Part shown: in pieces, positions 1 to 35,758 of the stretch | Numbering within the stretch: position 1 is the first letter of the stretch | Layout: each line of letters begins with the position of its first letter | Source: Verrucomicrobiota bacterium | GTDB lineage: Bacteria > Verrucomicrobiota > Verrucomicrobiia > Opitutales > Opitutaceae | Direction: 5' to 3' | NCBI GenBank assembly: GCA_030601755.1 | Contig: JAUWBF010000033.1 | Span: 1 to 35,758, forward strand | Length of the DNA: 35,758 nt | Notes under the pieces: generated by a model | What the model saw: the letters and a program-made list of their open reading frames with translations, nothing else | What the model was told of the DNA's origin: nothing | Databases searched by the model: none | Program-made: the position numbers and the translations under genes

Positions 1-953
1 AGCGACTTCTGGCCGTCGATCATGCGGGTGTCGAGGTGGGGCACCGACATGGGGGGCGCGCCGGTGGCGGCCTGGCCGTAGACCTTGGCTTGGTGGCGGG
101 CGGCGATGGCGGGGTTGTTGCAGACGAGGAACTGGCCGGAGACGGGGAAGCCGCCGAAGCCCTTGCCCTCGGGGATGCCGGATTTTTGCAGAAGGGGGAG
201 GGCGGCGCCGCCCGCGCCGACGAAGACGAACGGGGTCTTGATGGAGCGGTTGATCTTCTTCTCGAGGTTGCGGACGGTGAGCTCCCACTTGCCGTCGGGC
301 AGGCGCTCGATGTCGCGGACCTGGTGGTGGGTGGCGAGCTTGATGTTGGGCTGCGTGGTGAGGTGGTCGACGAGGCTGGCGGTGAGCGCGCCGAAGTTGA
401 CGTCGGTGCCGCCCTCGGCGCGGGTGGCGGCGAGGGGTTGGTTGACGATGCGGTTCTCGAGGAGGAGAGGGGCCCACTTGCCGATGACCTGCGGATCGGT
501 GGTGAACTGCATCTCGGCGAAGAAGTGATGCGCGCTCATGGCCTCGTGGCGTTTTTTCAGGAAGGCGCAGTTGGCGTCGCCCCAGACAAAGCTCATGTGC
601 GGGACGCGGTGGATGAAGTCGGCGGGTTTTTGCAGGATGCCGGCCTTCACGAGGGAGGCCCAGAACTGCTTGGAGAGTTCAAAGGCCTCGTTGATCTCGA
701 CGGCTTTGGCGATGTCGACGGTGCCGTCGGCCTTCGGCTTGGTGTAGTTGAGCTCGCAGAGGGCGGCGTGGCCGGTGCCGGCGTTGTTCCAGGGGTTGGA
801 GCTTTCCTTGGCGACTTCGGCGAGGGCCTCGACGATCTGGATCTTGAGGTTCGGATCGAGCTGGTGGAGCAGCACGCCGAGGGTGGCGCTCATGATGCCG
901 CCGCCGATGAGGACGACGTCGGGTTCTGCGAAGGTGGCTACGCGTTCGGTCAT
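1..953 (-). CDS. mqo: Malate:quinone oxidoreductase, 5' part (cut by left edge)
   Basis: This enzyme oxidises malate to oxaloacetate and passes electrons to the quinone pool through FAD, as a peripheral membrane step of the TCA cycle. Reading the minus strand from the ATG at 953 gives 317 codons with no stop before the window edge. The N-terminus (MTERVATFAEPDVVLIGGGI, residues 1-20) holds the FAD-binding GGGIMSATLG motif. It is followed by the family-typical SSNPWNNAGTGHAALCELNY (about 52-71), FIHRVPHMSFVWG, TDVNFGALTASL and, near the edge, FVFVGAGGAALPLLQKSGI. Family members are about 490-550 residues, so roughly the C-terminal third lies outside the window. The alternative, an L-2-hydroxyglutarate oxidase, is unlikely because the NPWNNAGTGHAALCELNYT signature is specific to Mqo. 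No promoter could be assigned upstream. Confidence 0.95.
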   Translation of the reverse strand, partial: MTERVATFAEPDVVLIGGGIMSATLGVLLHQLDPNLKIQIVEALAEVAKESSNPWNNAGTGHAALCELNYTKPKADGTVDIAKAVEINEAFELSKQFWASLVKAGILQKPADFIHRVPHMSFVWGDANCAFLKKRHEAMSAHHFFAEMQFTTDPQVIGKWAPLLLENRIVNQPLAATRAEGGTDVNFGALTASLVDHLTTQPNIKLATHHQVRDIERLPDGKWELTVRNLEKKINRSIKTPFVFVGAGGAALPLLQKSGIPEGKGFGGFPVSGQFLVCNNPAIAARHQAKVYGQAATGAPPMSVPHLDTRMIDGQKS

Positions 954-1084
954 AGATGCCCGTAAGCGCGCCGAGAAAGGGGCGGGCTTGTCAACGCGCA
1001 AGGCGTTTAGCGGGGCTGAACGCGCCAATCAGTAGCGCTGGTGGCGCGGTCGGGGGGGGCGGGGGTGAAGCGCCGGGGGGCTGG

Positions 1085-1155
1085 GGTAGGGCGGGGACTC
1101 CGCGCCCCGCCGTCTCTGTCTTTGGATCGGCGCGCAAGGGACTGCGCGCCCTACC
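1085..1155. repeat. REP-like inverted pair of 28-base elements
   Basis: Two 28-base elements face each other at 1085-1112 and 1128-1155. Both begin, in their own orientation, with GGTAGGGCG and end in a G/C-rich closing arm ending in GCCG. Each is a small hairpin, and the stems differ while staying paired: GGGGACTCCGCGCCCC in one against CGCAGTCCCTTGCGCG in the other. The pair lies between the starts and ends of flanking genes and encodes nothing. It has the layout of REP/BIME-type intergenic repeats. A function as a transcript-end stabiliser or terminator is possible but unproven. Confidence 0.6.
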
Positions 1156-1168
1156 ACACTGACGTTCC

Positions 1169-1696
1169 TCAGTAGCCCTTCTGCTGGAGGGCGGCGCTGA
1201 GCTGGTTGATGAACTCCTGGCCGTCCTCGGGGGTGGGGCGGTAGCCGGGCTGGCTGACCTCGGTGAAGCCGGGGCGGCCGGTGTTGTCGACGATCCACTT
1301 GCCGGTGACGCCGTCGCTGAAGGTGACGCTGCCGCTGGCGATGGCGCCGGGGATGAGGGTGACGTTGTCCACTTCGACGGACACGGAGCCGAGGCCGGCG
1401 GGCACGGCGTCGTCCTCCATGTCGTCGTCGCCCGCAGGGGCGGCCGCGCCCGGCGCGGGTGAGGCGGGAGCCTTGGGCTTGGCGGGGGCGGCGGCCTTGG
1501 AGACGTCGTTCACGTCGCCCTTGGGCGCGGGCTTGTCCTTGAGGGCGAGGTCGAGGTCGTCGACCAGGAAGCGGACGTCCATGTAGGTCATCGAAATGCC
1601 GAACTCGGTCTGGAGCTTTTTCTGGACGGTCGAGAGGTTGTCTCCGGCGGAGACCCAGGAGGCGACGGCGGCGGATTGTTCGGGAGTGAGGGCCAT
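1169..1696 (-). CDS. Hypothetical protein, Ala/Pro linker between two small domains
   Basis: A 175-residue protein of unknown function. I chose the ATG at 1696 (MALTPEQSAAVASWVSAG) because the residues further upstream are Arg/Pro-rich and look like untranslated high-GC sequence. Residues 1-55 form a compact, probably helical unit (SAGDNLSTVQKKLQTEFG, then TYMDVRFLVDDLD) that could be a helix-turn-helix. Residues about 56-95 are a low-complexity Ala/Pro/Lys linker ending in an acidic patch (GDDDMEDD). The C-terminal 80 residues look like a beta-rich domain (SVSVEVDNVTLIPGAIASGS, then VTGKWIVDNTGRPGF). There is no signal peptide or membrane segment. It is divergent from the membrane protein gene at 1863. 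I recognise no named family. Confidence 0.7.
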   Translation of the reverse strand: MALTPEQSAAVASWVSAGDNLSTVQKKLQTEFGISMTYMDVRFLVDDLDLALKDKPAPKGDVNDVSKAAAPAKPKAPASPAPGAAAPAGDDDMEDDAVPAGLGSVSVEVDNVTLIPGAIASGSVTFSDGVTGKWIVDNTGRPGFTEVSQPGYRPTPEDGQEFINQLSAALQQKGY

Positions 1697-1862
1697 GGCG
1701 GTGAGGTGGTTGAGAGGGATTTGGACGAGGAAAACGCCAATGGAAACAACCGCGGCGCGCGGCGCAACCATCGCGTGAGCGCGGACGGGCGCTCTGGGTG
1801 TGGCGGCGCTGGCGTGCGCGGGCGGGGTTGCGCGGCGGCGCGTCGGGCGATTGGGTGGCGTC

Positions 1863-2291
1863 ATGAAGCTGCAACTCAAACGCATCGATCCGATCTCGGC
1901 GGGCAAGGTTCTGGGCGGTCTTTACGCCGCGCTCACGTTGTTGTTCGTGCCGGTGGTCGTGTTGATGGGCCTGTTCGCGACGCTGGCGGGGAGCGCGAGC
2001 GTGACCATGACGTCCAGCTCCGGTGACTTCGGCGGCGGGCCGATGCTGCCGGGCATGGGGATCTTTGCGGGCATGGGGTTGTTTTTCGCGCTGATGATCC
2101 CGGTGATCTACGGCGTGATGGGCTTCGTGTTCGGGGCGCTCATGGCCCTGGCCTACAATCTGATTTGCCGTTGGCTGGGCGGGCTGGTGCTGGAGTTTGA
2201 GCCGAAGGACGTCGTGCCCGCGCCTGCGCCCGCCGTCATCGCGCCGGTCGCGTCGCCGGACGGTCCGCCGTCATTGCCCGGGCGGCTCTGA
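1863..2291 (+). CDS. Small membrane protein, DUF3566-like
   Basis: A 142-residue integral membrane protein. It opens with MKLQLKRIDPISAGKVLGGL, resembling the '(L/K)RIDP.S..K' opening of DUF3566-type transmembrane proteins, but I hold that family link loosely. Two hydrophobic spans are clear: residues about 15-43 (LYAALTLLFVPVVVLMGLFA) and about 68-100 (GMGLFFALMIPVIYGVMGFV). They are separated by a Ser/Gly-rich loop with GDFGGGPMLPGMG. The tail after LGGLVLEFEPKD is Pro/Ala-rich and cytoplasmic or disordered. The start is the ATG at 1863, since the frame upstream reads Arg/Gly-rich sequence. The last 21 bases overlap the 3' end of the convergent AraC-type gene. The role is unknown. Confidence 0.75.
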   Translation: MKLQLKRIDPISAGKVLGGLYAALTLLFVPVVVLMGLFATLAGSASVTMTSSSGDFGGGPMLPGMGIFAGMGLFFALMIPVIYGVMGFVFGALMALAYNLICRWLGGLVLEFEPKDVVPAPAPAVIAPVASPDGPPSLPGRL

Positions 2292-3104
2292 GGCGTCGCG
2301 CCATTGCTTGGGCGAGCGTCCGGTGGCGGCCTTGAAGGCATGGCAAAAATGCGCCGCATCCACGTAGCCGCACGCGGCGGCGATCTCCTTGGTGGAGAGC
2401 GCGCCTTCGCGGAGGAGGGTCTTGGCGCGTTCGAGACGGGCGGTTTGCAGGTAGCGACCGGGCGTCATGCCGAGGTGCCGGCGAAACAGCAGCGTGAAGT
2501 GCGCGGTGCTGAGCGCGTGGTAATGCGCGAGGTCGCGGATGCGCATGGGCTGGGCGAGGTTGCCGGAGAGCGTGAGCGCCGCGGAGCGCACCAGCTCGGC
2601 GGCGCGCGCGGCCTTGGCGGGGCGGGGCGACTTGGCGGCGCCGGCGGCGGGCAGGCGGCAGAGCAGGATCAGCAGCTCCCGCATGGCCAGCTCGGCGCGC
2701 TCCTCGTGGCCGAGCGCGGGGGTCTGCCGCTCCGCGCAGATGACTTCGAACAGCCGTGTGATCTGGCCCTCGTAGGCGCCGGTCGCGAGCACGCCGCCGA
2801 GCAGGCCGGGCAACTCGTCGTAGCCATCCGCGAAATCAAATCCCAGCCACGCGATGCGCGTCTGCGTTCCCGCCGCGGACCGCTCGAAATGCTCCACGCC
2901 CGCCGGCACGATCAGGAGGTCCCCGGCGCGCAACGACGCGCGGCGTCTGCCCAAGTGCCAGTCGCATTCGCCCTCGAGGAGAAAACCGATCTCGTGAAAC
3001 GCATGCCGATGCGCTTGGAACCGGATGCCGCGGCGCGATCCGCGCGGCATCATGACGGCGAGCCGCACGCGCGGAGGATGACGCCAAAATTGTTCCGGAT
3101 GCAT
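2271..3104 (-). CDS. AraC-family transcriptional regulator with cupin sensor domain
   Basis: A predicted DNA-binding regulator of about 277 residues. The N-terminal half is a cupin-type sensing domain (AHRHAFHEIGFLLEGECDWH, then LRAGDLLIVPAGVEHFE). The C-terminal half is the double helix-turn-helix typical of AraC/XylS: RIRDLAHYHALSTAHFTLLF for the first helix pair and STKEIAAACGYVDAAHFCHA followed by FKAATGRSPKQWR for the second. I chose the ATG at 3104 (MHPEQFWRHPPRVRLAVMMP). An upstream start at 3158 is open but would translate AT-rich sequence better read as the promoter. The gene is divergent from the fused sugar oxidoreductase gene, which makes that gene a natural target. The ligand is unknown, probably a sugar or sugar acid. 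Confidence 0.9.
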   Translation of the reverse strand: MHPEQFWRHPPRVRLAVMMPRGSRRGIRFQAHRHAFHEIGFLLEGECDWHLGRRRASLRAGDLLIVPAGVEHFERSAAGTQTRIAWLGFDFADGYDELPGLLGGVLATGAYEGQITRLFEVICAERQTPALGHEERAELAMRELLILLCRLPAAGAAKSPRPAKAARAAELVRSAALTLSGNLAQPMRIRDLAHYHALSTAHFTLLFRRHLGMTPGRYLQTARLERAKTLLREGALSTKEIAAACGYVDAAHFCHAFKAATGRSPKQWRDASEPPGQ

Positions 3105-3114
3105 GTTTCGGTCC

Positions 3115-3144
3115 GATACATGGCCGAATCGCGGCTTTGATACA
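3115..3144. promoter_or_regulatory. Direct GATACA repeat between divergent regulator and oxidoreductase genes
   Basis: GATACA occurs at 3115-3120 and again at 3139-3144 in the same orientation, 24 bases apart, in the only AT-richer part of the divergent intergenic region. AraC-family regulators usually bind direct repeats about two helical turns apart, so this may be the operator. The second copy (TTTGATACAATC) could equally be part of a -10 element. Confidence 0.25.
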
Positions 3145-3232
3145 ATCAATTGCGCCACGATCCCGGCGCTCGAACCTTGGCAGGCGGCACCGAGCGGTTC
3201 AGCGTCGGGCGTTGATTCCCCTCGCGTTGCCC

Positions 3233-5257
3233 ATGTCCACGAACACCCCCGTCGCGCCCCTTCGCTGGGGCATCCTGAGCACCGGTCACATCGCCGGTGT
3301 GTTTGCCCGCGGTGTCGCCGCCTCCGCGTCCGGTCGCGTCGTCGCGGTCGGCAGCCGCTCGCCGGAGCCCGCGCAAAAATTCGCCGCCGCGCACGGCATC
3401 GCGCGCGCCCACGGCAGCTACGAGGCGCTGCTGGCCGATCCCGAGGTCGAGGCCGTCTATATCGCCACGCCGCACCCGCAGCACGCCGAGTGGGTCGTGC
3501 GCGCGGCCGAGGCGGGCAAACACATCCTGTGCGAAAAGCCCCTGGGCCTGAACCACGCCGAGGCCATGGTCATGGTGCAGGCCGCGCGCGAGCACGGCGT
3601 CGTGCTCATGGAGGCGTTCATGTATCGTTGCCACCCGCAGACCGCGAAGCTCGTCGAGCTGATTCGCGACGGCGCCATCGGCCGGGTGGGGCTGGTGCAG
3701 GCGACGTTCAGCTTCAACTGCGGCTACTCTCCCGACTCGCGTCTGTGGGCCAACGCGCTCGGCGGCGGCGGCATCCTCGATGTTGGTTGCTACACCGTGT
3801 CAATGGCGCGGCTGATCGCGGGCGCTGCGGCGGGGCAACCGTTTCTCAACCCCGTCTCAGTCAGCGGCGCCGGCGTGCTGCACCCGGAGAGCGGCGCGGA
3901 CGCCTACGCGGCGGGCACGCTCAAATTTCCCAACGACATCGTCGCGCAGGTCTCCTGCGGCGTCGGGCTCAACCAGGACAACGTCGTGCGCGTCTACGGC
4001 TCCGCCGGCTGGCTGCTCGTGCCCTCGCCGTGGGTGGTCAATCGCGACGGCGGCGTATCCAAGATCATTCTACACCGCGCCGGCGCCCCCGCGCCCGAGG
4101 AGATCGCCGTCGAGGCCGACCCGCTCTACGCGCTCGAGGCCGACGCCTTCGCGGCCGCGGTGCGCGCCGGCCTGCGCGACGTGCCGCGGATGAGCTCCGA
4201 CGACACGCTCGGAAATCTCGCCGCGCTCGACCAGTGGCGCGCCGCCGTCGGCCTCGTTTACGAAGCCGAAAAACCCGCCGCCTTCACCCACACCATCAAG
4301 CGCCGCCCGCTCGCCGTGCGTGCCGACGCGCCCATCCCGCGCGCCGCGGTGCCCGGCGTGCGCCTGCCGGTCGCGCGCCTCGTGATGGGCTGCGACAACC
4401 AGCCGACCATGCCGCACGGCGCCGCCATGTGGGACGATTATTTCGAGCGCGGCGGCAACGCCTTCGACACCGCTTGGCTCTACTTCGGCGGCCGGCAGGA
4501 GCGCCTGCTCGGCCACTGGATGCGCAACCGCGGCCTGCGCGACCAGGTCGTCGTCATCGGCAAGGGCGGACACCCGCCCGCCTGCACGCCCGAGGGCATC
4601 ACGCGCCAGCTTCACGAATCGCTGGAGCGCCTCCAAACCGACCGCGTCGACATCTACCTCATGCACCGCGACAACCCCGACGTGCCCGTCGGCGAGTTGG
4701 TCGACGCGCTCAACGAGCACGTGCGCGCCGGCCGCATCGGCATCTTCGGCGGCTCCAACTGGACCATCGCCCGCGTCGCCGCCGCCAACCGCTACGCGAA
4801 GCGCAAGGGCCTGCAGGGCTTCGGCGCGCTCTCCAACAACTTCTCGCTCGCCCGCATGGTCGACCCCGTCTGGGGCGGCTGCGTCGCGGCCAGCGACCCC
4901 GATTCGCGCAAGTGGCTCAAAAAACACCGGCTCCCGCACTTCGCGTGGTCCAGCCAGGCGCGCGGCTTCTTCACCGAGCGCGCCGGCCGTGACAAACCCG
5001 GCGACGCCGAACTCACGCGCTGCTGGTATTCGGACGACAACTTCGAACGCCGCGACCGTGCCGTCGCCCTCGCCGCCAAGAAGGGCGTGTCACCCATCGC
5101 CATCGCCGCCGCTTACGTGCTCGCGCAACCGTTTCCCAGCTTCGCGCTGATCGGCCCGCGCACCATCGCCGAGACCGTGAGCTCGCTGGAGTGCCTGCGT
5201 GTCGAACTCACCCCGCGCGAAGTCGCTTGGCTCAACCTCGAACGTGAACGGCCCTGA
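3233..5257 (+). CDS. Fused Gfo/Idh/MocA dehydrogenase and aldo/keto reductase
   Basis: A 674-residue two-domain oxidoreductase. Residues about 9-365 are a Gfo/Idh/MocA NAD(P)-dependent sugar dehydrogenase: nucleotide-binding WGILSTGHIAGVF at 11-23, catalytic-loop E101-K102-P103, then MEAFMYRCHPQ as in the dehydrogenase family that includes glucose-fructose oxidoreductase. Residues about 375-674 are an aldo/keto reductase barrel with the full tetrad visible: D412 and Y417 in AFDTAWLYFGG, K444 in VVIGKGG, H478 in YLMHRDNP. The spacing matches the family (5, 27 and 34 residues). Each half is close to full length for its own family. I chose the ATG at 3233 (MSTNTPVAPLRWGI); the 32 upstream codons are Arg-rich and not family-like. 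Substrates are unknown. The divergent AraC gene and downstream uxuA point to carbohydrate catabolism. Confidence 0.92.
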   Translation: MSTNTPVAPLRWGILSTGHIAGVFARGVAASASGRVVAVGSRSPEPAQKFAAAHGIARAHGSYEALLADPEVEAVYIATPHPQHAEWVVRAAEAGKHILCEKPLGLNHAEAMVMVQAAREHGVVLMEAFMYRCHPQTAKLVELIRDGAIGRVGLVQATFSFNCGYSPDSRLWANALGGGGILDVGCYTVSMARLIAGAAAGQPFLNPVSVSGAGVLHPESGADAYAAGTLKFPNDIVAQVSCGVGLNQDNVVRVYGSAGWLLVPSPWVVNRDGGVSKIILHRAGAPAPEEIAVEADPLYALEADAFAAAVRAGLRDVPRMSSDDTLGNLAALDQWRAAVGLVYEAEKPAAFTHTIKRRPLAVRADAPIPRAAVPGVRLPVARLVMGCDNQPTMPHGAAMWDDYFERGGNAFDTAWLYFGGRQERLLGHWMRNRGLRDQVVVIGKGGHPPACTPEGITRQLHESLERLQTDRVDIYLMHRDNPDVPVGELVDALNEHVRAGRIGIFGGSNWTIARVAAANRYAKRKGLQGFGALSNNFSLARMVDPVWGGCVAASDPDSRKWLKKHRLPHFAWSSQARGFFTERAGRDKPGDAELTRCWYSDDNFERRDRAVALAAKKGVSPIAIAAAYVLAQPFPSFALIGPRTIAETVSSLECLRVELTPREVAWLNLERERP

Positions 5258-5297
5258 GCTTGCCGTCCGGCGGCCGGCCCTTTAGCCAAGCGCTTGC

Positions 5298-6509
5298 ATG
5301 AAACGCATCTCCCTGCCCGGTCTTTTGCTCGGTCTGTTCGCGCTCTTCGCTTCGCCGCTCGTCGCCGCCACCGCGGAGACGTCCGCCGCGCAGACCAAGG
5401 ACAAGTCGCCTTCGGCCGCCATCGCCGGCGCCGTGTCCACCGTCACCGGCATGGCCATCTCGCCGCTGCTCGGCACCGGCGCGTATGGAGCCTACCAATA
5501 CTTCACCGCCGAGAAGGAAGAGCGTCCGGGTCTGCCGTGGTATGCGCAGGTGAGCTTCTGGCTGCCGGCCCTCGGCATCGTCGGCGCGGTCGCCGCCAAG
5601 GACGCGCTCGGCGCGGCCCTGCCCCCCGGCTGGAAAAAACCGCTCGACGTGCTCGAGACCGTCGAGAACAAGGCCACCGGACTCGTCGCCGCCGGCGCGG
5701 TCGTTCCCTTCACGATGGCCAGCCTGTCCAAGATGATCGCGAGCAACACCCCGCCGCCCGACGCGCTCGCCGCCACCGGCACCGCGACCATCCATGTCGC
5801 CGCCATCGACTGGTCGTGGTTGCTCAACATCCTCACCGTTCCCTTCGGCATCGCCGTCTTCGTCGTCGTCTGGATGGCCTCGCACGCCATCAACGCCCTC
5901 ATCCTGCTCAGCCCGTGGGGCGCCATCGACGCCGCGCTCAAGGCCGGCCGCACCGCCCTGCTCGGACTCGTCACCGTCTCCGCGGCGCTCAACCCCTGGA
6001 TCGGCGCGGCGCTCTCGCTCGTCGTCATCATCTTCGCCTACTTCATCGCCGGCTGGTCGTTCCGCCTGACCATCTTCGGCGCGATCTTCTCGTGGGACTT
6101 CTTCACCGGCGCCCGCCGCCGCCGCCAACCCTCGCCCGAGGCCAACAAGCTCTTTTCCAGCACGCAGCTCACCAAGCAGGGCGTGCCCATGCGCACCTGG
6201 GGCCGCCTCGCGAAAGACGCCGCCACCGGCGCGACCAGCTTCACCTACAAACCCTGGCTCGTGCTCCCGGAGAAAACCGTCGCGGTGAACTTCGTCGAAC
6301 CCGCCGTCGGCAAGGGCCTGTTCTTCTCGACCATCCGCGACGGTGAACGCACCTCGTTCGTGCTGCCGCCCCGCTACCGCGGCCACGAGGAAACCATCGC
6401 CGAGATCTACCGGCTCGGCGCGGTCGAACCCGCCGGCCTGCTCAAGGCCTGGGGCGCGTTGCGCGAACTCTTCGGCGGCAGCGCCGCCAAGGCCCAGGTC
6501 ACGAGCTGA
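5298..6509 (+). CDS. Exported multi-pass membrane protein of unknown function
   Basis: A 403-residue protein beginning 40 bases after the fused oxidoreductase gene in the same direction. It has a clear signal peptide (MKRISLPGLLLGLFALFASP, cleavage near VAATA). Several hydrophobic spans follow: about 42-65, about 85-112, a strong pair near 175-215 (LLNILTVPFGIAVFVVVWMA) and near 230-265 (GAALSLVVIIFAYFIAGWSF). The soluble C-terminal 130 residues carry WGRLAKDAATGATSFTYKPW and FVLPPRYRGHEETIAEIYRL. I do not recognise the family and see no catalytic motif. The end of the gene is followed by a repeat-bearing intergenic stretch. Confidence 0.7.
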   Translation: MKRISLPGLLLGLFALFASPLVAATAETSAAQTKDKSPSAAIAGAVSTVTGMAISPLLGTGAYGAYQYFTAEKEERPGLPWYAQVSFWLPALGIVGAVAAKDALGAALPPGWKKPLDVLETVENKATGLVAAGAVVPFTMASLSKMIASNTPPPDALAATGTATIHVAAIDWSWLLNILTVPFGIAVFVVVWMASHAINALILLSPWGAIDAALKAGRTALLGLVTVSAALNPWIGAALSLVVIIFAYFIAGWSFRLTIFGAIFSWDFFTGARRRRQPSPEANKLFSSTQLTKQGVPMRTWGRLAKDAATGATSFTYKPWLVLPEKTVAVNFVEPAVGKGLFFSTIRDGERTSFVLPPRYRGHEETIAEIYRLGAVEPAGLLKAWGALRELFGGSAAKAQVTS

Positions 6510-6616
6510 CGCCGCCCGGCGCAGCCAACGCGGTCGTCCCGAGGCAGCAGCTTGCTCGCAAGCGATTCCGCCGCGGCGCGCCGCGCCGCGTCCCGGCCCG
6601 CGCTCCCAGCCGCAAT

Positions 6617-6635
6617 TGTCACTTAATAAGTGACA
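6617..6635. repeat. 19-base palindrome TGTCACTTAATAAGTGACA
   Basis: A perfect inverted repeat of 8 bases around a 3-base AAT centre. It is AT-rich against a very GC-rich background. A second copy lies 58 bases downstream and a third near 9504. It may be a dimeric-protein binding site or a small mobile repeat. Confidence 0.65.
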
Positions 6636-6674
6636 CTTTCCGCCCGCGTTCCCTTCGCCCGTGGCCGCCGACAT

Positions 6675-6693
6675 TGTCACTTATTAAGTGACA
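6675..6693. repeat. 19-base palindrome TGTCACTTATTAAGTGACA
   Basis: Second copy of the repeat at 6617, with the centre reading ATT instead of AAT, that is, the same element in the opposite orientation. Both arms (TGTCACTT and AAGTGACA) are intact. Confidence 0.65.
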
Positions 6694-6780
6694 TTCCCCT
6701 CGGCGCTGCCTGTCGCGGCTCTCACCGCACGCGGCGTTGTTCGGCGCCAAGCCCAGTCGCCACCCCACTGCGTCGCAGCA

Positions 6781-6817
6781 GTTTCACTGATATGAAATTG
6801 TTCTGAAACTGATTTCA
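6781..6817. promoter_or_regulatory. Candidate operator/promoter of uxuA
   Basis: An AT-rich island 77-113 bases before the uxuA start. It contains TTTCA-N6-TGAAA (6783-6797, plus flank) followed by TGAAA-N4-TTTCA (6804-6817), two overlapping small inverted repeats that share CTGAT in the centre. LacI- or GntR-type regulators of uronate genes use sites of this size. The assignment is inference from position and symmetry only. Confidence 0.3.
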
Positions 6818-6893
6818 CCGCGGCGGCCGTTGGGCGCGGGGCGCGCGGTTGGCTTGGATTGTGCAGACAGAATCACGAACCAACCGACTTCGC

Positions 6894-7988
6894 ATGAACA
6901 CCGCCTTCCGCTGGTATGGACCCAATGACCGCGTGCCGCTTGCCTGGCTCCGGCAGATGACGCCGCGCCCGCTGGTCGTCACCCACCTCCCGCACGTCGC
7001 GCCCGGCGAGGAGTGGACCGTCGCCGACCTGCGCGTCCTGCGCGCACAACTCGACGCCCAAGGCCTCTCGCTCGGCCCGGTCGAAAGCGTTTTCTGGACC
7101 GACGCCATGAAGCTCGGCTGGGCCGCGCGCGACCGCCACATCGAGAACTACCGCCGCACCCTGCGCAACCTGCGCGAGGTCTTTCCCGACGCCGGCGAGA
7201 TCATCGTCACCTACAACATCATGCCGCTCGACTGGGGCCGCACCGACCTCGGCAAGCTCCACCCCAACGGCACCCGCAGCCTCGCCTACGACCACGCCGA
7301 GCTTGAAAAACTCGACCTCTCCCAGGGCCTCTTCCTGCCCGGCTGGGGCCGCCGCTACAGCGCCGAGGAGTTTGCCGCGCTGCAGGCCGAATACGCCGCG
7401 CTCGGCGAGGACGGCGTGTGGGCCAACATCGGCTACGTGCTCGATGCGCTCGTCCCGGTCTGCGAGGAGAACAACATCCGCCTCGCCGCGCATCCCAACG
7501 ATCCGCCCTGGTCCTACCTCGGCCTGCCCGCGTTGCTCTGCGATGCGGACGGCATTCGTCGCCTGCTCGCGCTCAACCCCAGCCGCGCCAACGCCCTGTG
7601 TTTCTGCACCGGCAGTCTCGGCGCGCTGCCGGAGAACGACATTCCCGCGATGATCCGCGAGTTCGCCGACCGGATCGCCTGGATGCACATCCGCTCGGTC
7701 AAGACCACCGGCCACAAGCAGTTTCACGAAGCCGACCACGCCGACCCCGAGGCCAACGTCGACCTGCTCGGCGTCATGCAAACGCTCATGGAGATCGGCT
7801 GGGACGGTGTCTTCCGCTCCGACCACGGGCTCGATCTCTTCTTCGAGACCAACCTGGGCACGCACGGCTACCCGGCCATCGACCGCTACGCCGCCAACAA
7901 GCTCCTCTGGGGTTACTGGCAGGCGCTCACCCGCGCCGGAGTCGGTGCGGTGCGACCGGTCGAGACACCGGCGCTCTGCGAGGCGTGA
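6894..7988 (+). CDS. uxuA: Mannonate dehydratase
   Basis: It dehydrates D-mannonate to 2-keto-3-deoxy-D-gluconate in the hexuronate degradation pathway, in the cytoplasm. The protein is 364 residues, normal for the family (about 350-395). Recognisable UxuA segments include RWYGPNDRVPLAWLRQM at the N-terminus, HPNDPPWSYLGLP in the middle, CFCTGSLGALPENDI, the metal-site region MHIRSVKTTGHKQFHEADH, and VFRSDHG near the C-terminus (families usually show R-x-DHG here). I chose the ATG at 6894 because family members start with M..tfRWyGp; the 15 upstream codons are not family-like. No other uronate gene (uxaC, kdgK) is adjacent in the window. Regulation may act through the AT-rich inverted repeats about 80-110 bases upstream. 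Confidence 0.95.
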   Translation: MNTAFRWYGPNDRVPLAWLRQMTPRPLVVTHLPHVAPGEEWTVADLRVLRAQLDAQGLSLGPVESVFWTDAMKLGWAARDRHIENYRRTLRNLREVFPDAGEIIVTYNIMPLDWGRTDLGKLHPNGTRSLAYDHAELEKLDLSQGLFLPGWGRRYSAEEFAALQAEYAALGEDGVWANIGYVLDALVPVCEENNIRLAAHPNDPPWSYLGLPALLCDADGIRRLLALNPSRANALCFCTGSLGALPENDIPAMIREFADRIAWMHIRSVKTTGHKQFHEADHADPEANVDLLGVMQTLMEIGWDGVFRSDHGLDLFFETNLGTHGYPAIDRYAANKLLWGYWQALTRAGVGAVRPVETPALCEA

Positions 7989-8009
7989 GTCTGTCGAGCG
8001 GCTTTTGTC

Positions 8010-9419
8010 TCACCCGCGACGCCGGTCCCACGGACCGGTGATCGCGAGCGTGTAGCCGGGGTTCTGCACGTTGACGAAGAGCGTGCTCCCGTCCGGTGAG
8101 AAACACGCGCCGGCCAGCTCGCGGCCGATCTGCGTGTTCTCCGCGAGCACGTAGAAACCGCCCGCGGTGGTCACGCCGATCAGGCGGCAGATGTCCTTGC
8201 AGTCCTCGCACAGAATCAAATCGCCCCACGGCGCGACGGTGAGGTTGTCGGCGTTGCGCAGCAGCTCGCGGTCGTTGGGCTCCGCGAAGAGTTCGATGGT
8301 GCCGGGCTCGTCGTCCTCGCGCGCGGTGCCCTCGTGCGGACTCGGGCGATAGCGGAAGATCTGGCCGAAGGTGTTGCGGCCGCCGTTGGTCATCGCAAAG
8401 CAGGCCGCCTCGCCGGTCCACCACGCGCCCTCGCCGCGCGCGAACACCGCCGCGCCGGCCGCGCGTCCGCGGTGGCGCAGGTCGCCGGCGGGGTTGTCGA
8501 TGTCCTCGAGGTCGATCCAGCGCGCGGGTTGCGGCTGCCCGACGGGAAAGCGCGGCCCGCCGGCGTCGGGCCAGTTGCGGGTGTCGGCCCCGGCGCGGTC
8601 GCGCAACGCCAGCGCCTGCAGGCGTCCACCCGCGGCGAGCTTGCCGGGCGTGTCGGGGATAAACCGATACAGCAGGCCGTCGCCAAGGTCCTCGGTCTGA
8701 TAGACGACGCCGGAGCGCGGGTCGACGGCGATGGCCTCGTGCCGAAAACGTCCCATGGCCTTGAGCGGCACCGGCTCGACCAAGCCCGGCGTGGCCGAGG
8801 GCGTGACCTCGAAGTTGTAGCCGTGCGGTTGCTCGGCGTCGGGCTCGGGGTCGGCGTTGACCTCCTCGCAGGTCACCCACGTGCCCCAAGGCGTCGCGCC
8901 GCCCGCGCAGTTGCGCTGCGTGCCGGCGAGGCTGAGGAAGTGTTTTTCGAGCCGCTGGGCGCGCGGATCAAAGACAAGTGTAGTGGTTCCTCCGATACAG
9001 GGTAGGCGGCCGTGCCCGCGGTCGTAGATCTTGGCGGCGTCGACGCGGTCGAAACGCGCGCGGTCGGCGCCGTAGGGACTGCGGTCGGTCCAGGCGCTCT
9101 CCAGCTCGTGGTTGCGCACGAGCAGCACGCGCCCGTCGGGACCGGGAAAGGCCGCCATGCCGTCGTGCGCGCCCGGCACGAGCAGGCCGTCGTCCATCTC
9201 TTCGCCGGTGCGGGAGAACACCGTGTAGCGGAAGCCTTCCGGCAGATTGAGCACGCCGCGCGGGTCGATGCGGATCGGCCCGAAGCCCGCCGCGCCGCCG
9301 TTCGACGAGGAGGCCGCGAGCGCGGCGCCCAGCGGATTGTCCAGGAGGGCCTTGAGGCCCATGAAGCCGACGGCGTAGAGCCCGGCGTTTTGCAAAAAAA
9401 CGCGGCGCGAGATCGACAT
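8010..9419 (-). CDS. PhoX-like alkaline phosphatase family (DUF839), Tat-exported
   Basis: A 469-residue exported protein of the PhoX/DUF839 family, members of which are calcium-dependent beta-propeller phosphatases. The N-terminus MSISRRVFLQNAGLYAVGFM has the twin-arginine pattern SRRVFLQ followed by a hydrophobic stretch. Family-like segments follow: LNLPEGFRYTVFSRTGEEMD, VPGAHDGMAAF, VLLVRNHE, GGTTTLVFD, LAGTQRNCAGGATPWGTWVT with CEE (a hallmark of the family), PLKAMGRFRHEAIAVDPRSG and the C-terminal ENTQIGRELAGACFSPDGST. Its 3' end faces uxuA with a 21-base gap. Phosphatase activity is inferred from the family; I have not located every metal ligand. It could be a catalytically different propeller. 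Confidence 0.87.
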   Translation of the reverse strand: MSISRRVFLQNAGLYAVGFMGLKALLDNPLGAALAASSSNGGAAGFGPIRIDPRGVLNLPEGFRYTVFSRTGEEMDDGLLVPGAHDGMAAFPGPDGRVLLVRNHELESAWTDRSPYGADRARFDRVDAAKIYDRGHGRLPCIGGTTTLVFDPRAQRLEKHFLSLAGTQRNCAGGATPWGTWVTCEEVNADPEPDAEQPHGYNFEVTPSATPGLVEPVPLKAMGRFRHEAIAVDPRSGVVYQTEDLGDGLLYRFIPDTPGKLAAGGRLQALALRDRAGADTRNWPDAGGPRFPVGQPQPARWIDLEDIDNPAGDLRHRGRAAGAAVFARGEGAWWTGEAACFAMTNGGRNTFGQIFRYRPSPHEGTAREDDEPGTIELFAEPNDRELLRNADNLTVAPWGDLILCEDCKDICRLIGVTTAGGFYVLAENTQIGRELAGACFSPDGSTLFVNVQNPGYTLAITGPWDRRRG

Positions 9420-9503
9420 GCCGCCGAGCCTGTTCGCGCCAGCGGTCGCGTCAACCGGACGCCGCCGCCGTCACCGCAGTGTCACGTGCCGTCCCGGGCG
9501 GTT

Positions 9504-9522
9504 TGTCACTTATTAAGTTACA
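9504..9522. repeat. 19-base palindrome copy with one arm mismatch
   Basis: TGTCACTTATTAAGTTACA, the third copy of the 19-base palindrome, with one G-to-T change in the right arm. On the minus strand it sits at the very end of the neighbouring gene, whose TAA stop (9518-9520) lies inside the altered arm. As RNA it could form an imperfect hairpin directly after the stop. Confidence 0.55.
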
Positions 9523-10237
9523 AATCGCTCGATTCGCCTGGATCGAAGGTGCGCGGGCCGGAGGTGATCGGGCCGGGAAAGGGCACGCCCCAGAGCGCGG
9601 GCGCGTCGTCGGGCACCGGTTGCACGCCGGGCAGCAGGCGCTCGAAGAACACGTCGAAGCGCAGGCTGCACTGGAGGCGGCGCTGGCCCTTGGAGTCGAT
9701 CTTGGGGTTGAGCGTGAAGACGGACTCCGTGAAAGGTGGCTGCGACTTCATGGCCTGCGCGCGCCGGCGCACTTCTTGGTGAGGGATGTCGCGGTCCTTG
9801 ATCATGGCGTCGAGCCGTGCGATGTCGGCCCGCGTGACCGGACCCCAGAGCGCGCGCCACTGCTCTGGATCGATGCGCGGGGCGACGATTTTGACGAAGC
9901 GTTTTTGCGGCCCCTCCTGCACCCAGTAGCCGACCAGGAGGATGAACGGCTCGTCGACGTCGTATTGGCGCAGCGCGTCGCCGAGGTCGATGGAAGTGCG
10001 CCACTTGGTGGCCTTGGGGTTGACGGCCACGCCGCCGTGCGTGCGGTTGGCCTCGGCGGGGATGTCCCATTTCTGCGTGTAGCCGGGCGGCTGGTATCCG
10101 TCGAAAAACGTCTCGCGCACCCATTGCTCGAAGACCACGCCGTGGCGCTGAACCTCCTGCGCCTGCGCGGTCGCGGACAACGCCGCCGTCAGCACAAACA
10201 CAAGCCATACGGTGACCGTCTTCACGAGGGAGCGCAT
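9518..10237 (-). CDS. Secreted protein of unknown function, possible nuclease-like fold
   Basis: A 239-residue protein with a signal peptide (MRSLVKTVTVWLVFVLTAAL, cleavage near ATAQA). The mature part starts EVQRHGVVFEQWVRETFFDG and contains YTQKWDIPAEANRTHGG, VNPKATKWRTSIDLGDALRQ, EPFILLVGYWVQEG and KRFVKIVAP. The order of an early Glu in FExWV, a later Asp/Glu and a Lys before a hydrophobic strand recalls PD-(D/E)XK restriction-endonuclease-like proteins. That is a tentative reading from motif order only. I prefer the ATG at 10237 because it places a signal peptide at the N-terminus; a longer start at 10321 would add a charged leader. It is divergent from the ABC exporter gene, with 86 bases between. 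Confidence 0.72.
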   Translation of the reverse strand: MRSLVKTVTVWLVFVLTAALSATAQAQEVQRHGVVFEQWVRETFFDGYQPPGYTQKWDIPAEANRTHGGVAVNPKATKWRTSIDLGDALRQYDVDEPFILLVGYWVQEGPQKRFVKIVAPRIDPEQWRALWGPVTRADIARLDAMIKDRDIPHQEVRRRAQAMKSQPPFTESVFTLNPKIDSKGQRRLQCSLRFDVFFERLLPGVQPVPDDAPALWGVPFPGPITSGPRTFDPGESSDL

Positions 10238-10323
10238 GACCCGCAGCCTGCCGCGCGCGCAAATCGGGGCAAGTTTCGGTTCGCCTCGCGCCGGGGATGG
10301 TGAAAGCTGCGACGGGTTCATCC

Positions 10324-12075
10324 ATGAACCCTTCTCCCTTCAGGCGGTTTCTCTCGCTGGCCCTGACCCGCAAGTGGTCGATCCTCGGCGGCGTGGCGCT
10401 CATTCTCCTGGCGACCCTGCTCATGCTGCCGGCACCATGGATCCTCAAGCTGATCATCGACCGCGCCTTGCCGGAGCGCGACATGGGGCTGCTCGTGAAG
10501 CTGCTGGCCGCCTTCAGCGTGCTGTTCGTGCTGCGCGCCTGGTTCACGCTGCTGCGCAACCGCATCCTGCAATTCACCGCGATGCGCCTCGTGTGCGACC
10601 TGCGCATCCGCGTCTTCGCGCACCTGCAAAGCCTGTCGCTGCGCTACTTCGACACCAACCAGACCGGCCGCACCATCGCGCGCATCTCGCAGGACACGGG
10701 CGAGGTTTACAACCTCACCAACGGCTTCCTCATCAACCTCATCGCCGACTCGGTCACGGTGGTCTGCGTGCTCGGGTTTCTCTACTGGATCGAGTGGCGT
10801 CTCGCGCTGGCCGTGACAGCGGTGCTGCCCCTCTTCGTCCTCAACTACCTCTACCATCGCAAACGCATGCGGCAGGAGAGCCGCGTGCACCGCGACAACT
10901 GGGACAAGGTCATGGGCTTCCTCAACGAGCGCGTCGCCGCCGCCCGCGTGGTCAAGTCCTTCGCCAAGGAGCGCTCCGAGGTCGACTCCTTCGCCAGCGG
11001 CATCAACGCCGACTACTTCAACTACTCGCGCATCGTCCTGCGCAACACGAAGCTCTCCATCGTGGCCGACGTGCTCGGCTCGCTCGGCGCGCTCATCGTG
11101 CTCGCCTTCGGCGGCTGGATGGTGATGCAGGGCCGCATGCAGGTGGGCACCCTGGTGGCCTTCAACGCCTACATCACCTTCATCTTCCCGCCCATCGTCC
11201 GCTTCGTCGACCTCACCGCGATCTTCCAACGCGCCAACACCGCCCTCGAAAACCTCTTCGAGCTGCTCGACACCAAGCCCGAGGTGGCCGACGCGCCCGA
11301 CGCCCGCGAGCTGCCCGCCATCCGCGGCGAGGTCGAGCTGCGCGACGTCAGCTTCGACTACGACCTCGAGCCGCCCGGCAAGGGCCGCCCGCGCACGCTC
11401 TCCGAGGTCAGCTTCGCCATTCCCGCCGGCAAGGTCGTCGCCATCGTCGGTCCCAGCGGCTCGGGCAAGAGCACGCTCATCAACCTCATCGCGCGCTTCT
11501 ACGACGTCGCCTCGGGCGCGGTGCTGGTCGACGGCCACGACATCCGCGGCGTCACCATGGAGTCGCTGCGCCGCCAGATCGGCATCGTGCTCCAGGAGAG
11601 CGTGCTCTTCTCCGGCACGCTGGAGGAAAACCTCAAATACGGCCGCCCCGACGCCACCCAGGAACAGATCCTCGATGCAGCCGTGGCGGCCAACGCCCAC
11701 GAGTTCATCACCAAACTGCCCGACGGCTACGCCACCGTGGTCGGCGAGCGCGGCGCCAAGCTCTCCGGCGGCCAGCGCCAACGCATCGCCATCGCCCGCG
11801 CGATCCTCAAGGACCCGCGCATCCTCATCTTCGACGAGGCCACCAGCGCCCTCGACACCCAGTCCGAGCGGCTCATCCAGCAGGCCATGGACCGCCTCAT
11901 GCAGGGCCGCACGAGCTTCATCATCGCCCACCGCCTCTCCACGATCCAGAACGCCGACATCATCCTCGTGATGGACCAGGGCCGCCTCGCCGAGATGGGC
12001 ACGCACGCCGAGCTGCTCACGCGCGACGGCCTCTACTCGAAGCTGCACGCCCTGCAGTTCAAGGATCCGGTGTGA
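10324..12075 (+). CDS. ABC transporter, fused permease and ATPase (MsbA/lipid exporter type)
   Basis: A 583-residue half-size exporter that would work as a homodimer in the inner membrane. Residues about 1-300 form the six-helix membrane domain (for example WSILGGVALILLATLLMLPA and SVTVVCVLGFLYWIEWR). Residues about 330-583 form the ATPase: Walker A GPSGSGKST, Q-loop VLQESVLFSGT, signature LSGGQRQRIAIARA, Walker B ILIFDEATSALD and H-loop IIAHRLST. All catalytic residues are intact. The length is normal for MsbA/LmrA-type exporters. The coupling region FFNRH is not lipid-specific, so the substrate cannot be read from the sequence; lipid or drug export are the usual options. I chose the ATG at 10324 (MNPSPFRRFLSLAL). 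Confidence 0.93.
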   Translation: MNPSPFRRFLSLALTRKWSILGGVALILLATLLMLPAPWILKLIIDRALPERDMGLLVKLLAAFSVLFVLRAWFTLLRNRILQFTAMRLVCDLRIRVFAHLQSLSLRYFDTNQTGRTIARISQDTGEVYNLTNGFLINLIADSVTVVCVLGFLYWIEWRLALAVTAVLPLFVLNYLYHRKRMRQESRVHRDNWDKVMGFLNERVAAARVVKSFAKERSEVDSFASGINADYFNYSRIVLRNTKLSIVADVLGSLGALIVLAFGGWMVMQGRMQVGTLVAFNAYITFIFPPIVRFVDLTAIFQRANTALENLFELLDTKPEVADAPDARELPAIRGEVELRDVSFDYDLEPPGKGRPRTLSEVSFAIPAGKVVAIVGPSGSGKSTLINLIARFYDVASGAVLVDGHDIRGVTMESLRRQIGIVLQESVLFSGTLEENLKYGRPDATQEQILDAAVAANAHEFITKLPDGYATVVGERGAKLSGGQRQRIAIARAILKDPRILIFDEATSALDTQSERLIQQAMDRLMQGRTSFIIAHRLSTIQNADIILVMDQGRLAEMGTHAELLTRDGLYSKLHALQFKDPV

Positions 12076-12118
12076 GGCCGGCGGCACCGGCGCATTTCCA
12101 GCAGGGTTGTCTCCCCTT

Positions 12119-12216
12119 GTAGGGGCTTTGCTCGCAAAGCCCGTTGGGCACGGGCTCGCGGATGGGGCGTGATCTTACCCATGACCACAAACGGGCCGCG
12201 CGAGCGCGGCCCCTAC
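12119..12216. repeat. REP-like inverted pair of 25-base elements
   Basis: Two 25-base elements face each other at 12119-12143 and 12192-12216. Each reads GTAGGGGC, a variable stem around CTCG, then CCCG. The stem is TTTG-CTCG-CAAAG in the first and CGCG-CTCG-CGCGG in the second, so pairing is conserved while sequence is not. They lie between the 3' ends of two convergent genes. They share the GTAGGG opening with the pair at 1085-1155. Confidence 0.6.
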
Positions 12217-12219
12217 GCA

Positions 12220-13170
12220 TCACGGCCGGTCGTCCGGTGGGTTGATGCGGCCGCGCCACAGTGTCGGCGGGCGGCCTTCGGAGCTCACGAAGACCTCGCG
12301 CCCGTCCGCGCCGAAGGCGACGCCCTCGGCCTGATAAAGCCCGTGCTCGCCAAGGTGGCGCGGCTGGCGGGTCAGCGCCTCCGGCCAGCCCTCGCCGGGC
12401 TGTCGTTGAAAAATCAATACGTCGCCGTAGCTCACGACCGCGGCGGCCGAGCCGTCCGGCGCGAAGTCCATGCCCGTCGGCTGCGGACGCCAGCGGCCGG
12501 CCACGGTGGGCAGCAGCGCGAGCTCGGGCGGCGCGGGCGGGAAAAAAGCGTTGGGCACCTGCGCGACCGGCAACGCGGCCGGCGTCACGCGATCGCGCGG
12601 ATCGGGCCGCAGCGCCATGCGGTAGAGGCCGTGCGGACGCGTGCGCTTGGCCAGCAGCCAGACCTCGCCCGCGCTCGCGTCGACCGCCACCGCCTCGACG
12701 TCGCGCGGGCCGTCGAGGTAGCGCACGGGCACGCTCCAGGCGACGCGCACGGTGGTCTCCGCGTGGGGCGAGAGCTCGGCCGGGTCCGGCTCGGGCACGA
12801 TGTGCAGGGCGCAGTCCCCGCGGTTGCCGGCGTTGTCGCCGACGTCGGTGATGAGCAGCCAGGCGCGTCCGTCGAGTTCGAAGGCGGCGAGGTCCTCCCA
12901 GTCGCGGTTTTGCACGCCCGCCACACGCAGCGTGCCGCGCAGCCGGCCCTGCGCGTCGACCGCGAACAGGCGCGGTTCGCCGCCGCTGTCGTTGTGCGTC
13001 CACAACAGCGTCGGATCGCGACGTGATGTGGCCAGTCCGCTCGACTCTCGCGCCACGGCCGGCAGCTCGACGACGGGCGCATCGTTGGCGGTCGCCAGCG
13101 CCTTGGTCGCCAAGGGTGCGGTCGCCGCGAGTGACAGCGCGGCGGTGAAACGGGCGAGGCGATACCGCAC
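12220..13170 (-). CDS. Secreted beta-propeller-like protein
   Basis: A 316-residue exported protein. The start is most likely the GTG at 13170 (MRYRLARFTAALSLAATAPL gives a signal peptide), eight bases after the deoC stop, so the two are probably cotranscribed. The mature part reads as repeated beta-propeller-type strands: ESSGLATSRRDPTLLWTHND, RLFAVDAQGRLRGTLRVAGV, NRDWEDLAAF, LLITDVGDNAGNRG, VEAVAVDASAGEVWLLAKR, GMDFAPDGSAAAVVSYGD and AEGVAFGADGREVFVSSEG. No catalytic residues stand out. It belongs with the large group of secreted hypothetical propellers that begin with an 'ESSGLA.SR..P.LLWTHNDSG' segment. Its pairing with deoC has no obvious metabolic meaning. Confidence 0.8.
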   Translation of the reverse strand: MRYRLARFTAALSLAATAPLATKALATANDAPVVELPAVARESSGLATSRRDPTLLWTHNDSGGEPRLFAVDAQGRLRGTLRVAGVQNRDWEDLAAFELDGRAWLLITDVGDNAGNRGDCALHIVPEPDPAELSPHAETTVRVAWSVPVRYLDGPRDVEAVAVDASAGEVWLLAKRTRPHGLYRMALRPDPRDRVTPAALPVAQVPNAFFPPAPPELALLPTVAGRWRPQPTGMDFAPDGSAAAVVSYGDVLIFQRQPGEGWPEALTRQPRHLGEHGLYQAEGVAFGADGREVFVSSEGRPPTLWRGRINPPDDRP

Positions 13171-13178
13171 GGCTTCGC

Positions 13179-13886
13179 TCAGTAGGCGCCGCCGCCGGGC
13201 GCGGCGGCGGGAGTCGCGCCGTTGAACTCGGCGAGGATGGCCGCGGCGCTCGACGTGCCGAGACGCGTGGCGCCGGCCTCGAGCAGGGCGCGGGCGTCGG
13301 CGAGCGTCTTCACGCCGCCGGAGGCCTTGAGGCCGATGTTGCCGGAGCGCGCGGCCTTCCACGCGACGATGTCGGCGACCTTGGCCCCGCCGGAGCCGAA
13401 GCCGGTGGAGGTCTTGATGAAGTCGGCGCCGGCGGCCTCGCAGATTTCGAGGGCGATGCGCTTGGCGTCGGCGGAGAGAAAGCAGGTCTCGACGATCACC
13501 TTGATGAGTTGCCCCTGGTCGTGGGCGAGTTCGGTCAGGCGGGTGACCTCGGCGGTGACGTCGCCGAAGCGTCCGGCGAGCAGCGCGGGATAGTTCATGA
13601 CGATGTCGACCTCGTGCGCGCCGGCGTGGTGGGCGATCATGATTTCCTCGGCCTTGGACTCGACGCAGAAACGGCCGCTCGGGAAGCCGATCACGGTGCC
13701 GATGCGCGTGCCGGTGCCTTCGAGCGCGGCGGCGGCGAGCGGCACGCTGGCCGGGTAGATCATCACGCAGGCGAAGCGGTGCTTCGCGGCCTCGGCGCAC
13801 AGGTCGAGGATGTCGCCCTCCGAGGCGTCGAGCCGGAGGTTGGTGGAGTCCAGCGAGGCGGCGAGTTCGGCGGCGGTGAGCGTCAT
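13179..13886 (-). CDS. deoC: Deoxyribose-phosphate aldolase
   Basis: It cleaves 2-deoxyribose-5-phosphate to acetaldehyde and glyceraldehyde-3-phosphate, the last step of deoxynucleoside catabolism. From the ATG at 13886 the protein is 235 residues, normal for class I DeoC. The catalytic residues are all visible: D94 in HEVDIVMNYP, Schiff-base K158 in ADFIKTSTGFGSGG and K187 in GLKASGGVKT. Starts at 13901 (MVAEIMT) and 13928 (MVALRAP) are also open in frame; none has a convincing Shine-Dalgarno, and the shortest best matches the family N-terminus. The downstream propeller gene starts eight bases after its stop. A thymidine phosphorylase gene and a ribokinase-family gene lie 3-5 kb away, forming a loose nucleoside-salvage cluster. 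Confidence 0.93.
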   Translation of the reverse strand: MTLTAAELAASLDSTNLRLDASEGDILDLCAEAAKHRFACVMIYPASVPLAAAALEGTGTRIGTVIGFPSGRFCVESKAEEIMIAHHAGAHEVDIVMNYPALLAGRFGDVTAEVTRLTELAHDQGQLIKVIVETCFLSADAKRIALEICEAAGADFIKTSTGFGSGGAKVADIVAWKAARSGNIGLKASGGVKTLADARALLEAGATRLGTSSAAAILAEFNGATPAAAPGGGAY

Positions 13887-14024
13887 GATTTCGGCCACCA
13901 TGGGGATCGGCGCGCGGAGGGCAACCATCCGCGTGGAATAGGCCTGATCGGGCCATGTTGTTGAGGGACTTCTGCGGGGAGAAAGGCGTTGTAAACAAGG
14001 TGCTAAGAACCACCCTGTCCGGTG

Positions 14025-15845
14025 ATGCGATTAATGGTTCAGTGTGTCGTTGGCGTGGTCGTTTTCGCGGGCGCGCTGGGAGCCGAGCCGTTGGAGCGCG
14101 TGGTGTTGCAACTGAAGTGGCGGCACCAGTTTCAGTTCGCCGGCTACTACGCCGCCGTCGCGCAGGGTTACTACCGCGAGGAGGGCCTCGAGGTGGAGCT
14201 GCGCGAGGCCGAGCCGGGGCGCGACCACGTCGAGGCGGTGTTCTCCGGCGAGGCGCAGTATGGCGTGGGCAATTCCGACTTGCTGCTGTCGCGCGCCGCG
14301 GGCCGGCCGGTCGTGGTGCTCGCACCGATTTTTCAACACTCGCCGCTGGTGCTGGTCGCGCGCGAGACCGATGGCATCGGCTCGATGCAGGATCTGCACG
14401 GCCGCCCGATGATGATGGTCGACTCGGAGAAGGCGGAGATCCTCGCCTACTTCAAACACGAGGGCGTGAACCTCGCCGGGCTCGACGTGCGGCCGCACAC
14501 GCACCGCATTGAGGACTTCATCGAGGGCAAGATCGACGCGATGTCGGCCTACGTGACCGACCAGCCGTTCTTCCTGCGCGAAGCGGACGTGCCGCACCTG
14601 AGTTTTTTCCCGCGTGCGGGCGGCATCGATTTTTATGGCGACACGCTCTTCACCACCGAGGAGCAGATCCGCCGGCACCCCGCGCAGGTGCGGGCCTTCC
14701 TGCGCGCCAGCCTGCGCGGCTGGGACCATGCGCTCGCGCACCCCGAGGAGATCGTCGACCTGATCCTCGCCGACTACACGCGGCGCCATGGTCGCGAACA
14801 CCTGCTCTTCGAGGCCGACAAGACCGCCGAGCTCATGCACCCCGGCCTCATCGAGGTCGGGCACAACAACCCAGGCCGTTGGCGACACATGGCCGACACC
14901 TACGCGGAGTTCGGGCTGTTGCCGCGGGACTTTTCGCTCAAGGGCTTTCTCTACGACCCCGACCCCAAGGCCGACCTGCGCTGGGTATATTGGACGCTCG
15001 GCGTGCTGGGCGTCGCGGCGGTCGCCGCCTGGGGCTGGATACTGCCGCTGCGCCGGCTCAACGCCCGCCTGCGCCGCGAGATCGCCGAGCACGCCGCCAC
15101 CGAGGAGGCCCTGCGCCGCGCCCGCGACGAGGCCGAGCGCACCAGCGCGGAGAAGAGCCGCTTCATCGCCTTCATCACCCACGAGGTGCGCACGCCGCTG
15201 GGCGGCTTTGTCGGCTTGATCGACCTGTTGCGCGAGGCTCCGCTCACCGCCGACCAGAACGCCAACCTCGCGCTCATGGAGGACTCGGCGAACAGCCTCG
15301 TCGGCCTCATCAGCAACGCCCTCGAACAGGAAAAAATCTCCGCCGGCCGCCTCGTGGTGCACCACTCGCCCGTCGTGCCCGGCGAGATTCTCACCGCCGT
15401 CGCCGACCTCTTCCGCGGCACCGCCCGCCAGCGCGGCCTGCAACTCGTGGTCAGTCTCGGCGACAACCTCCCCGCGAGCATTCACACCGACCCGCACCGC
15501 CTGCGCCAGATCCTGCAAAACCTCGTGGCCAACGCGCTCAAGTTTACCGCCGCCGGCTCCGTCTCGCTGCACGTTGAAAACGGCGCGCCCGGCCACGTGC
15601 GCTTCCTCGTGCGCGACACCGGCCCCGGCATCCCGCGCGAACGCCGCGGGCGCATCTTCGAACCCTACGCGCAGGGCGATTCGCTGGTCGCGCGTGAATA
15701 CGGCGGCACCGGTCTCGGCCTGCCCATTTCGCGACAACTGGCGCGGCTGCTCGGCGGTGATCTCACCGTGGGCGAAGCCGCCGGCCCCGGTGCCGTGCTC
15801 GTGCTCGAGTTGCCCGTCGGCTCGGCGGCGGACGCGGGGGACTGA
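14025..15845 (+). CDS. Orphan sensor histidine kinase with NMT1/THI5-like binding domain
   Basis: A 606-residue membrane sensor kinase. A signal or anchor segment (1-20) is followed by an NMT1/THI5-like periplasmic ligand-binding domain (about 22-310; LKWRHQFQFAGYYAAVAQGY is diagnostic). A transmembrane helix (about 322-345, YWTLGVLGVAAVAAWGWIL) and a coiled-coil linker come next. The HisKA domain has phosphoacceptor H386 in FITHEVRTPLGG. The ATPase domain has N-box QNLVANALKF, G1 DTGPGIPRE and G2 YGGTGLGLPIS. There is no receiver domain and no response-regulator gene next to it, so its partner is elsewhere. NMT1/THI5 domains bind thiamine-precursor pyrimidines, riboflavin, nitrate-type or other small ligands. 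Its place among nucleoside genes makes a nucleobase-like signal tempting but unproven. A GTG at 14022 is an alternative start. Confidence 0.92.
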   Translation: MRLMVQCVVGVVVFAGALGAEPLERVVLQLKWRHQFQFAGYYAAVAQGYYREEGLEVELREAEPGRDHVEAVFSGEAQYGVGNSDLLLSRAAGRPVVVLAPIFQHSPLVLVARETDGIGSMQDLHGRPMMMVDSEKAEILAYFKHEGVNLAGLDVRPHTHRIEDFIEGKIDAMSAYVTDQPFFLREADVPHLSFFPRAGGIDFYGDTLFTTEEQIRRHPAQVRAFLRASLRGWDHALAHPEEIVDLILADYTRRHGREHLLFEADKTAELMHPGLIEVGHNNPGRWRHMADTYAEFGLLPRDFSLKGFLYDPDPKADLRWVYWTLGVLGVAAVAAWGWILPLRRLNARLRREIAEHAATEEALRRARDEAERTSAEKSRFIAFITHEVRTPLGGFVGLIDLLREAPLTADQNANLALMEDSANSLVGLISNALEQEKISAGRLVVHHSPVVPGEILTAVADLFRGTARQRGLQLVVSLGDNLPASIHTDPHRLRQILQNLVANALKFTAAGSVSLHVENGAPGHVRFLVRDTGPGIPRERRGRIFEPYAQGDSLVAREYGGTGLGLPISRQLARLLGGDLTVGEAAGPGAVLVLELPVGSAADAGD

Positions 15846-15864
15846 ACGTCCCGCTCCGGCGCGT

Positions 15865-16821
15865 TCACGCGCGCCGCTTGAGGAAACGCTTCACTTCGTC
15901 CAACCGCGGCATCGCCGGCGCCGTGCCGCGCTTGGTCACCGACAACGCGGCGACCGCGTTGCCGTAAATCGCCGCCTGCACCAAATCGCCGTCGAAGTGG
16001 CACCAGCCCGCCGAGAACCCGCCGACGAACGCGTCGCCCGCGCCCGTCGTGTCGACCGCCTTCACCACGAACGCCGGCACCAGCACCCCGCGCTCCTCCG
16101 TGGAGACGAAGCAGCCGCGCTTGCCCAACGTCACGATGACCACCGGCACGCCCAGCTTGCGGCAAAGCGCCTGCAGCGCGCCGCCGTCGAGCGTCGACAG
16201 CTCCGCCTCGGTGAAGTCCGTGCGGCCCGTCGCCGGCAGCCGGTTCACCAGCTCGGTGAACTCGGTCTCGTTGGGGATCAGCACGTCGACGTGCTTCAAG
16301 ATCGACGCCTTGAAGTCCGCCCGCATCGGTGCCGGGTTGAGCACCGTGGTCGCCCCCGCCGCGCGTCCGGCCTTCAACGCCTGCGTCGCCGCCGCCAGGC
16401 TCGTCTCGAACTGGGTGACGACCAGCTTCGCGCCCTTGAACAACGACGCCGGCAGATCCTTGGCCGTGAGCTTCGCGTTGGCGCCCAGCGCGACCACGAT
16501 CTCGTTTTGGCCTTCGGCGTTGACGAGGATGCCCGCCGTGCCGGTGGCGTGGCCGGCCTTCTCGATCCAGCGCGCCTCGATTTTGTTCTCGCGATAAAAC
16601 GTCTTGGCGACGCCCGCGAACGCGTCCTTGCCCACCGCGCCCACGAACCGCACCGCGCCGCCCGCGCGCCCCGCGGCCGTCGCCTGGTTGGAACCCTTGC
16701 CGCCGGGTCCGTCGGCGAACGTGCCGATGATTGTCTGTCCCGCGACCGGAAACGCGGCGCAGCGCCACGTCAAATCCTGCACATAACTGCCGACCACGAT
16801 GACCTGGGGTTTTTGAGCCAT
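15865..16821 (-). CDS. PfkB-family sugar kinase (ribokinase or deoxyribokinase)
   Basis: A 318-residue cytoplasmic kinase that phosphorylates a pentose at O5 using ATP. The PfkB signatures are intact: GPGGKGSNQATAAGR (from about 38) and DTTGAGDAFVGGF (257-269, with catalytic base D263). I chose the ATG at 16821 (MAQKPQVIVVGSYVQDLTWR); the six residues upstream add nothing family-like. At the substrate site the N-x-D of E. coli RbsK is replaced: GSINxD becomes GSYVQD, so the Asp is kept but the Asn is a Val. Deoxyribokinase (DeoK) and eukaryotic ribokinase also lack that Asn. With deoA divergent from it and deoC nearby, deoxyribose is a plausible substrate. Its 3' end faces the sensor kinase, 19 bases away. 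Confidence 0.88.
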   Translation of the reverse strand: MAQKPQVIVVGSYVQDLTWRCAAFPVAGQTIIGTFADGPGGKGSNQATAAGRAGGAVRFVGAVGKDAFAGVAKTFYRENKIEARWIEKAGHATGTAGILVNAEGQNEIVVALGANAKLTAKDLPASLFKGAKLVVTQFETSLAAATQALKAGRAAGATTVLNPAPMRADFKASILKHVDVLIPNETEFTELVNRLPATGRTDFTEAELSTLDGGALQALCRKLGVPVVIVTLGKRGCFVSTEERGVLVPAFVVKAVDTTGAGDAFVGGFSAGWCHFDGDLVQAAIYGNAVAALSVTKRGTAPAMPRLDEVKRFLKRRA

Positions 16822-16863
16822 GCCCGACGCAACCCCCACCCGCCGACAGCGTCAATTCCAGTA

Positions 16864-16960
16864 AAAAACTAACCAGCTACGTTAGTCTTTTTCTTAGTCT
16901 TAAAACCGCCGATTTTATGCCCATTTTATCAATAATAACTAACGTAGCTGGTTAGTTTTT
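16864..16960. promoter_or_regulatory. Paired palindromic operators in the divergent kinase/deoA promoter
   Basis: A perfect 23-base inverted repeat has arms at 16864-16886 and 16938-16960, separated by a 51-base AT-rich spacer. The core of each arm (ACTAACCAGCTACGTTAGT and its complement) is itself a palindrome, ACTAAC-N7-GTTAGT, the size and symmetry of a dimeric repressor site. The spacer holds -10-like AT stretches in both directions. The block lies between the divergent sugar kinase (start 16821) and deoA (start 17049), so one regulator could control both, perhaps by looping between the two sites. The regulator is not in the window. Confidence 0.65.
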
Positions 16961-17048
16961 ATTTTGGTCTGCCGCGTGGGTGCGTTTTCAGACGGAATCG
17001 TGGCGGGGAGGGCTTGCGGGGCTGCGCGGCACGGGCAGGCTGGCGGGC

Positions 17049-18368
17049 ATGGCGGCCACGGTTTTTCCGCAGCATATCATCGCCCGCAAACGCGACGGCC
17101 ACGCGCTGACCGACGCTGAGATCGCAGCGTTTGTGCGCGGCGCCACCGACGGCTCGTGGGCCGACTACCAGCTCTCCGCGCTGCTCATGGCGATCTATAT
17201 CCGCGGAATGGATACGGCCGAGACCACCGCGCTCACCGCCGCCATGATGCGTTCCGGCACCATCGCCGACCTCTCTCATGTCCCCGGCATTAAGGTCGAC
17301 AAGCACTCCACCGGCGGCGTCGGCGACAAGGTTTCGCTGCCCCTCGCCGCCATGGTCGCCGCCTGTGGCGTGCCCGTGCCGATGATCTCGGGCCGCGGCC
17401 TCGGGCACACCGGCGGCACTCTCGACAAGCTCGAGTCGATTCCTGGGTTTTGCACCGGTCTTACACTCGACGAATACCGCGCGCAGGTCGCCGACGTCGG
17501 TTGCGCGCTCATCGGCCAGACCAAGGACCTCGCCCCCGCCGACAAAAAACTCTACGCGCTGCGCGATGTCACCGCCACGGTCGCCTGCCTGCCGCTCATT
17601 TGCGCGTCGATCATGTGCAAGAAGCTCGCTGAGGGCATCGACGCGCTCGTGCTCGACGTGAAGTTCGGCAAGGGCGCCTTCATGCAAACCCTGCCCGAGG
17701 CGCGCGCGCTCGCTCAGGCCATGTGCGACATCGGCAACGCCATGGGCAAACCCACCCGCGCCCTGCTCACCCGCATGGACCAGCCCCTCGGCCGCGCCGT
17801 CGGCAACGCCGTCGAGGTCGCCGAGAGCCTCGCCTGCCTGCGCGGCGAACCCGGTGCCGAGGACCTCATGGAGGTCACCTACGCGCTCGGCTCCGAGATG
17901 CTCCTCCTCGCAAAGGTCGCGCCCGATGCTCAATTCGCCGAAGCCATGCTGCGCGAGGTCGTGGCCAACGGGAAGGCGCTAGCCAAATTCCGCGAGATCG
18001 TGACCGCCCAGGGCGGCGACGCCCGCGTGTGCGACGACCCGTCGGCGACGCTGCCGGCCGCGCGTATTCGTGAAACGGTGACAGCGTCGTCGTCGGGCCA
18101 TGTTCAATCCGTCGACGCCATGGCGGTCGCCCTGGCCGGACTCGACCTGGGCGCGGGTCGTCGTGCCGCCACGGACGCCGTCGACCACGCGGTGGGCTTT
18201 ACCCGCATCGCCAAGGTCGGCGAACACGTGGAGCCCGGCACGGTGCTCCTTGAAATCCATGCCAACGACGAGGCGAGGCTCGCCGCCGCGAAGGAGCATC
18301 TCGCCGGGGCGTTCGTGATCGGCGCCGAGCGCCCCGAGTCCCTACCGTTGATCGTGGAGCGGGTGTAA
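17049..18368 (+). CDS. deoA: Thymidine / pyrimidine-nucleoside phosphorylase
   Basis: It phosphorolyses thymidine, deoxyuridine or possibly uridine to the free base and (deoxy)ribose-1-phosphate, in the cytoplasm. The 439-residue length matches DeoA (440) and Pdp (about 433). The family signature SGRGLGHTGGTLDKLESIPG is present, along with KVDKHSTGGVGDKVSLPLAA for phosphate binding, KDLAPADKKLYALRDVTATV, and LDVKFGKGAFM. I chose the ATG at 17049 (MAATVFPQHIIARKRDGHAL), since family members start just before 'ii..KRdG'; the longer start at 16980 would run into the operator region. It is divergent from the sugar kinase gene with shared operators. The next step, phosphopentomutase, is not in the window. 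Distinguishing thymidine phosphorylase from broader-specificity Pdp needs comparison of the active site. Confidence 0.93.
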   Translation: MAATVFPQHIIARKRDGHALTDAEIAAFVRGATDGSWADYQLSALLMAIYIRGMDTAETTALTAAMMRSGTIADLSHVPGIKVDKHSTGGVGDKVSLPLAAMVAACGVPVPMISGRGLGHTGGTLDKLESIPGFCTGLTLDEYRAQVADVGCALIGQTKDLAPADKKLYALRDVTATVACLPLICASIMCKKLAEGIDALVLDVKFGKGAFMQTLPEARALAQAMCDIGNAMGKPTRALLTRMDQPLGRAVGNAVEVAESLACLRGEPGAEDLMEVTYALGSEMLLLAKVAPDAQFAEAMLREVVANGKALAKFREIVTAQGGDARVCDDPSATLPAARIRETVTASSSGHVQSVDAMAVALAGLDLGAGRRAATDAVDHAVGFTRIAKVGEHVEPGTVLLEIHANDEARLAAAKEHLAGAFVIGAERPESLPLIVERV

Positions 18369-18418
18369 GTATTTTGTTCGCGGCGGTCATTCTGGATCGG
18401 GCTAAAATCATATTCAAA

Positions 18419-21400
18419 TCAGTTGCCGTTTTGTCCCGGTGAGGCCCGGGTTTCCAGAATCTGCAGGTCAGTGTTGGGGATGAACCAAAATCCCTGCATG
18501 CCGCGTCCGGTAATCACAAGACCCTGCTCGGTGGCAATGAGCCCCTTGGGGTCAACCAAGGGGAAGCGCATGACATTCGATGAGTGTCCAGCCGCACGTG
18601 CACGCTCATCCGAGCCGGCAGGCCAGTCAAAATGGAGCGGCTTTATCGAACTGCCGCTTGAGTCAACGCGGACCAGCCACGCCTCCGATGCGCCCCACGG
18701 CGAGTTTCGCGAGGCCCATCCCAGTATGTCCAAGCCTTCATTGCGCCAAGCGGCGACGTAGGTATTCGCCGGCAGCTCCTCAAGCTCCTTTGGATATGTG
18801 AATCGCACCTGGCCTGAGTTTACCTGTTCCGCAGGGTGGAGGAGCAAGAGTTCATCCCCTTCGGTTTCCAAAAACTCAGCCCTGACCACCGTGTGCCGGT
18901 ATCCTTCGCGGTGTTTGGTGCCGATGAGCAGTCCGGGAACGCTGGTGAGTTTAAGATTGCCGGACGGGGATCGTAGCGTGGGGCCACCGGTAACGCTGTT
19001 GAGGAATTTTGTCGGCGCGCCCCAAGCGCCGATGATGACGCCTCCGTTGCGCGCCGGAGACACCGAGAAGGGTTCGCCTGCGAGTGTGGAGTCCAGCGGG
19101 CTGACTGCCGGACGCCTCCGGGAAGACCCGATTAATTCGCAGCCTAGATCCGGTCTTATCCTATAAAGCGCATTGCCCTCTGTCCCCTTCACATGACCGT
19201 TGCGAACAGGCTCTCCGGAAACGGCCCAAAGGCTTTCGCCGGCAACTCCGATTTGGTAACGTGCGGCGGGCAAATTGAGTTTTTCCCAGCGCGTCTGATC
19301 CACGCTCAGAACCCATACGCCGCGATCCGCCATGATGGCAAAGCGCTGCCCCCAGACGACAAGCTGGTTTCCGATGGCCCTCTCCGGACGATTATCCGGG
19401 CTGACCACCTCGGTCCGCTGGCTCGCCGGATCAATCTTCCACAGTCTGGCGTGATTTGAATCCAGAACCCAGAGGTGCCCGTCATGCCAGACTGCGGACT
19501 CGTCGCAAAACCCGATTGATTCGCGCAAGCCGTCAGGCTTGTGCTCTCCGGCGATCCAGAGGGATTTGGCGATCAGAGCACCTTCGGTGTTTATGACAGG
19601 CTTGAGTCCCGGGAATTTTTGCAAAATGGACGATCTGGCGGCATTGATGCCGGAGCGTTCCTCAGGGAAAGCAGGCTGTCTGGACTGTCTTGCATCCAGG
19701 GCCGCCAGCAGCGCCATCGCCTGGTCGTCACGCGCGTTAAGTTTGTAATCGGAAAGAGGCACCCATGCGCAGGAAATGATCGTGGAGGATAACGGCGCGT
19801 CCGTCTCAAGCAGTGACAGGAAAACATCCACCAGCTTTTGCTGCGCTGATGCGAGTTCACGCGAGGAATTCACTTCGCGCAAAGGTCGGATGAATTCCTC
19901 AAAGATCGCCTCTCCGTAGGGCCCTGCCAGTGCTTCGGGATTCTCCGAAAGAAAATCAATCATTCTGACCGTGAGGGCGAATCGGTCCCTTTGGTCCGCC
20001 GTCGATTGCCAGCGCAATGCAAGGCTGTCGGCGCGGTTCAGTGGAGACGGGCTGCGTGCCAGCTCCTCCATGAATCCCGCCCACATTTCACGAGCCATCG
20101 TTTCGTCGCGAGCGAAGAGTCGAGGTATATGACTGCCCCAGGGGAAATCCGCCTTCGGCGCCGTGCCGGTCAGAAACGGAGGATGTGGACTGTCCAAATA
20201 GGCGAGCTCTGCGCGAATCTCCTTGGGCCAAGCGGGGGCGCCGACATCGAAATCGGGACTCAGGACCATGCGATAAAACGCTATGGTCTCCTCAGGCGTA
20301 TCGTTCCAGTAAGCTGCGAATTGAGTGAGATAGATAAAAAATCTCAACCGCAGACGGCCCAATGATCCCGCCTGCAAAAGCTTCACATTGCGCTGGATCG
20401 CCGTGCGGAGTCCGTGGATCGCCTCGGCCGTCATTTCATTGCGGTCCGAATCTCGGGCAGCTCGCAGCAAGCGGAGTTCGGTATACAAGGAATACACGCC
20501 CAGATTTGCGGGGTGTTCGAGAGTCCACCATTCGGGAGGCGTTTGGGTGGGATAGTCATTCCAGTAATCGCCCGCCAGCCACATGGCCTCGGTCGCAGCG
20601 GATACCCTTGCGGCCAGCTCGGACGGCTCAAGGAACTCCACCTTACCTCCGTCCATGGAGCTGGGACGACGCAGGTCATCCGGATATGCGCACATTGCCG
20701 CGGCCTGCACGCGAAGCATCTCGGCCTCTCGCTTGTTGCTCACCCCTAGCGCCAGCGCCGATTCAGTTGCCTGCCAGGCCTCGCGGGTTAATCCGTGTTT
20801 CAACATCCATTCTGCCTCGGCCAAAAACGCATCCGCTTCGGTTTCGTTCCCGCTTGCGACTGCGACTTTCCGGCTGTCCGCCACAACTCGCTCTACAATC
20901 GCATCGGCCAGATCTCCGCTTGTATCGCCTTCTGCCACTACAAAAGCCTCGGCCCCCTCCGCATCTCGGAGTCGCACCCTTGCGTGCAGCCGGCCTCCTT
21001 CCGATGACACGCTTCCATCGATGATTCGCGCTGCGTTCCAAAACGGGCTTTCTTCCGCGACGAGTGATTTTTCGAACACCAGGTCGCTCATTCTCCAACG
21101 CTCCAGGACGACCGCGCCACGCGACTGCAAGCGAGTCGCCAGCATAAGATTCAACGCACGCTCCGCCGAACGGTTCTCAGCCGAGTCGGTCACGAAACGC
21201 AATCCCGGCAGACTGATGCGCGGTCGCGACGGATCGGCTGCGGAGCCAAGCAGTGGTTGAGTCCGCGTCGCGATCCAGCGCGCCGTTTCCTCGACTGGCA
21301 TCTTTGGCACCTCCAACACCAGCATCGTTGCGCCCGAGTGACAGTCGACAATCCGCACCACGCGCCGATCTCCTGCGCGCTCCACGATCACTGCCGCATC

Positions 21401-21655
21401 CGCCCCGATCAGCTTCAGATTTCCGTCCGCCATCAATCTCTCTGCAGTGATCTTCGGCAAATCTGTCCGGGATAAAATTTGCACCTGGGTGAATTTTGTA
21501 ACCAGCAACGCATCCAGGTCGCTGTCATCGACGAATACTGCCGCGCGTGGAAGCTTGTGGTCCAAATGCCCGACCGTATCTGGCAGATCTGTCGATGCGC
21601 GCACGGACAAGCCGCCAACGGCCATCAGGAAAATAAAAACCGGGAGTAGTTTCAT
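18419..21655 (-). CDS. Large exported protein, CsgG-like N-terminal modules and propeller-like C-terminus
   Basis: A 1078-residue secreted protein, the last gene of the long minus-strand array. It has a signal peptide (MKLLPVFIFLMAVGGLSVRA). Residues about 30-260 contain two consecutive units resembling CsgG/TolB-N nucleotide-free folds: DDSDLDALLVTKFTQVQILS then RTDLPKI, followed by SAERALNLMLATRLQSRGAV then VLERWRMSDL. A helical middle part (about 270-680) has repeat-like segments (FLAEAEWMLKHGLTREAWQA). The C-terminal third reads like propeller blades (HDGHLWVLDSNHARLWKIDP, then WGQRFAIMADRGVWVLSVD). I chose the ATG at 21655 over one at 21670. Its bases are visibly less GC-rich than the flanking genes (one 60-base line, 20341-20400, has 34 G/C). 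A 100-base gap separates it from the upstream hydrolase gene. Function unknown. Confidence 0.75.
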   Translation of the reverse strand: MKLLPVFIFLMAVGGLSVRASTDLPDTVGHLDHKLPRAAVFVDDSDLDALLVTKFTQVQILSRTDLPKITAERLMADGNLKLIGADAAVIVERAGDRRVVRIVDCHSGATMLVLEVPKMPVEETARWIATRTQPLLGSAADPSRPRISLPGLRFVTDSAENRSAERALNLMLATRLQSRGAVVLERWRMSDLVFEKSLVAEESPFWNAARIIDGSVSSEGGRLHARVRLRDAEGAEAFVVAEGDTSGDLADAIVERVVADSRKVAVASGNETEADAFLAEAEWMLKHGLTREAWQATESALALGVSNKREAEMLRVQAAAMCAYPDDLRRPSSMDGGKVEFLEPSELAARVSAATEAMWLAGDYWNDYPTQTPPEWWTLEHPANLGVYSLYTELRLLRAARDSDRNEMTAEAIHGLRTAIQRNVKLLQAGSLGRLRLRFFIYLTQFAAYWNDTPEETIAFYRMVLSPDFDVGAPAWPKEIRAELAYLDSPHPPFLTGTAPKADFPWGSHIPRLFARDETMAREMWAGFMEELARSPSPLNRADSLALRWQSTADQRDRFALTVRMIDFLSENPEALAGPYGEAIFEEFIRPLREVNSSRELASAQQKLVDVFLSLLETDAPLSSTIISCAWVPLSDYKLNARDDQAMALLAALDARQSRQPAFPEERSGINAARSSILQKFPGLKPVINTEGALIAKSLWIAGEHKPDGLRESIGFCDESAVWHDGHLWVLDSNHARLWKIDPASQRTEVVSPDNRPERAIGNQLVVWGQRFAIMADRGVWVLSVDQTRWEKLNLPAARYQIGVAGESLWAVSGEPVRNGHVKGTEGNALYRIRPDLGCELIGSSRRRPAVSPLDSTLAGEPFSVSPARNGGVIIGAWGAPTKFLNSVTGGPTLRSPSGNLKLTSVPGLLIGTKHREGYRHTVVRAEFLETEGDELLLLHPAEQVNSGQVRFTYPKELEELPANTYVAAWRNEGLDILGWASRNSPWGASEAWLVRVDSSGSSIKPLHFDWPAGSDERARAAGHSSNVMRFPLVDPKGLIATEQGLVITGRGMQGFWFIPNTDLQILETRASPGQNGN

Positions 21656-21755
21656 CGTTCTCAATCGCACGGGACCAAGTCGATGCGGGTGACGTCTGGC
21701 CGCGCCACTATCAGCGAGATAAAGGATGCGAGCCGATACAGCGAGGGCTGGATAT

Positions 21756-22526
21756 TCATGGCGATGCTGTGTTGTCCGGGCGTTGGGCGACGACCTTCTC
21801 GATCCATTCGCGGATGACCTGGCGCGCGTCGTTATTCAAACCATGCCCGGCCTTGGGCACGCCGATGAAGGTGGCGTCGGCTCCGGATCGGTGGAGGTTC
21901 CAGTTGAGCCAGCCACGATAGACGATGCTGGTGCTCTCTTCGCCGTAGACGACCAGCATGTGCTTGCCCTTGGCGTTGGGCAGGTCGTTGGTCAACGGCT
22001 GCGCGCCTCCTTCGTGAATGATAAACGTGGTGAAATAGTCCGCGAAGCCGGACCATGCCCGGTCCAGACCGTAGGCGATGTAGTGGCCGCCGCTGCTGGT
22101 GCCGGCGACCAGCCGCAGGTTCGGATCGATGTTGGGGACGAGGGTCTTGACGCGATCGAGCATCACCCGATGAAAGTCCCAATAGGAGTCGACTTTGCCT
22201 TCCTTCGCCGCGAGGCGTGGCAAATGGCCGTTCGGGTATGGCAGGGCCACCACCACAAACCGCTCGGTATCGACCATAGCGGACAAACCGGCGACTGCAT
22301 TGGAGCCCCGGCCTCCGCCAAACCAGACGAACAACGGCGCGGGAGTTCCCGGGGCGTAGGTCGCCGGGATGCCGACTTCGCAGGCGGCGGGCTGGTGGTC
22401 GTGCATCTCCCCGAGTTCCGGAAAATCGAGCGTGACCACCGTGCCGGGAACGATGTCCGGACCGGGCTTCTCGACGGCGAGAAGAGGCACAAGACCAAGC
22501 AGGAAAATCAGGGGGAGCCGAGTCAT
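21756..22526 (-). CDS. Secreted alpha/beta hydrolase, second of a tandem pair
   Basis: A 256-residue exported hydrolase of the PHB-depolymerase/feruloyl-esterase-like type. A short signal peptide (MTRLPLIFLLGLVPLLAVE) is followed by PGTVVTLDFPELGEMHDH and an oxyanion-type stretch LFVWFGGGRGSN. The nucleophile is S144 in AGTSSGGHY, and the catalytic His is probably H228 in PKAGHGLNND. It is a close paralogue of the next gene upstream: in the block from PGTV to GGRGS, 34 of 49 aligned residues are identical. The ATG at 22526 is 8 bases after that gene's stop; a TTG at 22538 overlapping the stop is an alternative. Substrate unknown; a polyester, an acetylated polysaccharide or a peptide are all possible. 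Confidence 0.82.
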   Translation of the reverse strand: MTRLPLIFLLGLVPLLAVEKPGPDIVPGTVVTLDFPELGEMHDHQPAACEVGIPATYAPGTPAPLFVWFGGGRGSNAVAGLSAMVDTERFVVVALPYPNGHLPRLAAKEGKVDSYWDFHRVMLDRVKTLVPNIDPNLRLVAGTSSGGHYIAYGLDRAWSGFADYFTTFIIHEGGAQPLTNDLPNAKGKHMLVVYGEESTSIVYRGWLNWNLHRSGADATFIGVPKAGHGLNNDARQVIREWIEKVVAQRPDNTASP

Positions 22527-22534
22527 CGTGTTTT

Positions 22535-23296
22535 TCAATGTTGGTGGTGTTTGGCGACCAAGTCTCCGATCCAGTGATTAATGGCGGCTCGCCCGTCCGG
22601 TCCGAGTCCATGGGCCGAGTCGGGGAGGGCGATAAACGTGGCCAGCGCTCCGGAGCGCTGGAGGTTCCAGCAAAACCAGCCGGACCAGACGATGCTGGGC
22701 GATTTCTGCCCGTAGACGACCAACACCTGTTTGTCCTTCGCGTTGGGAATGTCGTTTGCGACCGGCTGCATGCCGCCCTCGTGGATGACGAAGGCGGTGA
22801 AGTAGTCGGCGACCCCCGGCCAGGCCCTGTCCAGGGCGAATCCGATCAGATGCCCTCCGTTGCTCGTGCCGGCGACCACACGCAGGGCCGGGTCGATGTT
22901 GGGCACGCGTTCGCGCACGCGCTCCAGCATGGCGCGTTGAAATTCCCAATGGGCTTCCAGAGTGCCGTCCTTGGCGGCGGCGCGGACGTCCTTGCCGTCC
23001 GGATACGGAAGGGCGACGACCACGAATTTGTCGGAATCCACCAGATCGTGAGCGTTCGCGACCAGATGCGAGCCGCGGCCGCCGGAGAGCCAGACCAACA
23101 GGGGGCTGGGTTTTCCCGGGGCGTAGTCGCGCGGTATGCTGACCTCGCAGGCCGCGTCGAGCCCATGGTGCATCTTCCCGAGTTCGGGAAACTCCAGCGT
23201 AAGGACGGTGCCGGGGAGCGGATCGGTGGGGGATGCGTCCGCGGCCAGACGGGCGGCGAACACGGTCAGTGCGGTAATCAGCAGGTGGAGCTTCAT
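22535..23296 (-). CDS. Secreted alpha/beta hydrolase, first of a tandem pair
   Basis: A 253-residue exported hydrolase. The signal peptide is MKLHLLITALTVFAARLAAD. The nucleophile is S145 in VAGTSNGGHLIG, and the likely catalytic His is H229 in PDSAHGLGPDG. Conserved segments shared with the downstream copy include FPELGKMH, AACEV, VWLSGGRGS, FVVVALPYP, VPNIDP, DRAWPGVADYF, HEGGMQP and VVYGQKS. Its ATG overlaps the TGA of the 1326-residue gene (ATGA at 23293-23296), a strong sign of cotranslation. It is like the hydrolase domain at the end of that upstream protein, so the operon encodes three related domains in a row. The longer open frame continues upstream to 23728 but only inside the neighbouring gene. 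Confidence 0.83.
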   Translation of the reverse strand: MKLHLLITALTVFAARLAADASPTDPLPGTVLTLEFPELGKMHHGLDAACEVSIPRDYAPGKPSPLLVWLSGGRGSHLVANAHDLVDSDKFVVVALPYPDGKDVRAAAKDGTLEAHWEFQRAMLERVRERVPNIDPALRVVAGTSNGGHLIGFALDRAWPGVADYFTAFVIHEGGMQPVANDIPNAKDKQVLVVYGQKSPSIVWSGWFCWNLQRSGALATFIALPDSAHGLGPDGRAAINHWIGDLVAKHHQH

Positions 23297-26200
23297 GGGG
23301 ATAGTTGACGGGCAAGAAACATCCGAGCGGCTTCCTCGGCCTCGGGGGCCGGGGTGTGGTTGGGGTCGGGCCATTCCGACCATTCCACGGGAACGCCCGC
23401 GTGGCGGAGCCGTGCGACGAGGTCGACTTGCTGGATGTATCGACGCCGGGCCCGGGGCATGTCGATGTCGTCGAGCGGATTGGCCGCGACCCAGTAGCGG
23501 ATGTGGCGTTGTGAGGAGGGGGCGGAGAGGCCGGTCTCGTTCAGTCGCGCCACGCCCCAGTTGCTGTTGATCACGCTGACGGCGGCGACACGGTCCGGTT
23601 TCCATGCGGCGAAGTGGGTGGCGAAGCCTCCTCCGCTGGTTTGCCCGTGGACGAGCAGCTTGTCGGCGTTCAGCGGGATGCGCCTGCCGATTTCGTCGAT
23701 GGCGCGCAGCACGGCGTCGCCGGACCACGCTTGGGCGTAGCGCTGGTGGGTGAATGCATGGTCGTGCCGAAACGCATAGTCGCTGGTGGTGAACCGCGGG
23801 GCGACGAGCACGAGGTGATGTTCGTCGGCGAACCGGCTCCAGGCGCTGCCGGCGGAGAGATGATGGAGTGGATCCTCGTTTGTGGTGGGCGCGAGTATGA
23901 GGACGCGGGGCGCCGCCCGGGCGCTTTGATCAAGTCCGGCCGGGGGCTGGCGGTAGTAGACGCAGAGGGAGGGGTTGTCGGCGTTGACGGTGGGCACGGA
24001 AACATGACTCACGCGATCGGGGAGACTGGCGCGGGCCGGATCGAAGCGCAGGTCGACGACCAACCGGGATAATCGCGCGGCCAGATCGGCTTCGTTGTGC
24101 ATGTAGTCGTGGCTCTGATGGTAGCAATCGAGCGGTTCGTTGGCGACGAGCGCCAAGCCGCGGGCCGCATTTTCCAACGCCTCGGGTTTGCGGCCGGAGA
24201 CATGCTGCGTCTGGGCGAGTCGAAACAGGGAGTTTGCGACCAATGTCCGACGCTGTCTGTCCGCATCGGCATCAACCGGCAGGGCCGACAGGCGACGGAA
24301 GAGGCTCTCGGCGGCGTGGTATTCACGCCCGTAGAGAAGGGCCAATGCCAGGTCGAAATGCTGGTTGGCCTGCTTCGCGTCGGGGTCCTCGGGCATGGCT
24401 TGCAGGATCGGCTCAAGGCAACGGACGAGCAGGGCTGCGCGGTCGACGGCTGAAAAGGCCTTCTCGGTTTCCCAGCGCAACGCGAGCCACCACCAGTTGT
24501 ATGGATTGGCCGGTTTGCCGTTTTGGGCGATGAAGCCGCTTTCGCGTCGGCGAAGTTTGTCCTCGATGACCGCCGTGTCCGGCAACCACAGGAGCGAGTC
24601 ATCCAGCAGGTCCGCGTGCCTGGCCATGACCAGCTCGCGGGTGATTTCCCTTAGTTCGTGGGTGTTGCTGTTGTAGTTGGTGACGGGGCGGACGCTTTTG
24701 ACTTGGTCAAATGCGGCGAGCATGCGGTCGCGAATCTGGTCGAACCGCCGTTCGTCGACCACCTCGGACAAGCGATTGTTGCCGATGCCCGCGAGCAAAC
24801 CCATGGCCATGTATTGGGTGTGACGCAGTGAATCATAATCGGTGAGCGTGGTGAATTCGTGCACGATGTTGTCGACGGCATAGTCGATGCAGGCGAACCA
24901 GTGGTCGTTTCGCACGGCTTCGCCGTCGGGCCCCTCCAAGAGCCCGACCGCCGCGGCCTCCGCATTGGTCAATGCGCGCACGATCCGGTTGGTGAGCGTG
25001 CGGGTGCGTGGAAACTGCGAGAGCCATGCCGGCTCGCAGAAACGTTCGGATTTGAGATAGGCGTTCAGCGTGAGTTGCGCGCGGGCATTGCGGGTGAGGT
25101 CGGCGCCGCTCAGACCCAGCAGGGGGTTTGGGAGCAATCGGTAACGCTTGAACTCGAGCCGCAGTCTGCCGTCCGCCGACCAGACGAGATCTCCCGCCTC
25201 GAAGGGGATGGCGGCCTTTGTATCCGGGGCGGCTCCGCCGTCCTCGTGGTTGCCGGTGGCGATCTCCGCCAAGAGCGCGAGCCCGGTGATCGCCTTGGAA
25301 AGCTCGTCCCGGATGTCCGGCATGAGGTCCGGCCGGGCCTTGAGCTCCTCGCCGAGGTCACTGCACATGCGGACGGTTTCGGCAGGCGGGCGTTCCGCCT
25401 GTCCGTAAAAAACCAAGTAGTAGCGGGCGAGCAGGCCCGGCCCGTCGTCGGCCCGCTGGCGGGCGAGGTCCTCCAACGCGCCAAGCGGTTCCAGCGATCG
25501 GCCGGAAAACACACGGGCTCCGTCGTGCGGATCGCGATGGTCCAGAGCCCGCATCAGCTCAAGCCAGCGGCGTTGGGTATGGCCGGCGGGAAGCCGCGAT
25601 ATCAGATAGTCGCGACGGCCGTGGTCGATGAAGCTGGCGAGCGGTTCGTCATGGAGGCCGGCGCCTCGGGTCGCTGCCAACGGAGAGTCTGGGGCGAGCC
25701 GCATGAGCCGCAGCCGCAGAACCTCGGCCTCGTCGCCATCGGCCGCGATCAGCCTTGCGGTGACTTCCTCCGGTGACTCGGCCATGGCGGGGCCGTCTGC
25801 TTTGCGCGCCTCGAACTTCGGGGTCGTCAATTGGTCGGGCTTGGGCCAATGCCTCAGCCAGTCGTTCAGATCGTCGTTACGGGTCGCGGCATCGTCATGC
25901 AAATCCAGGCTCCGGGTCAGGGGCTCCAGCAGTCCGAACGAGTCGCGCAATGTCCATCGGATCATCAGCCGGTCCTCGCCTTGAACGAGCCTGCCGCTGA
26001 GCATGAATCGCGTGAGCATGCTGGGGGCGTTGGAAATGTCCCTGCCGGGTTCGGCGTTTTCCAGACTCATCCAGTCGTATTCACGGCGCAGGCGTTGCAG
26101 TTGCTCGGGCAGTCGCAAGCCGATCTCCGGACGGCGGGCAAGGGCGCTGGCCGTGACCGCCGACAGGTCCAAGGCGAGCGGCTGAAGCGAATCGGGCGAC

Positions 26201-27273
26201 TGTATGCCCAGAAAGGCGACGCCGTCGGTGGCGGTGACGTGGCCGGTGGCGGCATGCAGGTTTTCCAGAAACTCCGTGTCTAGGTAGCGTCTGATGGCGC
26301 TGCCGACGGTTTGCATTCCGAGCGCATCATAACTGCGCGCTGCCCACTCGTAGGCCTGGCGAAACCGGCCGTTGAGCCGGTAGGCGCGGGTAAACTCGAT
26401 GATCGCCCCGGCATAGTCGCCGCCGTCATGGCGTCCGATTCCTCGATGATAGGGCGCGAGGGCTTCGATCTCAACCTGGGGCAGGTAAACGGAGAAGGGT
26501 TGCTCCTGCGCGCGCCCGAGCAGCGGGAGCACCCAGGATTGCAGGCGATTGGTCTCGTCGGGGTCGTCGGCCTGAAGGGGAGTCACACCGAGCACCACGC
26601 CGTCGCGGGCGCGCACCAGTCTGGCGTCGCGGGCGGAGAGTTCTATCCAGTGGTCGAGACCCAGCAGCATGCCGTCGGCGGGCGCGGCGCGAAAACCGCG
26701 GGCGGCGTCGTTACCTTCGACGGCAAGCGCTTGGGTGAGGGTGCGGTCGACGACCAGAATGTTCTCATCGGCCAACGCACTGCGCAGTCGGGCGGCGAGC
26801 GTGAAAAGCGCGGTGTCGCCTATGGCGGAATCGGCTTCCACCACGGCGATGCGAGAGCCCCGTTTCTGGGAATCTCGCGAGGCCGCGATGTTGTCGAGCA
26901 GATGGGCGGCGGCGGTGGCCAGGGGAGCGCAGTCGGCTTGGCTGACGGCATCCGCGGCCAGCGAACCGAGGTCACGGCCGGACGCGGCGTCAATCAGGGT
27001 GATGATCCAGTGTCGGTCGGTGACCTGACGGAAGTGCAGGTAGTGGTCGACGTTGACCGGCCGTGCCGGGCTCGCCGTGGTCTCGCGCTCGCGCCACAGG
27101 CGGGCGAGTTCGGTGCGCTCGACGATCTCGGTCGCGGGGCGGACCTCGGTGAGGGCGGCGGTGAGGACGTCTTGCCAGAGTGAGGTGTCGCCGTCACCCG
27201 ACACCGAAACGGCCACGCGCTGGGCCGTGCAGGTTGCGGATGTAACCAGCAGTAGGAATGCAAACCAACGCAT
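23293..27273 (-). CDS. 1326-residue fusion: CsgG-like modules, helical repeats, alpha/beta hydrolase
   Basis: A very large exported protein. A signal peptide (MRWFAFLLLVTSATCTA) is followed by two tandem CsgG/TolB-N-like units (about 18-130 with LWQDVLTAALTEVRPATEIV; about 138-260 with FTLAARLRSALADENILVVD then RTLTQAL). A TPR-like segment comes next (about 280-340, HDGGDYAGAIIEFTRAYRLN), then a long mostly helical region. An alpha/beta hydrolase domain fills the last 225 residues. There the nucleophile is about S1213 in LLVHGQTSGGGFATHFAAWK and the probable His is H1306 in WPDPNHTPAPEAEE. I chose the ATG at 27273; earlier codons overlap the upstream FxLYD gene and are Pro/Ser-rich. Its TGA overlaps the ATG of the next hydrolase gene. 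Start-to-stop spacing from the FxLYD gene is 19 bases. Confidence 0.8.
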   Translation of the reverse strand: MRWFAFLLLVTSATCTAQRVAVSVSGDGDTSLWQDVLTAALTEVRPATEIVERTELARLWRERETTASPARPVNVDHYLHFRQVTDRHWIITLIDAASGRDLGSLAADAVSQADCAPLATAAAHLLDNIAASRDSQKRGSRIAVVEADSAIGDTALFTLAARLRSALADENILVVDRTLTQALAVEGNDAARGFRAAPADGMLLGLDHWIELSARDARLVRARDGVVLGVTPLQADDPDETNRLQSWVLPLLGRAQEQPFSVYLPQVEIEALAPYHRGIGRHDGGDYAGAIIEFTRAYRLNGRFRQAYEWAARSYDALGMQTVGSAIRRYLDTEFLENLHAATGHVTATDGVAFLGIQSPDSLQPLALDLSAVTASALARRPEIGLRLPEQLQRLRREYDWMSLENAEPGRDISNAPSMLTRFMLSGRLVQGEDRLMIRWTLRDSFGLLEPLTRSLDLHDDAATRNDDLNDWLRHWPKPDQLTTPKFEARKADGPAMAESPEEVTARLIAADGDEAEVLRLRLMRLAPDSPLAATRGAGLHDEPLASFIDHGRRDYLISRLPAGHTQRRWLELMRALDHRDPHDGARVFSGRSLEPLGALEDLARQRADDGPGLLARYYLVFYGQAERPPAETVRMCSDLGEELKARPDLMPDIRDELSKAITGLALLAEIATGNHEDGGAAPDTKAAIPFEAGDLVWSADGRLRLEFKRYRLLPNPLLGLSGADLTRNARAQLTLNAYLKSERFCEPAWLSQFPRTRTLTNRIVRALTNAEAAAVGLLEGPDGEAVRNDHWFACIDYAVDNIVHEFTTLTDYDSLRHTQYMAMGLLAGIGNNRLSEVVDERRFDQIRDRMLAAFDQVKSVRPVTNYNSNTHELREITRELVMARHADLLDDSLLWLPDTAVIEDKLRRRESGFIAQNGKPANPYNWWWLALRWETEKAFSAVDRAALLVRCLEPILQAMPEDPDAKQANQHFDLALALLYGREYHAAESLFRRLSALPVDADADRQRRTLVANSLFRLAQTQHVSGRKPEALENAARGLALVANEPLDCYHQSHDYMHNEADLAARLSRLVVDLRFDPARASLPDRVSHVSVPTVNADNPSLCVYYRQPPAGLDQSARAAPRVLILAPTTNEDPLHHLSAGSAWSRFADEHHLVLVAPRFTTSDYAFRHDHAFTHQRYAQAWSGDAVLRAIDEIGRRIPLNADKLLVHGQTSGGGFATHFAAWKPDRVAAVSVINSNWGVARLNETGLSAPSSQRHIRYWVAANPLDDIDMPRARRRYIQQVDLVARLRHAGVPVEWSEWPDPNHTPAPEAEEAARMFLARQLSP

Positions 27274-27292
27274 GGCGTCGATGACGGCGCGG

Positions 27293-27865
27293 TTACTCGA
27301 CGATGCGCAGGTCGACGACCGTGACGACGGCGGAGGCGGCCTTGCGGGAGGCGAGCACCTCGGGCTCCTCACGGAACTCGCCGAGGTCGCGTTTGATTTC
27401 GAACCCGAGCTCGGCGCCGGGCTTCAAGGTGCCCCGCAGTTGCGAGAAGGTGGAGCTGACGTCGATGAGCTTGCCGGTGGCGTCCTTGAAGGAGACGTTG
27501 AAGTTCACGTCGCTGATGGTGCGGTCGGAGTCGTTGCGCAGGGTGCCGATGACGCGTTCCTGGTGCTTTTGCTGGCCGGCGACGATGCTCTGGTTGGTGA
27601 TCACGAGCTTCTCGATGACGGCGAGCTCGGCTTTGGCTTTTTCGTTCTGGCCGGAGTTGAACCCTTCCTGGATGCCGCCGGACACTGATGACGAGAGGCC
27701 CTCGGCAATGCGGGTGACGGCGGTCTTGCCGTCGGCGTCCTTGGCGGCGGTGGCCTTTTCGAGTTCGGCGATGATGTCGTCGACTCCCGAGGAGGGCTGG
27801 AGCATGGCGCCGGCTGCGACGATGGCGCTTGCGATGATGAGGGCGGGGATGAGGTTGTGCTTCAT
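27293..27865 (-). CDS. Exported FxLYD-domain protein
   Basis: A 190-residue protein with an N-terminal signal or anchor helix (MKHNLIPALIIASAIVAAGA). Residues about 30-95 are helical and possibly coiled coil (VDDIIAELEKATAAKDADGK, then KAKAELAVIEKLVITNQS). Residues about 100-165 match the FxLYD pattern, an immunoglobulin-like extracellular module: ERVIGTLRNDSDRTISDVNF, then VSFKDATGKLIDVSS and LKPGAELGFEIKRD. The ATG at 27865 is preferred over a TTG at 27877. It sits 23 bases after the CsgG gene and 19 bases before the 1326-residue gene, so it is an internal operon member. It probably acts in the periplasm as a scaffold or partner. No enzymatic role is visible. Confidence 0.78.
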   Translation of the reverse strand: MKHNLIPALIIASAIVAAGAMLQPSSGVDDIIAELEKATAAKDADGKTAVTRIAEGLSSSVSGGIQEGFNSGQNEKAKAELAVIEKLVITNQSIVAGQQKHQERVIGTLRNDSDRTISDVNFNVSFKDATGKLIDVSSTFSQLRGTLKPGAELGFEIKRDLGEFREEPEVLASRKAASAVVTVVDLRIVE

Positions 27866-27888
27866 AAATCGGAACAATGGCGGGGAGG

Positions 27889-28824
27889 TTACTTGACCAG
27901 CAGTGGCACGAGGCGGTCGGCGAGTTTGAGGGCGGCGTTTTCGAGCGCCTTCTTGCCGGCGCTGTGCTCGGCGATGTCGATGGCGACGTCCATCTGGCGG
28001 TCGGTGCTCACGAACTTGCCGCCGGCGTCCTTGACGACGACCTCGATGCGGGCACGACAGGAGACGAGATTGCCGCGGCGCATGCCGAGTTCGCTGAAGG
28101 CCTCGCCGGTGATGGTGACGAGATCGGTGCGCGAGCGGCTGTCCTCAACGGGCACCACCTCGAAGCCGACCTCCTTCAACACGATCATGAGCTCGGTCTG
28201 CGCGGCCGGGTCGATCACGGGGCGAGCGAGGTGTTGCTCGGTGATGGCGATGCTGACGGGGGGTAGTCTTTTACCGGATACGAGCGCTTTCAGACGCTCG
28301 ACCCGGGCGTCCCAGGTCTCGACGTCGGCGACAAGGGCGTCGCCTTGCTTGGCGAGCACGTCGGCGATTTTCCCGGAAAGGTCGGCGACTGGCGCGTCGA
28401 GGTCGGTCAGCGAACGTCCGGTGACGAGCGCGCCGAAGACACGGCCGGTCTCGGTGCTCATGACCTTGGCGACGATGTAGCCCTTGCCGCCGGTCTCGAA
28501 GACGCGCCCGGACACGATGACCTTGGCGCCGACGAGCTGACCGATCCTGGCGGCGGTGTCGGGGGTGACGTTGCCCGAAAGGCCGAGTTCCTGCTCGCCG
28601 AGGAGCTTGTCGATCTCCTGTCGCTCGACGAGGAACACGTCGGGCGAGGCGGAGAGGTGGGCGTTGAGCAGCACGGCGACTTCGGCGCCGGTTTTCTCGA
28701 GGGAGCGTTCGCCGGCTTGGAAATCGAAGACGGCGAGCGGGAGCGGGTCGGCGGCGTGGGCGGCGGTGGCGATGACGCAGGTCGTCAGCGCGACGAGCGA
28801 ACGGATGGTGGTGGACAGTTTCAT
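27889..28824 (-). CDS. CsgG-family periplasmic/outer-membrane protein
   Basis: A 311-residue member of the CsgG/HfaB-like group. A signal peptide (MKLSTTIRSLVALTTCVIAT, cleavage AHA-AD) has no lipobox Cys at its end, unlike E. coli CsgG. The CsgG core is clear: LPLAVFDFQAGERSLEKTGA, EVAVLLNAHLSASPDVFLVE, RQEIDKLLGEQELGLSGNVT, AARIGQLVGAKVIVSGRVFE and VAKVMSTETGRVFGALVTG. The second half (VSIAITEQHLARPVIDP, EVGFEVVPVEDSRSRTDLV, MDVAIDIAEHSAGKKALENA) looks like a further LPS-assembly- or GNA1162-like domain. CsgG itself forms the curli secretion pore, but many CsgG-domain proteins outside curli systems are regulators or assembly factors. There are no curli subunit genes here. It lies 29 bases after the secreted 259-residue gene. 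Confidence 0.88.
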   Translation of the reverse strand: MKLSTTIRSLVALTTCVIATAAHAADPLPLAVFDFQAGERSLEKTGAEVAVLLNAHLSASPDVFLVERQEIDKLLGEQELGLSGNVTPDTAARIGQLVGAKVIVSGRVFETGGKGYIVAKVMSTETGRVFGALVTGRSLTDLDAPVADLSGKIADVLAKQGDALVADVETWDARVERLKALVSGKRLPPVSIAITEQHLARPVIDPAAQTELMIVLKEVGFEVVPVEDSRSRTDLVTITGEAFSELGMRRGNLVSCRARIEVVVKDAGGKFVSTDRQMDVAIDIAEHSAGKKALENAALKLADRLVPLLVK

Positions 28825-28853
28825 GGCGGGCGGTGGTGAGTGGTGAGGGTGGA

Positions 28854-29633
28854 TCAGCGGACGGCGGGCGTGAGTGCGGTGAGCAGGAGTTGGAACAACG
28901 TCTCCCGCGCCTGCGGATTGTCGGCGAGGAGCGGAAAGAGCGGCAGGGTGAGTTTGCAGACGACGCCATCGGCGCGCGTGGTGACGTGCACGCCGGGCAG
29001 GAGCGCGGGGTCGTCGACGGCGACGATCAATTGGCCGGTCGCGTCGGATGAGGTCAGGCGGCGCCAGTCGTCGGGATCGGAGAGCTCTCCCAACAAGATT
29101 TCGTTGTCGCGCAACCGGCGCGGGGCGTCCGGCCCGACGTCCTCGTAGCGCAGGCCGAGGCTGTCGAGGTGATCGCGCAGCTCGGAGGATCGTCCGCAGA
29201 CGAGCAGTTGCCGCCGGGAAGACTTGAGCAGATGGGCGAGGTCGGGCCGGTCCGCGGCTTTGGCGGCGGGGGGAAACACCATGATCGACCAAATCGTTTG
29301 GTCCGAGAGTCGGAGAAGCAGTCGGGTGATCCGGGCGACCTCCGGCGCGGTGAACCGCACCAGGCACAGGCGCGCGTCGCGGGGCGACGTTTCCAAGGTC
29401 ACGGGCACATTGAGCGGCGCGGCCACCACGCCGCCGATTTGCACCAGCTGCGCGCCGAGGGAGGCCGGATCGCTGCCGGGCATGAGCAGCATCTCCATGA
29501 CGACGTGTTCGCCGGATTGCACGGGCAGGGCGGACGAGGTCCAGACGCGCTCGGGCGTGCCGACGAGTTTGAGCGCCTGGGCTTCGACAGCCAAGGGAAC
29601 GGCGAGCAAGGCGGCGAGCAGGAGCGGCTTCAT
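28854..29633 (-). CDS. Secreted protein of unknown function in the sigma operon
   Basis: A 259-residue exported protein (signal peptide MKPLLLAALLAVPLAVEA). The first half looks like a beta-sandwich (LVGTPERVWTSSALPVQSGE, then VVMEMLLMPGSDPASLGAQL). The second half alternates strand and helix (RRQLLVCGRSSELRDHLDSL, DNEILLGELSDPDDWRRL, GQLIVAVDDPALLPGVHV). I recognise no family and see no catalytic signature. Its ATG overlaps the TGA of the anti-sigma-position gene by four bases (29630-29633), so translation is coupled. Being exported, it could sense or relay an envelope state to the membrane partner upstream; this is inference from gene order only. Confidence 0.72.
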   Translation of the reverse strand: MKPLLLAALLAVPLAVEAQALKLVGTPERVWTSSALPVQSGEHVVMEMLLMPGSDPASLGAQLVQIGGVVAAPLNVPVTLETSPRDARLCLVRFTAPEVARITRLLLRLSDQTIWSIMVFPPAAKAADRPDLAHLLKSSRRQLLVCGRSSELRDHLDSLGLRYEDVGPDAPRRLRDNEILLGELSDPDDWRRLTSSDATGQLIVAVDDPALLPGVHVTTRADGVVCKLTLPLFPLLADNPQARETLFQLLLTALTPAVR

Positions 29634-30232
29634 AGCGCGGAGAGAGGAGTCGCGCGGATGTTCCAGCCGGCGACGGGGCGCGGGGCGGAGGTCGACCAGA
29701 CGAAGTCGGCTCCGGCGATGACCACCTGGCCGTCGGCGGTGAGCAGCGGCGAGAAATCGAGCGTGCCGGCGGCGAGCCTCAGGCTGACGTCGCGTCCGCT
29801 GTAGCTGAGCACGCGCAGGCGTTGGTTGTCGCGGGAGAGCTCGATGACCACGGCCTGGTCGGCGGCGTTCACGGCGGATCCGCGCTCGGCGAGGTCGAGC
29901 TCGGTGGCTCCGTCACGGATGACGACGGCGTTGATGCGTCCGGGGAACACCTCGTCGAGCTGCGCGAGCAACTTCAGGTCGGTGGCGGAGAGCGCGGGCA
30001 CCGACGCCTCCGGCGCGGGGGCGCGGAGTGCGAGCAGGACGACGAGGCAGGCGGCGGAAAACGCGGCCGCGACGGGGAACATCCAGGCCGTCCGTATCCG
30101 ATTTATTGATACGTAGGCGCGGGAGGAGGCGGCCGCGATGGTCGCCCGATGCAGCGCGCGGTCCGCGGCCTCGGGGGAGGGAGCGGGCGGGCGCAGGGCG
30201 GACAGGCGGTTCTTGAGATCGTGGTCAGTCAT
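29630..30232 (-). CDS. One-TM protein in anti-sigma position
   Basis: A 200-residue membrane protein whose ATG overlaps the sigma factor stop by eight bases (ATGACTGA, 30225-30232). This is the classic arrangement of an ECF sigma/anti-sigma pair. The cytoplasmic N-terminus (MTDHDLKNRLSALRPPAPSP, 1-48) is short. One transmembrane helix spans about 49-69 (WMFPVAAAFSAACLVVLLAL). The periplasmic part (about 72-200) is a small beta-rich domain (AVNAADQAVVIELSRDNQRL, then DVSLRLAAGTLDFSPLLTAD). The zinc-binding H-x3-C-x2-C motif of ZAS anti-sigma factors is absent; the sequence has almost no Cys. Anti-sigma function is therefore inferred from position and topology, not from a recognised domain. Confidence 0.75.
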   Translation of the reverse strand: MTDHDLKNRLSALRPPAPSPEAADRALHRATIAAASSRAYVSINRIRTAWMFPVAAAFSAACLVVLLALRAPAPEASVPALSATDLKLLAQLDEVFPGRINAVVIRDGATELDLAERGSAVNAADQAVVIELSRDNQRLRVLSYSGRDVSLRLAAGTLDFSPLLTADGQVVIAGADFVWSTSAPRPVAGWNIRATPLSAL

Positions 30233-30818
30233 GGGAACCGAGCAGTTTGCGGAGTTTGGATTTTGCGCGAAACAACCGCCAGGAGACGGTCGACTCGGCG
30301 CAGCCGAGCACGCGGGCGGCCTCGGCGTGGTTCAGGTTTTCGTAAAACACGAGGTTGATGACCTCGCGGTGGGCCAACGGGAGGGCGCCGAGCGCGGCGC
30401 GGATTTCGTCGTGCCGGTCGTGCGCGGCGTCGGGACGGGAGGCCATCCCGGCGGGCATGGCCTCGGCCTGCAGGGCGGTGTCGAGGCGTTCGCGGCGCTG
30501 CCGTTGGCGCAGTCGGTCGCGGGCGCGGTTGGTCGCGATGGCGTAGAGCCAGTTTTTGAAGGAGGCCTGGCCGCGAAACGATCCGAGGGCCCGGGCGGCC
30601 TGGATGAAGGTTTCCTGCGCGATGTCCTCGGCCTCGGCGCCGCACAGGCAGAGGCGGTAGGCGAAGGCGTGGATGTTGCCGTAGTGGCGGTTGAAGAGGG
30701 TCGAAAAGGCCTCCGGGCAACCCTCTGCCGCCGGCTGTAGCAGGGCGGCATCGCTCTCGGTGAGAGAACTGCCTTCGCTGCGCGAGGGAGGTAGGGTTGT
30801 GGAGGCGGCCGATGGCAT
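30225..30818 (-). CDS. ECF sigma-70 family factor
   Basis: A 197-residue extracytoplasmic-function sigma factor that would direct RNA polymerase to its own promoter set. Region 2 (about 36-106) shows FNRHYGNIHAFAYRLCLCGA, AEDIAQETFIQAARAL and KNWLYAIATNRARDRLRQ. Region 4 (about 138-192) shows LGALPLAHREVINLVFYENL, then NHAEAARVLGCAESTVSWRL followed by FRAKSKLRKLL. No region 3 or 1.1 is present, as expected. The start is the ATG at 30818 (MPSAASTTLPPSRSEGSSLT). The open frame continues far upstream only as antisense-like sequence over the pseudopilin and PEP-CTERM genes. It heads a run of nine genes ending at 18419 and probably drives its own operon. Confidence 0.94.
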   Translation of the reverse strand: MPSAASTTLPPSRSEGSSLTESDAALLQPAAEGCPEAFSTLFNRHYGNIHAFAYRLCLCGAEAEDIAQETFIQAARALGSFRGQASFKNWLYAIATNRARDRLRQRQRRERLDTALQAEAMPAGMASRPDAAHDRHDEIRAALGALPLAHREVINLVFYENLNHAEAARVLGCAESTVSWRLFRAKSKLRKLLGSHD

Positions 30819-30842
30819 GGGGCTGGATTGCAGGTGTAGACG

Positions 30843-30870
30843 CCGCAAGACAGCCGATCCTTGGACTTTT
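30843..30870 (-). promoter_or_regulatory. Candidate promoter of the sigma operon
   Basis: Read on the minus strand, the leader holds GTCCAAGGATCGGCTGTCTT followed by GCGGCGTCTA, 25-50 bases before the sigma ATG, preceded by a run of eight A. The spaced GTCC...TGTCTT/CGTC elements resemble an ECF-type -35/-10 pair and would fit autoregulation. Weak evidence: one site, no second copy found in the window. Confidence 0.25.
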
Positions 30871-30898
30871 TTTTCGGTGTGCCGAGTTAGGAAACGGC

Positions 30899-31624
30899 TC
30901 AGAGCGGGACGGCGCCGGGGTTTTCGCCGGCGTCGACGCGGCGTTTGAGGTCGCGCGCCTCGATGTTCTGGACGTGGCCGTCGGCGAAGAGGTAGTTGGC
31001 CGAGCCGGACAGGCGGTCGGCGGCGCGCTCGCCGCGGCGGTGGCGGTCGACCTCGACGTCGGCGAGCACGCCGAACCAGTTCGTCCATTCGGCGCAGTGG
31101 GCGTGGTCCCAGCCCCGGCTTGGGCGGCGGTCGTCGGACGCGTTGAAGAGGATCATGGTCCGGCCGGGGTGCGGGATCAGGTTGACGTGGTTGTAGGGGG
31201 GCATGCCGTCCTCGGGGTCGAAGACGATGTCGTTGAGCGTGTAGCTGGTGAGGCCGTCGGTCTCGAGGATGCGCTTTTGGCGGGTTTCGTTGTCGGCCGG
31301 GCAGACTCGCACGGCGTCCGTGTCGCCGAGGTAGGGCGCGAGTTGGTAGATCCAGCTTTCGTAACGGCCGTTCGCCATGGACGCGGTGGTGTGCGCGGTG
31401 GGCGGGAGCTTGCCGCGGTGATCGGCCGCGTAGGCGAGCAGGGCCACGCCGATCTGGCGCATGTTGGACGAGCACTGGGCGCGGTGGGCCGCCACGCGGA
31501 CCTGGCCGAGCACGGGAATCGTGATCGCGGCCAGGACGCCGATGACGGCCACCACGACGAGCAGCTCCACCAGCGTGAAGCCACGCCGGTGGAGCCGGGG
31601 AGTTGTTGGGCGGAAGCCGGGCAC
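30899..31624 (-). CDS. Pseudopilin with prepilin cleavage motif and H-X9-DG type C-terminus
   Basis: A 241-residue type II secretion/type IV pilin-like protein. The prepilin peptidase site is HRRG-FTLVE (cleavage after G15, with E20 at mature position 5), followed by the hydrophobic helix LLVVVAVIGVLAAITIPVLG. The C-terminal part has ANYLFADGHVQN, the H-X9-DG type signature common in Planctomycetes and Verrucomicrobia. The start appears to be the GTG at 31624, 9 bases after the stop of the PEP-CTERM gene; no ATG lies upstream in frame before that gene. These pseudopilins are abundant and mostly of unknown role. The tight link with the PEP-CTERM gene suggests shared expression. Confidence 0.88.
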   Translation of the reverse strand: MPGFRPTTPRLHRRGFTLVELLVVVAVIGVLAAITIPVLGQVRVAAHRAQCSSNMRQIGVALLAYAADHRGKLPPTAHTTASMANGRYESWIYQLAPYLGDTDAVRVCPADNETRQKRILETDGLTSYTLNDIVFDPEDGMPPYNHVNLIPHPGRTMILFNASDDRRPSRGWDHAHCAEWTNWFGVLADVEVDRHRRGERAADRLSGSANYLFADGHVQNIEARDLKRRVDAGENPGAVPL

Positions 31625-31633
31625 GGGATGAAA

Positions 31634-32365
31634 TCAGGCGCGGCGTTGGCGACGCAGGGCGACGAGGCCGAGCGAGGCGAGACCGGCGAGCGCGGCGGCC
31701 GAGGAGGGCTCGGGAATCGCGCCGGCCTGGAAGCCGAACGTGCCGGTGCCGGTGACGAGACCGTCGACGATGTGCTCGCCGGTCCAGGTGAAGGTCAGCT
31801 CGTAGTAGCCGGGATCCGAGAAGTAGAAGGCGGCGTGGGCGTGGCCCGAGGCGACGTCGAAGATCCACTCGTTGGTCGAGCCGCCGAAGGTGGAGAACAA
31901 CGCGCTGCCGCCGCTGATGAGCGCGAACTCGCCGGGGTTGGCGCCGCTCCAGCCGGTGAGCTCGATGGTGATGGACTCGCCGACCCAGTCGGTCTCGATG
32001 CCGACCTCCTCGGTGGCCCAGCCGAGGTTGGGCTGGAAGGTGCTGTTGCCCATGCGGAACACGTCGGTGCCCTCGGCGACGCCCAGCCAGGTGGCGGAGC
32101 CGGTCGGCGCGGCGAAGGTGGAGGTGGTCCAGGCGATCAGTCCGTTGGGCGCGTATTCGGCTTCCGATGACAGGGTGACGCCGTCGACGACCGCGCCGGA
32201 GCCGATGTGCCAGTGGGGTTCGAATTCGCCGGAGCCGACTTCGTAGGCGATGCCGATGTCGCCGTGACCGGCGGTGTAGTAAACGGCCTGGGCCTGGACG
32301 GACGCGGCGAGGACGAGGGACGCGGTCGCGAGGAGCGCGGAGGAGAGGGAGGACTTGAAAAACAT
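31634..32365 (-). CDS. Choice-of-anchor M domain protein with PEP-CTERM sorting signal
   Basis: A 243-residue surface protein. It has a signal peptide (MFFKSSLSSALLATASLVLA, cleavage near VQAQA). The body follows the choice-of-anchor M / TIGR03769-like pattern: AGHGDIGIAYE, then HWHIGSG, EAEYAPNGLIAW, ATWLGVAEGTDVFRMGNS, GESITIELTGW, ASGHAHAAFYFSDPGYYELT and a final GTGTFGFQAG. The C-terminus is a PEP-CTERM tail: IPEPSSAAALAGLASLGLVA plus RRQRRA, which is recognised by exosortase and replaced by another anchor. In Actinobacteria the related domain occurs beside metal-type ABC transporters, which makes a metal-acquisition role possible here. His residues are frequent (GHGDI, HWHIG, GHAHAAF), consistent with metal contact. 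Confidence 0.9.
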   Translation of the reverse strand: MFFKSSLSSALLATASLVLAASVQAQAVYYTAGHGDIGIAYEVGSGEFEPHWHIGSGAVVDGVTLSSEAEYAPNGLIAWTTSTFAAPTGSATWLGVAEGTDVFRMGNSTFQPNLGWATEEVGIETDWVGESITIELTGWSGANPGEFALISGGSALFSTFGGSTNEWIFDVASGHAHAAFYFSDPGYYELTFTWTGEHIVDGLVTGTGTFGFQAGAIPEPSSAAALAGLASLGLVALRRQRRA

Positions 32366-32456
32366 GATGATGAAGAAACTGAAGTTGAATGAATGCGATG
32401 AAGGCGCGGTCGGTGGACGCGCGCGGTTTATGGGCGCGGCAAGGCCGGGAAGGGAT

Positions 32457-32552
32457 GGCGGGCACGCGTGCCCGTCTCATGGTGCGCGCGAAGCGGAGGG
32501 CGCGTGCGTGCGGTGTGCATGCATCGCTCGGGGCGGGCAGGAGTGCCCGCCC
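32457..32552. repeat. Two GGGCGGGCA-type hairpins in an intergenic gap
   Basis: At 32457-32476 lies a hairpin with the perfect 16-base palindrome CGGGCACGCGTGCCCG. At 32531-32552 lies a 9-base-pair stem GGGCGGGCA/TGCCCGCCC around the loop GGAG. Both are in the 208-base gap between the PEP-CTERM gene and the His-rich gene. The second lies 21 bases after the His-rich gene's stop and could end or stabilise its transcript. Confidence 0.55.
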
Positions 32553-32573
32553 TCCGGTGGCGGCGTCGGGTGT

Positions 32574-32948
32574 TCAGCAGGAAGCCGGCGGCGCCTGCGA
32601 CCAGGGCAGCAAGTGGCTGGTGGAGTCCGGCAGTGGCCGGTCACTCGCGAAAGCGGGGCAAACCTCGGGCCGGGCGACGGGCAACGCGACCGCGTGCAGC
32701 AGGCCTTGCGCGAACAGCGTGACCGCGCAGTCGTGCGCATCGGTTCCCTCCGTCGTGGCGGAAGAGTCGTCGTGCGAGTGAGGCGTGTTGTCGCAGGCCG
32801 CCGCGGTCGTCAAATGATGCAGGCCGTCATGCAGCGCCGGGCTGTGCGCGGCGGCGCCGAGCAGCATCACGAGCAGCGCGCACACGACCGCGAACACGCG
32901 CGCCCAGGGGGCGGCGGCGAGGCGGTCGGTTGGGCGGCGTAGGCTCAT
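32574..32948 (-). CDS. Small exported His-rich protein
   Basis: A 124-residue protein with a hydrophobic N-terminal segment after a charged start (MSLRRPTDRLAAAPWARVFA, then VVCALLVMLLGAAAHSPALH). The mature part is rich in His and Cys near its start: HDGLHHLTTAAACDNTPHSH then DDSS, followed by DAHDCAVTLFAQGLLHAVAL. This resembles the small His/Cys proteins of the DUF2946 type often linked to metal handling; the family match is tentative. The ATG at 32948 puts the signal segment at the N-terminus; a longer frame to 33083 would cross AT-rich promoter-like sequence. It heads the set containing the choice-of-anchor M gene. A TTGC-N6-GCAA site lies 18 bases upstream of the start. Confidence 0.68.
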   Translation of the reverse strand: MSLRRPTDRLAAAPWARVFAVVCALLVMLLGAAAHSPALHDGLHHLTTAAACDNTPHSHDDSSATTEGTDAHDCAVTLFAQGLLHAVALPVARPEVCPAFASDRPLPDSTSHLLPWSQAPPASC

Positions 32949-32966
32949 GGGTGTGGCGGGCGAAAC

Positions 32967-32980
32967 TTGCACCTTAGCAA
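32967..32980. promoter_or_regulatory. TTGC-N6-GCAA palindrome before the His-rich gene
   Basis: TTGCACCTTAGCAA has perfect 4-base arms, extended by partial symmetry on either side (CTTGC...GCAAAG). It sits 18 bases before the ATG at 32948, a good repressor position. A metal-responsive (Fur/Zur-like) role is speculation based on the downstream genes. Confidence 0.3.
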
Positions 32981-33143
32981 AGTCGTCAAGGGGTCTGACG
33001 GGGTGTTTTGAAAAAACATCAAAATATCGCCGGGCTTGCGCAGGTCGGCTGATCGACGCAGGGTGATGTCCCATGAAATCCACCGCGCAGTCTGGCCTTG
33101 CTCTTGTTGCCGTTGTTGTCGGCGCGGGCTGGTGGCGCGCGTC

Positions 33144-33240
33144 GACGTGGCGATGGTGACGCTCGTTTGAGCGGGTCGTTAAGCGACCAAAGCCATCCGC
33201 ACGTCATCCGAACCCGACTCAAATCCGAGCCGGGTTTTTT
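33144..33240 (+). ncRNA. Candidate structured RNA (three-way junction plus terminator)
   Basis: The plus strand folds into a compact three-way junction. P1 pairs GACGTG (33144-33149) with CACGTC (33200-33205) and GATGG (33152-33156) with CCATC (33193-33197), with a 2x2 internal loop between. P2 is CGCTC-GTTT-GAGCG (33160-33173). P3 is GGTCG-TTAAG-CGACC (33174-33188), directly stacked on P2. The joining strands are TGA and AAAG. Five bases after P1 comes a Rho-independent terminator. It could be a riboswitch controlling the methyltransferase gene 97 bases downstream, or a free-standing small RNA. I do not recognise a known class. Confidence 0.6.
33211..33240 (+). terminator. Rho-independent terminator
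   Basis: AACCCGACTC (33211-33220), loop AAATCC, GAGCCGGGTT (33227-33236) form a 9-base-pair stem with one A/C mismatch, followed by a T-run (six T in all from 33235). The T-run is only on the plus strand, while the gene to its left is on the minus strand. The terminated transcript must therefore start within this intergenic region. Confidence 0.75.
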
Positions 33241-33241
33241 A

Positions 33242-33312
33242 GCGCCCGGCGAGTTCGACCGCTCGGTCGGCGGGCGCGCAACGCACGAACCAAACGGGTC
33301 GGGGACGCCCCG
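33242..33312 (+). other. Further hairpins in the methyltransferase leader
   Basis: GCGCCCG (33242-33248) pairs with CGGGCGC (33271-33277), enclosing CGACCG-CT-CGGTCG (33256-33269). CGGGG-ACG-CCCCG (33300-33312) follows. GGTCGGG near 33297-33303 could also pair, with one G-T wobble, with CCCGACT of the terminator stem, giving a possible alternative fold. Confidence 0.4.
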
Positions 33313-33336
33313 TTCCACCTTCAGATTTCATTCATC

Positions 33337-34056
33337 ATGCAGACCACAATTTTTCCTCTCCCTTCGTTTCAACTCTCCTCGGTCGCGTTCTTCGGACGCG
33401 GTTTTGAGGAATACGTTTCCATGTTCGACCTTGATGCCGACGCGTTGCGCGGGCGGCGGGTGCTCGATGTCGCCGCGGGTCCGTCGGCCTTCACCGCGGG
33501 GGCCAACGCGCGCGGCATCGACGCTACGGCGGTCGATCCGCTTTACGGCCTGTCGCCGGATGCGTTGACTACACATGCGTTGATCGACCATCGACGCGTG
33601 GTCGCCGAGATGCGGCGCAAGCCGGAGCTGTTTCAACGTGGCACGTTTGGCTCGATCGACGAGGCGGTGGCGGCGCGGGCGGAGTCGGCGCGTTTGTTTC
33701 TGCGCGATTACGAGGAGCACTTCGTGCACGGGCGTTATGTCGGCGGCGCGTTGCCCGAGCTGCCGTTTGCGGACGGCGCGTTCGACACGGTGCTGTGCGC
33801 GCATCTGTTGTTCATCTACGCGCGCCAGCTGGATTTGGATTTCCATCTGGCGGCGTGCCGCGAGCTGGCGCGCGTGTCGCGTGGTGAGGTGCGTATCTAT
33901 CCGGCGGCGGGCGCGGACGGACAACCGTATCCAGAGATTGACCGTCTGCGCGCGGAGCTGGCGGCGCTCGGTATCGCGTTGGAGACGCGCCCGGTGCCGC
34001 ACCGGTTCTTCGTCGGCAGCGGCACGATGCTGGTGCTCAGCTCTCGGCGGCGGTGA
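33337..34056 (+). CDS. Class I SAM-dependent methyltransferase
   Basis: A 239-residue protein with a Rossmann-type methyltransferase core. Motif I is RVLDVAAGPSAFTAGANARG (from about residue 40), then acidic motif II ATAVDPLYG, and a post-I region LPFADGAFDTVLCAHLLFIY at about 150-170 that corresponds to the 'D.v.c.h.l.h' motif IV. The middle (HRRVVAEMRRKPELFQRGTF) is an inserted helical lid. There is no signal peptide. The substrate is unknown; small-molecule methylation is likeliest. Its last 20 bases overlap the 3' end of the convergent ABC-F gene. A structured leader with a terminator lies just upstream, so expression may be controlled by attenuation. Confidence 0.83.
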   Translation: MQTTIFPLPSFQLSSVAFFGRGFEEYVSMFDLDADALRGRRVLDVAAGPSAFTAGANARGIDATAVDPLYGLSPDALTTHALIDHRRVVAEMRRKPELFQRGTFGSIDEAVAARAESARLFLRDYEEHFVHGRYVGGALPELPFADGAFDTVLCAHLLFIYARQLDLDFHLAACRELARVSRGEVRIYPAAGADGQPYPEIDRLRAELAALGIALETRPVPHRFFVGSGTMLVLSSRRR

Positions 34057-35758
34057 GTTTTTCGACGGCTCCTTCCCAGGCGGCGGTGGCCTGCTGGAGT
34101 TGGTCGACGATGGTGCTCAGCTCGAGGTTGAGGTGGTGGAACTTGCCCTTGTCATTGTAGGTCTCGGGAGCCTCGAGCTGCGCGGTGACCTCCGACTGGC
34201 GTTCCTCCAGCGCGGTGACCTCGGCCTCGAGGCGCTCAACCTCGGCGCGGAGTTTTTTGATCTCGTTGGCCGTGGGTTTGGAGGTGGCTGACGACGCGGC
34301 GACGGGCTTGGGCTCCTCCTTCTTGGCGGCGCCCTTCATGGAGTCGGGGCGGGCGTCGGTGAAGCCGGCGGTGAGGGCCTCGCGGGCGTTGGTGGCCTTG
34401 GACTTTTCGAGGTAGTAGTCGTAGTTGCCGGCGTAGGGGGTGAGGCGGCCGCTGTGCACGTGGAGCACGCTCTCGGCGAGTGAGCGGATGAAGTGCACGT
34501 CGTGGGAAATGAAGACCAGCGTGCCCTCGTATTGCTTGAGCGCCATGATCATCGCGTCGATCGAGGCGATGTCCAAGTGGGTCGTCGGCTCGTCCATGAG
34601 GAGGAGGTTGGGCGGATCGACCAGCAGGCGGGCGAGGTTGAGGCGGGACTTTTCGCCGCCGGAGAGCACGGAGACTTTTTTGAAGACGTCGTCTTTGCGG
34701 AAGAGGAAGGCGCCGAGGATGGTGCGCGCGCGCTGTTCGCTGAGGTCGTTCTCGGCGGTGCGCAGGATCATCATGTTGTCCAGCACGGTGGCGTCGGGGT
34801 TCAGCGTGTCGGTGCGGTTCTGCGCGAAGTAGCCGGCGGTGACGTTGGCGCCGAGTTCGCGTTCGCCGCCTTGGATCGGCACGGCATCGGCGAGGATTTT
34901 CAGGAGGGTCGATTTGCCGGCGCCGTTGGGGCCGACGAGCACGATGCGCTGGCCGCGTTCGGCCTGGAAGTTGAGGTCCTCATACACCACGTGGGAGCCG
35001 TAGGCCTGGCGGACGTTTTTGAGTTCGATGACCTTGAGGCCGGAGCGGGGGGGCTGGGGAAAGCGGAAGTTGACGCGCTTGAGCTCTTCCTCGGGGGATT
35101 CGACGGCGTCTTCCTTGAGGCGCTCGATCTGCTTTTCCTTGGACTTGGCGCGGGAGGCCATGGAGGCCTTGGCGCCGAAGCGGTCGACGAACTTCTGGAG
35201 GTGGGCGATCTCGCGCTGCTGGTTCTTGAAGGCGGCGGCCTGCTGCTCCTTGCGGGCCTCCTTCTCGACGAGGAAGTTGTCGTAGTTGCCGTGGTAGTAG
35301 TGGAGGGTGCCGGAGCGAAGCTCGAGCATGCCGGTGCAGAGCGCGTTGAGAAAGGCGCGGTCGTGGGAGATGACCACGAGGCCGCCGGGGTAGCGGGTCA
35401 GGTAGTCCTGAAACCAGAGCAGGGCCTCGAGGTCGAGGTGGTTGGTCGGTTCGTCGAGCAGCAGTAGTGCCGGTTCGGATACGAGCAGACGGGCGAGGTG
35501 AGCGCGCATGATCCAGCCGCCGGAGAAGGACTTGGCGGGCTTCTCGGCGTCGCCTTCCTTGAAGCCGAGGCCGGCGAGGATCTTGCGGGCGCGGGGCTCG
35601 AGGGTGTAGTCGATGTCCCACTCGTCCTCGGTGGGTTCGAGCAGGGCGTTGTTGGTGGCGAGCTGGAGGATGGTCTCGTCGCCGACGGGGGCGGACTCCT
35701 GCGGCAGGAAGCCGTAGTCGGCGCCGCGCTCCCACTCGATGGTGCCGGTGTCGGGCTT
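34037..35758 (-). CDS. ABC-F family ATPase (Uup/YheS type), cut by right edge
   Basis: A soluble twin-ATPase of the ABC-F group, which act on ribosomes as translation factors. The frame is open from the window edge: the first residues seen are KPDTGTIEWERGADYGFLPQ. 573 residues are present. Domain 1 has signature SFSGGWIMRAHLARLL and Walker B LLLLDEPTNHLDLEALL. The interdomain linker is charged and helical (KQIERLKEDAVESPEEELKR). Domain 2 has Walker A GPNGAGKSTLLK, signature LSGGEKSRLNLARLL and Walker B LLLMDEPTTHLD. The C-terminal coiled coil (NEIKKLRAEVERLEAEVTAL, then EERQSEVTAQL) is Uup- or YheS-like. Only the N-terminal Walker A region is missing. There are no membrane segments, so it is not a transporter. 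Confidence 0.93.
   Translation of the reverse strand, partial: KPDTGTIEWERGADYGFLPQESAPVGDETILQLATNNALLEPTEDEWDIDYTLEPRARKILAGLGFKEGDAEKPAKSFSGGWIMRAHLARLLVSEPALLLLDEPTNHLDLEALLWFQDYLTRYPGGLVVISHDRAFLNALCTGMLELRSGTLHYYHGNYDNFLVEKEARKEQQAAAFKNQQREIAHLQKFVDRFGAKASMASRAKSKEKQIERLKEDAVESPEEELKRVNFRFPQPPRSGLKVIELKNVRQAYGSHVVYEDLNFQAERGQRIVLVGPNGAGKSTLLKILADAVPIQGGERELGANVTAGYFAQNRTDTLNPDATVLDNMMILRTAENDLSEQRARTILGAFLFRKDDVFKKVSVLSGGEKSRLNLARLLVDPPNLLLMDEPTTHLDIASIDAMIMALKQYEGTLVFISHDVHFIRSLAESVLHVHSGRLTPYAGNYDYYLEKSKATNAREALTAGFTDARPDSMKGAAKKEEPKPVAASSATSKPTANEIKKLRAEVERLEAEVTALEERQSEVTAQLEAPETYNDKGKFHHLNLELSTIVDQLQQATAAWEGAVEKLTAAES

What the first reader, a model, noticed from the sequence alone, without database searches (positions are those of the whole stretch)
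18419..30818. A nine-gene ECF sigma operon built around CsgG-like proteins and secreted hydrolases
Seen: nine minus-strand genes in a row, several joined by 4-8 base start/stop overlaps. They encode an ECF sigma factor, a one-TM partner, a secreted protein, a CsgG-family protein, an FxLYD protein, a CsgG-like/hydrolase fusion, two hydrolases and a second large CsgG-like protein. Known: CsgG domains belong to export or assembly of surface material. Inference: this is a self-regulated envelope module that exports or remodels a surface polymer. No curli subunit gene accompanies it, and I know of no named system with this composition.
Basis: partly seen in the sequence, partly recalled or inferred. 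Interest (0 to 1): 0.75.

Follow-up and report, generated by a model that had tools for sequence, protein, structure and literature searches.

The report
Self-regulated envelope module of Verrucomicrobiota
A bacterial gene cluster that appears to switch itself on through its own dedicated regulator and to make large proteins for the space between the two cell membranes is one form of a module found across a whole phylum, and it does not look like the curli-type export machine its annotation suggests.

Summary
The nine-gene array is real and its coordinates are exact. It is one elaborate form of a module found across Verrucomicrobiota: ECF sigma, one-TM anti-sigma, secreted g3, two-domain g4, then usually giant secreted proteins. 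g4 is in 64 of 387 phylum genomes. An ECF sigma gene lies within 4 kb upstream on the same strand in 26 of 56 testable loci (36 within 9 kb, 20 without), never within 4 kb on the other strand or downstream. Module sigmas form almost one clade. CCAAGGWW-N14-CGTCW occurs 9 times in 1.29 Mb of loci, each time just upstream of a module sigma; in the window genome the only intergenic strict copy found is the operon's own. Self-regulation is thus well supported. 'CsgG' misleads: g4 and the giants carry TolB-N/LpoB/CsgG-type soluble domains, modelled for g4 without pore hairpins, and the genome has no curlin. Hydrolases are a local add-on; the one fused to g6 lacks the catalytic serine in 5 of 5 copies. 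Most likely an inducible periplasmic envelope-maintenance module; polymer export is not supported.

The parts
30838..30864 (-). Putative autoregulatory ECF-type promoter CCAAGGAT-N14-CGTCT, first base 46 nt upstream of the sigma ATG
   Evidence: 9 of 9 strict matches over 1.29 Mb lie upstream of module sigma genes; in the window genome the other 2 strict matches are inside genes
30225..30818 (-). g1: ECF sigma factor, 197 aa
   Evidence: Pfam Sigma70_r2/r4; groups with 45 other module sigmas, apart from 26 of 27 ECF paralogues
29630..30232 (-). g2: one-TM anti-sigma-like protein, 200 aa, short cytoplasmic part (about 50 aa), conserved extracytoplasmic domain
   Evidence: No Pfam hit; 28 of 29 proteins that follow module sigmas join its profile; TM peak from residue 50
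28854..29633 (-). g3: secreted core protein, Ig-like domain plus alpha/beta domain
   Evidence: 36 of 48 proteins immediately upstream of g4 join its profile; AF2 pLDDT 87.2; Ig-like matches; of 33 members one hits DUF4350 and one LacZ_4
27889..28824 (-). g4: secreted two-domain protein; residues 25-160 TolB-N-like, about 170-311 CsgG/PelC/LptE-like
   Evidence: Pfam CsgG partial; AF2 pLDDT 79.7; TolB Z 13.9, rmsd 2.5, 122 aligned; CsgG Z 10.9, rmsd 3.1, 135 aligned for domain 2
27293..27865 (-). g5: FxLYD-like small protein with a hydrophobic N-terminus; local addition
   Evidence: NCBIfam NF038353 22.7 bits, cut-off 23; no similarity to the proteins at the corresponding place in G267 and TAV5
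23293..27273 (-). g6: giant, two TolB-N/CsgG-type domains, TPR region, C-terminal alpha/beta hydrolase domain
   Evidence: full-length relatives in TAV5 (two), TAV2 and G267
23296..24021 (-). g6 hydrolase domain with Thr (residue 1212) in place of the nucleophile Ser; His 1306 kept
   Evidence: 5 of 5 fusions have GxTxG (4) or GxGxG (1); 7 of 7 free-standing relatives whose alignment reaches the place have Ser
22535..23296 (-). g7: secreted alpha/beta hydrolase with GTSNG motif
   Evidence: Pfam Esterase below cut-off; alignment
21756..22526 (-). g8: secreted alpha/beta hydrolase with GTSSG motif
   Evidence: alignment
18419..21655 (-). g9: giant, two TolB-N/CsgG-type domains (about residues 36-265), helical/TPR middle, probable C-terminal beta-propeller
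   Evidence: 46% identical full-length relative in TAV5; profile comparisons; SGL 4.8e-4, below cut-off

Best explanation
The array is an autoregulated ECF sigma/anti-sigma unit that makes a periplasmic assembly of TolB-N-type domains. Shown by sequence: a nearly monophyletic sigma group, a one-TM partner, a conserved promoter at the sigma gene, a core g1-g4, and giants built as two TolB-N/CsgG-type domains + TPR + propeller, ankyrin or hydrolase parts. Inferred: an envelope disturbance acts on the extracytoplasmic domain of g2 (g3 may modulate it, as RseB does for RseA) and frees the sigma, which transcribes the operon from its own promoter. g3, g4 and the giants are exported by Sec; g4 and the giants assemble through their TolB-N-type domains into a scaffold that maintains or repairs the outer envelope. 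g7 and g8 are ester hydrolases added locally; the hydrolase domain of g6 is probably a pseudo-enzyme used for binding. The cargo after g4 is exchangeable.
For: Core order in Opitutaceae and across the phylum. Sigma within 4 kb upstream on the same strand in 26 of 56 testable loci, 36 of 56 within 9 kb, 0 of 56 on the opposite strand within 4 kb, 0 of 58 within 4 kb downstream on either strand; the sigma profile used is not blind to other ECFs: 27 of 27 paralogues score over its 25-bit limit. Sigma grouping: 2 label changes against a shuffled mean of 22.1. Promoter: 9 of 9 strict matches in 1.29 Mb at module sigma genes, reversed-pattern control 1; the site at L047 came out of the matrix scan unprompted. 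g4 fold TolB-N plus CsgG/PelC/LptE type. Both N-terminal segments of the aligned giants match g4 domain 1 (probability 99.0 and 97.1, E 5e-18 and 6e-11); other comparisons at most 4.9. PF03783 hits 14 of 42 giants. TPR and propeller matches.
Against: No expression, localisation or phenotype data exist here. 20 of 56 testable g4 loci have no sigma hit in the stretch read, among them three of the family (G129, G219, G250). g3 shows no RseB-like match, only Ig-like folds, with its second half barely tested. 'Envelope maintenance' rests on fold kinship, and this fold also serves export (CsgG, PelC, LptE). Distribution within the family is patchy (13 of 250). g9 has GC3 0.655 against 0.84-0.90 for g1-g5, so it may be a later rider. 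Several loci are cut by contig ends. Motif and sigma profile were derived from part of the same loci.
Confidence: 0.5

Rival explanations
1. A secretion or assembly apparatus for a surface polymer, with g4 as a CsgG-like outer-membrane pore.
For: PF03783 hit of g4 above the cut-off, though partial; domain 2 of g4 resembles CsgG (Z 10.9) and PelC (Z 10.7).
Against: In the model g4 is two compact domains with a longest strand of 15 residues; 62 of 65 called g4 proteins lack a lipobox-like pattern; no curlin repeat in the genome; the Pfam scan of the nine genes (g8 not scanned) shows no glycan synthase or curli partner.
Confidence: 0.12
2. An inducible nutrient system: secreted esterases (g6-g8) attack acylated polysaccharide or polyester, and the CsgG-type proteins only scaffold them at the surface.
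For: Three hydrolase domains, best profile a short-chain PHA depolymerase; one carrier, TAV5, is a termite-hindgut strain with lignocellulose-degradation genes (abstract in the listing).
Against: Hydrolase fusions were seen in 4 of the 13 family genomes that have g4, several of them cut by contig ends; two loci have nothing after g4; the fused domain lacks the catalytic Ser in 5 of 5.
Confidence: 0.13
3. A biological conflict or defence locus with a fixed sensor core and exchangeable effectors (ankyrin giants, hydrolases).
For: Variable cargo behind a fixed core; ankyrin repeats in 6 of 42 giants and in 6 of 6 proteins checked in TAV5, G264, G129, G219, G250, G259; NCBIfam lists 6 of 42 giants under MzaA of the MZA anti-phage system and under Dot/Icm ankyrin effectors, probably through the ankyrin repeats alone; lower GC3 of the cargo.
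Against: PADLOC matches none of g3-g7 and g9 and gives only a weak partial sigma hit for g1 (0.0048; g2 and g8 not scanned); the aligned giants share the same N-terminal pair and show no toxin domain by Pfam.
Confidence: 0.1
4. Only g1-g4 form a functional unit; g5-g9 are riders with functions of their own placed downstream by chance or transfer.
For: Loci that end after g4 (L041, L047); 100-nt gap before g9 and its divergent GC3.
Against: Giants with the same two N-terminal domains follow or precede g4 across the phylum; g9 and g6 relatives sit in the same cluster in TAV5.
Confidence: 0.15

Closest known systems
rpoE-rseA-rseB envelope stress unit (E. coli; recalled)
   Same: ECF sigma, one-TM anti-sigma and a periplasmic protein in that order, with a promoter at the sigma gene
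   Different: g3 matched Ig-like folds, no RseB-like one; g2 has a short cytoplasmic part; the operon carries g4 and giant TolB-N-type proteins
TolB / CpoB of the Tol-Pal system
   Same: TolB-N-type domain (g4 domain 1, Z 13.9) and, in the giants, TolB-N-type domains + TPR + propeller
   Different: PF04052 not found in the window genome; two N-terminal domains followed by TPR and propeller; no TolQRA/Pal among the nine; ECF control
CsgG (curli secretion pore)
   Same: PF03783 match above the cut-off; domain 2 of g4 has the CsgG periplasmic fold
   Different: Match covers a third of the model; no pore hairpins in the g4 model, lipobox pattern in 3 of 65 g4 proteins only, no curlin in the genome
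LpoB, FlgT, PelC, LptE
   Same: Same soluble alpha/beta domain
   Different: Those are lipoproteins or flagellar, LPS or Pel parts (recalled); none is known to me with an ECF sigma core
PorE, CpoB-TolB-Pal fusion of Bacteroidetes (PMC12204202, passages read)
   Same: TPR and TolB-like propeller in one exported protein
   Different: PorE as described there has carboxypeptidase and Pal-type parts; a TolB-N pair is not mentioned in the passages read

Membership tests
CsgG curli pore | Full PF03783 domain | tested here: inconclusive
   Above the cut-off (35.5 vs 20.8 bits) but positions 31-99 of 210 only
CsgG curli pore | Membrane-spanning beta-hairpins | tested here: not met
   AF2 model: two compact domains, longest strand 15 residues, no hairpin insert; a model only, pLDDT 79.7
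CsgG curli pore | Lipid-anchor Cys after the signal peptide | tested here: not met
   Pattern [LVI][ASTVI][GAS]C in the first 45 residues: not in the window g4; in 3 of 65 called g4 proteins; no lipoprotein predictor run
CsgG curli pore | Curlin subunit genes in the genome | tested here: not met
   PF07012: 0 matches in G000 (96% complete); control rings in E. coli only
TolB | TolB N-terminal domain fold | tested here: met
   g4 residues 25-160: the first 12 rows are TolB, Z 12.7-13.9; FlgT follows at 12.4
TolB | PF04052 (TolB_N) sequence match | tested here: not met
   0 matches in G000, window included
TolB | C-terminal six-bladed propeller in the same chain | tested here: inconclusive
   Absent from g4; the giants' profile matches 'Cake' designs (recalled to be propellers; 6tji E 5.2e-12) and YncE (0.0095); blade number unknown
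TolB | Binding to Pal and TolA | not testable with these tools
   One OmpA-domain protein lies elsewhere in G000
ECF sigma / anti-sigma pair | Sigma regions 2 and 4 only, one-TM partner gene next to it | tested here: met
   binding of g2 to the sigma not tested
ECF sigma / anti-sigma pair | ECF-type promoter at the sigma gene | tested here: met
   9 of 9 strict matches lie at module sigma genes; transcription itself not tested
Class I anti-sigma | Four-helix ASDI domain before the TM helix | tested here: inconclusive
   Only about 40-60 residues precede the TM peak in the family; no Pfam hit for g2; definition from passages of PMC7406223
rpoE-rseAB unit | RseB-like third protein | tested here: inconclusive
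   g3 model matches Ig-like folds; its alpha/beta half was barely tested

The most novel reading that the evidence does not exclude
A phylum-wide, ECF-inducible Tol-like machine. The giants are fused TolB-N / CpoB-like TPR / TolB-like propeller scaffolds which, with g4 as hub, tether or repair the outer membrane in lineages where a TolB detectable by Pfam is mostly absent (3 of 38 genomes searched, the window's own without one), and which can be re-armed with hydrolase or ankyrin modules.
Probability: 0.2. Interest if true: 0.8.

Novelty: new variant of a known kind. Interest (0 to 1): 0.6.

Why it matters
Verrucomicrobiota are abundant in soil, water and guts, but how they sense and maintain their envelope is little known. 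A conserved sigma/anti-sigma/periplasmic module with an identifiable promoter gives a direct handle: reporter fusions and deletions in a cultured Opitutaceae strain could name the signal and the function. It also warns that 'CsgG' annotations in this phylum should not be read as curli export.

Tried and rejected
Not supported: curli-like export. No support as a defence system from PADLOC; the MzaA and T4SS-effector names given by NCBIfam to 6 of 42 giants I put down to ankyrin repeats, without testing it. Rejected: hydrolases as the heart of the system, because ankyrin-type loci and loci ending after g4 lack them and the fused domain is degenerate. The RseB idea for g3 got no support from fold searches, and sequence search gave only chance-level PDB hits. 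Sequence search of the PDB with g4 gave nothing useful. A sigma-70 promoter and terminator scan found no more than shuffles, and no terminator at the end of g9. The looser promoter pattern gave 51 hits in the genome against 12 in the control; of the 30 fetched, 9 had T or A after CGTC and only the operon's own was intergenic; 21 of 51 were not inspected. The strict pattern found no further intergenic site. My first comparison set for the hydrolase nucleophile was picked by the presence of GxSxG, so I repeated it without that filter: 7 of 11 loci gave an alignment reaching the place, 7 of 7 with Ser; 4 gave none.

Dropped rows: 9 of 81 loci had no full-length g4 and were left out of the neighbourhood count; some loci come from the same genome. 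12 of 48 proteins upstream of g4 did not join the g3 family. 40 of 61 listed giants plus the two of the window were aligned, and at least one of the 42 (L103:17014-19998) visibly lacks the N-terminal domains. The tree used 27 paralogues, those among the 30 fetched of 58 matches. The one genome-contig scan used two short peptide patterns and gave one weak match outside the phylum (L046, Pusillimonas, E 6e-5), not followed; whether the module exists outside Verrucomicrobiota is open. Ten paper searches (one search was for strains) found no description of this module; only open-licence PMC papers are held, and the large ECF reclassification paper that I recalled is not.
Full report
OBSERVATION. 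The window is contig C76 of a 3.55-Mb genome, 96% complete. Genomes of its family include Opitutaceae records, so it is taken as Opitutaceae. Nine minus-strand genes run from the sigma ATG at 30818 to a stop at 18419. Three of eight junctions overlap (8, 4 and 4 nt); the others are gaps of 29, 23, 19, 8 and 100 nt.

CONSERVATION. A full-length relative of g6 is rare: of 95 genomes searched, own included, three have one (window, G005 with two, G052); G267 was added later. g4 is the better marker: 13 of 250 genomes of the family (6 of 165 good-quality ones) and 64 of 387 of the phylum (at most five candidates per genome were scored, so this may undercount). Neighbourhoods of 81 loci were read. 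In the family the order sigma, one-TM protein, g3, g4 holds in 7 of 8 loci with a sigma hit (window, L018, L042, L047, L048, L050, L055); the eighth, L058, has a truncated sigma running into a g3 fragment and looks decayed. L052-L054 have g4 without a sigma. What follows g4 differs: hydrolase fusion (window, TAV5, TAV2, G267), ankyrin giants (G264, G129, G219, G250, G259, and one in TAV5; Pfam in 6 of 6 checked), or nothing (L041, L047). Across the phylum the order recurs, sometimes with a giant between the anti-sigma and g3.

STATISTICS. Of 72 loci with a full g4, 56 have at least 4 kb upstream. In 26 an ECF sigma gene lies within 4 kb upstream on the same strand, in 36 within 9 kb, in 0 on the opposite strand within 4 kb (one at 6.5 kb, L090). 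Within 4 kb downstream it is 0 of 58 on either strand. Twenty of 56 have none. The sigma profile was built from seven module sigmas; it also scores 27 of 27 paralogues at 36-126 bits, above the 25-bit limit, so the control is not blind. g3 is one family (36 of 48 proteins immediately upstream of g4; 17 of the 48 overlap g4 by exactly 4 nt), and so is the anti-sigma (28 of 29; 24 of 29 with exactly one TM-like segment by hydropathy). A quick tree of 46 module sigmas and 27 ECF paralogues from three genomes needs 2 label changes against a shuffled mean of 22.1 (0 of 500 shuffles as low); one long-branched paralogue falls among the module sigmas. In two distant genomes the module's sigma is the best of 32 and of 11 matches to the window sigma, in the second by a small margin.

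PROMOTER. Reading the DNA before the sigma gene showed CCAAGGAT-N14-CGTCT 43-48 nt before the called start in window, L018, L042, L048, L050, L055 and L090, and at L047 with the start; L089 has a 15-nt spacer and lies 20 nt before its called start. The strict form CCAAGGWWN14CGTCW occurs 9 times in 1.29 Mb of loci, 9 of 9 within 43-129 nt of a module sigma match; the reversed pattern occurs once. The matrix came from seven loci (six of the nine plus L089). L055 and L058 had been seen before the strict pattern was written; only L047 was a clean prediction. L058 is the decayed copy. In the window genome the strict pattern with CGTCT occurs 3 times; the other two lie inside genes. Some farther sigma genes have weaker variants (for example L093, L121); most of the 46 upstream regions did not match the first search. 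Self-regulation is the best-supported functional statement, though transcription was not measured.

PROTEINS. The g4 model (pLDDT 79.7, pTM 0.54) has two alpha/beta domains. Residues 25-160 match the TolB N-terminal domain best (Z 13.9, rmsd 2.5, 122 aligned; the first 12 rows are TolB), then FlgT (12.4). Residues 170-311 match DUF330, CsgG, PelC and LptE (Z 9-11). No pore hairpins are modelled. In 42 giants aligned, two successive N-terminal segments each match g4 domain 1 (probability 99.0 and 97.1), while three other segments do not, and none matches g4 domain 2; Pfam CsgG hits 14 of 42. The giant profile also hits TPR designs and propellers in the PDB; idealised repeat proteins inflate such E-values. 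g3 (pLDDT 87.2) has an Ig-like first half and an alpha/beta second half. The hydrolase domain of g6 and its four fused relatives has Thr (4) or Gly (1) at the nucleophile position, where g7/g8-type proteins, TAV5 hydA and 7 of 7 free-standing relatives have Ser. The fused domain is therefore probably inactive; a threonine nucleophile, or the adjacent Ser in three of them, cannot be excluded.

COMPOSITION. GC3 is 0.84-0.90 for g1-g5, 0.79-0.81 for g6-g8 and 0.655 for g9; 13 flanking genes have 0.78-0.95. With the variable cargo this suggests a stable core with exchanged cargo.

MECHANISM. Shown: gene order, sigma grouping, promoter motif, domain kinship. Inferred: signal at the extracytoplasmic part of g2, release of sigma, transcription of the operon, export, assembly of TolB-N-type domains into an envelope scaffold. 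The window genome has one OmpA-domain protein (lipoprotein-like by eye) but no TolB by Pfam, and 3 of 38 genomes have a TolB_N hit. This permits, without showing it, a Tol-like role. The export reading is not borne out by its membership tests.

LITERATURE. Ten full-text searches gave no paper on this module. From passages of PMC12204202 I take the TolB two-domain description, the PorE comparison and the statement that outside Proteobacteria few tol-pal systems were documented. [quoted passage not shown] RseA/RseB facts are recalled.

VERDICT. Real, conserved and apparently unnamed; a new variant of ECF-controlled envelope modules. Function is not settled.

Noticed in passing
window 14055-15845 (+): An NMT1/THI5-like substrate-binding domain fused to a histidine kinase (HisKA + HATPase_c).
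   Followed up: no
window 30899-32365 (-): A DUF1559 prepilin-like gene and a PEP-CTERM-like protein just below cut-off lie directly upstream of the operon.
   Followed up: no
window 28500-28526 (-): A promoter-like motif copy lies inside g4 and similar ones in g4 of L048, L050 and L102, probably as a by-product of conserved codons.
   Followed up: partly
L019:5-733: In TAV5 a protein with one hydrophobic segment and a ribosomal bL12-C-terminal-like N-terminus (recalled resemblance) precedes the second hydrolase fusion.
   Followed up: no
L048:9352-10317: A second, divergent g4 paralogue lies between two giants in G264.
   Followed up: no
L058 (G259:C336) 998-2141: Promoter, truncated sigma, g3 and g4 fragments: apparently a decayed second copy of the module beside the one on G259:C77.
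   Followed up: partly
L021 (G052), about 3920-4640 (-): The anti-sigma reading frame of TAV2 appears broken by a frameshift.
   Followed up: no
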